Source of the DNA: Acidimicrobiia bacterium
GTDB lineage: Bacteria > Actinomycetota > Acidimicrobiia > Spongiisociales > ZC4RG35
Assembly (NCBI GenBank): GCA_028285585.1
Contig: JANQOU010000002.1
Span: forward strand, 329,263-393,262
Reading direction: 5' to 3'
DNA length: 64,000 nucleotides
Shown here piece by piece: positions 1 through 64,000 of the stretch (the first letter of the stretch is position 1; the number at the start of each line of letters is the position of its first letter). The notes under the pieces were generated by a model. The model was given only the letters and a program-made list of their open reading frames with translations. It was not told where the DNA came from and searched no databases. A program made the translations under genes and the position numbers.

Positions 1-5
1 TAGGC

Positions 6-659
6 ATGCGAATCCTGGTTGTCGAAGATGAAGCTCGGCTCGCCATGACCGTCGCCAAAGGGCTTCAAAACAACGGCATGGCAGTCGACCTTGCCTATGA
101 CGGGGCGGAGGCTCTGGAGAAGGCGGCCGTCAACGATTACGACGTCGTCGTGCTCGACCGTGATCTTCCAAAGGTGCACGGCGACGACGTCTGCCGGGAG
201 CTGATCGCAGCTGAAGACCCGGCTCGCATCCTGATGCTGACGGCAGCCCGCTCGATCGACGAGCGGGTCGACGGCCTCAACCTGGGTGCCGACGACTACC
301 TGTCGAAGCCCTTCGACTTCTCGGAGCTGGTCGCCCGGATCCACGCTTTGCTCAGACGGACGGCGGCACCTGCCGCGACGGTTCTCGAGCACGACGACAT
401 CCAACTCGACCCGGCCCGACGTACTGTCACCCGTGGCGGATCTGACCTCGCGCTGTCTCCCAAGGAGTTCGGAGTTCTGGAGACCTTGCTTCGAGCCAAA
501 GGTGGAACGGTGAGCACCGAGGAGTTGCTGGAAAAGGTGTGGGACGAGCACATCGACCCGTTCACCAACGTGGTGCGGGTGACGGTGATGACGCTCCGTC
601 GCAAGCTCGGCGACCCACCCGTCATCGAGACAGTGACGGGAGTTGGATACCGGTTGTGA
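6..659 (+). CDS. OmpR/PhoB-family response regulator
   Basis: Two-component transcription regulator that binds promoter DNA when phosphorylated by its partner kinase. The receiver domain (residues 1-115) has the acidic pair E7/D8, phospho-acceptor D51 in VVLDRDLP, T79 and K101 in the SKPF motif. A winged-helix Trans_reg_C domain follows (about 125-217, ending GVGYRL). Length 217 aa is normal for the family. The ATG at position 6 starts the conserved MRILVVEDE strand. The stop overlaps the GTG start of the kinase gene (GTGA), so the two are translationally coupled. The regulated genes cannot be told from the sequence. Confidence 0.95.
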   Translation: MRILVVEDEARLAMTVAKGLQNNGMAVDLAYDGAEALEKAAVNDYDVVVLDRDLPKVHGDDVCRELIAAEDPARILMLTAARSIDERVDGLNLGADDYLSKPFDFSELVARIHALLRRTAAPAATVLEHDDIQLDPARRTVTRGGSDLALSPKEFGVLETLLRAKGGTVSTEELLEKVWDEHIDPFTNVVRVTVMTLRRKLGDPPVIETVTGVGYRL

Positions 660-1849
660 GGTGGTGGCCCCGGCGAACGATCCGCAACCGGCTAACGCTG
701 TGGCACGGCGGGTTGTTCTTCCTGGGCGGGCTGCTGCTCCTGGTGCTGACCACAAGCCTTCTGGTATGGGCTGCCTGGTCAGAAGGACAGGCGACCATTG
801 ACATCGGTCGCGCGGCCGGGATTTCTGAGGAACTCCTCACCGGTGACGACCCGATCGGCGAGATAGAGAAAGCAACCTCTATCAACGGGGTTCCTTACGA
901 AGACTTGATCGCCCAAGTCGATGTCGAGGATGCCGGTGAGGGCATCGAGGACCTGTTCAACTTCTCCTTGATCTCACTAGCGGTCCTGACGGTGATCGCT
1001 TCTCTCTTCGGCTACTGGTCGTCGGGCCGGATGCTGCGGCCAGTAGCAGCGGTCACCGGAGCGGCGAAGCGGATCTCGGAGTCCAACCTCAGTGAGCGCC
1101 TCGACTTCGGAGGCCCCCAGGACGAGTTGAAGGACCTCGCCGACACCTTCGACGGGATGCTGGAACGCCTCGACGCGGCATTCACTGCTCAAGAGGACTT
1201 CATCTCGAACGCATCTCACGAGTTGAGAACACCGCTGGCGATCATGAGGACCGAGATCGATGTCAACCTTTCCGATCCTTCTCTCACCGACGAGGAGCGG
1301 TCGGCGAGCATCGCCGCCGTCCGTGATGCGGTGTCCCGCTCCGAGCTGGTGATCGACCGGCTGCTGCTCTTGGCCGGGTCGGAGGTGCTGCACGATCGGG
1401 TGGCCGTGGACCTGGCCGATCTTGCCGAGGGGGAGATCGCCCACAGAGAGGGCATGGCTCGTAAGAGGGGCATCGAATTCTCGGTCGAACTGGGCCCGGC
1501 ACCGGTGAGCGGAGATGCTGCACTGCTCGCTCAGATGGTGGGCAACCTGGTTCAAAACGCCATCGTCCACAACAACGACGACGGCTGGATCCGTGTGTCC
1601 ACGGGGCGCGGAGACGGCCAGTCTTGGCTCGTGGTGAGCAACTCCGGCAACCCCATTCCACCCGAAGCCGGAGCGAAGCTGTTTGATCGCTTCTACCGGG
1701 TACCCGGCTCTCAATCAGGCGGGCACCGCGGGATCGGCCTTGGTCTCCCCATCGTGAGGAGCATTGCTCGTGCCCACGGCGGAGACGCTGACGCCACCCC
1801 CCGAACTGAAGGGGGCCTAGAAGTCAGCGTGTGGCTACCCGGACCCTAA
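656..1849 (+). CDS. Sensor histidine kinase, partner of the upstream regulator
   Basis: Membrane histidine kinase of about 397 aa. I chose the GTG at 656, overlapping the regulator stop, because residues from there read VRWWPRRTIRNRLTLW and lead into the first membrane segment. The order is: TM1 (about 14-38), a short extracytoplasmic sensor loop, TM2 (about 105-125), HAMP, HisKA with phospho-accepting H188 in SHELRTP, and HATPase_c with N-box NLVQNAIVHN and G-box GIGLGLPIV. The signal sensed is unknown; the small sensor loop gives no ligand clue. Confidence 0.93.
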   Translation: MRWWPRRTIRNRLTLWHGGLFFLGGLLLLVLTTSLLVWAAWSEGQATIDIGRAAGISEELLTGDDPIGEIEKATSINGVPYEDLIAQVDVEDAGEGIEDLFNFSLISLAVLTVIASLFGYWSSGRMLRPVAAVTGAAKRISESNLSERLDFGGPQDELKDLADTFDGMLERLDAAFTAQEDFISNASHELRTPLAIMRTEIDVNLSDPSLTDEERSASIAAVRDAVSRSELVIDRLLLLAGSEVLHDRVAVDLADLAEGEIAHREGMARKRGIEFSVELGPAPVSGDAALLAQMVGNLVQNAIVHNNDDGWIRVSTGRGDGQSWLVVSNSGNPIPPEAGAKLFDRFYRVPGSQSGGHRGIGLGLPIVRSIARAHGGDADATPRTEGGLEVSVWLPGP

Positions 1850-2020
1850 GGCTATAGAGCTGCCCCAGGTGAAGAGCGTGTTTGAACTGCTGGACAAAGC
1901 GTCACAACCACTTGGTCTCACCACATCGACCGGAGCGCAGCATCTGGGGATACCTGAACCTCCGCCTCTCCTCCTGGGTCAGATCTTACGCGCCTACCTT
2001 GGCAATCCCCTTCCTCAGTC

Positions 2021-2965
2021 TCATGAGGGGAACGCACGTAGCCGCATCGCCTCGGAGTACAAGTGGCTAAGGATCTCGAATGTCATCGACTTGATGTAGT
2101 TGTCGTCTGCACTGACCTCGGTCTCGAGCGTTGGGTGTTCCGAGCCAATCAAGGTAAGTCGCCGCACGTTACTCCCGGCCTTCTCTCGGACGGCCCTCTC
2201 CAATCTGGGGAGATGAAAGGTTGAACTGATAACAATAATATGGTGCTCCTGATCGGCTCTAACTGCGGTTTCCCAGAATTTATCGACATTCTGTTCGGTT
2301 GTCCTAGAATCGTCGTCCGAGTGCACCACGAAATGCGTGAAGCGTCTACTTCGAGGCGGTATGAGATTATCAAGTTCAGCGAAATAGATCTTCATCTCAT
2401 TCGCTTCGTCGGGAGTTACAGCGCCTCTCTCCTTAAGGTTATCTGGATGGAGACCACAGAAGACGATGTTCAATTGAGCGTATAGAGTCTCCTTCACACG
2501 GATCGCTGCCTCGACACGAGATCGCCAGAGTTTAGGAGTCTGACAACCAGCAACAAGCATCGCATGGTTGCATTCCCCGAGTCCAGCAGCAAGGTTGACC
2601 AGATCGTCATCGATGGATATCTGCTTGTAACCCCTATCTTGTAAGATTCTTCCGCTGTACTGTAAGCCGGAGGCTCTAAACTCATCTTTGAGCAGATCTC
2701 GATATTGGAGTTGAGCGACCATCGAGGCAATGATGTCGTGAATAAACTGAGGACGTTCGCCGCGAATTTCTTTGAAGAATCTTTCGCGGTGTTGGAAATG
2801 AACCCAATCATGCATCTTCAGCTTTTGCCAAAAATGCCGATAGTCGACATTTGCCGAGTCACCGTCAACGCCAGGCGGTGAAGCGGTTGCTTCGTTGAGA
2901 GCGGCTGAATACACAGGCAAGGTCTTCTGCAGTACTCGATCAATAAACCCGTACTCGTCGCTCAT
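2021..2965 (-). CDS. Divergent DUF218/YdcF-like protein
   Basis: A 314-aa soluble protein that I cannot assign to a named function. The middle and C-terminal parts follow the DUF218 (SanA/YdcF/ElyC) pattern: a hydrophobic strand HAMLVAG (134-140), R-x-E-A-A near 150-154, IVFCGLHP where the family has an SGG-type loop, EM..YFAEL (190-198), HSDDDSRTTEQNV (215-227) matching the E-x-S-x-T-x-E-N motif, and IIVISSTFHLPRLERA (243-258) matching V-T-S-x-x-H-x-x-R-A. The glycine-rich loop is altered, and about 130 N-terminal residues have no recognised domain. There is no signal peptide. Base composition is visibly poorer in GC than the neighbours, suggesting transfer. The ATG is preceded by GGAG. Confidence 0.6.
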   Translation of the reverse strand: MSDEYGFIDRVLQKTLPVYSAALNEATASPPGVDGDSANVDYRHFWQKLKMHDWVHFQHRERFFKEIRGERPQFIHDIIASMVAQLQYRDLLKDEFRASGLQYSGRILQDRGYKQISIDDDLVNLAAGLGECNHAMLVAGCQTPKLWRSRVEAAIRVKETLYAQLNIVFCGLHPDNLKERGAVTPDEANEMKIYFAELDNLIPPRSRRFTHFVVHSDDDSRTTEQNVDKFWETAVRADQEHHIIVISSTFHLPRLERAVREKAGSNVRRLTLIGSEHPTLETEVSADDNYIKSMTFEILSHLYSEAMRLRAFPS

Positions 2966-3289
2966 CCCCGAGCTCCTTCAAGATACTCCGCAGCTAACCG
3001 CACCATAATGGCATAGAAAGCGAGCGCCAGTAGCACCTTCTCACACGACGCCAGGCACCGACATCCTTTACTGACTTGGATCGCCACTGATATCGGTAAC
3101 ACAACGGTCGCACACCTGGGACGTTCGTTGAGGAACACCTAGTCTCTGAACCGCCGCTCGATCAGCTGCGCTGCATTGCCAGTATGTCCGGGGCATCAGG
3201 ACCATCTGTCGACGAGCTAATCCGTCTCTCTAGGAACTTCTGCGAACAACCGTCGTTTACAGATAGAAAGCTGAATTGGCGGATATCCG
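2966..3289. other. Intergenic region without a recognisable gene
   Basis: About 320 bases between the divergent DUF218-like gene and the lipoprotein gene. I see no coding frame with family character, no tRNA and no strong hairpin. It presumably holds both divergent promoters, but no clear -35/-10 pair stands out. Confidence 0.5.
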
Positions 3290-4899
3290 TTGCGAAGAGT
3301 TGTTCTCATCCTGGTCGCTGGGCTTGCTGTTGGAGGCTGTTCTGAAGCGGCCACAGAAACCACAACGCCTGACCTACCTACAACCACCACTGCACTAGCA
3401 ACGACCACGACCAATCCCCCATCGCAGGAGGGCCAAGTCAGTCAGTAGCCGACGCTGAGCGTGACGGGATCCTTCTCGATCTGGCGGAGACTCCATTGTC
3501 GAGCCGACTGGAGCCGAAAGTGTCAGTCGAGGTAGAAGAAGGAACCTGGGTGCTCTCCAGCCCGAGTGGCCCGCTCTCGACGTCGGGTAGCTCCGCACCT
3601 TGGATCGTCGGCGACTCGACGGGACAGCACGGGATCGACTTCATCGTCCCCGACCACTACGGCGAGCTTGTTCTGCTTGACCATGACCAGCAGATGGAGA
3701 AGGCATACCCAATGATCAACTTCCCACCCAGTTGGCTCCACGTGACAGACGAAGCCGTGTATGTCGGTCGCGTCGGTGACGGTGCTCTGCCGTGGTCGAT
3801 CATCGGGCGAGTCGATCGCCTCACTCTCGATGAGGGGTTCTACATGTTTCGGACTTCCACCGAGGATTACGACTACTGGGCAGACAGTTGGACGTTCGCT
3901 CCCGACAGTGACCTCTCGAGGATGGTGGTGACGGGTGATCCAGCATCAGACCAATTCGACGAAGCGCAGAGTTGGATCGGACCTGTCTTCGTCAACGTCG
4001 AAGAACTCGAGAACCTCTTTGTGGGCGTGTCCACCGAATTCGATTTCGACGGCGGCTACCTTTTCTACGGCGAGAACGGTGTCGTGGCCCTCAACTACGA
4101 CGGCCGCCTGCAAGTAGTCTCCAGGGAGCCGGCCGCGTACGCGGTGGCGGTGGACAACCTTGTACTGGCTCAGCAACCCGACCGACTCGGCGACTCAGCG
4201 ATCTACCCGCCCTGGCGAGGTTGGATGGTGGATGTCTACGGCCTGGATACAGGTCCTTGGCTGATCGGTGTCTCCAACATTCAGCTGCGGCTGTGGGACG
4301 CTCGGGTGATCGATGGCAAACCGGTCGCGTTGATGACAACAACCAAATGGCAGGACCTGGAGACTTACGAAGACATCGTCCTTGTCGATCTTCGTCCCGA
4401 GCCAAGTGACGATGTGGGAACGATGTTCACCAAGGTGGGCCGGGTCGGTTCCTACGAGAACCTCGTAGACAACGCCCAGTTTGGTGGAGATCTCATCCTG
4501 ACATCAACCACGGAGGCAGGCCTCGAAGCCCGGACACTGACAGGCGATGTCGTTTGGAGCACAGAGATCGAAGCTGACAGATCATCGTTTGTCGTCGTCG
4601 ACTCCGAGGTCTGGGTGCTGACGCCCGGATTCGAGGAAACCACCTTCGACCCTCTACTCGAGGTGCATCGACGTGACCTAGTGACAGGACAGCAGGTGGC
4701 CTCTCCAACAATTGTGAGAGTCCAATGGCCATTTGCCGGCGGGTTCTGCCACAGACCGGACTGGAACGGAGAGCGACTGGTGTGTGACGAGACCTACGGG
4801 CCGCCTTTCACCCTCGATGTGAAGACAGGAGAAGTCGAGCAGATTCTGCATCCCGCAGGGCAGCACCAGGCGGGTGTCACCGCCCTGCCCCAAAGTTGA
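3290..4899 (+). pseudogene. Frameshifted secreted beta-propeller-like lipoprotein
   Basis: From TTG 3290 the frame encodes a lipoprotein signal peptide (LRRVVLILVAGLAVGGC, lipobox Cys at residue 17) and a Thr-rich linker, then stops at TAG 3446. The 3' body (to TGA 4899) is in another frame, open from about 3373. It encodes roughly 480 residues of repeated short beta-strand segments resembling a PQQ/WD-type propeller, with no recognised catalytic motif. One missing base in the C5 run at 3416-3420 would join signal peptide, linker and body into a single protein of about 535 aa. The lesion is either a homopolymer miscall or a real frameshift. Without the first part, the body (from TTG 3496) would have no export signal. 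Confidence 0.7.
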
Positions 4900-4919
4900 G
4901 GACCTAGCAGCGGGTTGAT

Positions 4920-5150
4920 CTAGCGGGAACGCACGAACTGGTTCCAGAGTGGGCGCACTCCGATGAAGTACCCGAAGATCACCCCGAGAACAGCCATTGC
5001 TGCTCCGACAGCCAAGGGCACTTCCCCTTCCCACCACTGAATTGCTCCCATGGCAACAAGAGCGATGCCAAAGACTGTCACGGTGAAACAGAAGAAGGTG
5101 CTGAGGGCTAGCTGAACCCGGTGTTCAGCTGGTGACAGGTCGTCTCCCAT
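4920..5150 (-). CDS. Small two-helix membrane protein
   Basis: A 76-aa protein with a short polar N-terminus (MGDDLSPAEHRVQLA) and two hydrophobic helices (about 15-37 and 45-66) ending with the basic tail RPLWNQFVRSR. It belongs to no family I recognise. It lies convergent to the lipoprotein gene with a 20-base gap and is separate from the next minus-strand gene. Coding is supported by the membrane topology and the charged ends rather than by homology. Confidence 0.55.
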   Translation of the reverse strand: MGDDLSPAEHRVQLALSTFFCFTVTVFGIALVAMGAIQWWEGEVPLAVGAAMAVLGVIFGYFIGVRPLWNQFVRSR

Positions 5151-5234
5151 GCCACCAAGCTACTCGCCCACAGCAGAAACCGGCTTGCCCTCACCGATAC
5201 TGGCAACGATGAGTAATCGGGCCCTGCATCCCCA

Positions 5235-5597
5235 CTAACAGTCCAACCGCACGATCTGAGAATCGTTGTAGCCGCGCATGACCACGCTGCGTTCGGCTAG
5301 TTGTAGCCGCCGCGTCGATATGGAGGTCTTCAGCGTGATCGAGCTGCGCTCGTCCTCTGGGGGGAGAAGGACAAACGGTCGACTCGCCTTGAACCGGGCA
5401 GGTTCCTCTTTGATCGACTCAATCAAGCACTCGAAGAAAGCGCCCTGCCTTGGACGCCACTCCACCAGAGCCGAGTATCCGTGGTCGGGAGGGAACACAG
5501 TTCGGAAGTGACGCACGGCCGCGATACCACCAACGAGCAAGGCGACTGCCACAACACCGACAACGACCGACCTCCTCAAGCGACGAGCCTTAGTCAT
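5235..5597 (-). CDS. Signal-anchored small hypothetical protein
   Basis: About 120 aa. I prefer the internal start MTKARRLRRSVVV at 5597. A basic N-terminus and one hydrophobic segment (about 11-29) suggest membrane anchoring or export, followed by a roughly 90-residue extracytoplasmic domain with two cysteines (in FECLIES and the C-terminal RLDC) that could form a disulphide. No family is recognised. It lies downstream of the kelch lipoprotein on the same strand, 37 bases away, so the two may be cotranscribed. Confidence 0.55.
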   Translation of the reverse strand: MTKARRLRRSVVVGVVAVALLVGGIAAVRHFRTVFPPDHGYSALVEWRPRQGAFFECLIESIKEEPARFKASRPFVLLPPEDERSSITLKTSISTRRLQLAERSVVMRGYNDSQIVRLDC

Positions 5598-5634
5598 GCC
5601 GAGCACCAGACTCGATTGGGCTCATTCGCCTTTC

Positions 5635-7287
5635 TCAACGTTCAACAAGACGCCAAGAATCGGCAACTGGGTCGTACAGGGCGGCATCTCCATAGGCCAG
5701 AACGTTGGGGTCACCACAAACAGGCAACCCGCCAAACACAAGCACTTCTGTTCCAGTCCAGGTGAGAGTGTGGTCGCATCGGTCTGCCAGCGGGCTCTCG
5801 GCAAGCATTCGCCACGTGTCCGTGCTCGGGTTGTATGCAGCACCGTTGCCATAGACGAAGTCTCCGTCGTCATCTCGTTCCGATGGGTAAGTCGCGTAGC
5901 CACCCCAGATGATCAGCTCGGTGCCGGTCCAAGCAACAGCAGCCCGGTCCCTCGGAGACAATGGCATGGGAGTGGACTCACGCCAGGCGTCGGTTTCGGG
6001 GTCGTAGAGACGCACAATGCTGACGGCTTGAGGCCCAGAGTGACCACCCACCATCGCGACGAGGCTTCCGGTCCAGACCAGATGGTGGGATTCGATGTGA
6101 ATCCGACCGATGTCGGCGATATTGGACCAGTCGCCGCTGGCAAGATCGAACGCCACGGTAGGTGCATCCGGGTATCCGCCAATGAAGTAAGCCTTGTCGT
6201 CGCCGACCACTGCCTCGACTCCCTCCATTGGATGGGTGGGCATCTCATCGAGTCGACGCCAGGCCTCGTCGGCGGGGTCGTAGGCCCAGGCTTGGTTGGA
6301 CTCCGCGTTTGTGTCACCCCCGGCCATCACGACCTCACCTCCTGCCCACACCGCGGCACCCGGCGTCCCGTACTCGGTCGTGTCTGGTCGTGGCGGGGAC
6401 ACGTCCCAGCTGTCCGTTGCAGGCGTATAAGTCAACACCACCACCGGGTACTCATCTCCTACGCGATAAACCCCCACTACATGGAGTTGATCACCGCCCC
6501 ACATGGCATTCACGCCGGGCCAGGCCGGTAGCCCAATCGGTGCATCGACAAGCTCTCGCCACTCTCCAGTCGCCGGATTGAAGCCAAGCCCGGTAGCCAG
6601 GGGCGCAGCCTCGGTTGTGCTGGCAACTCCACCGAAGACCAGTACTTCAGAACCTGTCCATGTCGCTGTGTGACCCGACCGAGGGGTAAACGGGCCTTCA
6701 CATTGTGGTGGAGCCTCGAGTCGATACACGACATGAAACCGGCAGGGGTCAGGAGCACTGATCGCCTCGGCCGCCTCGACCCGATACTCACAGTCCTGGC
6801 TGGTCCAGAAGAGGAGCGTGGTGGCGACATGCTCGATACCGGCCGCTTGCAGTGTCGGATTGCGCCGTTCCACGATGAGCCGCAATGGGCCTCCAGGGCT
6901 GTAACCGTTTACTTTCAGCACATCCCCGATGCGATCAGCGGCATCAATCCATGCGCCCACGCTGTCATATTGACCTGAGGCCTCGGGCTCGAGCGAAGCG
7001 TCGGACACGGGACCGTCCCCAATCAGACGAATTAGCAGTTCAGCATTTCGAGTGTTGTAGGCGGATGCGATCACTTCGTGCCGATTCTCTAAGCCAGCAC
7101 TCCCGACGCCACTTCTGCAACGGGACAGCGTGTGGACTGTTGTGGTTGTCGCTGACGACATTGCTGTGTCCGCAACCGATGTGACAGCAGTAGCCGAGGT
7201 GGTTGTTGAAGAAACCGAACTGCTCGCACAAGCCGCCAAGAGGATCCCTGCGAGCAAAACGACGCCACTGCGAACCAAGAGCGACAC
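5635..7287 (-). CDS. Kelch-repeat secreted lipoprotein
   Basis: A 550-aa lipoprotein. The signal peptide ends in lipobox LLAAC (Cys 20), followed by a Ser/Thr-rich linker. The C-terminal 350 residues carry kelch-type repeats, each with a hydrophobic strand, double Gly and a W about 20 residues later (for example GHTATWTGSEVLVFGG, AAVAWTGTELIIWGG, HTLTWTGTEVLVFGG). This predicts a beta-propeller displayed outside the membrane, probably for protein or glycan binding. The N-terminal domain (about 55-200) resembles no family I know. No catalytic residues are evident. The plus-strand open frame across it (5596-6531) is a shadow. Confidence 0.8.
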   Translation of the reverse strand: MSLLVRSGVVLLAGILLAACASSSVSSTTTSATAVTSVADTAMSSATTTTVHTLSRCRSGVGSAGLENRHEVIASAYNTRNAELLIRLIGDGPVSDASLEPEASGQYDSVGAWIDAADRIGDVLKVNGYSPGGPLRLIVERRNPTLQAAGIEHVATTLLFWTSQDCEYRVEAAEAISAPDPCRFHVVYRLEAPPQCEGPFTPRSGHTATWTGSEVLVFGGVASTTEAAPLATGLGFNPATGEWRELVDAPIGLPAWPGVNAMWGGDQLHVVGVYRVGDEYPVVVLTYTPATDSWDVSPPRPDTTEYGTPGAAVWAGGEVVMAGGDTNAESNQAWAYDPADEAWRRLDEMPTHPMEGVEAVVGDDKAYFIGGYPDAPTVAFDLASGDWSNIADIGRIHIESHHLVWTGSLVAMVGGHSGPQAVSIVRLYDPETDAWRESTPMPLSPRDRAAVAWTGTELIIWGGYATYPSERDDDGDFVYGNGAAYNPSTDTWRMLAESPLADRCDHTLTWTGTEVLVFGGLPVCGDPNVLAYGDAALYDPVADSWRLVER

Positions 7288-7381
7288 GACAAAGAAACGC
7301 TATCGGCATTGCCGCGGTTCCGACCGGAACGTCGTCACGCTGCGATCAATTCTGTGGGTCTGAACATGTACGGTCGCCAGG

Positions 7382-8932
7382 GTGAGTTCTCCAGATGCAT
7401 CTGCGGCGATAGACCAAGTCATTCAGCTTCAACGGAGCTAGGCGCTTCGACATGAGAAGGGTCTCAATGGCGATGAGTCCGGCTTCGCCGATCCAGCCAG
7501 CGGGCTCATTCGAGGAAGCCTCTACCCCGAAACGCTAACCGAACTCGAAGAGGGTGCAGGTGAGGAACTCAAGCGTATTCACTCGCTACGAAGCTCCACC
7601 ACGCTCAGCCTCAACGTCTTCGAACCGTGGCGCCCCAACCCCAACCCTCTCGGCTCGCTGTTTGGGGTCAAAGCCACCGGGCTCTGCTTCGAGGCAAAGC
7701 AACCGACCGGACTGAGCGGCGTGCCACCTCATCTCGATGCACTCCTCACCGGACCAGGCCAAACCGTTGGCATCGAGGCGAAGTTCCTTGAGACATACAC
7801 GATCAAGTCAGGCTCCTTCGCCGATTCCTACTTCTCAACGCCGGACCTATGGAAGAACCTGCCGAACGCACGCCATCTCGCCTTGCAGATCAGAGACGGG
7901 GAGCAGGAGTTTCGGTTCCTGCAGGCCGACCAACTGCTCAAGCATGCACTCGGACTATCCAAGAACCAGCATGCCGGCTTCAGATTGGCACTCGTCTGGT
8001 ACCGAGTCGAAGGCCGCGTGGCGACGCAAGTCGAGGAGGAGATCGGGCGTTTCGCACGCGCTGTTTCAAGCGACTTCGATTTCAGTGCGATTACTTATCA
8101 AGAGCTGGCCGCTGATCTCGCCCGACTGCAAGAGCCAACGCCTGGGTACCTCGACTATCTGGCAGATCGATATCAGCTACAGCCTGCGCCACGTGACGAA
8201 CTACCACTCGTCCTGATCGGGAACGATCCGACGATGAACAGACGAGGAGGCCTGGAGGATGCCATTCGACGCGTTGACGTAGCCGATCTACGCGTCGCCT
8301 TTTCGCGAACCGTTGCTATGGCCCCTCAGCGTCCACGAGCAGGGAAGACCTATTTCGTCGGACACTCCGGTGCTGGAGACATGTCAAACATGAGAAGTGA
8401 GAGGGTCCTCGCCAAGGCAATCTTCAACTCCGGTGGTCCCATCGAGATCGGTGGTCGCTCGATAGTGATCATCGACTACGAAGTCCCGTTGCGGTCGCAA
8501 CGGGCCGACTCAGGTGTTGGGGAGATTGACCTTCTCGGATTCGATGCTGCAAACAGGCGCTTATGCATCATCGAGTTGAAGGTCGCCCCGAACGCGGACA
8601 CGCCGCTGAAAGGTCTCCTCCAAGCACTGCGCTACTCAGCCATCGTCGATGCCAATAGACATGCCATTGAGCGACAGGTTGAGCATGAATTCCGAGTAGC
8701 TGATCTCAACTGGCCTGCATCGGTCGTCGTAGCGGCCGACAGTGCCTACTGGGACTCCCTTAGAGGAACGCCAGAAACAGGAGACTGGTTGGCGGCGATG
8801 AGAATCCTGACGAGTGATCTTGAATCACACCTCAATCTCGAGATTGCTTTCGCAGACTTTGGGGAGTTGGCGGCCGACGCAGTTATCGGTTCAGCCCAGT
8901 TGAGATCAAGGCTCGTAGCAACCCTTATCTGA
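7382..8932 (+). pseudogene. Protein with two PD-(D/E)XK nuclease-like domains, interrupted by an in-frame TAG
   Basis: From GTG 7382 the frame reads VSSPDASAAIDQVIQLQRS, meets TAG at 7439-7441, then stays open to 8932. The part after the stop is clearly protein-like: RSSTTLSLNVFEPW, then GVPPHLDALL and GIEAKFLE, a D...ExK signature of a PD-(D/E)XK nuclease. A second signature lies near the C-terminus, GEIDLLGF and CIIELKVA (D270, E285, K287 counted from GTG 7721) followed by QALRYSAIV. The only normal start after the TAG is GTG 7721, which would remove about 93 residues of the first domain. This is either a nonsense-mutated gene or one making only the shorter 403-aa form. The role could be defence or DNA repair; no methylase partner is adjacent. 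Confidence 0.65.
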
Positions 8933-9015
8933 CTGCTCGAGGGTCTCAGACAGCTCACCTCAAGCGAGCCTTCCCCGCGGGAAGCGACCGCTGATGCAAG
9001 GCACAGGTTGAGGCA

Positions 9016-9168
9016 ATGTGTCCAACTCGGAGAGAGCGGATCCCCTGGGAGCTTGTTAGCTCCCTGCGGCACGGCACCTACTTCGGTGCTGTTGGGCGAC
9101 ATGGGTTCAAGCTGCAGAAGGCACCGCACAGGTGCCTCTTCAGGCCGAGGTTTGTTCCAAGGACGTGA
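9016..9168 (+). other. Short open frame, possible gene remnant
   Basis: A 50-codon frame from ATG to TGA, containing SLRHGTYFGAVGRHGFKLQ and FRPRF. The mix of aromatic and basic residues looks more protein-like than the other frames here, but I recognise no family and see no good ribosome site. It may be a fragment of a decayed gene in the accessory zone. Confidence 0.2.
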
Positions 9169-9196
9169 TGCGTGCGACGGTGGCGTTGCGGGGACG

Positions 9197-9598
9197 TCAG
9201 GCAGGCTTGATTCCGCCTCTGTTGATCTTGGCGATCCAGGAGTCGTCACTCTCGTGGTCTTCGACCCAGGCTTCGACCCTTGACCAAAGTCGCATGAGGG
9301 TGTGAACCTGATACCAAGTCGTCTCCCTCGACTCATCAATGCTCAGGACGAACCCCTTGCATCCGTGGAACCGCCAAGCGCGGTAGCTCGGTGTATCGCG
9401 GATCAGATGGTCTTTGTCTCCGCGGAAGATGACGAGATCCAACCTCCCAGCTTCTGGGAGCCAGATCTCGTCAGGCGTCCCGGACGCGATGTCACAAGGC
9501 AGGTTGCCAACTACCCAGACGTCGCCGTAGACGCCCCTGGCCGTCTGAAAGAGCTTTCCGACCCCCTGGAGGTCCTCGTCAAACAGGTACCGAGACAA
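9197..9598 (-). CDS. vapC45: VapC45-like PIN-domain toxin
   Basis: A 133-aa PIN-like ribonuclease, probably the toxin of a type II system. It begins SRYLFDEDLQGVGK, the conserved acidic strand of the VapC45/PIN-like family, and has further acidic residues in DLVIFRGDKDH and the C-terminal half. TTG 9598 is the start, 12 bases after the upstream gene's stop, with a GGGGCGGGA-type ribosome site between. The partner, encoded just upstream, has the layout of mycobacterial VapB45. Length is close to that family. The target RNA is unknown. Family assignment is from recalled similarity to Rv2019, not from a search. Confidence 0.7.
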   Translation of the reverse strand: MSRYLFDEDLQGVGKLFQTARGVYGDVWVVGNLPCDIASGTPDEIWLPEAGRLDLVIFRGDKDHLIRDTPSYRAWRFHGCKGFVLSIDESRETTWYQVHTLMRLWSRVEAWVEDHESDDSWIAKINRGGIKPA

Positions 9599-9610
9599 GT
9601 CCCGCCCCGA

Positions 9611-10309
9611 TCAGGCAGCTTCGACCCAGCGGTCGCCGTAAGTGAAACGTCCTGCCTCGCGAATGAGTGACGGGGCGAGGCCGTAGAGCTCGGCCACGTC
9701 AGTGACAGGAGTCCCGTTGTAGACCAGACGCGCCACGGCACCAGGGCTGATCCCAGTGTCTTCGATCTTTGGCTTCCCGAAGAATCGGTCGGCGTATACA
9801 AGGACATGGTCAATGTCCATCCTCGGTCTGAGGGCATGGGCGATCCCCTCCTCGTAAGAGATCCGCCTGAGTCGCTTCTTGGCCATCTCGTCGAGTTCAA
9901 AGCGGAGCTGCCCGGTCTGGACGACCATGAAAACGTCGACCCCGTACTCCTCTTGGATTCGCCAAACGACTTCAAGGGTTTCTGGGTCTGCGTGAAGGAT
10001 CCGGTCGTCAGAGAAGAGATAGTGGGATTCAGTTCTCTCTCTTATGTCGGCAAGAATTCGACGAAGTCGGCGTAGGGGAATTCCCTCGTCGCGAAATCTT
10101 GAGAGATAGTAAGTCTCGATGAACTCTCCCCAGTTGACCAACGAGTCGAGAGCCTCGGACTCTGCCCGTACTACAGGCTCGTAGGCCCGTCCGCGCCGGT
10201 CGTAGCCGTTGATCCACCTCTGGGCGGTGCCAGCCGTCAGATCGAGTATCCGGTCTACCTCCGGGTAGGTGTAGAGACGGCGCTCGACAAGGGGGAGTTC
10301 CTGGGCCAC
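9611..10309 (-). CDS. vapB45: VapB45-like antitoxin with C-terminal DUF433
   Basis: A 232-aa antitoxin and likely autorepressor. The N-terminal part (YTYPEVDRILDLTAGTAQRWI, about 13-33) is a MerR/HTH-like DNA-binding segment. The C-terminal part (GISPGAVARLVYNG through DVAELYGL) is a DUF433 domain, which is typical of antitoxins. This order and length match VapB45 (Rv2018-type, about 239 aa). It precedes the toxin gene by 12 bases on the same strand, the usual antitoxin-first order. It differs from ordinary VapB proteins, which are 70-90 aa. Confidence 0.72.
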   Translation of the reverse strand: MAQELPLVERRLYTYPEVDRILDLTAGTAQRWINGYDRRGRAYEPVVRAESEALDSLVNWGEFIETYYLSRFRDEGIPLRRLRRILADIRERTESHYLFSDDRILHADPETLEVVWRIQEEYGVDVFMVVQTGQLRFELDEMAKKRLRRISYEEGIAHALRPRMDIDHVLVYADRFFGKPKIEDTGISPGAVARLVYNGTPVTDVAELYGLAPSLIREAGRFTYGDRWVEAA

Positions 10310-10348
10310 GAAGATCAGTGTATGACGAGACGAGTACAGAAAGCTGAA

Positions 10349-10405
10349 TCATCTATGCACTGCCCATGTGCACCCGATGACGTGGGCAAGGTCGTTTCGC
10401 TTCAC
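10349..10405 (-). pseudogene. Stump of a nucleotidyltransferase-type toxin gene
   Basis: An 18-codon frame starting at a GTG that overlaps the regulator's stop (GTGA). It reads VKRNDLAHVIG, then loses sense and stops at TGA. From memory, partners of this type of HTH_17 antitoxin begin with a very similar helix (M-x-R-x-x-L-A-H-V-hydrophobic), so this looks like the 5' end of a toxin gene whose remainder was deleted, placing the VapBC45-like pair directly after it. The family recall is the weak point. Confidence 0.35.
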
Positions 10406-10935
10406 CCTTTCGACGACCGATCGTGAGCGTTCCATGCCTCGAGAAGAGCTGTTCTCTCTTCATCGGAGAGGACTCCCGCGAAGGGCGTGTTTTGCCTCAG
10501 CTCCCTCCCGTACGGCGACCGGCTTGTCATTGCACTTAGAAGATCGGGCACCGATCCCCCAAGAAGGCGCTGCCATTCGTCCAGCCAAGAGAGCGCTCGT
10601 CCCCGAGCACGAGCCCGCATTCTCTCCAGGTTGCCAAGCGCGACGGTGCGCGTTCTGTCTGGATTGGCAACAACCTTTCCAGCTACTCCGTATGAAAGCC
10701 AAAGGCTTCGACGTTGGTCCCTGGTCAGTCGCAGAGTGCGGTCAGCAAGAGCATCCACGTCGCTTCGACGTATCCGCCTATGAGTACCGACTGTGACATA
10801 GGGCAGATCACCTCGGTTGCAGAGATCGACTACATGCTGACGAGACGAATTGAGAATCTGAGCCGCCTCCCCAGTAGTAAGCAGCACCTCCTCATGTGCC
10901 TCATCTATTTGCGCCTGCGCTAGGTGCCGTCTCAT
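10402..10935 (-). CDS. Excisionase-type HTH_17 DNA-binding protein, antitoxin-like
   Basis: A 177-aa protein. I chose ATG 10935 because the longer frame would start inside the palindromic operator. Residues about 18-62 form an HTH_17/MerR-like domain (LLTTGEAAQILNSSRQHVVD ... YVTVGTHRRIRRSDVDAL). The C-terminal half has arginine-rich helices and ends with the pattern RQNTPFAGVLSDEERTALLEAW, which I associate with antitoxins paired with nucleotidyltransferase or PIN toxins. The expected partner downstream seems to be a stump. It probably represses its own promoter through the inverted repeat 17 bases upstream. Confidence 0.7.
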   Translation of the reverse strand: MRRHLAQAQIDEAHEEVLLTTGEAAQILNSSRQHVVDLCNRGDLPYVTVGTHRRIRRSDVDALADRTLRLTRDQRRSLWLSYGVAGKVVANPDRTRTVALGNLERMRARARGRALSWLDEWQRLLGGSVPDLLSAMTSRSPYGRELRQNTPFAGVLSDEERTALLEAWNAHDRSSKG

Positions 10936-10951
10936 GCCAAACACCTTAGGT

Positions 10952-11005
10952 TTCAAACACAAAAAACACAATATAGCGCCATATATTGCGTTTCTTGTGT
11001 TTCAA
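10952..11005. promoter_or_regulatory. 24-bp-arm inverted repeat, probable operator of the HTH_17 gene
   Basis: Arms 10952-10975 and 10982-11005 match at 21 of 24 positions around a 6-base centre (GCGCCA). Each arm holds AAACACAA, then AAAC, then CAATATA. It is strongly AT-rich in a GC-rich chromosome and sits just upstream of ATG 10935, where an autorepressor would bind. Confidence 0.75.
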
Positions 11006-11369
11006 AGAGAGGGCTAGGTTGACTGCCATTGAAAGGACACCGTGACCGCGTCGAGCGGACCAGACTGCTGGAGAAGGGACCTTGGCAGGATCAACAGAGG
11101 CGGAGCGGAAGATCGAGGCTATCGGCGGTGACCGCAGGTGGAGCCCGACCAGCAGTCAGAATCACGAGAGATACCTGTCGTGCAGCCATCGTCTCCACGT
11201 CTCCCACTGGGGTAGCCTCGATGGGAGTGGTGAAATCGCACATCAACGCCACCCATATCCCCCAGCAGATCGGTGTGACTACTCAGTGCGAATTGTTGGT
11301 CTCTGGAGGAGACTGGAGACCCCACTTGTTCAATGAGTCGGGTTTGCGGTCGGATCTGGAGGGGTAGCT
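11006..11369. other. Region with open frames but no convincing gene
   Basis: Two overlapping plus-strand frames (11029-11367 and 11082-11336) are open, but their products show no domain, signal or family pattern. Neither has a better ribosome site than the lipoprotein start that follows (GGAGGGG, 5 bases before GTG 11370). It may be decayed coding DNA. Confidence 0.35.
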
Positions 11370-11861
11370 GTGCGGTACGTGACCGAAATGCGCAAGAGCG
11401 TGCCGGTTGGCAAGAGTGTGTTCTTGATCGTCCTACTGCTAGCGGCAACAGGATGCAGTGACGTGGTCAACAGCGCTTCGGAGGGCTGTGATGCGACGAT
11501 TCACGATGGGCCACTGCCTGAATGAGCCCTCGACGCCGGAGTCGAAACGGCCCGTCACGTGATCGACGCTCAAGACAAGATCGTCGGTGTCATCTTTCCG
11601 GAGGCCCTCATCGCAGGAGAGCGGTCTGACGGTGCAAGCAACAAGATCCTCTGGATTGTCAAGGACCGGAACGATTCCCACCTCGCAGTTGAGGCTGTTG
11701 CGACGGAATCCTCGAAGGAGGCACCCCTGGTCACCTTTCCCCCCAATTCAGGCCCCGGCGAGATGTATCCGTCGAGCGTCGATGTGCCGGAGCCTGGGTG
11801 TTGGGAGCTGACGCTTTCCTGGGCCAGCGAGACAGCCGTGGTGGAACTAATATACGAGTGA
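11370..11861 (+). pseudogene. Small lipoprotein gene interrupted by an in-frame TGA
   Basis: From GTG 11370 (site GGAGGGG) the frame encodes a lipoprotein signal (VFLIVLLLAATGC) and continues ...TIHDGPLPE, then TGA 11523-11525, then in the same frame ALDAGVETARHVIDAQ and SNKILWIVKDR to TGA 11861. The two parts form one continuous domain of about 163 aa. In related actinobacterial lipoproteins, as I recall them, GPLP-x is followed by W-A, so TGG (Trp) to TGA is the likely change. As sequenced, only a 51-residue truncated product would be made. UGA decodes as stop elsewhere in this window. Confidence 0.7.
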
Positions 11862-12026
11862 GCATCAGGGGTAACCGGCTCTCTTCGTGAAGGACCGGTG
11901 GCACCTGATCAAGTGGTTCAGGATGAACCGTCGTGCATCAACATTGACGGATGACGCGCCACCAAATGCCATAGCCAAAGAGGCTGGATCTGGAGCAAGT
12001 GCACTCACTATCAGGAGGTTTGTGGG

Positions 12027-12100
12027 TGGAGCTGAGGGGATTTGAACCCCTGACCCCTTGACTGCCAGTCAAGTGCTCTGCCAGGCTGAGCTACAGCCCC
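12027..12100 (-). tRNA. tRNA-Ala (anticodon GGC)
   Basis: A 74-base cloverleaf with acceptor GGGGCTG/CAGCTCC containing the G3-U70 alanine identity pair, anticodon stem CTTGA/TCAAG, loop CTGGCAG (anticodon GGC), and T arm AGGGG/CCCCT. CCA is not encoded. Its 3' end faces the accessory zone. Confidence 0.95.
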
Positions 12101-12156
12101 GTGAGGGATCGGTCAGTCTATTTGGCCCGACCCCCGAAGGTGAAACCTGAGCGTCG

Positions 12157-13296
12157 TCAGCTTCTGCGGAGCGGCTGCCAACTGCGGTAGGTGGCACACC
12201 TCCACAACCACTCGGCGGGCCCGAATCGGAACCGGTCGAGCCAGGCTTTCGACCACCACAGCTGCAAGGCCCAGACCGCAAGGACGAACACGGCGATCAT
12301 CGAGCGAGTCAGGTCGACATCTCCGAGTAGCAGGGTCAGGACCGAGACACCGAGAATCGACTGGGTCAGGTAGTTGGTCAGCGCCATACGGCCGGCAGCT
12401 TTCAAACGAACTTTGAGCGTCGACTCAGCCCGCAGGTTCCACAACACGATCACACCGATGTAGCCGAGAAAGATTGGGATCGTGGCCAACGTGTTGGGCA
12501 CCAACCCGATCAGCGCAACAGCGGGAGCGAAGTCGTTGACGGCCACGAACACGACACCAAGCGCAGCCAGCGGTACTCCGATGCCGAGCCCCCAAACCGC
12601 CATGCGACGGTATGTGTCGACCGGCCGCTCGCCGGTGATGACCTTGGTCAGGTATAGACCAACCCCGATCAGCATCATTCCCACGGCGCGGAGGAAGTAG
12701 TCGGCGAGGAAGAACAGGTCGACCTCATCGCTGCTCACGCCGGCTACGCCCCAGGACGAGCCCAGGCCGGCACCGCCCGTTGGCACCGTTCCTTGAGCCC
12801 ACACTGCCAGCAACGGCGACATCAGCACGGCTGCAGCCCCAATGACGTAGAGCGTCGTCGGGCGGAGACGTCTCATCAGGATCAGGATCGGCGCAGCCAG
12901 GGCGTACACCACCAGGATGTCACCTTCCCAAACCAGCGTGTGCAGCAGTCCAATCAACAGCAGCAGGAAGTTGCGCCACAGGCTGAGCCGTACCGGCCCC
13001 CGTCCTTTCATCTCGGCACGATCAGCGAACAGCACGATCCCGGCTCCGAACAACGCCGAGAACAATCCCATGAACTTCTGGTCGACGAACACCTCGCCAA
13101 AGACACCAACCACCCAGTCGAGCCAGTTGCTGATGCCGTCGAAGCTGATGTTGTTGTAGGCGGCTTCGGCCAGTCCGAACGAGACCGCGTTCATGACCAA
13201 GATGCCCAAGACGGCAACACCCCGGATCAGGTCGAGACTGGTGTTACGGGCCGACTCTTGGGTCGGCGCCGACTGTTCGGTCAGTTGCTCGCTCAT
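12157..13296 (-). CDS. DUF418/YeiB-family membrane protein
   Basis: A 379-aa integral membrane protein with about ten hydrophobic helices. The N-terminus SLDLIRGVAVLGILVMN is the typical start of the DUF418/YeiB group, related to membrane acyltransferases of the HGSNAT type. The later VWEGDILVVYALAAPILIL segment and the C-terminal RFRFGPAEWLWRCATY (the G-P-x-E-W-L-W-R motif) also match. It is the last gene of the TetR operon; its start overlaps the stop of the ABC-like gene (ATGA). Substrate is unknown; lipid or cell-envelope modification is possible. Confidence 0.85.
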   Translation of the reverse strand: MSEQLTEQSAPTQESARNTSLDLIRGVAVLGILVMNAVSFGLAEAAYNNISFDGISNWLDWVVGVFGEVFVDQKFMGLFSALFGAGIVLFADRAEMKGRGPVRLSLWRNFLLLLIGLLHTLVWEGDILVVYALAAPILILMRRLRPTTLYVIGAAAVLMSPLLAVWAQGTVPTGGAGLGSSWGVAGVSSDEVDLFFLADYFLRAVGMMLIGVGLYLTKVITGERPVDTYRRMAVWGLGIGVPLAALGVVFVAVNDFAPAVALIGLVPNTLATIPIFLGYIGVIVLWNLRAESTLKVRLKAAGRMALTNYLTQSILGVSVLTLLLGDVDLTRSMIAVFVLAVWALQLWWSKAWLDRFRFGPAEWLWRCATYRSWQPLRRS

Positions 13297-14168
13297 CCTT
13301 CGACGACTTCAGCTTCAGAAGACTGGCTGAGACGACGGGAGATCTCGGTGAGACGGATCGCTTGCTGGACATGCAACGGCATGGCCATCAAGCCCTGCAC
13401 GTAGTCGAAGACATACATCAAGGCTGAGATCACGAATCCAGCCTCGATCCCACCGGTCACCAAAGCCAGCGGCGTGTAAGCGATCAGGCCGATCACACCG
13501 ACGAAGAACAGTGAGAAGTTCCAGGTCTCCAGATCGGAAAGCCGGATGTTCCAGTTCATCAGCTGGGAGTAGTGGTGAGCCAGGCCGCTCTTGCTGCCGT
13601 CAGCTATTGCTTCGACCTGACGCTCCAACTCGTCGTTGTAGCCGGTGTTGAGACGCAAGTTGAGGCGGCCGGTCACGATGTAGATGAGCGCCGCGATCAC
13701 CGCCAGGCCGAGTGAGGCCAAGAACACCTGGATGTCGATCGACGCCAGGATGATCAGCGTCCCGACAACCGAGATGACCGCTGCGACGATCTCTGGCATC
13801 GAGTTCTCCATGAACTCGACGAACTCGGTGAGCAGGTTCGACCGCGCCGTGATCTTGGAAACGTTGGTGCCGCGCTTCTTCTCGTTCTCGACCATCTCGA
13901 CGGCAACCGTCTTGTAGATGCTGGCGTAGGTCCTGGTGTCATAGAAACGCCGGCTAGAGCCCACCACCAACGCGGCGACACCGAGCCCGGCGAGTGCGAT
14001 CACCCCGCCGTAGTTGTCGTCGACCAGGTCGTTGACAGCCAGACCGATGAACAACGGGAACAGCAGAGTGAGGAGTGCTTCCACCAGCACGATCCCCAGC
14101 GTCACCGATATTCGCCAGCGGAACCTCTTGGTCATCGACCACAGCGACAGGTTCTTCATCTCACTCAC
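13293..14168 (-). CDS. ABC transporter six-helix membrane domain without ATPase
   Basis: A 291-aa protein with about six transmembrane helices in the arrangement of an ABC-exporter membrane domain (PF13748-like), opening with RFRWRISVTLGIVLVEALLTLLFPLFIGLAVNDL. There is no Walker A, signature or Walker B sequence, and no ATPase gene in the operon. Either an ATPase elsewhere serves it or it has a non-transport role. It overlaps both neighbours by 4 bases, so translation of the three genes is coupled. Confidence 0.8.
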   Translation of the reverse strand: MSEMKNLSLWSMTKRFRWRISVTLGIVLVEALLTLLFPLFIGLAVNDLVDDNYGGVIALAGLGVAALVVGSSRRFYDTRTYASIYKTVAVEMVENEKKRGTNVSKITARSNLLTEFVEFMENSMPEIVAAVISVVGTLIILASIDIQVFLASLGLAVIAALIYIVTGRLNLRLNTGYNDELERQVEAIADGSKSGLAHHYSQLMNWNIRLSDLETWNFSLFFVGVIGLIAYTPLALVTGGIEAGFVISALMYVFDYVQGLMAMPLHVQQAIRLTEISRRLSQSSEAEVVEG

Positions 14169-14743
14169 GCGGCGTCTCCCAACGTCTCGATCAACCGGTC
14201 AGCTGCAACACGCAGACCGACCACCAACTCCTTCTGCTCGGCACCCACCACTTCTGCGGCCAGGGCCATCCCCCACACTCCTACGCCGACCACATCTGTG
14301 GAGGCGTCAGCGGCAGCGGGGAAAGCGAGTCTCAGCTCTTCAATGAGCGACTTGAGGACCTCCCCCACCAACTCCTCCACAAGCGCGTACGCCTCGGGGA
14401 AGTCGCCCGACGAGCGCGATACCGAGTCGAACAGCGCAAGCTCGAAGGCGTCGCCTTCGGTCTCGAAGATCAAATCGACGAAACGACCGAGACGCTTGGC
14501 ACCCGACTGAGCATCACGGACCTCTTGCAGCTCCACCCTGTACTCGTCGACGGTGCGCACCGTCAGGGCATTGACCAGATCTTCCTTGCTCCCCACGTAG
14601 TGGCGGATGATGCTCTTGTGCACACCGGCACCATCGGCAACGTCCTGCAACGACGTCGCAGCCACCCCGCTCTTGCCTATGCAGTCGGCGAAAGCGTCAA
14701 GTATCTGGGCGGTTCTCTCCTCTGTGAGATCAGGGCGAGGCAT
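14165..14743 (-). CDS. TetR-family transcriptional repressor
   Basis: A 192-aa regulator. Residues 8-55 (LTEERTAQILDAFADCIG ... VADGAGVHKSIIRHYVGSKEDLV) form the TetR helix-turn-helix. The C-terminal helical ligand-binding part is variable, as usual. It heads an operon with the ABC-like and DUF418 proteins, which suggests it senses a compound handled by those membrane proteins. A perfect palindrome over its own promoter, 8 bases before the ATG, indicates autorepression. The ATG at 14743 lies so close to the predicted transcription start that the mRNA is nearly leaderless. Confidence 0.9.
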   Translation of the reverse strand: MPRPDLTEERTAQILDAFADCIGKSGVAATSLQDVADGAGVHKSIIRHYVGSKEDLVNALTVRTVDEYRVELQEVRDAQSGAKRLGRFVDLIFETEGDAFELALFDSVSRSSGDFPEAYALVEELVGEVLKSLIEELRLAFPAAADASTDVVGVGVWGMALAAEVVGAEQKELVVGLRVAADRLIETLGDAA

Positions 14744-14750
14744 ATCGGGT

Positions 14751-14783
14751 GTTGATTATACGCTTGTATAATCAACGTCTCAA
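14751..14783 (-). promoter_or_regulatory. TetR promoter with embedded perfect operator
   Basis: Minus-strand -35 TTGAGA (14778-14783), 17-base spacer, -10 TATAAT (14755-14760). A perfect 11-bp inverted repeat (GTTGATTATAC / GTATAATCAAC, 14751-14761 and 14766-14776) covers the -10 box. Transcription would start near 14748, about 5 bases before the ATG. Confidence 0.85.
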
Positions 14784-14784
14784 C

Positions 14785-15126
14785 TCAGCCGTCGCTGGCT
14801 ACGGGCTCCTCCCAGCCAATGCGCTCCGAGTCACCCCACAAACGCTCCAGCGAATAGAACTCACGGGCGCTCTCCTGGAACAGGTGGATGATGATGTCGC
14901 CGTAGTCGACAAGGACCCACTCCGCCTCCGAGCTGCCCTCGACACGAAGCGGCTTCATCTCGAGGTTGAGTTTCAGCTTCTCCTCGACACGCTCGGCAAG
15001 AGCTTGAACGTGGGGCCGGGAGGTGCCGGTGGCGATCACGAACACGTCGGACAGAAAGAACGACTCTTCGACATCGAGCAGCACTATGTCTCTCCCCTTG
15101 GCATCGAAGATGGCGTCTGCCGCCAT
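14785..15126 (-). CDS. rsfS: Ribosomal silencing factor RsfS
   Basis: A 113-aa member of the Iojap/RsfS family, which binds ribosomal protein L14 and blocks subunit joining in slow growth. Family motifs are RDIVLLDV, DVFVIATGTS, the EGSSEAEWVLVDYGDIIIHLF core and REFYSLERLW. ATG 15126 cuts the N-terminal helix short. The same frame continues upstream (SVDLAKM...) to a GTA codon at 15151-15153 that sits 5 bases after a perfect AAGGAG, with no ATG/GTG/TTG in between, so the true start may lie upstream. It is downstream of nadD, the common arrangement. Confidence 0.9.
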   Translation of the reverse strand: MAADAIFDAKGRDIVLLDVEESFFLSDVFVIATGTSRPHVQALAERVEEKLKLNLEMKPLRVEGSSEAEWVLVDYGDIIIHLFQESAREFYSLERLWGDSERIGWEEPVASDG

Positions 15127-15196
15127 CTTGGCCAGATCGACACTCTGCTCTACGACCGCTCCTTCACAACTGTGGAATCCAGCACTCTAGGTACCT

Positions 15197-15787
15197 CTAG
15201 TCCCTAGGTGCCTGGCGGCGATCCGGGTAGAGACCGTTCTCGGCGATGTAGTAGTGGACCGCACCGTGGAGCAGCCAGCGGCAAGGCTGGCCGTCCCTGG
15301 TCAGGTTCCTGATGTCGGTGCTGGAGATCTCGAGGACGGCCATGTCCAAGAAGACGGCATCGGGAAGGGTGTCGGCCACAGCCATCGAATCGGTCCCCGG
15401 CCGGGGCACCACCAGGATCGTCGCGCGCTGTGTCACCAGCTCGTGCCGATCCCACGTCTCGAGGCCGAGTGCGGCATCGGCACCCAAGATGAGAAACAGC
15501 TCCTCGTCGTCGGGGAAGCTCTCCAGAGTGTCGGCGGTGTACGTGGCGCCGTCACGAGACACCTCACGGTCGTCGACGTCAAAGCCTTCCAGCCCCTCGA
15601 CGGCCAGCCTGGTCATCTCCAGCCTGGTTGCCGCCGGGGAGAGATCTCTATCGGCTTTCTGCCAGGGATCGCCTGCCGGGATGAACAACACCCGGTCCAA
15701 CTCGGCCTGATGCAACGCCGTCTCTCCGGCGTGGAGGTGGGCGATGTGAATCGGGTCGAACGTCCCCCCCAGTATCCCTGTGCGCAC
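15197..15787 (-). CDS. nadD: Nicotinate-nucleotide adenylyltransferase
   Basis: Makes deamido-NAD from nicotinate mononucleotide and ATP. I chose GTG 15787, which gives the family N-terminus VRTGILGGTFDPIHIAHLH with the nucleotidyltransferase GGTFDPxHxAH motif. The C-terminal ISSTDIR motif (SxTxxR) is present. Length of about 196 aa fits the family, whereas the longer frame adds 42 unrelated residues. The 5' end overlaps the C-terminal part of the upstream M23-like frame by 140 bases in another frame. rsfS follows. Confidence 0.93.
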   Translation of the reverse strand: MRTGILGGTFDPIHIAHLHAGETALHQAELDRVLFIPAGDPWQKADRDLSPAATRLEMTRLAVEGLEGFDVDDREVSRDGATYTADTLESFPDDEELFLILGADAALGLETWDRHELVTQRATILVVPRPGTDSMAVADTLPDAVFLDMAVLEISSTDIRNLTRDGQPCRWLLHGAVHYYIAENGLYPDRRQAPRD

Positions 15788-16238
15788 GAGATCGAGGATA
15801 GGGCCGGGGAGGCGTGACCAGGCGGAGCGCCCGTGTGATATCGGTGTCGACACATCCCAAGTGGCGTTCAGGATCCACATACCGGCCCTTGATCCGGAGG
15901 GAGAGATGAACACCCGGTCTCCCCCGCTCCAGGCCTGCGGTGCCGATCACCGAACCGCGCTTGACCCACTCGCCGCGCACCACTCCCACCGTTTCCAGAT
16001 ACGAGGCAGAAAGCTTCACGCCCGGGACCGGCTCGATGGTCACCGACTTGGTGCCGGCCACCGAGCCGGCAAAGGTGACACGCCCCGTGGCCGGTGCCTT
16101 GACCGGGTCACCGAGTTTCGCTGCGAAATCCACACCCCAATGGCCCGAGTATTGGCCGTTCGGGGAATACGGCTCGATCACCGCCCCGTTCACCGGAGCA
16201 GAGATGCAAACGGCTGCGATGGCCATCACCAAGAACAA
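15648..16238 (-). CDS. Degenerate M23 (LytM-like) secreted protein
   Basis: TTG 16238 is the likely start, 5 bases after GGAGG, giving the signal peptide FLVMAIAAVCISAPVNGA. The mature part is an M23 beta-sheet domain: GHWGVDFAA (H33, D37), GDPVKAPATGRVTFAG, GEWVKRGSVIG, GVHLSLRIKG, VDP. In active M23 enzymes the last motif is H-x-H; here it is H111-L-S113, so one zinc ligand is missing and endopeptidase activity is doubtful. The frame runs on about 70 low-complexity Arg/Pro-rich residues into nadD, so the end may be affected by a frameshift. Confidence 0.65.
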   Translation of the reverse strand: MFLVMAIAAVCISAPVNGAVIEPYSPNGQYSGHWGVDFAAKLGDPVKAPATGRVTFAGSVAGTKSVTIEPVPGVKLSASYLETVGVVRGEWVKRGSVIGTAGLERGRPGVHLSLRIKGRYVDPERHLGCVDTDITRALRLVTPPRPYPRSRAHRDTGGDVRPDSHRPPPRRRDGVASGRVGPGVVHPGRRSLAESR

Positions 16239-16328
16239 CTCCACCTCCCCTGCTGTCAACGTATCTACTGAGAATTACGACCGCCAGGGGGTTGGCCATT
16301 ACCTTGGGCCGCTGCACGAAAGGAACCG

Positions 16329-19517
<3,189 letters not shown>

Positions 19518-19571
19518 CAGCTCAGGTTATGACCCGGATGTTTCGACGGTGTTTCATCGCTTGGCCGAAGC

Positions 19572-21851
19572 TCAGTTGATGTGGCTCCAGATCTGTGATG
19601 CCGTCAGCGGCACCTGGACTTCAGCACCGTCGAGCGCATCGGAAACCGCATTGATCACAGCGGGTGTCGAGCCGATCGCCCCTGCCTCGCCGACCCCCTT
19701 GGCTCCGAGCGGGTTGGTGGGAGTCGTGGTCACGGTGGCGTCGAGGCCAAAGGACGGCAGCGACACCGCCGAAGGCAGCAGGTAGTCCATGAAGGACGAG
19801 GTGACGAGGTTGCCGTCCTCGTCGTAGATGACCTGCTCCCAAAGAGCTTGCCCTATCCCCTGGGCCAATCCTCCGTGCCGTTGGCCATCGGCGAGCATCG
19901 GGTTGATGATGTTGCCGGCGTCGTCGACGGCCCACATCTCGGTGAGAGTCGGCGACCCGGTGTCACGGTCGATCTCGACCACGGCGAGATGCATCCCGAA
20001 CGGGAAGTTGAAGCCACCCGACTTGACATGAACCTCCTCGTCGAGACCAGGAGTCACACCTTCCGGCACATCGCCGCGAATAGCCGAGGAGGCAACCTTG
20101 GCGAACGGGACCGAGACATCCGTGCCCACCACCTTGGCCAGGCCATCGGTCAACTCGATGTCAGCCTCCGAGGCTTCGAGAAGATGCGCGGCGATCTTCT
20201 TGGCTTTGACCGCCACCTTCTCGGCAGCTGCATGACTCGCCGAGCCGCCATGAGCGACGGACCGGCTACCCGAAGTCCCCCATCCATAAGGGCTCGAGGT
20301 GGTGTCGCCGTTGAGCACAGTCACATCGTCGACATTCAGGCCCAACACGCTGGCCACCAGCTGGGCGAAGGTCGTTCGGTGGCCCTGGCCCTGGTCGAGG
20401 GTCTCGACAAAAACTGTCACCGAGCCGTCGGGCTGCACTGCGATCCGGGCAGCTCCCCAATCCTCGAAGCCGCATATCTCCACGTACGCGGCGATGCCAA
20501 CACCCATCAGCTTTCCCTCTGATCGTGCCTCTGCCTGCCGGCGCCTCAGCCCCTCGTAGTCGGCGACCTCCAGCAATTTGTCGAGGGCGGGCTCGTAGTC
20601 ACCGGTGTCGAACTTGTAGCCGCCAAGCTCGGCTCCGCCTGATGAGTGATACGGAAACTGATCGGGCTGGATGAAGTTGCGCCGTCTCACTTCGGCTGGA
20701 TCTATGCCTGTCGCGTGGGCGACAGCGTCGATCACCCGCTCGATCGTCAGTGTCGCTTCCGGCCGTCCCGCTCCCCTGTAGATGCCGCGTGGCGCACGGT
20801 TTGTGAAGACGCCTCGCATCCTCCAGCCGTAGACGGGAATCACGTAGTTCCCGGTCCCGATCCTCGGCGTCAGCTCCGTGAACGGGATGTACCGGGCGCG
20901 GCAGCCGATGTCGATGAGGCTGTCTATCCAGAGGGCTTTGATCTTGCCGTCGTCGTCGGCAACTACCTCGTAGCGATGCCGCTGGGCTCGGCCGTGGCCG
21001 ATGGTGAGCATGTGCTCGCGTCTCGTCTCGGTCCACTTCACCGGGCGCCCGGTGCGCTTCGCACCCAGGATCGCCAGGTAGTCCTCCTCGGCGGCGTCGA
21101 ACTTGGCACCGAAGGCGCCACCGACGAACGGGGTGATCACCCGCACCGAAGTCTGAGGAAGTCCGAAGTCCCGGGCGAACTGCTGCTGCATGTGAGAAGG
21201 GCCTTGAGAGGACAGGTGAACGGTGAGGCCACCTTCCTTCCACTCGGCGAGAACCACCCTGTTCTCCATCGGAGCCGGGCTGACCCGGGGGTGCTCCACC
21301 AGCCCGCTGAGCTTCACCGAGCCGTCGACGGCCTCAAACGCAGCGCGGTCTCCCTTCGACCTGTCGTAGGCGACGTTGGAGTCGGTGTCGAGGTCGGAGT
21401 GGATAGGTGGCGCGTCGAGTGCCTGCTCGGCATCACCAACCACGTCAAGGGGCTCATAGTCGACGAAGACGAGATCTGCGGCGTCTCTCGCCTGATCTGG
21501 AGTCTCCGCGATGACCGCTGCCACCGGATCACCCGGCATCAGCACCTTGCCTTGGACCAGCGGGAAACGGGCTGGGACGTTGCGGCCCGGATTCGCCCGG
21601 GGAGACATCGAGGCATCCGCGACATCGTCGGGCGTGATGATGTCCCACACGCCGGGCATCTCAGAGGCGGCCTCGATATCGATCTCGGTGACGAGAGCGT
21701 GAGGTAACGGTGATCGGACCAGGGCCAGGTGGAGGGTGCCCTCCGGAGAGAGGTCGTCCACGTAGCGGGCGGTGCCGGTGATGAGGGCTGGGTCCTCCCG
21801 TCGTTGCACGGGGGCTCCCAAGAAGGAAGGAAGAACAGGCTGGGCAGTCAC
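19572..21851 (-). CDS. Xanthine dehydrogenase/CO-dehydrogenase-type molybdenum hydroxylase large subunit
   Basis: A 759-aa molybdopterin-binding subunit. I prefer GTG 21851 (VTAQPVLPSFLGAPVQRREDP), where homology begins. Family elements are the N-terminal Ald_Xan_dh_C domain (DPALITGTARYVDD), GGAFGAKF, PRGIYRGAGRPEA where form I CODH has AYRCSFR, QGQGHRTTFAQ, and KGVGEAGAIG with the catalytic Glu near the C-terminus. The YRGAGR loop places it with form-II CoxL-like enzymes of uncertain substrate. FAD and Fe-S subunits (CoxM/CoxS) are not adjacent, which is unusual. MoxR- and VWA-type maturation-like genes lie upstream on the same strand. Confidence 0.88.
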   Translation of the reverse strand: MTAQPVLPSFLGAPVQRREDPALITGTARYVDDLSPEGTLHLALVRSPLPHALVTEIDIEAASEMPGVWDIITPDDVADASMSPRANPGRNVPARFPLVQGKVLMPGDPVAAVIAETPDQARDAADLVFVDYEPLDVVGDAEQALDAPPIHSDLDTDSNVAYDRSKGDRAAFEAVDGSVKLSGLVEHPRVSPAPMENRVVLAEWKEGGLTVHLSSQGPSHMQQQFARDFGLPQTSVRVITPFVGGAFGAKFDAAEEDYLAILGAKRTGRPVKWTETRREHMLTIGHGRAQRHRYEVVADDDGKIKALWIDSLIDIGCRARYIPFTELTPRIGTGNYVIPVYGWRMRGVFTNRAPRGIYRGAGRPEATLTIERVIDAVAHATGIDPAEVRRRNFIQPDQFPYHSSGGAELGGYKFDTGDYEPALDKLLEVADYEGLRRRQAEARSEGKLMGVGIAAYVEICGFEDWGAARIAVQPDGSVTVFVETLDQGQGHRTTFAQLVASVLGLNVDDVTVLNGDTTSSPYGWGTSGSRSVAHGGSASHAAAEKVAVKAKKIAAHLLEASEADIELTDGLAKVVGTDVSVPFAKVASSAIRGDVPEGVTPGLDEEVHVKSGGFNFPFGMHLAVVEIDRDTGSPTLTEMWAVDDAGNIINPMLADGQRHGGLAQGIGQALWEQVIYDEDGNLVTSSFMDYLLPSAVSLPSFGLDATVTTTPTNPLGAKGVGEAGAIGSTPAVINAVSDALDGAEVQVPLTASQIWSHIN

Positions 21852-21893
21852 AGCCGAGCACGTTACCCCCACCTCCGCCACCCCCCGTCCGCG

Positions 21894-22001
21894 AACCTCA
21901 GGTAATAGCGCCCGTATATGGGCTCTATGACCTCACGTTGGTCGGCGGTGCGGCAAACCTGAGGCGATACGGCCCGTATTTGGTCCGTATTACCTGAGGT
22001 T
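21894..22001. repeat. 108-bp dispersed double-palindrome element, copy 1
   Basis: Starts AACCTCAGGTAAT and ends TATTACCTGAGGTT, as do the other two copies. Two roughly 46-bp imperfect palindromes in inverted order surround a 16-base spacer. A C-rich run precedes it and a GGGG run follows. It lies 11 bases beyond the stop of the CheY-like gene and 42 bases before the molybdenum hydroxylase start. Confidence 0.9.
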
Positions 22002-22012
22002 GCAGGAAGGGG

Positions 22013-22390
22013 TTACTCGAGTAGGGAGAGGACTGTGGAGCGGAAGTCGTTGGGTTGGAAGGGCTTAGTGACGAAAGCGTCGGCACCACCCTCGTTCGCT
22101 CGGCGACGTGACTCCTCCTCGGCGTGTGCCGTCAGCACGACAACCGGGATCTCTTTCGTGACCGCATCCCTGCGGATTCGATCGAGGACTTCCCAGCCGT
22201 CCATGCCCGGCAACCCGATATCGAGAACCACGAGGTCGGGCGACTCTGAGCCGACTGCCGAGAGACCCGTCTTCCCGTCGTCGCGGGTGACGATCTCGAG
22301 GTCGGCGGCACGGAGACAAACCTCAATCAACCGCCGGATGACGGCCGAATCCTCAACTACCAGAATGCGTGAGCCCATTTGATACCTCAA
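22013..22390 (-). CDS. Single-domain CheY-like response regulator
   Basis: A 125-aa receiver domain with no output domain: acidic ED (13-14), D57 in VVLDIGLPGMDG, T in VVLTA and K in VTKPF. The start may be the first Met or the fifth (MGSRILVVED). Such proteins relay phosphate or act by protein contact. There is no kinase next to it. It lies between the VWA gene and the hydroxylase gene on the same strand, but the 58-base gap above it and the repeat element below suggest separate control. Confidence 0.9.
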   Translation of the reverse strand: MRYQMGSRILVVEDSAVIRRLIEVCLRAADLEIVTRDDGKTGLSAVGSESPDLVVLDIGLPGMDGWEVLDRIRRDAVTKEIPVVVLTAHAEEESRRRANEGGADAFVTKPFQPNDFRSTVLSLLE

Positions 22391-22448
22391 TGTCCAAAGC
22401 CCGCTTGCGTGGGCCTTGGCACTTAATCGGCACCATGGCTCTCCCGGT

Positions 22449-23888
22449 TTAGCCTTTCTGTGAACCGATTCCGGCAGGCAGCGTCAGGTTCTCGACGAAT
22501 TCCTCGAGTTGGCGCAACGTCCGCACCTCATGCACCGAGGTGCAATGTTTCGCATAGTGGGACATCGTCGAATCCCCCGTGTCCCAATAGGTATGGGGCT
22601 CCGGATTCAGCCAGATCACTGCACGAGCCGCCTTGGCGACATCGTCGAGCACGGCGTCTCGGGGAGGGCGATAGTTGTTCCGGGCGTCTCCTGTGATCAA
22701 GACCGTGGTGCGCGGCGTGAGCTGGGAGCCGTACCTGGCGTAGAAAGTCTCCAGGGAGTTTCCGTAGTCAGAGTGGCCGTCCAGCCAGACAACCTCGGCC
22801 TCCGTCGTGATCCGCCCCACAGCAGATCCGAAGTCGATGCCAGGACCGAAGAAGTCGGTTACCTCATCGACCGTGTCGACAAAGGCGAACGACCTGAGCT
22901 TGGAGAAGTGGGTCGACATGGCATGGGTGAACTGGAGGGTGAATCGAGAAAAAGTCGCCATCGACCCCGAGATGTCACAGAGCAGCCAGACCTCCGGCCG
23001 ATGCGGCCGGGGATGCCTGAACTGAGGGTCAGCGGGAACTCCCCCGGTCGCCAGCGAGCGTCTGACGGTGCGACGGAAGTCGAGCCGGCCGGTGCGCCGT
23101 TTCCGACGCCTGGCCAGCCGCGCCGCCAGCTTCCGGGTCAAAGGGCCGATCGCGGCTTCCATGTCCGCTAGCTCGTTGCTGGTGGCATGCATGAGATCGA
23201 CGTCTTCAACGAGCGGGCGACGAAGGGTGCGTGCTACTGCCTCACGGCCACGGTCGGCGACGAGGCGTCGCCGGATCTCTTCCTGGATCTCCTCACGCAA
23301 AGCTTCAAGCCGAGCCTGGACGTCCTCCTCGAGAAGCCTGCGCTCGAAGTCGGTGAGATCCTGATCACCGATCATCGCCTCGATCAGCTGCGCCTCCAGC
23401 TCGGCCAGGTCGAGCCGGCGCAAGGTCCGATACAAGTAGTAGGTGCCACCTACGGGGCGACCAGGCTCCATCCCGGCAAGCTGCTCCACCGCCTCCCGGG
23501 CACCACGCCGCATCGCATCGCTGTCCAGGCCCGCCAACGCCTCCAACAGAGACTCGAGAAGCTGATCGAGGCTGAACTCGGGCTGGTCGAAGTCACGGTC
23601 GGCAGGAAGGGACTGGGGCAGATCGTCGGGCGACAGCGGGTCCTCTGTCTCGTCGGGCTGGCTCGGCGGAGGAGGAACGGTTGAGAAGTAGATGTCGAAG
23701 GCTGTGTCGAAGGCACGCTCGTGTCTCTGGTTCTTGACGAGTGTCGCCCTCAGCGTCTCGCGGAGAGCCACTCGCTCACCGACATCAACCGCCTCTACCG
23801 CCTGCATGGCGTCGATGGTCTCCACCATCGACACGGGGACACCGGCTTCTCGCAGTTCGTCGATGAACCCGGTGATGACACCGACCAT
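22449..23888 (-). CDS. VWA-domain CoxE-like protein
   Basis: A 479-aa protein of the CoxE/VWA group (PF05762-like). The C-terminal half holds a von Willebrand A domain with an intact MIDAS D-x-S-x-S motif (LLCDISGSMATFS) and later VWLDGHSDYGNSLETF and VLITGDARNNY. The N-terminal half is helical and charged. Paired MoxR ATPase and VWA proteins act as chaperone or metal-insertion machines; CoxD/CoxE do so for Mo-Cu CO dehydrogenase. The gene starts at TGATG overlapping the MoxR stop, a tight pair. Confidence 0.88.
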   Translation of the reverse strand: MVGVITGFIDELREAGVPVSMVETIDAMQAVEAVDVGERVALRETLRATLVKNQRHERAFDTAFDIYFSTVPPPPSQPDETEDPLSPDDLPQSLPADRDFDQPEFSLDQLLESLLEALAGLDSDAMRRGAREAVEQLAGMEPGRPVGGTYYLYRTLRRLDLAELEAQLIEAMIGDQDLTDFERRLLEEDVQARLEALREEIQEEIRRRLVADRGREAVARTLRRPLVEDVDLMHATSNELADMEAAIGPLTRKLAARLARRRKRRTGRLDFRRTVRRSLATGGVPADPQFRHPRPHRPEVWLLCDISGSMATFSRFTLQFTHAMSTHFSKLRSFAFVDTVDEVTDFFGPGIDFGSAVGRITTEAEVVWLDGHSDYGNSLETFYARYGSQLTPRTTVLITGDARNNYRPPRDAVLDDVAKAARAVIWLNPEPHTYWDTGDSTMSHYAKHCTSVHEVRTLRQLEEFVENLTLPAGIGSQKG

Positions 23889-24751
23889 CAGCTCGCCGGC
23901 GTGTTGGTGAGTTCCTTGGCGGCCTTCTCGATATCGGTCTGATACTTGAGCAGCACGTGCAACGTGTCACCAAGTATCTCCTCGTCAACGTCCTCGACAG
24001 ACAAGGCGATCAGGGTTCGCGCCCAGTCGATCGTCTCCGACACCGACGGCGACTTCTTCAAGTCGAGACTCCGGATCGACCGCGCCACCTTGGCCACCTG
24101 CTCGGCAAGATGGTCTGACAAGCCGGGGACACGTGCGCTCAGGATCTCTGTCTCGCGCTCAGGATCGGGGTAGTCGATATGCAAGAACAGGCAGCGGCGC
24201 TTCAGCGCCTCACTCAACTCCCGGGTGTTGTTGGAAGTCAGGAAGACGAGAGGCTGGCTGTGAGCGCTCATCGTCCCCAGCTCCGGGATCGAGACCTGGA
24301 AGTCGGAGAGGATCTCCAGCAGGAGAGCCTCTGTCTCGACTTCGACGCGGTCGACTTCGTCGATCAGCAGGACAACGGGCTCATCGGCCCGGATCGCCTC
24401 CAGCAGCGGGCGCTCGAGCAGAAAGTCCTCAGAGAAGATGTCATGGGAGATCTCATCCCAATCGTGATCCACATCGGCCTGAATCCGGAGCAGCTGTTTC
24501 TTATAGTTCCACTCATACAGCGCTTTGGCCTCGTCGAGTCCCTCGTAGCACTGCAGCCTGATCAGGTCTCTGCCGGTGACCTTGGCCACAGACTTGGCCA
24601 ACTCTGTCTTGCCCACGCCTGCCGGGCCCTCCACCAGAACAGGCTTTCCGAGTTGAGCAGCCAGAAAGACAACCTGGCTGATCCGGTGATCTGGCAGATA
24701 GCCGACGCCCGTGAGCGCCTCAGCTATGCCGGCGGGACTTTCAAAATCCAT
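23888..24751 (-). CDS. MoxR-family AAA+ ATPase (CoxD-like)
   Basis: An AAA+ ATPase of about 287 aa. I chose ATG 24751 because AGGAG lies 4 bases before it and the family N-terminus follows (MDFESPAGIAEALTGVGYL). Walker A is GPAGVGKTE and Walker B is VVLLIDEVDR; sensor 1 lies in LVFLTSNNTRELSEALKRR. With the overlapping VWA protein it forms the typical MoxR-VWA chaperone pair. The nearby molybdenum hydroxylase is the natural client candidate, though this is inferred from position only. Confidence 0.9.
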   Translation of the reverse strand: MDFESPAGIAEALTGVGYLPDHRISQVVFLAAQLGKPVLVEGPAGVGKTELAKSVAKVTGRDLIRLQCYEGLDEAKALYEWNYKKQLLRIQADVDHDWDEISHDIFSEDFLLERPLLEAIRADEPVVLLIDEVDRVEVETEALLLEILSDFQVSIPELGTMSAHSQPLVFLTSNNTRELSEALKRRCLFLHIDYPDPERETEILSARVPGLSDHLAEQVAKVARSIRSLDLKKSPSVSETIDWARTLIALSVEDVDEEILGDTLHVLLKYQTDIEKAAKELTNTPAS

Positions 24752-24872
24752 GTATCTCCTGGAAGTGAGCATCTCATTGTACGGATGGCTCCCCGGAGGG
24801 CCAGATTGGGCATCGGATTTTCCCGTTGCAGAGTTAGCCTGAAGCTTCTGTGCTGACACGAATCAGGCGGAA

Positions 24873-26204
24873 ATGCGAATAATCATCGTGGGTGCCGGGG
24901 CTGTCGGTTCCTATCTTGCCGAGAGGCTGTCATCGGAAGGCCAAGACGTTGTCGTGCTGGAAGACGACGAGCGGCGAGCCGCCCAACTCCAGGAGTCGAT
25001 TGACGCTCTCGTCATCCATGGCAACGGAGCTTCTGCGCAAGCCCTGGAGGAGGCCGGTGCCTCCAAAGCAGACCTCCTCATCGCCGTGTCCGACTCCGAC
25101 GGCGCCAACGTCCTCGCCTGTTTCACGGCCACTGAGCTGGGAACTCGCACCACCATCGCCAGGATCGAAGACTCGGAGATCCGAGAGGGAGCGGACCGGC
25201 TCGGTGTCGATGTCGTCATCGACCCGTCGGCAACCGCCGCCGAGGAGTTGGTCGACATCGTCGGACTGGGCGGTGCCTCCGAGCTGATCCAGTTCGCCGA
25301 TGGGAAGCTGGTAATGGTTGGCGGCATCGTCGCGCCCAACGCTGCGATCACCGCCGGCCCGCTCCGCCAGCTCCGAGTTCGGCAAGCGGAATGGGGCTGG
25401 GTTGTCGCGGCACTGGTACGGGACGGACGCACCATCGTCGCTCACGGTGACACACTCGTGAAGGCCGGCGATCACGCACTTCTCATGACCACGGACGACC
25501 GAGTCGACGACGCCACTCGCCTGCTCGGCCTCCGTCGAAGGAGCCTCGACCGCGCCATCATCATGGGCGGAACCCGGCTCGCCGAACTGGCCGCTGATCA
25601 GATGGCCGATGCCGGGTTGAGTGTGGTGATCGTCGATGAGGACATGGACCGGTGCAGCGTCCTTGCCTCAAGACACTCCCAGGCTCTCGTCATCTGTGGC
25701 GACCCCACAGACCCCGACGTGCTCGGCGACTTGGACCTCGGGCCGAAAGACGTCGCAGTCGGGCTCACCGGCTGGGACGAGGTGAACCTTCTGGGTTGCC
25801 TTGTCGCCAAGGCCAGCGGCGCTGGCATGGTGATCGCCAGATTCAATCGCATCTCCTATGTCGGCCTGCTTTCGGGTGTGGGCATCGACGCGGCAGTGTC
25901 CTCCAGGCTGATGGCGGCCTCCGCCATCCTCCGATTCGTTCGCGCCGGACAGGTTGAGATGGTGGCGACCTTCTCAGACACCGACGCCGAAGCCATCGAG
26001 GTGGAGGTAGAGGCAAAGTCGAAGGCGTGCAACAAGAGCCTCCTCGATCTGGAGCTTCCGGTCGGGGTGATCATCGGCGGCATCTCGCGCAATGGCACGA
26101 CGTTCGTGCCCGACGGGTCAACGGTCATTCGCCCCGGGGACCACGTCATCTTCTTCTCGCTCCCACGTGACATCGAAGAGTCCGTGGGGCTCTTCATGGC
26201 ATGA
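24873..26204 (+). CDS. trkA: Trk potassium uptake regulatory subunit TrkA
   Basis: A 443-aa cytoplasmic NAD-binding gating subunit with two tandem RCK units. The first begins MRIIIVGAGAVGSYLAERL with the G-x-G-x-x-G loop and an acidic VVLEDD strand end, followed by RCK_C. The second begins AIIMGGTRLAELAAD, in which the glycine loop is degenerate, and ends with a second RCK_C (GVIIGGISRNG). It overlaps trkH by 4 bases (ATGA), giving matched expression of channel and gate. Confidence 0.93.
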   Translation: MRIIIVGAGAVGSYLAERLSSEGQDVVVLEDDERRAAQLQESIDALVIHGNGASAQALEEAGASKADLLIAVSDSDGANVLACFTATELGTRTTIARIEDSEIREGADRLGVDVVIDPSATAAEELVDIVGLGGASELIQFADGKLVMVGGIVAPNAAITAGPLRQLRVRQAEWGWVVAALVRDGRTIVAHGDTLVKAGDHALLMTTDDRVDDATRLLGLRRRSLDRAIIMGGTRLAELAADQMADAGLSVVIVDEDMDRCSVLASRHSQALVICGDPTDPDVLGDLDLGPKDVAVGLTGWDEVNLLGCLVAKASGAGMVIARFNRISYVGLLSGVGIDAAVSSRLMAASAILRFVRAGQVEMVATFSDTDAEAIEVEVEAKSKACNKSLLDLELPVGVIIGGISRNGTTFVPDGSTVIRPGDHVIFFSLPRDIEESVGLFMA

Positions 26205-27697
26205 CCGTCAAGAGCAAGAAGGAAGGCAGTCGGCCGACGCTGACCCTCCTCAAGACGGTGGCCTACGTACTTGGGTCGGTCCTGTTGTTCGTGGCCATCG
26301 CCATGACCGTCTCGGCTCTGATCTCGACGATCTACGGCGAGCACACCACCGCGCTCCAGATCGGCGTCTCAGCCGGGATCACGGCCGTCTTCGGCTATGC
26401 GACAAGGCGCCTGGTCAGGCGTCCCGAGTCGATAACTGTGAAACAGGGCTTCGCCACCGTCGGGCTCGCCTGGTTCGTCTTCTCGATCTTTGGGGCGCTC
26501 CCCTACCTCATCACCGGGACGATCCCCGACATCTCAAACGCGATCTTCGAGACCGCCTCCGGCTTCACCACAACCGGAGCCTCGATCCTCAGCGACCCGT
26601 CGACCCTCCCCTACGGAGTCTCCTTCTGGAGAGCGATGACACAGTGGCTGGGTGGCATGGGGGTCATCGTCCTCGGTGTGGCCATCCTTCCCCTGTTGGG
26701 CACCGGGGGGATGCAGTTGGCGAGAGCAGAGTCACCCGGCCCCACCCCGGACCGCCTGACACCACGCTTCCAGGAGACCGCGAAGCGTCTCTGGCTGGTC
26801 TACGTCGTGCTGACCCTCATCGAGGTGATCTTGTTGTGGGCCGGCGACATGACCGGATTCCAGGCTGTGATCCACTCGATGACCACGATGTCGACGGGAG
26901 GCTTCGGGACCGAAGCCAGCTCAATCGCCGAATTCAGCAACTACACCAAATGGGTGATAACGGTCTTCATGTTCATCGCCGGCGTCTCGTTCGCCCTCCA
27001 CTTCCGAGCTTGGCGGCGGCCTTTCGAGTACTGGCGAAACTCAGAGTTCCGCCTCTATGCGTTGATCATCGTGCTGGCCGTCGTGATCGTGGCCGGAGGC
27101 CTGCTTCAAGACTTCGCCCCGATGGCCGCCTTCCAGACAGCGGCTTTCAACACGGTGTCACTGGTCACAACCACCGGTTTCGCCTCAGACAACTTCGGCG
27201 TCTGGAGGCCGGCGCTCCAGATAATGGTGGTGGGTCTGATGTTCCTCGGAGGAATGGCCGGCTCGACGGCAGGAGGCATGAAGACTTTCCGCATCGGTGT
27301 CCTCTCCAAAGCCGCCTATGCGGACCTGCGGCGACTGGTCCACCCGAAGGCGATCTTCGTCACCAGGTTTGGCTCACAGCGCGTCACCGACCCGGTGATC
27401 GAAGCGGTGCAGTCGTACTTCCTCTTCTACATGTTCCTGTTCATGACGGGGACATTCCTCCTGGGTTTCATCGACGCCAATCTCGCCACCGACCAGCTCG
27501 ATCTGGTGACCGCCGGCTCGGCCGTTGCTGCCTCGATAGGGAACATCGGCCCCGGGTTGGGAGAAGTGGGGCCGATCAGCAACTACGCGGACCTTCCCTA
27601 CCTGGCCAAGTGGCTGCTGTCAGGTCTGATGATCGTTGGCCGGCTCGAGATCTTCCCGGTCCTGGTCTTGCTCACCAAAGACCTCTGGCGCCGCTGA
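26201..27697 (+). CDS. trkH: Trk potassium transporter membrane subunit TrkH
   Basis: A 498-aa ion-conducting subunit with four M1-P-M2 repeats. The four selectivity-filter segments are visible: SGFTTTGAS, MSTGGFG, VTTTGFAS and IGNIGPG. The filter glycines are all kept. The C-terminal MIVGRLEIFPVLVLL is typical. It is transcribed with trkA. The neighbouring fxsA gene is convergent, with a 4-base gap. Confidence 0.93.
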   Translation: MTVKSKKEGSRPTLTLLKTVAYVLGSVLLFVAIAMTVSALISTIYGEHTTALQIGVSAGITAVFGYATRRLVRRPESITVKQGFATVGLAWFVFSIFGALPYLITGTIPDISNAIFETASGFTTTGASILSDPSTLPYGVSFWRAMTQWLGGMGVIVLGVAILPLLGTGGMQLARAESPGPTPDRLTPRFQETAKRLWLVYVVLTLIEVILLWAGDMTGFQAVIHSMTTMSTGGFGTEASSIAEFSNYTKWVITVFMFIAGVSFALHFRAWRRPFEYWRNSEFRLYALIIVLAVVIVAGGLLQDFAPMAAFQTAAFNTVSLVTTTGFASDNFGVWRPALQIMVVGLMFLGGMAGSTAGGMKTFRIGVLSKAAYADLRRLVHPKAIFVTRFGSQRVTDPVIEAVQSYFLFYMFLFMTGTFLLGFIDANLATDQLDLVTAGSAVAASIGNIGPGLGEVGPISNYADLPYLAKWLLSGLMIVGRLEIFPVLVLLTKDLWRR

Positions 27698-27701
27698 TCA
27701 C

Positions 27702-28136
27702 CTACTCGTAGCCCTCGACGTCGATGACGTCACCATCGTCCTGGCCACCTACAGGCGGCTGGAACCCCGAGGTAAAGACCTGCACCCGGGAGCTGAAACG
27801 CCGTGAGACCTGGCGGTAGACAAGAGCTCGAACAGCCGGGACAAGAAGCAAGAAGCCGAGGATGTCGGTGATGAATCCAGGGGAGATCAAGAAAGCGCCG
27901 GACACGAGAACGGCGGCACCGTCACTAAGCTCGCGACCCGGGACCTGACCCTCGCCGACACGTTGCCGGAGTCGTCGGAGAACGGACACTCCCGCTCGCC
28001 TGACCAACACCGAACCGACGATGGCCGTCGAAAGGGCGAGGCCAAGGGCCCACGCCAAGCCGATCCTCGACTCGACCCAGAAGAAGGTCGCCATCTCGGC
28101 GAGAGCCACCAAGGCGAAGACGGCGAAGAACCTCAT
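27702..28136 (-). CDS. fxsA: FxsA-family membrane protein
   Basis: A protein of about 144 aa from the internal ATG 28136 (MRFFAVFALVALAEM). It is a four-helix FxsA protein with the conserved E in the first helix, the GxxxALxL.T.IVG segment, and LISPGFITDILGFLLLVPAVR, the family core. The hydrophilic acidic tail (about 120-144) is cytoplasmic. The E. coli homologue is linked to phage F exclusion; the cellular role is unclear. It lies after obg on the same strand with a 41-base gap. Confidence 0.88.
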   Translation of the reverse strand: MRFFAVFALVALAEMATFFWVESRIGLAWALGLALSTAIVGSVLVRRAGVSVLRRLRQRVGEGQVPGRELSDGAAVLVSGAFLISPGFITDILGFLLLVPAVRALVYRQVSRRFSSRVQVFTSGFQPPVGGQDDGDVIDVEGYE

Positions 28137-28177
28137 GACCTGAACGGTACCGGCACAGGGCGCCAATCAACCGCGGC

Positions 28178-29416
28178 TCACTCCTCCTCGAAGTGCTCCG
28201 GGATGAACTCGAAAGCCAGGTCCCCGATCCGAACCTCATCGCCTCGCTCGGCGCCGGCGGCTTCCAACGCATCATCGACACCGAGCCTGGAAAGCCTCTT
28301 GGCAGCCATGTCAGCAGCCTCGTCCAAAGTGAGGTCGGCGAAGCGAACTGCCCGTTCGGCAGCCATGCCGATCACACGCCAAGCGTCTTCCTCGCGGGCG
28401 ATCTCGAAGCCGGGGCCAAGCGGCCGGTACAGGATGTAACCGCGACGTTCGGGTGCTTCCCGCTGGGCGCGATCGACGAGGTCGGCAATGGCGTGAAGCG
28501 CCTCCTCGATGCCGTCACCGGTGAGGGCAGACAGCTCGATTGCCTCCACCTTGACGTCAAGGCCAAGGTCGGCTTTGTTCACCAGAACCAAACTCGGCCT
28601 CGCTGCCAGCTCAGACGAGTAGTCGGCGATCTCGCGTGACAAGACGTCCAACTGCTCTGACGGCGTCGCCGTTTGGGTCTCGGCCGGATCGAGCAAGTAC
28701 ACCAGCGCGCGGGCCCGCTCGGTGTGGCGAAGGAACTCATGCCCGAGCCCTTTCCCCTCGGCGGCACCCTCGATGAGACCCGGGATGTCGGCGAGCACGA
28801 ACTCACGGCCGTCGACATTGACGACGCCGAGGTTTGGCTCCAGGGTGGTGAATGGGTAGTCGGCGATCTTTGGCTTGGCAGCCGAGACCTTCGATATCAA
28901 CGTCGACTTCCCAGCATTGGGGAAGCCGATAAGTGCGGCATCGGCCAGCAGTTTCAACTCGAGCGTGAACCAGAGCTCCCGCCCGTACTCTCCTTGCTCC
29001 GCCACACCTGGGGCCCGGTTCCCCGGGCTGACGAAAGCGGCATTCCCCAGCCCTCCCCTGCCACCTCGGACCGCTTCGACCTCTTGGCCTTCTTCGACCA
29101 GGTCGGCGATGAGCGCTCCGTTGTCATCGGTCACCGTGGTTCCGAGAGGAACCGGCAACACCAAGTCCTCGCCGCGCTTGCCGTGCCGGAGGTCGCCTTC
29201 ACCGTGGGTTCCGTTCCCGGCGGAGTGGTGTGGATTGCGCTTGTAGCGAAGCAGGGTGGCCACAGAAGAGTCGGCTCGCAGATAGATCGAACCGCCGGCA
29301 CCGCCGTTGCCTCCCACCGGCTTTCCCTTGGGCTTGCCTTTTGCCCTCGCAAACGAGACAACCCCCGCACCACCGTTGCCGGGGCGGAGGCTGACGCGTA
29401 CTTGGTCGATGAACAT
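28178..29416 (-). CDS. obgE: Obg/CgtA GTPase
   Basis: A 412-aa ribosome-assembly GTPase. ATG 29416 (MFIDQVRVSLRPGNGGAG) is the true start. The Gly-rich Obg domain is at 1-155, then the G domain with G1 GFPNAGKS, G3 DIPGL and NKAD, then a C-terminal OCT domain. OCT is present in Firmicute and actinobacterial Obg. It follows rpmA with a 78-base spacer that can fold into a small hairpin. Confidence 0.96.
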   Translation of the reverse strand: MFIDQVRVSLRPGNGGAGVVSFARAKGKPKGKPVGGNGGAGGSIYLRADSSVATLLRYKRNPHHSAGNGTHGEGDLRHGKRGEDLVLPVPLGTTVTDDNGALIADLVEEGQEVEAVRGGRGGLGNAAFVSPGNRAPGVAEQGEYGRELWFTLELKLLADAALIGFPNAGKSTLISKVSAAKPKIADYPFTTLEPNLGVVNVDGREFVLADIPGLIEGAAEGKGLGHEFLRHTERARALVYLLDPAETQTATPSEQLDVLSREIADYSSELAARPSLVLVNKADLGLDVKVEAIELSALTGDGIEEALHAIADLVDRAQREAPERRGYILYRPLGPGFEIAREEDAWRVIGMAAERAVRFADLTLDEAADMAAKRLSRLGVDDALEAAGAERGDEVRIGDLAFEFIPEHFEEE

Positions 29417-29494
29417 GTGTGTCCCTTGAGCGTGGCTTCGCTCCGCGAGCGACACGTCACAAGGAGCGACTTGCGTCGCCCTTGCAGGCTGTGG

Positions 29495-29746
29495 CTACTC
29501 GGGGGTCACCGAAACGAGGCGACGGTTGTTGCGAACACCGTATTTGACGGTGCCAGAAGCTGTGGCGAACAGAGTGTCGTCCTTGCCCTTGCCGACGTTG
29601 TCACCCGGGTGGATGCGTGTCCCGCGCTGACGCACGAGAATCGCGCCGGAACTGACGAACTCGCCGTCAAAAACCTTGGGACCGAGACGCTTCGCCGCTG
29701 AATCGCGGCCGTTCTTGGAGGAACCGCCTGCTTTTGTCTTCGACAT
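29495..29746 (-). CDS. rpmA: 50S ribosomal protein L27
   Basis: An 83-aa ribosomal protein whose N-terminal tail reaches the peptidyl transferase centre. The sequence starts [22 protein letters not shown] and has the core [13 protein letters not shown]. There is no cleavable leader of the Staphylococcus type. rplU lies 3 bases upstream, so the two form one transcript as in most bacteria. Confidence 0.97.
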
Positions 29747-29749
29747 TGT

Positions 29750-30121
29750 CTACTCCTCTTCGGCCGCGGCCTTCTCGGCCTTCTTCGGCGTGGCTTTCTT
29801 CTTCGAGCCTGCCGGCACCTTGATGCCGGTGATCTCGATTCGGGTGTACTTCTGGCGATGACCCTGACGGCGTCGGTACCCCGACTTGTTCTTGTACTTG
29901 AAGATGTCGATCTTGGGCCCGGCCGACTCACCGAGAACCTTCGCGGTGACAGTCGCCTTCGACAAGACGGTCTTGTCAGACACCGCAGTGCCGTCGTCGT
30001 CCACCACGAGCAACGGCGAGAAGGTCAGCTTCTCGTCGTCTGACTTGACTCGCTCGATGTCGATGACGTCACCCGACGACACCTTGGCCTGCTTGCCGCC
30101 GGCGCGGATGATGGCGTACAT
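29750..30121 (-). CDS. rplU: 50S ribosomal protein L21
   Basis: A 123-aa ribosomal protein with the N-terminal MYAIIRAGGKQAKV motif and the KNKSGYRRRQGHRQ segment that binds 23S rRNA. A Lys/Ala-rich tail of about 20 residues extends beyond the usual end (KKKATPKKAEKAAAEEE). It sits between rne and rpmA, a common actinobacterial order. Confidence 0.97.
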   Translation of the reverse strand: MYAIIRAGGKQAKVSSGDVIDIERVKSDDEKLTFSPLLVVDDDGTAVSDKTVLSKATVTAKVLGESAGPKIDIFKYKNKSGYRRRQGHRQKYTRIEITGIKVPAGSKKKATPKKAEKAAAEEE

Positions 30122-30178
30122 AAGGAAACCTCTCCGGGAAGGTGGGATCGGGAGTAAATGCTAATTCCGAGGGGGCCC

Positions 30179-31726
30179 TTAGCCAAGCTCGGTGTCAGAT
30201 CCCGTCGGGGCCTTGGGCCGGAACGTCTCGTCGATGATCACGCCGCGTCCCGAGCAATGCTCACACTTGTGGGAGAACTGCTCCAGCAACCCTGCCGACA
30301 CGTTCTTCCGTGTCATCTCGACCAGGCCGAGATGCGAGACGTCAAACACCTGGGTTCTTGTCTTGTCCCTGGCCAAAGTCTCCTTGAGGCGACGCAGCAC
30401 CTTCTGTTGGTTGTCGATCGTCTCCATGTCGATGAAGTCGATGACGATGATCCCGCCGATGTCGCGCAACCTCAGCTGGCGCCCGATCTCCTCAGCAGCT
30501 TCGAGGTTGTTCTGGAGGACCGTCTCTTCCAGGGTGCTCGACCCGACGAACTTGCCGGTGTTGACGTCGATGACGGTCAATGCCTCGGTTCGATCGATCA
30601 CCAAGTGCCCGCCCGAAGGGAGGAACACCTTGCGGTCGAGAGCTTTCTTCAACTGGTCGTCGACGTGATACCGATCGAACAACGCGATCGAGTCCTCGTA
30701 GAGCTGAACCTTCGACACGAGGTCCGGGGCCGTGGCCTGGAGGTACTTGAGGACCACGTCGTAAGCCCGCTTGTCGTCGATCAGAAGCTTGCGGAAGTCG
30801 GCCGTGAAGTGCTCTCTGATCACCTTGATCAGAAGCTCGGGCTCCTCATGGACCAGCCGCGGGCCCCCACCCGATTCCGCCTCCTCCTGGATCTTCTCCC
30901 AATCCTTGAGCAGACGAGAGATGTCAGCGGCGAGCTCCTCGGCGGTGGCGTGCAGGGCCGCGGTGCGGACGATGACCCCGAACCCGGAAGGGCGCACCTT
31001 GTTGATCACATCACGCAGGCGGTTGCGGTCCTCATCGGGAAGCCGGCGACTGATGCCGACATTGTCGGAGTCCGGGACTAGAACCAGGTAGCGGCCCGGC
31101 AGCGACGGCATGCCGGTGAGCCGGGCACCCTTTGCGCCCATCGCATCTTTGGTCACCTGGACCAAGACCTCGTCACCTTCTTTGAGCACCTGCTCGATCC
31201 GCTTGTTGGACCTGCCACCCGAGCCGGGTGACGCCACGTCGGATGCGTAGAGCACACCGTTCTTGGAAGCGCCGAAATCGAGGAAGGCGGCTTCCATGCC
31301 GGGCAGGACGTTCCGAGTGGTCGCCAGGTAGATGTTGCCTGCGACCGTGTTGGACTCCTCGCGAGCCACGTAGTGCTCAACCAGCACCGGCCCTTCGAGG
31401 ATCACTATCTGAGTCTGGGTCGAGTTGACCGAGACCAGCATTTGCTTCCGGGCGGACTCGGTTGGAAGGATGATCTCATCGTCCACCGGGCGCCGGGAAC
31501 GGGTCCTCGATGTCGAGATTCCGTTTCTCGATCTGTTCGGCGAACCGCCGCCCCCTTTGGAGCGGTTCTTTCGGCGTTCCTGCTTCGGCTTGGCGGGCGC
31601 AGTCGCCTCTACCCGCGTGACCTCGACCTTCTGGCCTCTGACCCGAACGGTCTTGTGCTCCTCGACAGTCCCCTCTGACGAGGACTTCCGTACGATTTCG
31701 GGGCCCTTTCTCTTGAATAGAGCCAT
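30179..31726 (-). CDS. rne: Ribonuclease E/G family endoribonuclease
   Basis: A 515-aa single-strand endoribonuclease for mRNA decay and rRNA processing. A basic, low-complexity N-terminal extension (1-90) is followed by an S1 domain (about 115-205), the 5' sensor and RNase H-like region, and the catalytic DNase I-like part with the two metal aspartates in VIDVNTGKF and IVIDFIDM. The zinc-link CEHC is at about 490. There is no long C-terminal scaffold, so it is intermediate between Rne and Rng. The 252-base leader upstream has no gene and may hold a structured 5' UTR. Confidence 0.92.
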   Translation of the reverse strand: MALFKRKGPEIVRKSSSEGTVEEHKTVRVRGQKVEVTRVEATAPAKPKQERRKNRSKGGGGSPNRSRNGISTSRTRSRRPVDDEIILPTESARKQMLVSVNSTQTQIVILEGPVLVEHYVAREESNTVAGNIYLATTRNVLPGMEAAFLDFGASKNGVLYASDVASPGSGGRSNKRIEQVLKEGDEVLVQVTKDAMGAKGARLTGMPSLPGRYLVLVPDSDNVGISRRLPDEDRNRLRDVINKVRPSGFGVIVRTAALHATAEELAADISRLLKDWEKIQEEAESGGGPRLVHEEPELLIKVIREHFTADFRKLLIDDKRAYDVVLKYLQATAPDLVSKVQLYEDSIALFDRYHVDDQLKKALDRKVFLPSGGHLVIDRTEALTVIDVNTGKFVGSSTLEETVLQNNLEAAEEIGRQLRLRDIGGIIVIDFIDMETIDNQQKVLRRLKETLARDKTRTQVFDVSHLGLVEMTRKNVSAGLLEQFSHKCEHCSGRGVIIDETFRPKAPTGSDTELG

Positions 31727-31978
31727 GAGTATTCACTCCTCTGCAAGCTGTTTGTGAAGCGGGCACCGGCCCCTCGTTTCCTGGTGAGGTGTGGGCCCGC
31801 AAAGGCTGGAGTCAGCCGGAAGACACCCGACGCAACCGAGTGGTTGCCGGGTAGAAGCGCAGTCAGGGTCGAAAGAAACGACCTGAAAATGTGGACGGTC
31901 ATCGCGGATGACACTCCAAGAAAGAAAAAGACTGGCGTCCGGCGGACAACCAAAGACTACCAGACGACCGGTGAATGC

Positions 31979-32569
31979 CTACTCATCGCCAAGCCCGAGC
32001 GACGGCTGTTCCGGCTCAGTCGGGTCGTAACACATGCGACATCGGGCCTCGTAGGCGTCAGTGGCACCCAGCACAACCAGGTCATCGGAATGCACGATGC
32101 GTTGGGTGTACATGCCGGCGCCCCCGCATCGATGACAAACCGCGAGCATCTTGGTCACGTACTCGGCCCTGTCGCAGAGAGTGGGGATCGGCTCGAACGG
32201 CCGGCGAAGGAAGTCGGTGTCGAGCCCGGCGACGATCACTTGCTTGCCTTTGGCAGCCAAGTTGTCGACGATGTCAACGAGGCCATCGTCGAAGAACTGG
32301 CCCTCGTCGATGCCGATCACCTCGGTCGCGTCGCTGATGGCACGGAGCAGCTCGAGGGAACCGTCTACAGGCTCGGCCTCCACCTTCAGGGCCGAATGGG
32401 AGACCACCTCCTCATCCGCATACCGCGTGTCGAGCTGTGGTTTGAACACCTGCACCGGGATCCGAGCGATCTTGGAACGGGTCACCCGCCGGATCAGCTC
32501 TTCGCTCTTGCCGGAGAACATCGGCCCGCAAATGACCTCAACCCAGCCGTCAGCACTCCGCCGATACAT
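31979..32569 (-). CDS. tdk: Thymidine kinase
   Basis: A 196-aa type II thymidine kinase that salvages thymidine to dTMP. The P-loop is GPMFSGKSEEL, the catalytic Glu lies in GIDEGQFFDD, and the zinc site is formed by CHRC and CRMC. The lasso-loop sequence between the cysteine pairs is present. Repeat element copy 2 lies 35 bases upstream of its ATG. Confidence 0.95.
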   Translation of the reverse strand: MYRRSADGWVEVICGPMFSGKSEELIRRVTRSKIARIPVQVFKPQLDTRYADEEVVSHSALKVEAEPVDGSLELLRAISDATEVIGIDEGQFFDDGLVDIVDNLAAKGKQVIVAGLDTDFLRRPFEPIPTLCDRAEYVTKMLAVCHRCGGAGMYTQRIVHSDDLVVLGATDAYEARCRMCYDPTEPEQPSLGLGDE

Positions 32570-32603
32570 GGTCAGCGAGCGTAACGCGTTCCCCCCTCCT
32601 GCG

Positions 32604-32711
32604 AACCTCAGGTAATAACGCCCACATTTGGGCGCAATAGCCTCAGGTTCCCGAATCCGAGCTTCAAGCTGAGGCTATTCGGACCGTATCTGGGCGCTAT
32701 TACCTGAGGTT
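32604..32711. repeat. 108-bp dispersed double-palindrome element, copy 2
   Basis: The clearest copy. Halves at 32604-32649 and 32666-32711 are each near-palindromic (AACCT-AGG ... CGCCCA-AT-TGGGCG ... CCT-AGGTT) and lie in inverted orientation, with a 16-base spacer. It is bounded by a C6 run on the left and a G5 run on the right, and lies 14 bases beyond the rodA stop. Confidence 0.9.
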
Positions 32712-32725
32712 GCTGGTGGCGGGGG

Positions 32726-33886
32726 TTAGGTGAGTTGGTTTTCGCCGGGGACGGGGGTGCGCATCAGCCAGACTGAGTTCACGATGCCCAATGACAAAGT
32801 CATCGACATGTAGAACGAGCCACCCTGGCTCAGGAACGGCAGTGGAAGCCCGGTGACCGGCATGATCCCGATGGTCATCCCGATGTTGACCACGACGTGG
32901 AACATCATCATGGCGGCCACACCGACGGCGATGAGCGCACCGAAACGGTCCCTGGCGTTGGCCGCGATGACAAGCAGGCGCCAGACCAGAACCGCAAACG
33001 CGGCCAGGACGAGAACGCCGCCGACGAAACCGAGCTGCTCCCCCACCGCCGTGAAGATGAAGTCGGTCTGCTGTTCGGGGACGTACTCGAACGCCGTCAG
33101 CGTGCCATCTTCGAGAAGGCCCTTCCCGAATAGCTGGCCCGATCCGATGGCATTCTTCGACTGGATCAGCTGATACCCCACTCCCTGCGGGTCAAGATCC
33201 TGATCGAGGAGAGCTTGCAAGCGCAGAATCTGATACTCACTGAGCAACCCCAGCCGCAAGACAGCAATCGAACCAAGCACCACAGCCGTCAGCAGAGTGA
33301 CCATCTGCCTCCAAGTCGCACCCGAGACGAAGACCATCGTCAAGAAGATGAAGCCGAACACCAAAGTGGTGCCTAGATCGGGCTCGCGCAGGATCAGATA
33401 GCCAGGGATCGCGACCAACAACGCCGCTTGACCGATCTTTGCCCAACTCAGGCTACGCGGGCCCAACTCGTCACGAGCGGGGTTGCGTGGCGCCAGAAGC
33501 GAGGCGAGAGCGACGATCACCACCACCTTGGCGAACTCGGCAGGCTGGAGATTGAAAAAGCCGAGCGGGATCCAGCGATTCACGTTCTCGATCGCGGGGA
33601 AGAACAGGACAGCCACGAGCAGTGCCAGGATCACCCCGGAAGCCAGAGGCACCATGCTCCGGTACTCCCGGTAGTCGATGTTCGAGGCGAGCACGAAGAT
33701 GATGAGCCCGGCAGCAACGAAGATCATCTGACGCTCCATCGAGAACGTGCCCGACGACCTGGTCGCCGAGTAGATCATCAGCAGGCCAAGGCCGGAGAGG
33801 GTCAGCATCGTCCCGAAGAGAATCCAATCGCTTCGGTTGTCCCGACGCTGGACGGCCACCTCGCGGACTCGGTTGAGAAGTGTCAT
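32726..33886 (-). CDS. rodA: Rod-shape SEDS glycosyltransferase RodA
   Basis: A 386-aa polytopic SEDS protein that polymerises lipid II for lateral wall growth together with PBP2. It has ten predicted helices and family motifs: NVNRWIPLGFFNLQPAEFAK and LPLPFLSQGGSF near the C-terminus. It overlaps the mrdA stop by one base, so the polymerase and its transpeptidase are coupled. Confidence 0.95.
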   Translation of the reverse strand: MTLLNRVREVAVQRRDNRSDWILFGTMLTLSGLGLLMIYSATRSSGTFSMERQMIFVAAGLIIFVLASNIDYREYRSMVPLASGVILALLVAVLFFPAIENVNRWIPLGFFNLQPAEFAKVVVIVALASLLAPRNPARDELGPRSLSWAKIGQAALLVAIPGYLILREPDLGTTLVFGFIFLTMVFVSGATWRQMVTLLTAVVLGSIAVLRLGLLSEYQILRLQALLDQDLDPQGVGYQLIQSKNAIGSGQLFGKGLLEDGTLTAFEYVPEQQTDFIFTAVGEQLGFVGGVLVLAAFAVLVWRLLVIAANARDRFGALIAVGVAAMMMFHVVVNIGMTIGIMPVTGLPLPFLSQGGSFYMSMTLSLGIVNSVWLMRTPVPGENQLT

Positions 33887-35850
33887 CAGTCGGTGTCCTC
33901 ACCCTCGACGATCGGAGTCGGCTCGTTGCCCATCAGGTACTGCATGATGTGACGGGCCACCGGCGCGGCGATACGGCCACCGGAACCGCCTTCCTCGATG
34001 ACGACAGCAACGATGTACTGCGGGTCGTCGAGCGGAGCCACACCGACGAACCAGGCGTGATCGTCCCGATTCGAGCCGGCCTGCCCAGTCCCGGTCTTAC
34101 CACCGACCCGGTCGAGGCCTTCGCCAAAATCTTCGAACGCCGCACGAGCGGTCCCATTGGTGACTACACGGCCGAGATCCGTCAGGAGGCTTCTTCGCAC
34201 AGTCGCCGAGATCGGGATCGTCTCGAGCACTGGCGAGTTGACCGACCTGACCAGATTCCCCTCGGTGTCCACTACTCGACTGACAACCCTGGGCTCCATC
34301 ACCTGGCCGCCGTTGGCCAGGATCGCATAGGAGGTGGCCACCTGGAGTGGTGTGGCAGTGAAGGAGCCCTGGCCAATTGCGAAGTCCATCAGGTCACCGC
34401 CGAAGAACGGGCTGCCCGCCTCCAACCTCGACCGGTCGAGCCTCGGCGGCTCATCCGGGTTGTCGATCTGATACTGAGCCCACTCTTCGAACAACTCACG
34501 CGTCGGCACGACGCCACCCACCTCGTTGGTCAGGTCGATGCCAGTGGCCGACCCATAGCCGAGGTCTTTGGCCCAGTCCTGGATGATGTTCTCCCCCACC
34601 GTCTCCCGGTTCTGCCAAGTGCCAAGCGCCACCGACCAGAAGTAGATGTTGCAGGACTGCTCCAAGGCACCATGTATGTCCCGCCACCCAATGTTGGCCG
34701 GCTCGTACCAGTCGTCCTTGACCTGCGGCGAGCCGTCCTCGAGGTTGGGCAGCTCCAACGTCCCATCGCAGTGAATGAGACGGTCGGCGGCGTTGACACC
34801 TTCGATGTCGGAGGGGAATGGGAGGTTCTCCTGCTCGGCCACTGTGTAAGTGATGGCCTTGAATGTCGAGGCCGGCGGGTAGAGACCGCTCACCGCGAGG
34901 TTGTTGAACGCCCGGGTCTCGTTGAGTTGGGCGAAAGTCTCTTCGTCGATTCCGGTGACGAACTGCTGGGGGTCGAAATCGGGCACCGAGGAGATCGACA
35001 GCACTTCAAACGTATTGGGGTCTATCACCACCGCAGCCGCGTTCTTGGTCTCCGAGAAAAACTCCTGACCGTCGGCACGACCGGCCTCCTTGACGCTGTT
35101 GGAGAGGGCGATGCCCTCCTCCAACGCCAACTCGACCACCTCCTGAAGATCAAGGTCGATGGTCAGCTCCAGTGAGTTGCCCGACTCCGGCTCCACCGGC
35201 GGTCGCTGTGCGATTATCTCCCCTCCGCGAACCCGGTACTCCTGGAGGCCGGAGGTGCCTTTCAGGTAGTCCTCATAGACGTTCTCCACACCGATCTTGC
35301 CGATCCGAACGTCGGGTGGCAGGTCCGGGTTCTCTTCCAGGTCGGCGGCGTTGGGGAGACCGAGATGGCCGATGACATGGGCCAAGGTGGGCCCGGTGAG
35401 ATAGACCCTCTCCGGGATCTTGACTATCTCGACACCGGGCAGGTCATCGAGGCGCTCGTTGATCAGATAGGCCGCCTGTGGCTCCACCGTCTTCACCTGA
35501 AAGCGGCCGTTGACGTTTGCGTCCTCATACATCTGGTCTAGCTCCCCCGGGTCTATGCCCAAAAGCGCGGAGAGCTGCTGAACGAGCCCCTCTCTCTGCT
35601 CGGGCTGGACGAAAGTGCGATCCACCACCACGGCGGGGACGAACTGACTGGTCACCAGCAAGGTTCCGTTGCGGTCCCTGATGTCGCCACGCAGAGCATG
35701 CGTCGACTTCTGGATCCAGGTTTGCTCCTCAGTGGCCCGGGCTATGGCAGGGCCTTCGGCCACCTGGAGGAACCAGAGCCGGAGCCCAAGCACCGAGAAC
35801 AGGCCCACGAAGATGAACCCCAGGACAGAGAGACGAACCGCAAACCTCAT
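33886..35850 (-). CDS. mrdA: Penicillin-binding protein 2 (elongation transpeptidase)
   Basis: A 654-aa class B PBP. A single N-terminal membrane anchor (about 7-27) is followed by the PBP dimerisation domain and the transpeptidase domain with S328-T-F-K331 in YPPASTFKA, SCN in LEQSCNIYFW and KTG in GGKTGTGQ. All three catalytic motifs are intact. It works with RodA. A 4-base overlap with mreD upstream continues the coupled mreBCD-mrdA-rodA operon. Confidence 0.96.
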   Translation of the reverse strand: MRFAVRLSVLGFIFVGLFSVLGLRLWFLQVAEGPAIARATEEQTWIQKSTHALRGDIRDRNGTLLVTSQFVPAVVVDRTFVQPEQREGLVQQLSALLGIDPGELDQMYEDANVNGRFQVKTVEPQAAYLINERLDDLPGVEIVKIPERVYLTGPTLAHVIGHLGLPNAADLEENPDLPPDVRIGKIGVENVYEDYLKGTSGLQEYRVRGGEIIAQRPPVEPESGNSLELTIDLDLQEVVELALEEGIALSNSVKEAGRADGQEFFSETKNAAAVVIDPNTFEVLSISSVPDFDPQQFVTGIDEETFAQLNETRAFNNLAVSGLYPPASTFKAITYTVAEQENLPFPSDIEGVNAADRLIHCDGTLELPNLEDGSPQVKDDWYEPANIGWRDIHGALEQSCNIYFWSVALGTWQNRETVGENIIQDWAKDLGYGSATGIDLTNEVGGVVPTRELFEEWAQYQIDNPDEPPRLDRSRLEAGSPFFGGDLMDFAIGQGSFTATPLQVATSYAILANGGQVMEPRVVSRVVDTEGNLVRSVNSPVLETIPISATVRRSLLTDLGRVVTNGTARAAFEDFGEGLDRVGGKTGTGQAGSNRDDHAWFVGVAPLDDPQYIVAVVIEEGGSGGRIAAPVARHIMQYLMGNEPTPIVEGEDTD

Positions 35851-36353
35851 GAGAACCGGAGGGCAGCAGGGTCACCGTCAACAAGACGGACGAAGGTGGG
35901 AGCAAACAGGCCGGCGAGCACGAGATTGGCCAAGGCGACAACCCAAACAGTTCGGAACACATCAGGCCCGAGGAGGCTGGTCTGGCCGAAGAGAGTCCCG
36001 ATGACGACGAGAAGGAAGACTCCGATCAGGCTGAGGACGCCAGCCCAAATGGCGGCAGCAAGTCTCCCTATCTCAGCACGTTGCCTGGTGCGCAGCCCCA
36101 TGTAGGCCACGATCGTGAAGACGACTGCTCTGAGGCCGAGGATCGAAGATCCCAGCAGGTCGACAAGAAGCCCCGCCATGAACCCGGTCAGCAGCACCAG
36201 CTCGGGCCTGACCCGTGTCAACGACATCATGATCACCACAAGAAGGACAAGGTCCGGCGTGATGATGCGGATCTGGGCGAACAAGGTGGTCTGCAGCACA
36301 ACGGCCACAACGAGCACGATGGCAATGACAAGGGGCTTGGGTAGTCGCATCAC
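35847..36353 (-). CDS. mreD: Rod-shape determining protein MreD
   Basis: A 168-aa membrane protein with five or six hydrophobic helices and the modest MreD features GLLVDLLGSSILGLRAV and the basic loop GLRTRQRAEIG. It overlaps mreC upstream and mrdA downstream by 4 bases each. The assignment rests on position and topology as much as on sequence, as is usual for this weakly conserved family. Confidence 0.9.
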   Translation of the reverse strand: MMRLPKPLVIAIVLVVAVVLQTTLFAQIRIITPDLVLLVVIMMSLTRVRPELVLLTGFMAGLLVDLLGSSILGLRAVVFTIVAYMGLRTRQRAEIGRLAAAIWAGVLSLIGVFLLVVIGTLFGQTSLLGPDVFRTVWVVALANLVLAGLFAPTFVRLVDGDPAALRFS

Positions 36354-37267
36354 CCCTCCTCTGCAGTCGTAGAGGAGGACGCCACCGTGGTGGTTGTCGA
36401 CGTGTCGACAGGTATCACCCTGTCATCGGCTGTGATGGACACAGGATCTGGCGGCCAGGCAAGAACCACAACCAGACGAAGGATGTCGGGGTTGACGAAG
36501 GGAGAGACAAATGTGGTGAGAGTGTCAATGCCGGGTGCAGAGTCCCCTATCACCTCACCGATCGGCAGCCCTGCCGGGAAGCTGGCGGACACTGCGGAGG
36601 TCAGGACACGGTCACCGGCGAGAATCGGCTCTCTCGCGTCGAGAACCTCGAGACGCATCTCGCTCGACGCCACTTGGGACACAAGTGTCCCAATTTGCTC
36701 CCCGACGATGACCGTCACCGCCTGCCTGTCCCCGGTGATCGGCACGATGGTGGCGCTGCCGCCGGTCACGTCCTTGACCGTGCCAACGACGTAGCCATTG
36801 GTGTCGACAACCGGCTGGCCCACAGCAACGCCATCCGCCGTCCCCTTGTTGATGATCAGGGCTGAGTCGAACGCCCCAGGACGGCCGATGACGAGCGCAA
36901 CGGTCCGACCGAGCTCATCACCCGCCGTCTCCAAGTCATAGAGCTGCTCGAGAAACTCCAACCGGGCCAAGTCGTCCTGCACACCGATCAGAGCCGCTTG
37001 CTGTTCGGCGATCTGCGCCCGCAACACCCGGTTCTCCTCCTGAAGCGAAGCAACGTTGGTGAGTGAACGAACCATGTCGGCAACCGGGTTCACCACGACC
37101 GCCGCCGCCTTCTGAAGGGGTGCCACCAACGTCTGCGTCCCCGTGCGCATCACACCAACCACACCTTGGCCCTGAACACGCACGTCAAACGTCATGAGAA
37201 GGACGCCGACAACAATCAAGCTGATCAGAGTTGGGAGGATGCGGCCGCGTGGCTCGTTATCGAGCAT
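36350..37267 (-). CDS. mreC: Rod-shape determining protein MreC
   Basis: A 305-aa bitopic protein that scaffolds the elongation machinery outside the membrane. One N-terminal helix (about 10-27) is followed by a coiled coil (about 65-110, SLQEENRVLRAQIAEQQAAL) and a beta-barrel region with IINKGTADGVAVGQPVV. A Thr/Ser-rich C-terminal tail ends the protein. It follows mreB with a 21-base gap. Confidence 0.93.
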   Translation of the reverse strand: MLDNEPRGRILPTLISLIVVGVLLMTFDVRVQGQGVVGVMRTGTQTLVAPLQKAAAVVVNPVADMVRSLTNVASLQEENRVLRAQIAEQQAALIGVQDDLARLEFLEQLYDLETAGDELGRTVALVIGRPGAFDSALIINKGTADGVAVGQPVVDTNGYVVGTVKDVTGGSATIVPITGDRQAVTVIVGEQIGTLVSQVASSEMRLEVLDAREPILAGDRVLTSAVSASFPAGLPIGEVIGDSAPGIDTLTTFVSPFVNPDILRLVVVLAWPPDPVSITADDRVIPVDTSTTTTVASSSTTAEEG

Positions 37268-37288
37268 GACCGCGACGGGTTGGGGCGA

Positions 37289-38320
37289 TCATGGCCGGGC
37301 TGAGGACGCCAGCACGTTGTGCAGCGCGTCGAACTCCTCCAGGCACTTCCCCGAGCCGATCACCACGGACTGCAATGGCTGCGCTGCCGTCACGATGGGC
37401 ATCCCCGTCTCATGAGCCAGACGATGGTCCAGCCCCATCAAAAGCGCTCCTCCTCCAGTGAGCACGATTCCACGTTCAACGATGTCGGCGGCAAGCTCGG
37501 GAGGGGTCTTGTCGAGTGTGAACTTCACGGCATCGACGATGGCTTGCGTGGGCTCCTCGATCGCCTCCCTGATCTCAGGGCTGGAGAGGAGAATTGTCTT
37601 CGGGAGCCCCGTGACCAGGTCGCGACCTCTCACCTCGGCTGAAGGCTCATCGGCATAGGGCCAAGCCGAGCCAACGGCCATCTTGAGCTGCTCGGCAGTG
37701 CGCTCACCGACAAGCACGTTGTGCTCCTTCTTGATCCAATCGATGATCGCTGTGTCCAACTCGTCGCCACCGACCCGGATAGAGCGAGACACGACGATGC
37801 CCCCGAGGGAGATCACAGCGACTTCGGTGGTGCCTCCACCGATGTCGACAACCATCGACCCCGACGGCTCGCCTATCGGAAGACCGGACCCGATCGCAGC
37901 GGCCATCGGCTCTTCGATCGTGTAAGCGCGACGAGCGCCGGCGTGATAGGCAGCCTCTTCAACGGCGCGCCGCTCAACGGGAGTGATCCCGGACGGAACA
38001 CAAACCACGATCCTCGGTCGGGCCCACCGGCGACGATGCACCTTCTGGATGAAGTAGCGGAGCATCTTCTCGGTGATGTCGAAGTCGGCGATCACACCGT
38101 CACGAAGCGGGCGAATGGCGGTAATGCTTGCCGGGGTGCGGCCGATCATGCGTTTGGCTTCCATGCCAACGGCTAGCGCCTTGCTGTTCTGCGAGTTGAT
38201 CGCAACGACCGACGGCTCGTCGAGCACGATCCCGCCACCGCGGACGTATACGAGTGTGTTGGCAGTGCCGAGGTCGATGGCCATGTCCTGGCCAGCGAAC
38301 GACAAAAGGGTTTCAGCCAT
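37289..38320 (-). CDS. mreB: Actin-like cell-shape protein MreB
   Basis: A 343-aa bacterial actin. Phosphate loops are [10 protein letters not shown] and [13 protein letters not shown], adenosine-binding [10 protein letters not shown], and the membrane-contact region is typical. Presence of MreB with MreCD, PBP2 and RodA argues for rod-shaped growth with lateral wall insertion, unlike polar-growing actinobacteria that lack MreB. It is the first gene of the cluster. Confidence 0.97.
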
Positions 38321-38398
38321 AGCTGAGGATGACTCCCGGACGGACCCCTGGAAGTTTAGGTGGCCTGTTTCCCTAGTGCCATAGGCAATCAGCCAGGA

Positions 38399-38800
38399 TC
38401 AGCCGAAGAAGATCTCCAACTCCCTGGCAGCACTCTCGGGGCCATCCGATCCGTGGACCAGGTTGTTGGTCACGGCGAGCCCCAAATCGCCCCGGATCGT
38501 GCCCACTTCGGCCTTCTTGGGGTCGGTGGCGCCCATCAAGGTGCGGCACACGGAGATCGCCTCCTCCCCCGACCACTGCATGGCCACCACCGGCCCCGAA
38601 GTGATGAACTCGAGCAACTCGGGGAAGAACGGCTTGTCGACATGCTCGGCATAGTGACGCCGGGCCAGCGCCTCGTCGATGTCGAGCTTCCTGATCCTCT
38701 CGAGCGTCAAGCCCTTGCGCTCAAACCGTGAGATCACCTCGCCAACGAGCCCGCGGGCCACGCCGTCTGGCTTCACCATGATGAAAGTGTGTTCGGACAT
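38399..38800 (-). CDS. ndk: Nucleoside diphosphate kinase
   Basis: A 133-aa enzyme that balances NTP pools. The phospho-His is H116 in NNLVHGSD, and the ATP-site residues in [10 protein letters not shown] are present. Length is typical. It lies 78 bases upstream of mreB and 39 bases after folC on the same strand. Confidence 0.97.
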
Positions 38801-38839
38801 ATGGGATCAACGCTATCCGAGCGGCTGAGCCTGAGCGAG

Positions 38840-40126
38840 TCAGTCGACGAGCAACTCCCTGACCTCGCCTACCAGGTAGAGCGAGCCGGCAACCAGAACC
38901 GCTCCCTCTGGACCGGCCTCGGCGCGTGCCATGTCGACCGCATATTCGGGCGTCTCGGCGACAAGAACAGGAACGTCCACGAGAGGCGCCACACGCTCCG
39001 CCAGCTCGGCGGAGGGGACCGCTCGCTTCTCGTTCACCGAAGTGGCGACGATGCCGTCGACGAGCGGAGCCAGCCGCTCCACCATCAGCTCGACGTTCTT
39101 GTCACCCATCACCCCGAGCACCAACTGCCACCGCGTCGACGGGAACTCCTCGCGTAATGACTCGAAGACTGTCGTCACGCCGTCGGCGTTGTGCGCCCCG
39201 TCGATCATCATCAACGGGTTGGAGCCGACGCGCTCCAGTCGCCCCGGCATGGTCATGGCCGAAGCTGCGCTGCGCAGGGCGTCGGGATCGAGCTTGTCTC
39301 CCAACATGGCCTCTGCTGCTGCCACGGCAGTGCTGAGGTTGCTCAACTGGTATCTGCCGTGAAGAGGCAGGAACACGTCCTCATAGGTGTCCTCCGCTCC
39401 ATCGATGGTCACTAACCATCCGCCGACACCTCTCTCCGCTTCGGCCACCTTGTGATCCGACCCGTAGCGACGATGCTGGATGCCCAGATCACGGCTTCTC
39501 TCGTTGGCAACCTGCATCGCCTCATCAGGCAACGGGCCGGTGACCAGGATGGAGTTGGGACCGGCTATGGCCAGTTTCTCACCGGCAATCGTGGGGATGT
39601 CAGACCCGAGATACTCGGTGTGGTCGACTCCTATCGACGTGACCACGCAGACTTCCGCGTCGACCACGTTTGTGGCGTCGAGACGGCCGCCGAGCCCAAC
39701 CTCCAACACGACGGCGTTGACTGCTTGGTCGGCGAAGAAGGCGAACGCCGCCGCGGTCGTCAGCTCGAAATAGGTGTTCGGCGGAGAGCCGTTCGCCTCC
39801 CGGAGGTCAGCGAAGGCGGCGACATCTTGAACCGCCAGTGCGAACTCCTCTTTGGTCGAGTAGCGGCCGTTGACGGCCAGCCTCTCTTCGACCTTCTGAA
39901 GATGCGGTGATGTGTAGGTGCCGGTGGTCAACCCGTGGGCAACCAAGATGAGGGTGGCCATCCGGGATGTGGAGGTCTTCCCGTTGGTCCCGGCAACGTG
40001 GATGATCGGGTAACCCTCATCGGGCCGGCCCATCATCGCCAACAGGTCGTTGATGCGCTCGAGCCCCGGCTCGAGCCCCTGGCCGATGTGGTTGTCGAGG
40101 TATGCGACGGCGTCGGTGTATTCCAT
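38840..40126 (-). CDS. folC: Folylpolyglutamate/dihydrofolate synthase
   Basis: A 428-aa Mur-ligase-family enzyme that adds glutamate to folates. The P-loop is VAGTNGKTSTSRM, followed by YTSPHLQKVEERL and EVGLGGRLDATN, then GAHNADG in the C-terminal domain. ATG 40126 lies two bases after a strong hairpin whose 3' arm contains the only GGAG-like ribosome site, so translation may depend on melting it. Confidence 0.94.
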   Translation of the reverse strand: MEYTDAVAYLDNHIGQGLEPGLERINDLLAMMGRPDEGYPIIHVAGTNGKTSTSRMATLILVAHGLTTGTYTSPHLQKVEERLAVNGRYSTKEEFALAVQDVAAFADLREANGSPPNTYFELTTAAAFAFFADQAVNAVVLEVGLGGRLDATNVVDAEVCVVTSIGVDHTEYLGSDIPTIAGEKLAIAGPNSILVTGPLPDEAMQVANERSRDLGIQHRRYGSDHKVAEAERGVGGWLVTIDGAEDTYEDVFLPLHGRYQLSNLSTAVAAAEAMLGDKLDPDALRSAASAMTMPGRLERVGSNPLMMIDGAHNADGVTTVFESLREEFPSTRWQLVLGVMGDKNVELMVERLAPLVDGIVATSVNEKRAVPSAELAERVAPLVDVPVLVAETPEYAVDMARAEAGPEGAVLVAGSLYLVGEVRELLVD

Positions 40127-40128
40127 GA

Positions 40129-40160
40129 GAAAGCTCCGGGAGGTTAATCCCGGGGCTTTC
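40129..40160 (-). terminator. Hairpin between surface-protein gene and folC
   Basis: Arms GAAAGC-T-CCGGGA and TCCCGG-G-GCTTTC pair at 12 of 13 positions around a 6-base loop. It probably terminates the surface-protein transcript but has no U-tract. It ends two bases before the folC ATG and could also sequester the folC ribosome site. Confidence 0.6.
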
Positions 40161-40183
40161 GTTTACCGACTACAGACGTTCTT

Positions 40184-42328
40184 CTAAGAAGTCGTCTCTT
40201 CGCGTCGTCTCGAGCTCATCACCAGTAGCAAGCCGGATCCCAAGAGCATCGTGGAGAGAGCGAACAACACATCGCTCTCGATACCCGTGAGCGGAAGCTC
40301 GTCCACCGGCGTACAGTCATCGATGACCAGCGAGCCGTTGGCCACAAATCCCGTCGGGAACTCGAAGCCGTCCGCGGCGGTGGCCTGCCAGACGTAGTCA
40401 CCTGGCTCAACCTTGATGGTTGCATCGTTGGTGACCGTCGCCACGACGTTGCCTTCGCCATCCCTGATCTCAACGGTGGCACCATCGGCGACCGACACGG
40501 TCACGGTGATCTCACCGACACCCTCTTCGTTGACGACGCTGCAATCTCCACCGACCGTCACCAGGATCGAGGCGAGGACCTCATCCTGAGTGTTCGTCCA
40601 GGTGCAGGTGACGACCTCTTCGAAGTCGACAACTGCCGTTGCAGTCGCTCCACTTGTCGAAGAGTTCTGCGGTCCGGTCTCTTCACAGACCACCCGCACG
40701 AAGCTCCACCCTTGAGCAGCGAGCTCGTCGGAGATGACCTCCGTGATCTCGTACTCACCGACGGGAACCGGCGCCATGACAGAGCCTCCGATCTCAACAC
40801 CGACAACAGGGGCGCTGCCGATGAAGTCACCGATGGCGGGGGCCGCGAAGTCGAACGCCTCCGTAGTCGAGCCCAGAAGAGCGTTCTTCTCGATCACGAT
40901 GAGCCCAAGCTCAGGTGTGTTCTCGTACGTGCACTCGACGGAGCCACGCTCCTCGGTCACGGTCATCGAAACGGCACGTTCCACTATCTCGTATTCACCA
41001 CCATCAGCGGTACATGAGATGTTGGTCAGCTGCCAACCATCGGGAATCGACTCACGGGTTGCGAACGGCTGGCCCACTGGGGCCACTTCTTGGATCGAGT
41101 TTCCGTCACGGACGGTGCCGACGAGGTCACCGTCGAAGGAGAACAGCTTGTCGCCGTAGGTCTCCTGGAGCAACGCATCCCACTCGCCATTCCCGATCTT
41201 GGGGAAGACGACCTTCTTGGTGACCGTCACGGTGCCCGGATCCGGCGGGTCCACATCGTTGATGAACGAACATGTGACGTTCTCCCCGGGGCGGAGATCG
41301 AAACCAGCCCCTCTTCCATGGAGGTTCTCGACACCGGTGGCCACGAAGCCTTCCCTCATGTCGGAGTCGCAGAGCCAACCGACGTAGGTGAACCCATCAG
41401 CCGCCGCCTCGGTCAGTTGGTAGGTCCCAGCCGCCACGGACCAGGTGTGTGAGCCGACGCCATCAGTGACCTCGACCGTGTTGTCAACCCCGTTTCCGTC
41501 GGACAGGTTGAAGGCGAAAGCCTGTTCAACACCATCGATGTCCAGCTTCTCGACGGTGACGCTCTGAGTCTGGACCACGTCGTTGATGAACCTACATGTG
41601 ATGTTCTCACCAGGATCGACCACGAAAGCAGCCCCTTCTCCATGCAAGTTCTCAACTGCGGTCATGACGAAACCGTCCATGTCGGACGTGCAGTCAAAAC
41701 CGAAGAGTGAGAACCCATCGGCTGCCGCCTCCGTCAGGTGATAGCTCCCGACCGCCACGTCGGACCAGGTGTGTGAACCACCATCAACGACATTGACCGA
41801 GCTATTAGACGAACCGAGGGGATCGCCGAGGTTGAAGTTGAATTCTTGCTCCACACCGTCGATGTCCGCCTTTATCACGGTGACGCTCTGCGTCGGCTCC
41901 GGGTCGCCGCCACAGTTCAACTCGATGTTGAGCGTGAACGAAAACTCGCCAGCAGGCCAGTTCGGTGAGAACGAGCCAGCTGTGTTGTAGTTGTACACGG
42001 GCTGGGCGTCGTCGTCATAGGCGTCGACGACGATCTGAAGCGAGAAGATCCCACCAGGATCCCTGACCCCGCTGTTGCTGTAGCTGGTCCAACCGGCGTG
42101 GGACTCCACCACAGAGCCGTCCTCAAGAATACTGATGCTGGCACCGTTGAAGTAACGGTTGAGGTCAACTGTCCAGCCGTCACAGCTCCATGTGACAGTC
42201 CCGTCGTGTGCGTCGGCACGTTCTGAGTACGCCACCATGAGCGACATCAACATCGCCAGCGCGGCGAAAATCGCCACGAGACGCTGACCGTTGGTCACCG
42301 GGCGTACGGGCGTGTTGAGGCCCATCAT
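40184..42328 (-). CDS. Large surface-anchored protein with LPxTG-like sorting signal
   Basis: About 714 aa from MMGLNTPVRP; the frame can extend 30 residues upstream. A signal peptide (about 17-40, ends ADA) is followed by an N-terminal beta-rich domain, then at least two tandem prealbumin-like repeats of about 95 residues sharing SVTV-x-K-x-DIDGVEQ, HTW, YxLTEAAADGF and ENLHGxGA, a DUF5979-like segment and a SpaA-like segment. The end is classic: LPLTG, a hydrophobic helix and RRREE. Cell-wall attachment by sortase is inferred; there is no sortase gene in the window. It may serve in adhesion or as a pilus-like component. Its GC and repeats look native. Confidence 0.8.
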   Translation of the reverse strand: MMGLNTPVRPVTNGQRLVAIFAALAMLMSLMVAYSERADAHDGTVTWSCDGWTVDLNRYFNGASISILEDGSVVESHAGWTSYSNSGVRDPGGIFSLQIVVDAYDDDAQPVYNYNTAGSFSPNWPAGEFSFTLNIELNCGGDPEPTQSVTVIKADIDGVEQEFNFNLGDPLGSSNSSVNVVDGGSHTWSDVAVGSYHLTEAAADGFSLFGFDCTSDMDGFVMTAVENLHGEGAAFVVDPGENITCRFINDVVQTQSVTVEKLDIDGVEQAFAFNLSDGNGVDNTVEVTDGVGSHTWSVAAGTYQLTEAAADGFTYVGWLCDSDMREGFVATGVENLHGRGAGFDLRPGENVTCSFINDVDPPDPGTVTVTKKVVFPKIGNGEWDALLQETYGDKLFSFDGDLVGTVRDGNSIQEVAPVGQPFATRESIPDGWQLTNISCTADGGEYEIVERAVSMTVTEERGSVECTYENTPELGLIVIEKNALLGSTTEAFDFAAPAIGDFIGSAPVVGVEIGGSVMAPVPVGEYEITEVISDELAAQGWSFVRVVCEETGPQNSSTSGATATAVVDFEEVVTCTWTNTQDEVLASILVTVGGDCSVVNEEGVGEITVTVSVADGATVEIRDGEGNVVATVTNDATIKVEPGDYVWQATAADGFEFPTGFVANGSLVIDDCTPVDELPLTGIESDVLFALSTMLLGSGLLLVMSSRRREETTS

Positions 42329-42607
42329 CGGATGTCCCCCATTCGCCAATTGCGAATACTCATTCTGTCCTACCCCTTCGTAGTTCACGGGATAGGTCGG
42401 TCTCACCACTGGCTCCACCAGATCCAGGTGACCGGATACGGATCTGGCTTCAGGGCCTCCCTATTTCCCAACTCGTGATTGACCACTCAAAGTGAGTGAT
42501 AAGCACAGTGTGTAGCCTTGTTGTCAGGTGTCAAACGACATTTGACGACAAACGCCAACCTACACCGATTGGACTAGACCTTGCCAACCGGCTGGTGGGT
42601 CTAGCGA

Positions 42608-42640
42608 CCTAAAAGGCCCACCCAGAAAGGCCCTTTTAGG
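42608..42640 (-). terminator. Hairpin overlapping the clpX stop codon
   Basis: CCTAAAAGGCCC (42608-42619) and GGCCCTTTTAGG (42629-42640) pair at 11 of 12 positions with a 9-base loop. The clpX stop (42636-42638) is inside the right arm. It has no long U-run. It likely ends the tig-clpP-clpX transcript. Confidence 0.65.
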
Positions 42641-43901
42641 CGGTCCGCTCCGTCGGCGGCGCTACGTCGGTGACCGGAACCAGCGTCGGGTTCACCTTCT
42701 TCTCTACCACGTCGCGATCGATGAGGACCTGCTCTACATCGTCACGTGACGGCAGGTCATACATTGTGTTGAGAAGAACCTCTTCCATGATCGCCCTCAA
42801 GCCGCGCGCCCCGGTCGATCTCTTCAATGCCTGCTCGGCGATCGCCTCCAGAGAGTCCGGCGTGAAAACAAGATCGACATGGTCCATCTCGAACATGCGG
42901 GCGTACTGCTTGGTCAGGGCATTCTTGGGCTCGGTGAGGATCGCCACCAGCGCCTCCTCGTCGAGGTCGTCAACCGTGGCCATGACCGGGAGCCGGCCGA
43001 TGAACTCAGGGATCAGCCCGTACTTCATCAAGTCCTCGGGGAGCACCTCGGCGAGCAACTCCGTCTGGCGGCCCTCCTCTTTGGATCGAAGCTCGGCGCC
43101 GAAACCCACGCCGCGCTTGCCGATCCGGTTGCCGATGATGTCTTCGAGCCCGCCAAACGCACCACCGAGGATGAAAAGGACGTTGGTGGTGTCGAGCTGA
43201 ATGAACTCCTGATGCGGGTGCTTGCGCCCGCCCTGAGGCGGCACAGAGGCAACGGTTCCCTCCAGGATCTTGAGCAGGGCCTGTTGCACGCCCTCGCCTG
43301 ACACATCCCTGGTGATCGACGGGTTCTCGGCCTTGCGGGACACCTTGTCGATCTCATCGATGTAGATGATCCCCTGCTGAGCGCGATTGACGTCGTAGTC
43401 GGCGGCCTGGAGCAGCTTGAGAAGGATGTTCTCAACATCCTCACCGACATAACCCGCCTCGGTGAGGCTCGTGGCGTCGGCGATGGCAAAGGGAACGTTG
43501 AGCTGTCTGGCCAACGTCTGGGCCAGGAGGGTCTTCCCCGACCCGGTGGGCCCGATGAGGATGATGTTCGACTTCTGCAACTCGACGTCACGCTGCACAT
43601 CCCCGGTGCGGATCCGCTTGTAGTGGTTGTAGACGGCCACGGCCAGCTTGCGCTTGGCCTCCTCCTGGCCAACCACGTAGTCATCGAGATAGACCTTGAT
43701 CTCAGCCGGCTTGGGGAGCTCGGTGAAGCTGATCTCCTCAGAGGTCGAGGAGAACTCCTCTTCGATTATCTCGTTGCAGAGGTCGATGCACTCGTCGCAG
43801 ATGTAGACACCGGGACCGGCGATGAGTTTCTTGACCTGCTTCTGCGACTTGCCGCAGAAACTGCACTTGAGCAGCTCACCACCGTCACCAAGTCTTGCCA
43901 T
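42636..43901 (-). CDS. clpX: ClpX ATPase subunit of ClpXP protease
   Basis: A 421-aa AAA+ unfoldase. The N-terminal zinc-binding domain has four Cys (CSFCGKS ... CDECIDLC). Walker A is GPTGSGKT and Walker B is IIYIDEIDK, with sensor 2 in the RSTGARGLR segment. The IGF-type ClpP-docking loop is near [13 protein letters not shown]. It follows clpP by 27 bases in the order tig-clpP-clpX. tmRNA and SmpB, also in this window, feed substrates to it. Confidence 0.97.
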
Positions 43902-43928
43902 TCGGGCGCTTCTCCTCCGAGGACCGAT

Positions 43929-44552
43929 TTATTCGGAGGGAGAGGCTACCGCGGCAAGCTCTCGTCTTGTGAGCACTCCGTCGATGACCCCGTACTCCTT
44001 GGCCTCGTCCGCCAGCATCCAGTAGTCGCGCTCTGTGTCCTGGGCGATCTTCTCCAGCGGCTGACTGGTGTGGTCGGCGAGGATCTCGTTCAACTGCTCT
44101 CTCATCTGCACGATCAGGCGGGCTTGGATCTCGATGTCGGTCGCCTGGCCTTGAGCGCCGCCATGGGGTTGATGGAGCATGACTCGCGCATGGGGAAGTG
44201 CGTAGCGCTTGCCTTCGGCACCACCCGCCAGGATCACTGCGGCGGCTGAGGCGGCCATACCCATGCAAACGGTGTTCACATCGGGCTTGATGTACTGCAT
44301 GGTGTCGTAGATCGCGAAAAGTGACGTTATGGAGCCACCCGGTGAGTTGATGTAGAGGAAGACGTCCTTGTCTGGATCGTCGGACTCGAGATGAAGAAGC
44401 TGGGCCATGATCAGGTTGGCGATCGTGTCGTCGATCGGCGTGCCCAAGAAGATGATCCGGTCTTTGAGGAGCCGGCTGTAGATGTCGAAGTAGCGCTCAC
44501 CCCGGCTCGTCTGCTCGAAGACCGTGGGTACTACGTAGTTGTCAGCTCTCAT
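43929..44552 (-). CDS. clpP: ClpP protease subunit
   Basis: A 207-aa serine peptidase. The catalytic triad is S102 (GMAASAAAV), H127 (VMLHQPHGG) and D176 (DTERD). YINSPGGS forms the oxyanion strand. Only one clpP is seen here, whereas many actinobacteria have tandem clpP1P2; a second copy may lie elsewhere. It overlaps the tig stop by 4 bases. Confidence 0.96.
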
Positions 44553-45943
44553 TCCTCTTCCTCCAAGACCTCGGCTGTGACGACTTCCCCTTCGACGACG
44601 TCATCGTCCAGCACTTCAGCCTCAACTTCGGGGATTTCAATGCTCAGGTCAACCGGGTTGCCGTCCTCGTCCACCGCCGCGGCGTTGTCGAGAATGGCTT
44701 CCAGCGCTCTGTTGCGCAGAATATCACTGGCCAGTGCCAATTCTTGACCGCTCTCCTGAAAGGCTTTGAGATAGGCCACGGGGTCACCCGACTGTGCCGC
44801 CAGCGCCTGGAGGGCGTTGGACAGGTCCTCGTCGGTGACGTCGATCTCCTCGGACTTGGCTACGGCCTCCAGCACCAGGCGGTTGCGTATGGAGAGGTCC
44901 GCCTGAGCTTGGAGGTCGGCAACAAACGCATCCTGACCGATCCCCGAAGCCTGGAAGTAGTCGTCCAGAGTCAGTTCGGTCTCCTCGAGACGGTGGAGGA
45001 AGTTGTGCAGGTGCCGGTCCATCTCGGCCCTGGTGAGCGCTTCCGGCAGCTCCACCTCGACCTGGTCTCGGAGAGTGGAAAGCGCCTTCTCCGAGTATTC
45101 CCGTGACACGGCCTGGAGCTTGGCGTCGCCCAAGCGGTCACGAAGCTCCTCGGTCAACTCCTCAACGGTGTCGAACTCGGTGTTTTCGTCCACCCATTCA
45201 TCGGTCAGGTCAGGGAGAACACGCTCTTTGACTTCGTTGACGGTGAGTTTGAAGGTGACATGCTCCCCTGCGTTGTCACCGAAGCCCTCGGGCAGTGGGG
45301 CATCCAAGGACAACTCCTCGCCGGCGGACACGCCAGGCAACTCCTCGTCGATGCCCTCGATGAACAGCCCTGAGCCGACCTGATAGAGAAGGTCCGCAGC
45401 AGAGGCTTCCTCCAGTTGCTCACCGTCCTGGTGCGCTTCGACATCGATCGAGACGAAGTCACCCTCGACTGCGGGACGCTCCACCTCTTCGACAGTGGCG
45501 AACTGCTCGAGCATCCGCGTGGTCTGCTGATCTAGGTCCTCGTCCGTGACCGCCGGGTTGGTGACTTCGATCTTTCGCTCCCGGTAATTCGGCAGCTCGA
45601 TCTCGGGCCACAACGTGACCCTCACCTCGACCTCCACTCCCCCGTCGATGTCATCGAGCGAGCTGAGCTCGGGCGTGACCGCGGGCTGGATGTCTTCGTC
45701 AGCGAGAACCTCGGTGAGGACCGGCGGGACCAGATCGTCGATTGCCTCCTGGCGAACCCGCTCCGGGCCAACCGTTGCCTCCACGACAGGCAGCGGGGCC
45801 TTGCCCGGCCTGAAGCCGTGGATCTTCACCTCGTTGGCGAGCTTCCGAGCAGCAGCCTTCTTGGCCTCGGCGATCTTCTCGTCGCTGATCTGGAACTTGA
45901 CGAGCCGCTCAAAGGGACCCGACTCGGTGATGGTTGTCGTCAT
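44549..45943 (-). CDS. tig: Trigger factor
   Basis: A 464-aa ribosome-bound chaperone. ATG 45943 ([19 protein letters not shown]) is the start; the longer frame runs into the tRNA. The ribosome-binding signature [13 protein letters not shown] is at about 43-55, the FKBP-like PPIase domain at about 155-245, and then the helical C-terminal arms with a very acidic tail. Coupled to clpP and clpX, it forms a folding-and-degradation operon. Confidence 0.94.
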
Positions 45944-45965
45944 TCTCTTCCTCGTAACAGTCAAA

Positions 45966-45985
45966 CGGGGCGCTGACGCGCCCCG
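45966..45985 (-). terminator. Terminator hairpin after tRNA-His
   Basis: A perfect 8-bp stem (CGGGGCGC/GCGCCCCG) with a 4-base loop. On the minus strand it is followed by TTTGACTG. It separates the His-Arg-Gly tRNA unit from tig. Confidence 0.7.
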
Positions 45986-45990
45986 CGATC

Positions 45991-46067
45991 TGGGGTGACC
46001 GACGGGACTTGAACCCGCGACATCCTGGACCACAACCAGGTGCTCTACCAGACTGAGCTACGGCCAC
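45991..46067 (-). tRNA. tRNA-His (anticodon GTG)
   Basis: Acceptor GTGGCCG/CGGTCAC, anticodon stem CCTGG/CCAGG with loop TTGTGGT, discriminator C73 and encoded CCA. A genomic G precedes position 1, supplying the extra G(-1) required for histidine charging. Confidence 0.94.
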
Positions 46068-46130
46068 CATGTGGCGAATGGATGCAGGCTAATTGTGAAC
46101 CTGCGCCTGACTTTCGTCAGACCCTGCCGG

Positions 46131-46204
46131 CGCCCCCGGGAGGACTCGAACCCCCAACCTACGGATTAGAAGTCCGTCGCTCTATCCAATTGAGCTACAG
46201 GGGC
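46131..46204 (-). tRNA. tRNA-Arg (anticodon TCT)
   Basis: A 74-base cloverleaf with acceptor GCCCCTG/CGGGGGC, anticodon stem ACGGA/TCCGT and loop CTTCTAA. It reads AGA/AGG codons. Confidence 0.93.
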
Positions 46205-46274
46205 CCGTGGCGCTACTCGACCCGGCCCTCATCGAACCTGGATCCGGCAGACCCGCCTCTCGGCGATCCATTCG

Positions 46275-46345
<71 letters not shown>

Positions 46346-46422
46346 AGACCCTCCCATTTTAGGGTCGTTGGTCGGGCTGGTCGGAATCAGATCCTGTCAC
46401 TGTCCGATGCGACGCTCAAGGC

Positions 46423-46878
46423 ATGAGCAAGACAAGAAAGTGTGGAAGCTGCCAAAACGACCTACCGCTCTCGAGCTTCAACTTCAAGAACAAGAAGTTG
46501 TCGACGTTTCAAAGCTACTGCAGAAGTTGTGCAAACAAGGCTTGGCGCGAGTGGTATGCCAAGCCCAGGAACAAAGCCCGCCACCTCGAGGCACTTCGAC
46601 AGCGCCGCAAGAGGCGCACTGCCCGCAACAAAAGCGTCGTCGAGAAGCTCAAGTCGTCTCCCTGTGCCGACTGCCATCAGGTCTTTCCTGTGGAGGCCAT
46701 GGACTTTGATCACCTCTACGACAAAGAAGCTCTGATATCCAAGCTCGTCTACACAGCCGGCACTGAACGTCTGTTGGCCGAAATCTCAAAATGTGAAGTG
46801 GTTTGCTCAAACTGTCATCGCATCCGGACGGCCGAACGGCTTCGAAGCCGTGTCAGCAAAATGGCCGCCGAGAACTAG
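46423..46878 (+). CDS. HNH-type zinc-finger protein
   Basis: A 151-aa protein. The N-terminal C-x2-C ... C-x2-C finger (CGSCQNDLPLSSF ... YCRSC) is followed by a basic linker. A C-terminal HNH-like module has CADCHQVFPVEAMDFDH and EVVCSNCHRIRTAERL, that is C-x2-C, D-x-D-H and C-x2-C-H. Small proteins of this form are common in actinobacteria and phages and may be nucleases; activity is not proven. It lies alone between minus-strand tRNA-Gly and plus-strand tRNA-Pro, a frequent spot for mobile genes. Confidence 0.8.
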   Translation: MSKTRKCGSCQNDLPLSSFNFKNKKLSTFQSYCRSCANKAWREWYAKPRNKARHLEALRQRRKRRTARNKSVVEKLKSSPCADCHQVFPVEAMDFDHLYDKEALISKLVYTAGTERLLAEISKCEVVCSNCHRIRTAERLRSRVSKMAAEN

Positions 46879-46891
46879 GGTGAACCTTGTT

Positions 46892-46969
46892 CGGGCTGTG
46901 GCGCAGCTTGGTTAGCGCGCGACGTTTGGGACGTCGAGGCCGTCGGTTCGAATCCGACCAGCCCGACCA
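46892..46969 (+). tRNA. tRNA-Pro (anticodon TGG)
   Basis: Acceptor CGGGCTG/CAGCCCG, anticodon stem CGACG/CGTCG with loop TTTGGGA, discriminator A and encoded CCA. It starts 14 bases after the HNH gene stop. Confidence 0.94.
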
Positions 46970-47035
46970 GGCCCCCAATGCGATGAGTTCAGACCCGCCC
47001 TTAGCCTTCACCGGCCCAGCCGGTAGAGTCGACCC

Positions 47036-47108
47036 GGGTCGCTAGCTCAATTGGCAGAGCAGGGGCCTCTTAAGCCCAAGGTTGCGGGTTCGATTCCCGC
47101 GCGACCCA
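47036..47108 (+). tRNA. tRNA-Lys (anticodon CTT)
   Basis: A 73-base cloverleaf with acceptor GGGTCGC/GCGACCC, anticodon loop CTCTTAA and T arm GCGGG/CCCGC. The outer anticodon-stem pair is a G-A mismatch. CCA is not encoded. Confidence 0.92.
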
Positions 47109-47109
47109 C

Positions 47110-47133
47110 GAAGCCCCTCCTTGGAGGGGCTTC
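47110..47133 (+). terminator. Terminator hairpin after tRNA-Lys
   Basis: A perfect 11-bp stem (GAAGCCCCTCC/GGAGGGGCTTC) with a 2-base loop, starting 2 bases after the tRNA end. It is followed by ATTCATG rather than a U-run. Confidence 0.75.
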
Positions 47134-47157
47134 ATTCATGCCACAATCACACATCAC

Positions 47158-47241
47158 GCGGGTGTGGCGGAATTGGCAGACGCGCAGGGTTTAGGTCCCT
47201 GTGTCCGAAAGGACGTGGAGGTTCAAATCCTCTCGCCCGCA
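47158..47241 (+). tRNA. tRNA-Leu (anticodon TAG)
   Basis: An 84-base class II tRNA with acceptor GCGGGTG/CGCCCGC, anticodon stem CAGGG/CCCTG with loop TTTAGGT, and the long variable arm TGTCCGAAAGGACG. It is convergent with the VanZ gene, 5 bases away. Confidence 0.94.
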
Positions 47242-47246
47242 CCCAG

Positions 47247-47831
47247 CTAGCCGTCGTCCCAGGTGCGGACCCAACCGACAACGGCCGTCACCGACCAGAC
47301 GACACTGACTCCCAGAGCCGCCGCGATCGTGTTGAAGACAATGTCGACCCAGTCGAACACTCGATTGGGCAGGAACCACTGGATCAACTCATCGAAGCCG
47401 CCGAGCAGAACAGTCGTCACGAATGCCCAAACCGCAGGCAGCACCACAAGAGATCCGTTCGTTCGGCGTTCCCGGAGGGCCATGTAGACCAGGCCGGCCA
47501 CAACGCTGTACTCGATCAGATGCGTTCGCTCCTCGATGTTCACATCAGTGGGAGCCAGCCAACCCCTGAGCACGGCTAGCGCGAAGATCGACAGGACGAA
47601 GCCAACCGCGATCACCTCGGCCCAACGCGGCCGTCTCCGAAGCCACCACACCAGCCCGGCCAGTCCGGCGACACCCAACGCCACAGCCAGGCTCAGCCTC
47701 AGCAGGTTTCGCTCCCTAAGGTAATTCGCCACCCCCGGGGCGAGCCCCAGTGTCGACCAGATCAACAACTGTGTGATCGCGACCCAGGCCCAAATCCGTC
47801 TCTCTCGCTGCGAGGTGAACAACCCGCTCAC
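47247..47831 (-). CDS. VanZ-family membrane protein
   Basis: A 194-aa protein with about six helices. The VanZ signature is present: ERTHLIEYSVVAGLVYMALRE followed by GFDELIQWFLPNRVFDWVDI and FNTIAAALG. VanZ proteins are linked to teicoplanin resistance and lipid or wall chemistry, but most chromosomal copies have unknown roles. It lies 24 bases downstream of rdgB on the same strand and may end that operon. Confidence 0.85.
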   Translation of the reverse strand: MSGLFTSQRERRIWAWVAITQLLIWSTLGLAPGVANYLRERNLLRLSLAVALGVAGLAGLVWWLRRRPRWAEVIAVGFVLSIFALAVLRGWLAPTDVNIEERTHLIEYSVVAGLVYMALRERRTNGSLVVLPAVWAFVTTVLLGGFDELIQWFLPNRVFDWVDIVFNTIAAALGVSVVWSVTAVVGWVRTWDDG

Positions 47832-47855
47832 GACATCACGAATGCTGGGGTCCGG

Positions 47856-48431
47856 TCACAACCCGACTTCTCGAGCCAACGCCCGGATGGCTCGCGCACG
47901 ATGTGACAGCTCGTTCTTCTCGGCGGTGGACATCTCGGCGAGCGTCACCCCTTCCACCTCGAAGATCGGGTCATAGCCAAAGCCGCGGTCACCCCGTTGA
48001 GAGCTGGAGATGACACCGTCGAGCGCGCCCTCGGCTGTGATCTCCACCCCATCGGCAAATGCGAGAGCCACCACCGTCCGGAACCGGGCCGACCTCTCGG
48101 CAACACCCTCCATCTCCGTCAACATCTTCACGACATTGTCCTCGTAGGTAGCGTCCGGGCCGGCGAACCTTGCGGTGTAGACCCCCGGCGCACCACCCAA
48201 GGCGGCCACTTCGAGCCCGGTGTCGTCGGCGATCACCGGCAACCCGGTGGACTCGACAACTGCCCTCGCCTTGATCAGTGCGTTCTCCTCGAGGGTGTCA
48301 CCCGTCTCCGGCACATCTGGCCAAGAGAGCCCACGGACGACCTCGTCGGCGAGGCCGGACGACGCGAGCACGTCTTCTATCTCTGCGATCTTGTCGGGAT
48401 TCTTGGAGGCGACGACCAGCCTCGGGATCAT
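47856..48431 (-). CDS. rdgB: XTP/dITP pyrophosphatase
   Basis: A 191-aa HAM1/RdgB house-cleaning enzyme that removes deaminated purine nucleotides. Motifs are RLVVASKNPDKIAEIE at the N-terminus, DDTGLEVAALGGAPGVYTARFAG, and the C-terminal GYDPIF and ELSHRARA. It overlaps rph upstream by 4 bases, the classic rph-rdgB pair. Confidence 0.95.
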   Translation of the reverse strand: MIPRLVVASKNPDKIAEIEDVLASSGLADEVVRGLSWPDVPETGDTLEENALIKARAVVESTGLPVIADDTGLEVAALGGAPGVYTARFAGPDATYEDNVVKMLTEMEGVAERSARFRTVVALAFADGVEITAEGALDGVISSSQRGDRGFGYDPIFEVEGVTLAEMSTAEKNELSHRARAIRALAREVGL

Positions 48432-49129
48432 CCCGCCACCGCCCGCCGCTGCATGTCATGCAGCTCCGAGATCCCCTTGGTCGCCAGATCCAGCATGGCG
48501 TCGAGGTCGGAGCGATCGAACGGAGCGCCCTCGGCCGTGCCCTGAATCTCGACTATCAGGCCACGGCCACTCATCACCACGTTCATGTCGACTTCAGCAC
48601 CCACATCCTTCTCATAGTCGAGATCGAGGCACTTCTCTCCATCCACGATGCCAACGGACACAGCCGCGATCTCGTCGACGATGGGATTCCTGGGCACAAC
48701 ACCTCGCTCAACGGCCTCGACCAGGGCCTGATGAAGCGCAACCCACGCACCGGTAATCGCAGCAGTCCGAGTCCCGCCGTCAGCCTGGATCACATCGCAG
48801 TCGACTCTCACCATCACCTCACCCATGACCTTCATGTCCACACCGGCACGGAGTGCCCGCCCGATCAGACGTGAGATCTCCTTGGCACGGCCACCCGAGA
48901 CATGATCCCGGCGAACCCTGCTCGGCGATGAGCCCGGGAGCATCGCGTACTCGGCCGTGACCCACCCCTCACCACTGTCACGCATCCAGCGCGGGACATC
49001 GTCTTCCACAGATGCCGTGCAAAGCACTCGGGTCTCGCCCATCGAGATGAGGACTGATCCCGGTGTCGCATTCGTGTAGCCGAGTTCGAGGGTGACATGA
49101 CGGAGCTCGTCGTTGGGTCGTTCGGTCAT
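48428..49129 (-). CDS. rph: Ribonuclease PH
   Basis: A phosphorolytic 3' exoribonuclease of about 233 aa for tRNA 3' maturation. I chose the ATG giving MTERPNDELRHVTLELGYT. Motifs are GSVLISMGETRVLCTASVED, AEYAMLPGSSPSRVRRD, SRLIGRALRAGVD, QADGGTRTAAITGA and DLDYEKD. Few of the tRNAs in this window encode CCA, consistent with a need for 3' processing. It is followed by rdgB. Confidence 0.95.
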   Translation of the reverse strand: MTERPNDELRHVTLELGYTNATPGSVLISMGETRVLCTASVEDDVPRWMRDSGEGWVTAEYAMLPGSSPSRVRRDHVSGGRAKEISRLIGRALRAGVDMKVMGEVMVRVDCDVIQADGGTRTAAITGAWVALHQALVEAVERGVVPRNPIVDEIAAVSVGIVDGEKCLDLDYEKDVGAEVDMNVVMSGRGLIVEIQGTAEGAPFDRSDLDAMLDLATKGISELHDMQRRAVAG

Positions 49130-49148
49130 GGCCCAACCGTAAGCCGGC

Positions 49149-49892
49149 TCAAACGTCGAAACCAGCCCCCGGCACCGCCAGGCCAACAGGGCGGTCAAAG
49201 GTCTGCTCGGCCTCATGGACCGACAACGCCACGTCCATGTACGGCGGGATGTGGGTCAACACCAGTTTCTTGGCACCGATGTCGCGGGCGATGCGACCGG
49301 CATCGGCGGCACTGAGGTGATGTGGATACTCGGGATTCTTGTTCGACTCTTGATACGAAGCTTCCGTGAGCAGGATGTCAACACCGGCGGCATGCTCAGA
49401 CCACGAGCCACCCGGCCCGGTGTCACCAGTGAAGAACAAAGACCGGTTGTTGGCTTCCCAACGAGACCCGACCGTCGGCACCGAGTGATCCATCTCGGTG
49501 AAAGAAACCGACAGATCCCCGATATCCACCTGGTCGCCGGTCCAAACCGGCCTGAAATCAAACGTCAACGAGAGATCGGAGTCATCCCCCTTCTCGAGGA
49601 ACAAGCCCAGCCGATCCCACACGGCCTGCGGGGCGTACAACGGCACGCCGCGTCGAGGCTCCGGCCGATACGTCCACGCGTGGAAGGCCGCAGCGAGATC
49701 GGCGCAATGGTCCGGATGCTGATGGGAGACGACCACAGCATCCACCAAGTCACTGTCGACCGGCAGTGCGGCAAAGGTCCCGAAACCGGCATCACACCAA
49801 ACCCGGGTGGAGCCCTGAACGATCAGATATCCCGAGGCCGGGCGACCAACCGTGGGGAACGTCCCCGAAGAGCCGATCACCTGGACTCTCAT
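49149..49892 (-). CDS. MBL-fold metallohydrolase
   Basis: A 247-aa protein from MRVQVIGSSGTFPTVGRP. The metal site is SHQHPDHCADL (H-x-H-x-D-H), further His/Asp lie in FFTGDTGPGG and EYPHHLSAADAGRIA, and the terminal His is in LVLTHIPPY. It resembles RNase Z-like and cyclic-phosphodiesterase-type MBL proteins of actinobacteria that sit just upstream of rph. Substrate is unknown; RNA processing is possible given the neighbours. Confidence 0.85.
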   Translation of the reverse strand: MRVQVIGSSGTFPTVGRPASGYLIVQGSTRVWCDAGFGTFAALPVDSDLVDAVVVSHQHPDHCADLAAAFHAWTYRPEPRRGVPLYAPQAVWDRLGLFLEKGDDSDLSLTFDFRPVWTGDQVDIGDLSVSFTEMDHSVPTVGSRWEANNRSLFFTGDTGPGGSWSEHAAGVDILLTEASYQESNKNPEYPHHLSAADAGRIARDIGAKKLVLTHIPPYMDVALSVHEAEQTFDRPVGLAVPGAGFDV

Positions 49893-50530
49893 GGAGCCAG
49901 TCTCTCCATCGACCAGGCGTCGCCTTCGAGCCGATAGAGGATGCGGTCGTGGAACCTGTTGGGAAGACCCTGCCAGAACTCCACACTGCTCGGCTGAAGA
50001 CACCAACCTCCCCAGGTATCCGGCCGAGGCACTTCTTCGCCAAACGACTCGTCCAACTCGGCATAGCGCCTCTCGAGGAAGTCACGAGACTGGACGACCT
50101 CACTCTGAGGGGAGGCATGGGCACCGATCTGCGCACCTCGGGGCCTGCTGGCGAAGTACTCGTCCGCAACGCTGTCGTCGACCGGTGTCAGCGAGCCCTC
50201 GAACCGCACCTGCCGGTGAAGCGGAAGCCACACGAAAGTCGCGGCACCTGCCGGATTCTGTTTCAGCTCTCTCGACTTGCGGCTGCTCATGTTTGTGTAG
50301 AAGACGATCCCGTCGGCGGAGAAGCTCTTCATCAAGACTGCTCGCGCCGACGGCCGGCCAGAGGGGTCCGCAGTCGCCAGCACAAACGTGTTCGGCTCGA
50401 ACAACTCGACCTCGACCACCCCGTCGAACCACTCTCGAAACTGTTCGAACGGGTCGGAAGCCATCTCTGCCTCGATCAGCCCTCCGGCCTCGTACTCCCT
50501 TCGGAGCCGGGCGGCTTCGTCCTGTCGCAC
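49889..50530 (-). CDS. pdxH: Pyridoxamine 5'-phosphate oxidase
   Basis: A 213-aa FMN enzyme making pyridoxal 5'-phosphate. Motifs are RAVLMKSFSADGIVFYTNMSSRKSREL (FMN and substrate contacts), the QVRFEGSL strand, RPDTWGGWCLQPSSVEFWQG and a C-terminal arginine-rich end (DRILYRLEGDAW). Length matches the family. It overlaps the MBL gene by 4 bases. Confidence 0.94.
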   Translation of the reverse strand: MRQDEAARLRREYEAGGLIEAEMASDPFEQFREWFDGVVEVELFEPNTFVLATADPSGRPSARAVLMKSFSADGIVFYTNMSSRKSRELKQNPAGAATFVWLPLHRQVRFEGSLTPVDDSVADEYFASRPRGAQIGAHASPQSEVVQSRDFLERRYAELDESFGEEVPRPDTWGGWCLQPSSVEFWQGLPNRFHDRILYRLEGDAWSMERLAP

Positions 50531-50587
50531 GGGACGACGATACCCTCGCCGCTCTTGAGCACTCCTTCTCTACCAGCGCGATCCACC

Positions 50588-50980
50588 ATGGTGGCGAGAG
50601 CCCTGCGCCGGCGATGCCCCAGATGTAGCAGCCGCGCATTCGAGAGTTGGTTCCGGATGGCCGAGCACTGCCCGGGGTGTGGGCTGGAGTTCGAGAGGGA
50701 GCCCGGCTATTGGGTGGGAGCCATCATCATCAACACGACCGTCACTTTCGCGACGTTCATCGGAATGTTCTTGTTGCTGATCGGCGTGACCTGGCCCGAC
50801 GTGCCTTGGGGCATCGTGATGGGAGTCACCGTGGCCGCGAACGGAATCATCCCGGTTGTGTTCTACCCGCTGTCGAAGACGGTCTGGATGGCGTTAGAGC
50901 TGAGCTGGCACCCGCTCGAGACCGAAGAGATCACCGCAGCATCACAGAGAGCGACACTCGCCGAGTACCAGGCCGGCTAG
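50588..50980 (+). CDS. DUF983 zinc-ribbon membrane protein
   Basis: A 130-aa protein from ATG 50588. A short zinc ribbon (RRCPRCSS ... EHCPGCGLEFEREPGYW) is followed by two membrane helices (about 50-75 and 80-105), which is the DUF983 layout. Function is unknown. It overlaps the convergent acyl-CoA dehydrogenase gene by 4 bases. Confidence 0.85.
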   Translation: MVARALRRRCPRCSSRAFESWFRMAEHCPGCGLEFEREPGYWVGAIIINTTVTFATFIGMFLLLIGVTWPDVPWGIVMGVTVAANGIIPVVFYPLSKTVWMALELSWHPLETEEITAASQRATLAEYQAG

Positions 50981-52116
50981 AGCCTCTTCGCCGCGTAGTC
51001 GAGCATGATCTCGGTCGCGCCGCCACCTATGGAAGAGATACGAGCATCCCGATACATCCTCTCGATGGTCGACTCGGCGGCGAAGCCCATCCCGCCGTGG
51101 AACTGCACACAGTCGTACATGACCCTGTTCTCGAGCTCGCCGACGAAAGCCTTCAACTCGGAGACCTCGCGCACGGCATCGATCTCCTGATCCATCAGCC
51201 AGGCACACCGATAGGCCAGCTCCCTGCCTGCATCGACCTCGGCCTGACGCATGGCCAGCCTCTGCCTGATCGCCTGGTGCTCCCATAGGGGCTGACCGAA
51301 TGTCTTCCTCTCTTTGACGTACTCGAGGGTCAACTCAATCGCCTTCTGGGCCTCGCCGAGAGCCAACCCCATCACTGCCAGCCTCTCGTTCTGGAAGTTG
51401 TTCATGATGTAGTAGAAGCCCCGCCCCTCTTCACCAATGAGGTTGTCGGCGGGCACCCACACGTCATCGAAGAACAACTGGGCCGTGTCGGACGAGTGCC
51501 ATCCCATCTTCTCTATCTGCTGAGAAGTGAAGCCCGGTGTGTCGTGCTCGACGGCGATGATCGAGATCCCACGAGAGCCTTTGACATCGGTATTCGTCTT
51601 TGCCGCGACGAACACCACATCTGCAAAGCCTCCGTTGGTGATGAACATCTTCGAGCCATTGATCCGCCAGCCGTCACCGTCACGAACCGCAGCCGTTCGG
51701 ATCGCCTGAACGTCAGATCCGGCGTCGGCCTCGGTGACGCCGATGGCCGTGATCATCTCGCCGGAAGCGAACTTGGGCAACCACCTTGCCTTCTGCTCTG
51801 GTGTCCCGAAGTTGGTGACATACGGTGACGCGAGGTCGGTGTGGACGATCGGAGTGATGGCCGTGCCGCCGGCGGTGCAACGACCCATCTCTTCGGCAAA
51901 CACCACTGAAGCGACGTGACCAAGACCGAGCCCTTCGTATTCCTCCGGGATGCGCAGACTGAAGAACCCGAGCTTTCCCATCTGATCGAGGATCTCTCGC
52001 GGGACCTTGCGGTCCGTCTCCCACTGCTCCACGTTGGGCACGACCTCCCGCTCAACGAAGTCCCGCGCGGAGGCCCGGATCGCTTCGAGGTCTTCGCTGA
52101 TGTAGATCGACTTCAT
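50977..52116 (-). CDS. Acyl-CoA dehydrogenase
   Basis: A 379-aa flavoenzyme introducing a trans-2 double bond into an acyl-CoA. The FAD motif AIGVTEADAGSD and LFFDDVWVPADNLIG, GRGFYYIMNNFQNERL, KTFGQPLWEHQAIR and QFHGGMGFAAE are present. The C-terminal loop is IGGGATEIM, so the base is not at the medium-chain position; isovaleryl-CoA dehydrogenases use a residue elsewhere. It lies just after an HMG-CoA lyase gene, which favours leucine or branched-chain breakdown. Confidence 0.9.
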   Translation of the reverse strand: MKSIYISEDLEAIRASARDFVEREVVPNVEQWETDRKVPREILDQMGKLGFFSLRIPEEYEGLGLGHVASVVFAEEMGRCTAGGTAITPIVHTDLASPYVTNFGTPEQKARWLPKFASGEMITAIGVTEADAGSDVQAIRTAAVRDGDGWRINGSKMFITNGGFADVVFVAAKTNTDVKGSRGISIIAVEHDTPGFTSQQIEKMGWHSSDTAQLFFDDVWVPADNLIGEEGRGFYYIMNNFQNERLAVMGLALGEAQKAIELTLEYVKERKTFGQPLWEHQAIRQRLAMRQAEVDAGRELAYRCAWLMDQEIDAVREVSELKAFVGELENRVMYDCVQFHGGMGFAAESTIERMYRDARISSIGGGATEIMLDYAAKRL

Positions 52117-52123
52117 GCTCCTC

Positions 52124-53017
52124 CTATGCCGCGAGCAAGGCTCTGCCGGCGCGGCTGTTGTAGGTCAGGTTGTGCTCGGCACAGAATCGTTCCGCCACCT
52201 CAGCCACCGACCGCAGGTCTATGCCGTGGCCAATGCCCATGCCGTCGAGCAGGTAGAGCAAGTCCTCAGTCGCCACATTGCCTGACGCACCCGGCGCATA
52301 CGGGCAACCGCCGAGGCCTCCGGCTGAAGAGTCCATCTTCGCCACGCCGTGCTCCAACGCGACGAGGGTGTTGGCGATCGCCTGCCCGTAGGTGTCATGA
52401 AGATGAACACCGAGCACATCCACCGGCACACGGCCCAACACCTCTCCGAGCAGCCGCTCCATGTGATACGGAGTCGCCTTCCCGATCGTCTCACCCAAGG
52501 TCACCGTGTGCGCTCCCCACTCGAGAAGCGTCTCGCCGAGATGAGCCACCCAGTCCGGGTCCTGCTCACCCTCGAACGGGCAATGGGTGGCCGTTGACAC
52601 ATAGGCGTTGATCGTCACCGCTTCTGGAGCTTCGAGGATGATCCGCCGGATCCGGTGCATCGACTCGTCGACCGTCGCATTGATGTTCTTCTCATTGAAG
52701 GTGTCCGACGCCGCCGTCAGCACACCAATCGAGGTGAGACCGGCAGCCATGGCGTTCTCCAGGCCCTTCATGTTCGGCACCAGGCCGCCCAGGGTCACGT
52801 TCGGGGCGGTGACGGCGGCCACGACCTCTGCTCCATCTGCCATCTGAGGCACCCACTTCGGGCTGACGAAAGAGACTGCGTCGAAATCCGTGATCCCGGT
52901 CGCGGCCAGCGCATCGATCAGAGCGGCCTTGGCCTCCGTCGGGATGATCGCCCCGAGCGACTGGAGCCCGTCGCGGGAGGAGGACTCGACCACATGAACC
53001 GTCGCCGGGAAGCTCAC
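52124..53017 (-). CDS. Hydroxymethylglutaryl-CoA lyase
   Basis: A 297-aa TIM-barrel lyase that splits HMG-CoA to acetoacetate and acetyl-CoA, the last step of leucine catabolism. Metal and active-site motifs are SSRDGLQS, FVSPKWVPQMAD, GVHLHDTYGQA and the signature SSAGGLGGCPYAPGASGN containing the catalytic Cys. It lies 7 bases before the acyl-CoA dehydrogenase gene, so both are likely one operon. No carboxylase for the middle steps is in the window. Confidence 0.93.
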   Translation of the reverse strand: MSFPATVHVVESSSRDGLQSLGAIIPTEAKAALIDALAATGITDFDAVSFVSPKWVPQMADGAEVVAAVTAPNVTLGGLVPNMKGLENAMAAGLTSIGVLTAASDTFNEKNINATVDESMHRIRRIILEAPEAVTINAYVSTATHCPFEGEQDPDWVAHLGETLLEWGAHTVTLGETIGKATPYHMERLLGEVLGRVPVDVLGVHLHDTYGQAIANTLVALEHGVAKMDSSAGGLGGCPYAPGASGNVATEDLLYLLDGMGIGHGIDLRSVAEVAERFCAEHNLTYNSRAGRALLAA

Positions 53018-53035
53018 AGGCCAGACGGTAACCGG

Positions 53036-53551
53036 CTAGGCCGCATCGAATACGAACACGCGGATCTGGCGGTGAGACGCACGCTCTTGGTAGACGCCGT
53101 ACCCGGGGTAGATCTTGCTTGCGGTCGACCAGGCTCGGGCACTCTCGTCTTCGCTGGCAGGTCGCGCCAACACACCGACCGAGCGGTCGTGGTACCTGAC
53201 GTTGGCGGAGGGGTTGGCCTCGAGGTTGTGAACCCAGCCCGGGGTAGCCGCTTGACCGAAGCCGCTTCCGATCACGACGAGTACGTCTCCAACCGGGATC
53301 CCCAAGAGCGGGCTGGTTCGCCGCTGGCCGCTTCTCACACCAGTTGTGGTGAGCCACAGAACCGGGAGACCGGCGGCCCATCCGGTCAAAGTCTGACGGC
53401 CGGAGGTGAGCCGCAACACCCACCGGTCACAGAAGGGCAGGACATGTGACGCAATTCTGGAGACCGGCCCGAACGCCACCAGGTTCGCCGCAAGACGCTG
53501 CAACGAGTTCTGAGGCCGATAGGCGTAGCCGAGGTTGTCTGCCAGGCCCAT
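53036..53551 (-). CDS. Deazaflavin-dependent (Ddn-like) oxidoreductase
   Basis: A protein of about 171 aa from MGLADNLGYAYRPQN. The Ddn/nitroreductase split-barrel motifs are GLPVLWLTTTGVRSGQRRTSPLL, GDVLVVIGSGFGQAATPGW and HNLEANPSANVRY, which bind coenzyme F420 in characterised relatives. The substrate is not known. It lies between the HMG-CoA lyase and an APH-type gene on the same strand. Confidence 0.82.
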   Translation of the reverse strand: MGLADNLGYAYRPQNSLQRLAANLVAFGPVSRIASHVLPFCDRWVLRLTSGRQTLTGWAAGLPVLWLTTTGVRSGQRRTSPLLGIPVGDVLVVIGSGFGQAATPGWVHNLEANPSANVRYHDRSVGVLARPASEDESARAWSTASKIYPGYGVYQERASHRQIRVFVFDAA

Positions 53552-53591
53552 CAGCCGTTGAGCGAGGAGAGCAGTCTCGCCGACACTGTCA

Positions 53592-54512
53592 TCACGAGGT
53601 ACGCGCCAAAAATGACTCGATGAGCTCTGTGTGCCTCGCACGAGCCTGACCCTGGTCGATGCGGCGGCCGAGCGCCTCCCAGGCCGGAACCCAGGCGCCA
53701 ATGTCGGGCATCGGCCGACAGAGGGCAATCGACTCCCAATGGTCGAGATTGGGCAGGTCATCCCCCGTCACCTCTCGATACTGGGCGACGAAGTGATCCG
53801 CCACCTTGTCCATGCCGAAGTAGCGGATGTCCAGCGAGCAATAGGCAACGTCCATCTCGGGATCGCTGATCCCCGGCGCTTCCCAGTCGACAACAGCCGT
53901 CAGCTCCTCGCTGCTCCACATCGTGTTGCCCGGCCAGAAGTCACTATGGCTGAAGGCCTGTTCCCTTCTGGCAGTTCGAGCCGCCAGGCCCACTCGCCTT
54001 CGCAGCAACTCTTCTCCCAGAGGGTGCTCCAAGACCACCTCTGGGTTCTCCGAGATCTTCCGCTCGTCCTCGCCAGCTGTCGGCTGAAAGAGATCGGCGT
54101 CGTCATCCGGCACATTCACCGAGTGGATTCGAGCCAGAACCCGGGCGAGAGTCTCGGCCCAATCGAAAGGATGGGACGGTGTGAGGTCGGGAGCGCCGTC
54201 GACGTGTGAGATCAAGATGGCCTGTTCTGCGAACACACCGGCGTTGTCGACCCATATCGGGGCTGGGACGGGAACCCCGACCCGTTGCAACAACTCGAGG
54301 GCTCTGCTCTCCCGAGCAGCCGCGTCTTCCCCTCGCTCCTCATACCAAGAGCCGTAGCGACGCAGCACCATCCTGGTCCCGTTATCGCTGAGCACGTCCA
54401 TTGTGCATCCCAACCCGCCCTCGATCCGGCCGACATGGGTGAGCCGAGAAGACCCGAGGGCGTCGCCCACGCGTTCAAGCTGTTCTTCTGATGGGATCGG
54501 TGCGTATTCCAT
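53592..54512 (-). CDS. APH-family phosphotransferase
   Basis: A 306-aa aminoglycoside-phosphotransferase-fold kinase from MEYAPIPSEEQ; the upstream part of the frame lies next to the tmRNA terminator and is not needed. The catalytic loop HSDFWPGN (H-x-D-x4-N) and metal-binding DWEAPGISDPEMD are intact. Members act on antibiotics, acyl-CoA partners or small metabolites, so resistance should not be assumed. With acyl-CoA dehydrogenase nearby it could belong to the ACAD10/11-like group, but this is only context. Confidence 0.82.
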   Translation of the reverse strand: MEYAPIPSEEQLERVGDALGSSRLTHVGRIEGGLGCTMDVLSDNGTRMVLRRYGSWYEERGEDAAARESRALELLQRVGVPVPAPIWVDNAGVFAEQAILISHVDGAPDLTPSHPFDWAETLARVLARIHSVNVPDDDADLFQPTAGEDERKISENPEVVLEHPLGEELLRRRVGLAARTARREQAFSHSDFWPGNTMWSSEELTAVVDWEAPGISDPEMDVAYCSLDIRYFGMDKVADHFVAQYREVTGDDLPNLDHWESIALCRPMPDIGAWVPAWEALGRRIDQGQARARHTELIESFLARTS

Positions 54513-54553
54513 AAGAGATATAGCTGGGGCATTCGCAAGGCCAATGCCCCATA

Positions 54554-54575
54554 GTGTCGGCCCTAAGGCCGACAC
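54554..54575 (-). terminator. Terminator hairpin of tmRNA
   Basis: A perfect 9-bp stem (GTGTCGGCC/GGCCGACAC) with a 4-base loop, starting 3 bases after the tmRNA 3' end. It has no clear U-tract. Confidence 0.75.
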
Positions 54576-54578
54576 ACG

Positions 54579-54925
54579 TGGAGGTGCGGGGAGTCGAACC
54601 CCGGTCCGCTAAGCCATCGGCGAAGGCATCTCCGAGCGCAGTCGTCAGCGAGCTTCGGCAGCAGGGACTCTGACGACGAGCACCCCTGTGCCTATCCGAA
54701 GTTGGTCTTAGCCGTCCGGTCCCGGACTCCCGGACGGAGCATCCCGCAAAGCGACGCCCTGACCTGACCGAGCGGGAACCGGCCAGGAGGACGGGCTACT
54801 TAATTAGGCAGCCAGTGCGAAGTTGTCTTCGGCACTTGTAGTGGTTCCGGTTTGTTGACGGGGCCCCGGAGACCCCGGCTCGCTTCCAACGCCTCAACAC
54901 TCAACGTCGAAACCGTTTCACCCCC
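54579..54925 (-). ncRNA. ssrA: Transfer-messenger RNA (tmRNA)
   Basis: About 347 bases. The tRNA-like ends pair as GGGGGTG (5') and CACCTCC with discriminator A, including the G3-U70 alanine pair, and the T arm is CGGGG/CCCCG. The 5' part has AAACGGTTTCGACG. The tag frame ends ...AEDNFALAA then TAA TTAA; the resume codon is uncertain. It rescues stalled ribosomes with SmpB, encoded next to it, and ClpXP degrades the tagged product. Confidence 0.95.
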
Positions 54926-55004
54926 AATGGGTGTGAGTTGTCTTCATCCATTCTACCGGTCTTCCCCCCTCCAACACCCAGCTTCCGCCATCCCCCCTTC
55001 TTGC

Positions 55005-55112
55005 AACCTCAGGTAATGACGACCAGATGCGGGCCGAATAGCCTCGAGTTCGAGGAACGCAGGCCCAACCTGAGGCCATAGCGACCAAATGCGGGCCGTA
55101 TTACCTGAGGTT
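55005..55112. repeat. 108-bp dispersed double-palindrome element, copy 3
   Basis: Same length and same end sequences as copies 1 and 2, again flanked by a C6 run and a G-rich run. Its right end overlaps the 3' end of smpB and supplies its last codons and TAA stop. It lies 79 bases upstream of the tmRNA 5' end. Confidence 0.9.
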
Positions 55113-55574
55113 GCCGGTGCGGGGGTGGTGGGACATTTCTCGTTTGTCCTGGCGCTCGCGGAGGGTCTGACGCTTGTCGACGGTCGTCTTCCCCTTTGCC
55201 AACGCCAGCTCGACCTTGGCCTTCCCCTCTTTGAAGTAGACCTTGAGCGGAACCAGCGTGAGGCCTTTCTCGGCCACCTGCCCGGCGATGCGGTCGATCT
55301 CACGCCGATGAAGGAGAAGCTTGCGGTCACGCTCCGGGTCGTGACCCCCGTCCCAAGCGAACTGATAAGGCGAGATGTGAGCGCCCACCAGCCAGGCCTC
55401 GCCCAAGCGGACCTCGGCGTAGCTGTCCTTCAGCTCCATCTTCGACTCGCGCAGCGACTTCACTTCGGATCCGACCAGCACAAGGCCCGCCTCGAACACA
55501 TCGATGACCGAGTAGTTTCGTCGAGCGCGCCGGTTGGTGGTGACCACCTTCACCCGCCCTGCGTCGGCGGACAC
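55101..55574 (-). CDS. smpB: SsrA-binding protein SmpB
   Basis: A 157-aa OB-fold protein that delivers tmRNA to stalled ribosomes. Motifs are NRRARRNYSVIDVFEAGLVLVGSEVKSLRE, DSYAEV, GEAWLVGAHISPY, HEPERDRKLLLHR-type (DPERDRKLLLHRREI) and PLKVYFKEGKAKVELALAKGK. The C-terminal tail, which enters the mRNA channel, ends HHPRTGNLR; the last four codons including stop come from the repeat element, so its end was probably rewritten. Confidence 0.95.
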   Translation of the reverse strand: MSADAGRVKVVTTNRRARRNYSVIDVFEAGLVLVGSEVKSLRESKMELKDSYAEVRLGEAWLVGAHISPYQFAWDGGHDPERDRKLLLHRREIDRIAGQVAEKGLTLVPLKVYFKEGKAKVELALAKGKTTVDKRQTLRERQDKREMSHHPRTGNLR

Positions 55575-55576
55575 GA

Positions 55577-56500
55577 TCAGACTCCTTGAGGAACGTTCTG
55601 GCCTTCGTCATCTGCATCGCGGAGATAGCGGCTCAACCCGAGCAGTGACCCAAGCACACCGGCGGCAGCTCCAAACAGGAGGAACACCAGCCCCCATTGG
55701 AAGAAGAACTGGTCACTGACGTCAAGACGGAACAGGGAGAAGTCCTGGCCGGCCCGGGCCAGGTTGTTCGTGCCCAGCCACACGGCGAACACGGCCAGAG
55801 CCGCGCCCACTAGACCCTCGATCATCCCTTCCAGCAGGAACGGCACGCGAATGAACCAGTTCGAGGCACCGACCAGCTTCATGATCGACACCTCGTCGCG
55901 TCTCGCATAGATGGCGAGCCGGATGGTGTTGGCGATGAGCACCATGGCAGACAGCCCGAGAACGACCGCCATGCCTAGACCAAGAACGTTGAGGATGCTG
56001 GAGAGATTCTGAAGCTGCTCGATCGACTCGGCGGCAGTTGAAACCTGCCTCACCAATAGAGCGTTCTGGTCGAGGCGGAACTGGACGGAGCTGTGGAACT
56101 CGATGTCCTTCAGCTCGATTCGGATCGATGCCGGCAGGATCGAGGGGTCGATCTCGAGCAACTCTGGCTGATCCTTGAAGATCTCCAGGTACTCGATCCA
56201 GGCTTTCGATTTGTCCACGTAGAAGGCGTCCTCGACCTCGTCCCAAGCCCTGACCTCACTCAGCAGCGAGTCGTGGGCGTCCGCGGGAACACCGTTGGCA
56301 CCGGCGTCATTGAGGAAGGCGATGACATGGACGCCCTCCTGCCACGCCAGCGTGTTCACTCTCAGAATCTCGTTCACCACCAGGGCCCCGAAGGCGAGGC
56401 TCAAAGAGATGAAGACGGCGAGGATCGCTCCGAAAACGACGAGAAGGTTGCGGCGAAGGCTGACCATCGCCTCACGGAAGAGGAAGATGACGCGGCTCAT
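55577..56500 (-). CDS. ftsX: Cell-division protein FtsX
   Basis: A 307-aa membrane partner of FtsE that activates peptidoglycan hydrolases at the septum. One N-terminal helix, an extracytoplasmic domain (about 45-170) and three more helices follow. The FtsX region AIYARRDEVSIMKLVGASNWFIRVPFLLEG is clear. It overlaps the ftsE stop by 4 bases and is 2 bases before smpB. Confidence 0.95.
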   Translation of the reverse strand: MSRVIFLFREAMVSLRRNLLVVFGAILAVFISLSLAFGALVVNEILRVNTLAWQEGVHVIAFLNDAGANGVPADAHDSLLSEVRAWDEVEDAFYVDKSKAWIEYLEIFKDQPELLEIDPSILPASIRIELKDIEFHSSVQFRLDQNALLVRQVSTAAESIEQLQNLSSILNVLGLGMAVVLGLSAMVLIANTIRLAIYARRDEVSIMKLVGASNWFIRVPFLLEGMIEGLVGAALAVFAVWLGTNNLARAGQDFSLFRLDVSDQFFFQWGLVFLLFGAAAGVLGSLLGLSRYLRDADDEGQNVPQGV

Positions 56501-57201
56501 TCCTCCTCCTCGCTGACGATGGCTCTCTCGTAGCGGCCGGACTCCTCGTCACGAGTTACCCGACCACCCTCGAGGCCGACGACTCGTCGTTTCATGGCGT
56601 CGACGATGGCGTGGTCATGGGTTGCCATGACGATGGTCGTCCCGGTCCGGTTGATCCGGTCAAGCAGCTTCATGATCCCAACCGAGGTCCTCGGGTCGAG
56701 GTTCCCGGTCGGCTCGTCACAGAGCATGATCGGCGGGCGGTTCACGAACGACCTAGCCACAGAGACACGCTGCTGCTCACCACCAGACAGCTGCCGCGGG
56801 TAACGGCCCGCCTTGTCCTCCAAGCCGACGAGATCCAGGACCTGCTCGACCTGGGGGCCGATCACTGATTGGGGACGGCCGAGAACCTCGAGGGCAAAAG
56901 CTACGTTCTCATGGACGGTCTTGTTGGGCAGGAGCTTGTAGTCCTGAAAGACGGTTCCCACCGAGCGACGAAGGTATGGGATCTTCCACTTCGGCAAGGT
57001 GGTGATGTCTTTGCCCGCGACCCAGATCTTGCCCCTGGTGACGGGCTCGTCGCGAAGCATCAGCCTGATCAGGGTCGACTTGCCGGAGCCGGACGCACCG
57101 ACGAGGAAGACGAACTCTCCCTTCTGGATGTCCAGAGAGACGTCGTTGGCGGCAACAGTGCCGCCTTCGTAGACCTTGGTGACGTTTTCGAGTCTGATCA
57201 T
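56497..57201 (-). CDS. ftsE: Cell-division ATP-binding protein FtsE
   Basis: A 234-aa ABC ATPase. Walker A is GASGSGKST, Q-loop FQDYKLLPNKT, signature LSGGEQQRVSVA, Walker B MLCDEPTGNLD and H-switch MATHD. It drives FtsX. The order prfB-ftsE-ftsX-smpB-ssrA is common in actinobacteria. Confidence 0.96.
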   Translation of the reverse strand: MIRLENVTKVYEGGTVAANDVSLDIQKGEFVFLVGASGSGKSTLIRLMLRDEPVTRGKIWVAGKDITTLPKWKIPYLRRSVGTVFQDYKLLPNKTVHENVAFALEVLGRPQSVIGPQVEQVLDLVGLEDKAGRYPRQLSGGEQQRVSVARSFVNRPPIMLCDEPTGNLDPRTSVGIMKLLDRINRTGTTIVMATHDHAIVDAMKRRVVGLEGGRVTRDEESGRYERAIVSEEEE

Positions 57202-57282
57202 GCGATCGAAAGGGGGTCTCGGCGCCCGTCAAGCGACAGCGACGAGAAAGTGGATTCGCAAACGCTAACCAATACTCGCCGT

Positions 57283-58410
57283 TTAATTGGAATCTCCACG
57301 GGTTTCGTGCTCGGAGCGCCGCCAGCGCAAATAGGCCTCCACGAAGCCTTCGAGGTCGCCATCGAGGACACCTTGCACGTTGCCAACCTCATGGTCGGTG
57401 CGTAGATCTTTCACCATCTGATACGGCTGAAGCACGTATGAGCGGACCTGCCGGCCCCATGCGGCCTCCCCTTGCTCCCCCCGGATCTCGTTCAGGTGCT
57501 CCTGACGATCGAGACGGGCCTGCTCCGCGAGACGGGCTTTGAGCATGGCCATGGCCCTCGCCTTGTTCTGGAGCTGCGAGCGCTCGTTCTGGCACTGAAC
57601 CACGATCCCGGTGGGCAGATGGGTGATGCGAACTGCCGAGTCGGTTGTGTTCACATGCTGACCGCCGGCCCCTTGGGAGCGGTAGGTGTCGATTCTCAAC
57701 TCGTCCTCGTTGATCTCCACGTCCGCCTGGTCGCCGAGATCGGGGACCACATCCACCCCGGCAAAGCTGGTGTGCCTCCGTGCGTTGGCGTCGAACGGGC
57801 TGATCCTCACCAGACGATGCACACCCCGCTCCGACTCCAGCGTGCCGTAGGCGCGATCGCCCTTGATGGTGAACGTCGCAGACTTGATCCCCGCCTCATC
57901 TCCTTCGGTGACCTCCTCCACTGTCACCGCGAACCCGGAGTCGGAGAGAAACCGCTGATACATGCGGGCCATGATCTCGGCCCAATCCTGGGCATCGACT
58001 CCACCCGCACCGGCGTGAACACTCAGGATGGCGTCGGCATCGTCGTACTCGTCGAAGAACAAGGATTCGAGCTCGAGCTTGTCCAGAGCCTGGGAAGCCT
58101 CGACGAGCTGGCCTTTCGCCTCGTCCAAGGTGTCCGTGTCCCCGGCTTCGTCGGCTAGCTCTATCAGAACCTCGGCGTCGTCGATCAGGGTCGAGAGGCC
58201 GCCGACCATCTCGAACAGACCCTCGAACCGGGCCAGTCGCTGGCTGACCGTCCTCGCCTCGTCGGGATCGTCCCACAAGTCAGGCGACGACGCCTTCTCG
58301 CGGAGCTGCTCCAGCTCCTTCGACTTGCCATCTAGGTCGAGAAAGCGACGCGCCTCATCGAGCCGCTCACGCAGGTCGACGACGGCACCGGTCGGATCAG
58401 TGATCTCCAC
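57283..58410 (-). CDS. prfB: Peptide chain release factor 2
   Basis: A 375-aa release factor for UGA and UAA. SPF in [15 protein letters not shown] marks RF2 and GGQ in [11 protein letters not shown] is catalytic. The frame is continuous, with no in-frame UGA or CTT-TGA slippery site near codon 25, so autoregulatory frameshifting is absent. Its presence supports UGA being a stop in this genome. Confidence 0.96.
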
Positions 58411-58475
58411 AGTCGGTCAGCTTATGGCAGCCGGCTTGCGAACTAGCATTACCAAGATCGAACTGGAGGCCTTGC

Positions 58476-61091
<2,616 letters not shown>

Positions 61092-61137
61092 GAGACCCCG
61101 ATTCTAATTGCGAGCCTGAGTTGACCGGTCGGTTCGG

Positions 61138-61794
61138 TTAGGAGCTCGCCACTTCGATAAGGCCTTCTCGGTAGGCCCAATTGACCGCTTCGAACCTCGA
61201 CTTCATCCCAAGCTTGTCGAGGATGTTCCGGACGTGGTTGCGAACCGTGTTCTCGGAGATGTACAGCCGCTCAGCGATCTCCTTCGAAGTCTTGCCCTCA
61301 CCGACCAGCGACAGGATCTCCAGCTCACGGCCGGTGAGCTCGGACCGACGCGCCGCCGAGGTCCCCTGGTGCCTGAGCAGGTCGCGAAGAGCGGAGAAAA
61401 GCTTCCCTCCCATCGCCGGCGAGACCGCCGCCCCGCCTTCGAGCACATCTTGCATGTCGGATACCAGCCGTGGCAGCGGAGTGTCCTTGGTGAGATAACC
61501 CGAGGCTCCTGCCTTGACGGCAGCCAGCAAGTCTTCGGCGCTCTCGCTGGCTGTGAGAAGAACGACTTTCGTTCGCGGGCTTGCCTTGACGATCGCACCC
61601 ACCACCTCGAGCCCCGACATGCCGGGCATGAGGAGGTCGAGCATGACCAGGTCGGGCTCGTGCTCGCGGGCGAGATCGATGCCCGCCATCGCGTCAGCGG
61701 CAACTCCAACGACATCGAGGCCTTCCTGGGTGAAAGCTGCTCTCAATGCCTCGCGAAACAGCTCCGCGTCGTCGACTACTACTACCGATGCCAT
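61138..61794 (-). CDS. NarL/LuxR-type response regulator
   Basis: A 218-aa regulator from MASVVVVDDAELFRE. Receiver: D8/D9, phospho-acceptor D53 in LVMLDLLMPGM, and K in GYLTKDTPL. The C-terminal LuxR HTH is LTGRELEILSLVGEGKTSKEIAERLYISENTVRNHV. There is no sensor kinase next to it. It lies between comF and secA in one orientation. Confidence 0.93.
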   Translation of the reverse strand: MASVVVVDDAELFREALRAAFTQEGLDVVGVAADAMAGIDLAREHEPDLVMLDLLMPGMSGLEVVGAIVKASPRTKVVLLTASESAEDLLAAVKAGASGYLTKDTPLPRLVSDMQDVLEGGAAVSPAMGGKLFSALRDLLRHQGTSAARRSELTGRELEILSLVGEGKTSKEIAERLYISENTVRNHVRNILDKLGMKSRFEAVNWAYREGLIEVASS

Positions 61795-61798
61795 GGAT

Positions 61799-62398
61799 TC
61801 AGGTTTCTCGGCTGGGGTTGTGAGCTGATGCGCGCAAGAGACTAGACACCTCTGGCACCACATTCGCGACCACCGCGGCCCGGACGTTTTCCAGACCAAC
61901 CGCACGGATAGCCGCCGTCATCGTGGCACCGGTTGTAAGTACATCATCGACCAAGACGACTGGCTCTTGAGGCCGAACCGACAAAGAGAAAGGGCTAACG
62001 GGCCTCCGATGATCCCCGCCGGCCCGGCGACGGTTGTGGAATGGGCGAGACAGCAAGGTGCTACTTTGCGCACCCGTGGCCTGCGCCAGCTTGCCGGCCA
62101 ACACGGCGGCCGGGTCAATGCCGTACTTGACCAGCCTCACCCAGGATCTGGGAACAGGGACAAAGACCGCCGCCGGCAGCCGTCCCGCTACTGCTCTCGT
62201 CACCAGGTCGAGGTACCCGGTCTGCCCGCGGTACTTCACATCGTGGATGAGCGTCTTCGCCGGCCCGATGTGCTCGAATCCCCCTACGAGGCGAACTCCA
62301 TAGCTGATGACACGCTCATGCGCCGGCACCACCTGAGACGCACACTTGGCGCAGAGCAGAGGGCGGCTGGTGACACGCCGGCATTCACTACAGACCAC
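61799..62398 (-). CDS. comF: ComF-family phosphoribosyltransferase-like protein
   Basis: A 199-aa protein. The N-terminal zinc cysteines are CSECRR and CAKCAS, and a PRPP-loop VVLVDDVLTTGATM lies near the C-terminus; the middle VPVPRSWVRLVKYGIDPAAVLA is typical of ComF. In other bacteria ComF aids DNA uptake; its role in most actinobacteria is unclear. It is separated by 4 bases from the LuxR-type gene. Confidence 0.88.
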   Translation of the reverse strand: MVCSECRRVTSRPLLCAKCASQVVPAHERVISYGVRLVGGFEHIGPAKTLIHDVKYRGQTGYLDLVTRAVAGRLPAAVFVPVPRSWVRLVKYGIDPAAVLAGKLAQATGAQSSTLLSRPFHNRRRAGGDHRRPVSPFSLSVRPQEPVVLVDDVLTTGATMTAAIRAVGLENVRAAVVANVVPEVSSLLRASAHNPSRET

Positions 62399-62446
62399 AC
62401 CACAACGTCTAGAGCGGGTGGCCGACAGATTCTTGTGTCTCGAGCC

Positions 62447-63694
62447 TCAGGTGCCTTCCTGCCAGCCGCTCAAGTAGGCGATCTGGTCCTCGGTCAGCTT
62501 CTCCAAACCACCGCCGAGGCTCTCCAGCTTGATCGATGAGACCTGCTCGTCGATCTCACGGGGAAGTGTGTAGATCTTCGGCTCGAGCTCGTCGCGATTG
62601 ATGATCAGGTATTCGGCAGCGAGAGCCTGGTTCGAGAACGACATGTCCATGACGTCAGCTGGATGGCCTTCAGCAGCACCGAGGTTGACCAGGCGGCCTT
62701 CAGCCACCAGGAGAATCCTTCGGCCGTCTTCGAGGAGGTACTCCTCGAGATTGTTCCGGACGTCTCGACGAGATGTTGATGCCGCACGGAGTGACGCCAG
62801 GTCCAGCTCGATATCGAAGTGGCCCGAGTTGGCGAGGATCGCCCCATCCTTCATGCGGTCGAAGTGCTCCATGCGGAGAACGTGCTTGTTGCCGGTCACA
62901 GTGATGAAGATGTCGCCAGCTGCGGCAGCCTCGTCGGCTGTCATCACCCTGAATCCGTCCATGGCGGCTTCAAGAGCCCTCACTGGGTCGACTTCCACGA
63001 CGATGACCTTGGCCCCGAGCCCGTCAGCTCGGTCGGCCACACCGCGCCCGCAATCGCCATACCCGACCACAACCAGGTTCTGGCCGGCAAGGAGGAGGTT
63101 GGTGGCGCGAATGATGCCGTCGAGGGTCGACTGCCCTGTACCGAAGTGATTGTCGAAAAGGTGCTTGGTGGCACTGTCGTTCACAGCCACGACCGGAACA
63201 CGCAGTGTGCCGTCTGCGGCCATCGCTCGCAGTCGGATGACACCAGTGGTGGTCTCTTCCGTCGACCCGATCACCTCGAGATCGCGGCGATCTGTGTGAA
63301 GCACTGTGGCCAGGTCGGCGCCGTCGTCCATGGTCACGGCCGGCTTGTGGTCGAGGACCGCGTTGATGTGCTTGTAGTAGGTCTCGGAGTCTTCCCCGCG
63401 GATGGCGAAGACCGGGATGCCTTCAGCCACGAGCGCGGCGGCGACATCGTCCTGCGTCGACAACGGGTTGGAGGCGCAAAGCAACGGCTCCGCTCCCCCG
63501 TCGCGCAGAGCCATCATGAGGTTGGCCGTCTCAGCCGTCACATGCAGGCATGCGGCCACCACATGGCCGTCTAGCGGCCGCTCGGCCCTGAAACGCTCCC
63601 GAACGGAGTCCAAGACCGGCATCCGGCGGCCGGCCCATTCGACGCGGAGTGCGCCGTCGCCGGCCAATTCGGGCTTTGCGATGTCGTAGTTCAT
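62447..63694 (-). CDS. ahcY: Adenosylhomocysteinase
   Basis: A 415-aa enzyme that splits S-adenosylhomocysteine to adenosine and homocysteine, in the methyl cycle. I chose the ATG giving [14 protein letters not shown]. Motifs are [12 protein letters not shown], the NAD loop [26 protein letters not shown] and [11 protein letters not shown]. It is about 50-70 residues shorter than usual bacterial enzymes and ends SGWQEGT, like the archaeal/Thermotoga type, which has no inserted loop and no C-terminal YRY. Confidence 0.94.
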
Positions 63695-64000
63695 TGATGA
63701 TCCTCGACTAGGAGCTTCTTCAGTTTCTCGATGGTTGCCACAGGCACGGGATCCACACCGGACCTTTCGGCAAGCATCAGTGAGACCAGGTCCCCGACAG
63801 CTGTCAGCGAGATGAGCCGGGCGAGCAGCGAGACACCCTTGGAAGTGACCTCGCCGACCCAAGGAACCGCATCTTCAGTGAGGGCAGCTGTATGAGCGAG
63901 GCGTGCGCCGATCCGGTCGTGATCGCTGCGATCCCGCAGGGACACGACGGCCACCGCCTCTCTGGTGAGCTCGGGCAGGGTCTCCCAACCGGTGATCTCG
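63691..64000 (-). CDS. Bifunctional phosphoglucose/phosphomannose isomerase, C-terminal part
   Basis: The gene runs off the window end; the last 100 or so residues are visible ([37 protein letters not shown] ... [19 protein letters not shown]). This matches the C-terminus of the SIS-domain PGI/PMI family, which interconverts fructose-6-phosphate with glucose-6-phosphate or mannose-6-phosphate. It overlaps ahcY by 4 bases (ATGA). Confidence 0.8.

Follow-up and report, generated by a model that had tools for sequence, protein, structure and literature searches.

The locus poses the question of what an in-frame TGA means in a putative lipoprotein gene of an Acidimicrobiia bacterium whose genome appears equipped to decode UGA as selenocysteine. 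Within the window, the whole 64,000-nucleotide stretch of DNA that was analyzed, the interrupted frame occupies positions 11370-11861 of the forward strand, running from a GTG start at 11370 to a stop codon at 11859-11861, and a Shine-Dalgarno sequence, GGAGGGG (11358-11364, forward strand), is seen 5 bases upstream of the GTG. The first part (11370-11525, forward strand) comprises the GTG, a lipoprotein-type signal peptide and the first 23 mature residues, and is closed by the TGA at 11523-11525; the remaining frame (11526-11861, forward strand) encodes the SNKILWIVK motif and most of a predicted immunoglobulin-like beta-sandwich domain, and stays open until the terminal stop. Read by eye, the signal peptide ends in the lipobox-like motif LAATGC, with Cys29 at 11454-11456, and the Pfam lipid-attachment model LPAM_1 gives a sub-threshold match on the window protein (7.3 bits against a cut-off of 20). 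A promoter scan over 10900-12130 found none. The initial annotation had placed a signal peptide, a ribosome site and a domain with SNKILWIVK in one frame whose only lesion was the TGA, and this description holds, as the frame contains no other internal stop.

Both sides of the TGA belong, to judge from the alignments, to a single gene, a case based on homology and not on composition because the codon scores are coding-like but not strong. With the TGA read as Trp, tblastn matches homologues on both sides of it, including L010 and L011, both from Catenulispora MAGs, and L012, from a Nonomuraea record. L010 aligns over query residues 2-122 of 123 (best segment 41% identity, E 1e-23, a value that refers to the candidate stretches alone), L012 aligns over residues 6-162 of 163 (32.6% identity, E 2e-11), and L011 ends at its contig edge. 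The codon-usage score is 0.08 before the TGA and 0.20 after it. Among segments in non-coding frames, 8.6% and 2.5%, respectively, reach these values, and among coding segments 14.6% and 30.8% score no higher; the yardstick segments are 111 codons long and the stretch ahead of the TGA has only 51. In a scan for split frames (same-frame neighbours with one stop between them, thresholds 0.1 and 0.2) the lipoprotein locus fell just short and was unlisted. The same scan listed five other places in which both halves are coding-like (28181-29749, 36353-38398, 37292-38806, 42639-44600 and 44468-45370), which are probably adjacent genes or shadow frames.

The residue that the TGA replaces is Trp in 13 of 14 aligned homologues and Tyr in one (L025), with Cys in none, although four of them align less securely around the site (L002, L017, L018 and L025; L002 and L025 least of all) and are kept in this count but excluded from the count of invariant columns below. 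In an alignment of eleven rows (A5) all ten other rows carry Trp in this column. That relatives have Trp here, in a GPLP-x-W-A motif, had been proposed in the initial annotation, and the alignments bear this out; none of the 14 homologues ends at the TGA position, as homologues might have done had the frame naturally been short. The alignments thus support reading the TGA as a probable Trp-to-stop change. Nine uncharacterized actinobacterial proteins (L010, L011, L012 and L019-L024) carry the P-x-W, NKILW and PGCW motifs, in that order, and show 30-43% identity to the window protein over the domain, with many conserved residues in common on both sides of the site, but unlike the window gene none of the nine has an internal stop. 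The sole homologue without Trp, from genome G676, is divergent, and GPLPEPYAS replaces its P-x-W motif. In another homologue from the same class as our organism (L018:1306-1614, genome G480) the middle of the domain is mostly missing, in frame, so that LPAW is followed almost directly by HHPGEIYPS; it is perhaps another degenerate copy. Seven weak matches (L003-L009, E 6.1e-4 to 8.8e-3) were unused, and L015 (E 7.9e-4) was dropped as a homologue, the motif being absent.

The gene is thinly spread among the genomes searched. A single-protein search for close relatives at E 0.001 matched none of 59 other genomes, and a profile built from the window protein, L010, L011 and L012, with one row added later, found the gene in two of 138 genomes of the order, our organism's own and G515. 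The profile search also recovered it in three genomes besides our own in the class (247 genomes, own included), in seven of the 345 genomes from the class to which G281 belongs, and in two besides our own, one of them weak, among 396 genomes drawn from the phylum. Open-frame homologues are present in several actinobacterial families, while the organism's own lineage contributes one sequence only among the genomes searched, and a single copy was found in its genome (2,592,747 bases in 14 contigs). No relative was found in the viral contigs searched, no family matched at its cut-off in Pfam (window, L010 and L012) or NCBIfam (window, L010, L012 and L019), and a PDB sequence search with the window protein found no match.

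What the stop would remove can be gauged from a structural model of the read-through domain (mean pLDDT 84.4, pTM 0.77), in which nine strands are predicted and the Trp at the stop site is residue 24, in a short helix (23-28) that follows the first strand. The product made before the TGA would keep one strand of nine and is, on this model, most likely non-functional. L012 was excluded from the structure alignment. The best structural match of the model is a putative lipoprotein of Bacillus anthracis (4jg9_A; Z 10.1, rmsd 3.5, 109 of 139 residues aligned, 19% identity), a likeness of fold only; this chain is unmatched in the PDB sequence search, the top Foldseek chain is a different one (4g5a_A, E 5.4e-3), and Foldseek matched no PDB chain at or below E 0.001. 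The immunoglobulin-like arrangement is common (13 of 995 chains reach Z 8), and sharing it with 4jg9_A says nothing on function. From the fold and the signal peptide, our guess is that the intact protein would serve as a binding or scaffold domain anchored outside the cytoplasm.

The stop also looks recent on the scale of this family, because what remains of the frame is conserved almost to the degree seen in the other homologues, though the numbers are small. Excluding the stop column, nine columns are invariant in ten well-aligned homologues, and the window sequence keeps eight of them; the same ten homologues, each left out in turn, keep between 9 of 9 and 9 of 14. At the 85% conservation level the window sequence retains 13 of 19 columns, a share below that of nine of the ten homologues and above that of L016 (14 of 28), which may reflect decay or plain divergence. 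In a tree from which L018 was excluded and in which most forks are unsupported, the window branch has a length of 1.0 against a median of 0.86. A survey of nonsense-interrupted bacterial genes similarly describes, in the portion available, single in-frame stops in otherwise conserved frames with intact relatives, and argues that many such stops sit in genes still under purifying selection (PMC7918605); the genes of that survey were tested by dN/dS, whereas the lipoprotein is known from one sequence only.

We consider it likely that the TGA arose by recent nonsense mutation of a Trp codon conserved among homologues, in a sparse, dispensable lipoprotein gene with an extracytoplasmic immunoglobulin-like domain. 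Translation would begin at the GTG at 11370 and halt at 11523, yielding a 51-residue precursor that, if processed, would leave a lipid-anchored peptide of 23 residues. With one predicted strand out of nine, this peptide would not be expected to fold, and the sequence past the stop would be untranslated or reached by background leakage only. Such a loss seems tolerable because the gene is so sparse (found in two of the order's 138 genomes, own included), and it is from this that we infer dispensability.

The main rival to a nonsense mutation is an assembly error, in which the TGA is a consensus base error or the minority allele of a mixed population and the organism's gene is intact. We regard this as the less probable account, with an appreciable chance of being right: a single odd codon in a frame that is otherwise open, with a conserved remainder, is what it would produce, and the genomes searched yielded no second copy or strain for comparison. 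Against it stand the general quality of the assembly (14 contigs, 96.85% complete, 0.28% contaminated) and the nearly full-length matches to the conserved genes prfB, selA and selB, none of the three with an internal stop, both of which say nothing on one base. The initial annotation had offered a recent change, a sequence error or readthrough; the first two both stand, and the third is disfavored by the evidence on selenocysteine, release factor 2 (RF2) and tRNA-Trp that follows.

Readthrough, leaky or programmed, in which Trp or some other residue is inserted at the UGA and a little full-length lipoprotein is made, would account for an open and conserved frame beyond the stop, and lowered expression has been proposed as a possible role of in-frame stops in the accessible part of PMC7918605. 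We nonetheless hold it to be improbable. RF2 is present (prfB, 493.7 bits against a cut-off of 370), the stop is seen at this site in none of the 14 homologues, and the RNA 3' of it does not fold unusually well (z -1.48, with 14 of 200 shuffles equally good). A genetic code with UGA as Trp is unsupported in this genome, since RF2 is present, TGA terminates 19 of 29 mechanically chosen open reading frames of at least 300 amino acids, and the one tRNA-Trp found looks canonical; TGA likewise ends all ten window genes inspected. A single tRNA-Trp was found in the part of the genome scanned for tRNAs (anticodon CCA, L058:1459-1533). Its alignment suggests an anticodon stem of five pairs, with A and G at positions 9 and 24, respectively, against the four-pair stem, A9C and G24A given, in the portion at hand of PMC13092985, as changes favoring UGA reading by tRNA-Trp. 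We give little credence to a related idea, that the UGA is tolerated at this structural Trp site because low-level readthrough is useful, the stop acting as a dimmer for a surface lipoprotein in a cell where UGA otherwise means stop or, through SelA, SelB and SelD, selenocysteine. A literature search combining pseudogenes, readthrough and Actinobacteria did not find a matching paper. Highly improbable, too, is the production of two proteins, a short lipopeptide and a separate product restarted at an in-frame GTG (11559), the 12th codon past the stop: no ribosome site is seen in the sequence at the usual distance before this GTG, the restart product would be missing the Pro-x-Trp turn as well as the first strand and the signal peptide, and no homologue among the 14 is organized in this way.

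Selenocysteine is a real rival because the genome encodes a tRNA-Sec (71.8 bits, anticodon TCA by ARAGORN), selA (412.4 bits), selB (346.6 bits) and a selD (373.5 bits) that is itself Sec-coded, from which we conclude that the genome can decode UGA as selenocysteine. The selD gene (L053, C14:80024-80953) has one internal TGA in the context GAG-stop-GCK, which we take to be the Sec/Cys site of SelD; the other parts of the set lie at C13:95901-95992 (L030) and C4:427593-430657 (L049 and L041). A second match above the tRNA-Sec cut-off (L031) was set aside, being a tRNA-Ser by ARAGORN. Like bacterial selenoproteins including this SelD, the lipoprotein combines an in-frame TGA with a genome that has the Sec machinery, but SelD has a SECIS-like hairpin and the presumed Sec/Cys site, and the lipoprotein has neither. 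These hairpins were sought with a simplified model from the legend of Fig. 2 in PMC13188914 (a stem-loop 16-37 nt after the UGA, with unbroken upper stems, without bulges or energy limit). The scan gave no hit after the TGA at 11523 and eight at the selD TGA, one of which, GGCUCA-GGUUC-UGAGCC, has a six-pair stem and its loop, GGUUC, 32 nt downstream of the UGA. Some hit was also obtained at 199 of 300 TGAs taken at random from the window and at 24 of 30 mechanically listed TGA-ended open reading frames of at least 250 amino acids, so with this loose scan hits mean little and a miss is informative. The available text of PMC13188914 allows that some putative bSECIS elements deviate from the model, and also states that Cys homologues exist for nearly all selenoproteins. 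Despite the Sec machinery and an RNA whose free energy from the UGA onward is well under the model's limit, it is extremely unlikely that the TGA is a selenocysteine codon and the gene a new selenoprotein, because none of the 14 homologues has Cys at the site (13 Trp, one Tyr) and the scan gave no hit there. The locus therefore offers a control case, a UGA that very probably does not encode selenocysteine although the genome has the Sec machinery, and gene finders that flag in-frame TGAs in Sec genomes could hit it as a false candidate. It also shows that the Trp proposed in the initial annotation is real; beyond this value it would be an ordinary broken gene.

The gene lies in a neighborhood that may be the edge of an island. 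Across 7442-12100, accessory-looking genes adjoin a tRNA-Ala (GGC; 12025-12100, reverse strand), which lies 163 bases downstream of the lipoprotein gene and is given as context only; they include a restriction endonuclease-like gene, one with a PIN_10 match just under the cut-off, one with HTH_66 and a weak DUF433 match, and one with HTH_17 and a weak match to mad1 of PADLOC. No direct repeat of at least 18 bases including the tRNA-Ala end was found in 1-16000. The REase-ARP match at 7721-8932 covers only profile positions 123-269 of 270, and the frame is open back to 7442 with its first listed start at 7721, so that its 5' part may have been lost. A 19-base inverted repeat, 95% alike, at 9212-9230 and 11086-11104 places a copy of the end of the PIN_10-like gene (9197-9598, reverse strand) on the forward strand, within the 400 bases that precede the lipoprotein gene. 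A remnant of a PIN_10-like gene in this gap is only possible, because the protein comparison is weak (tblastn, best E 0.035 in one frame and 0.19 in another).
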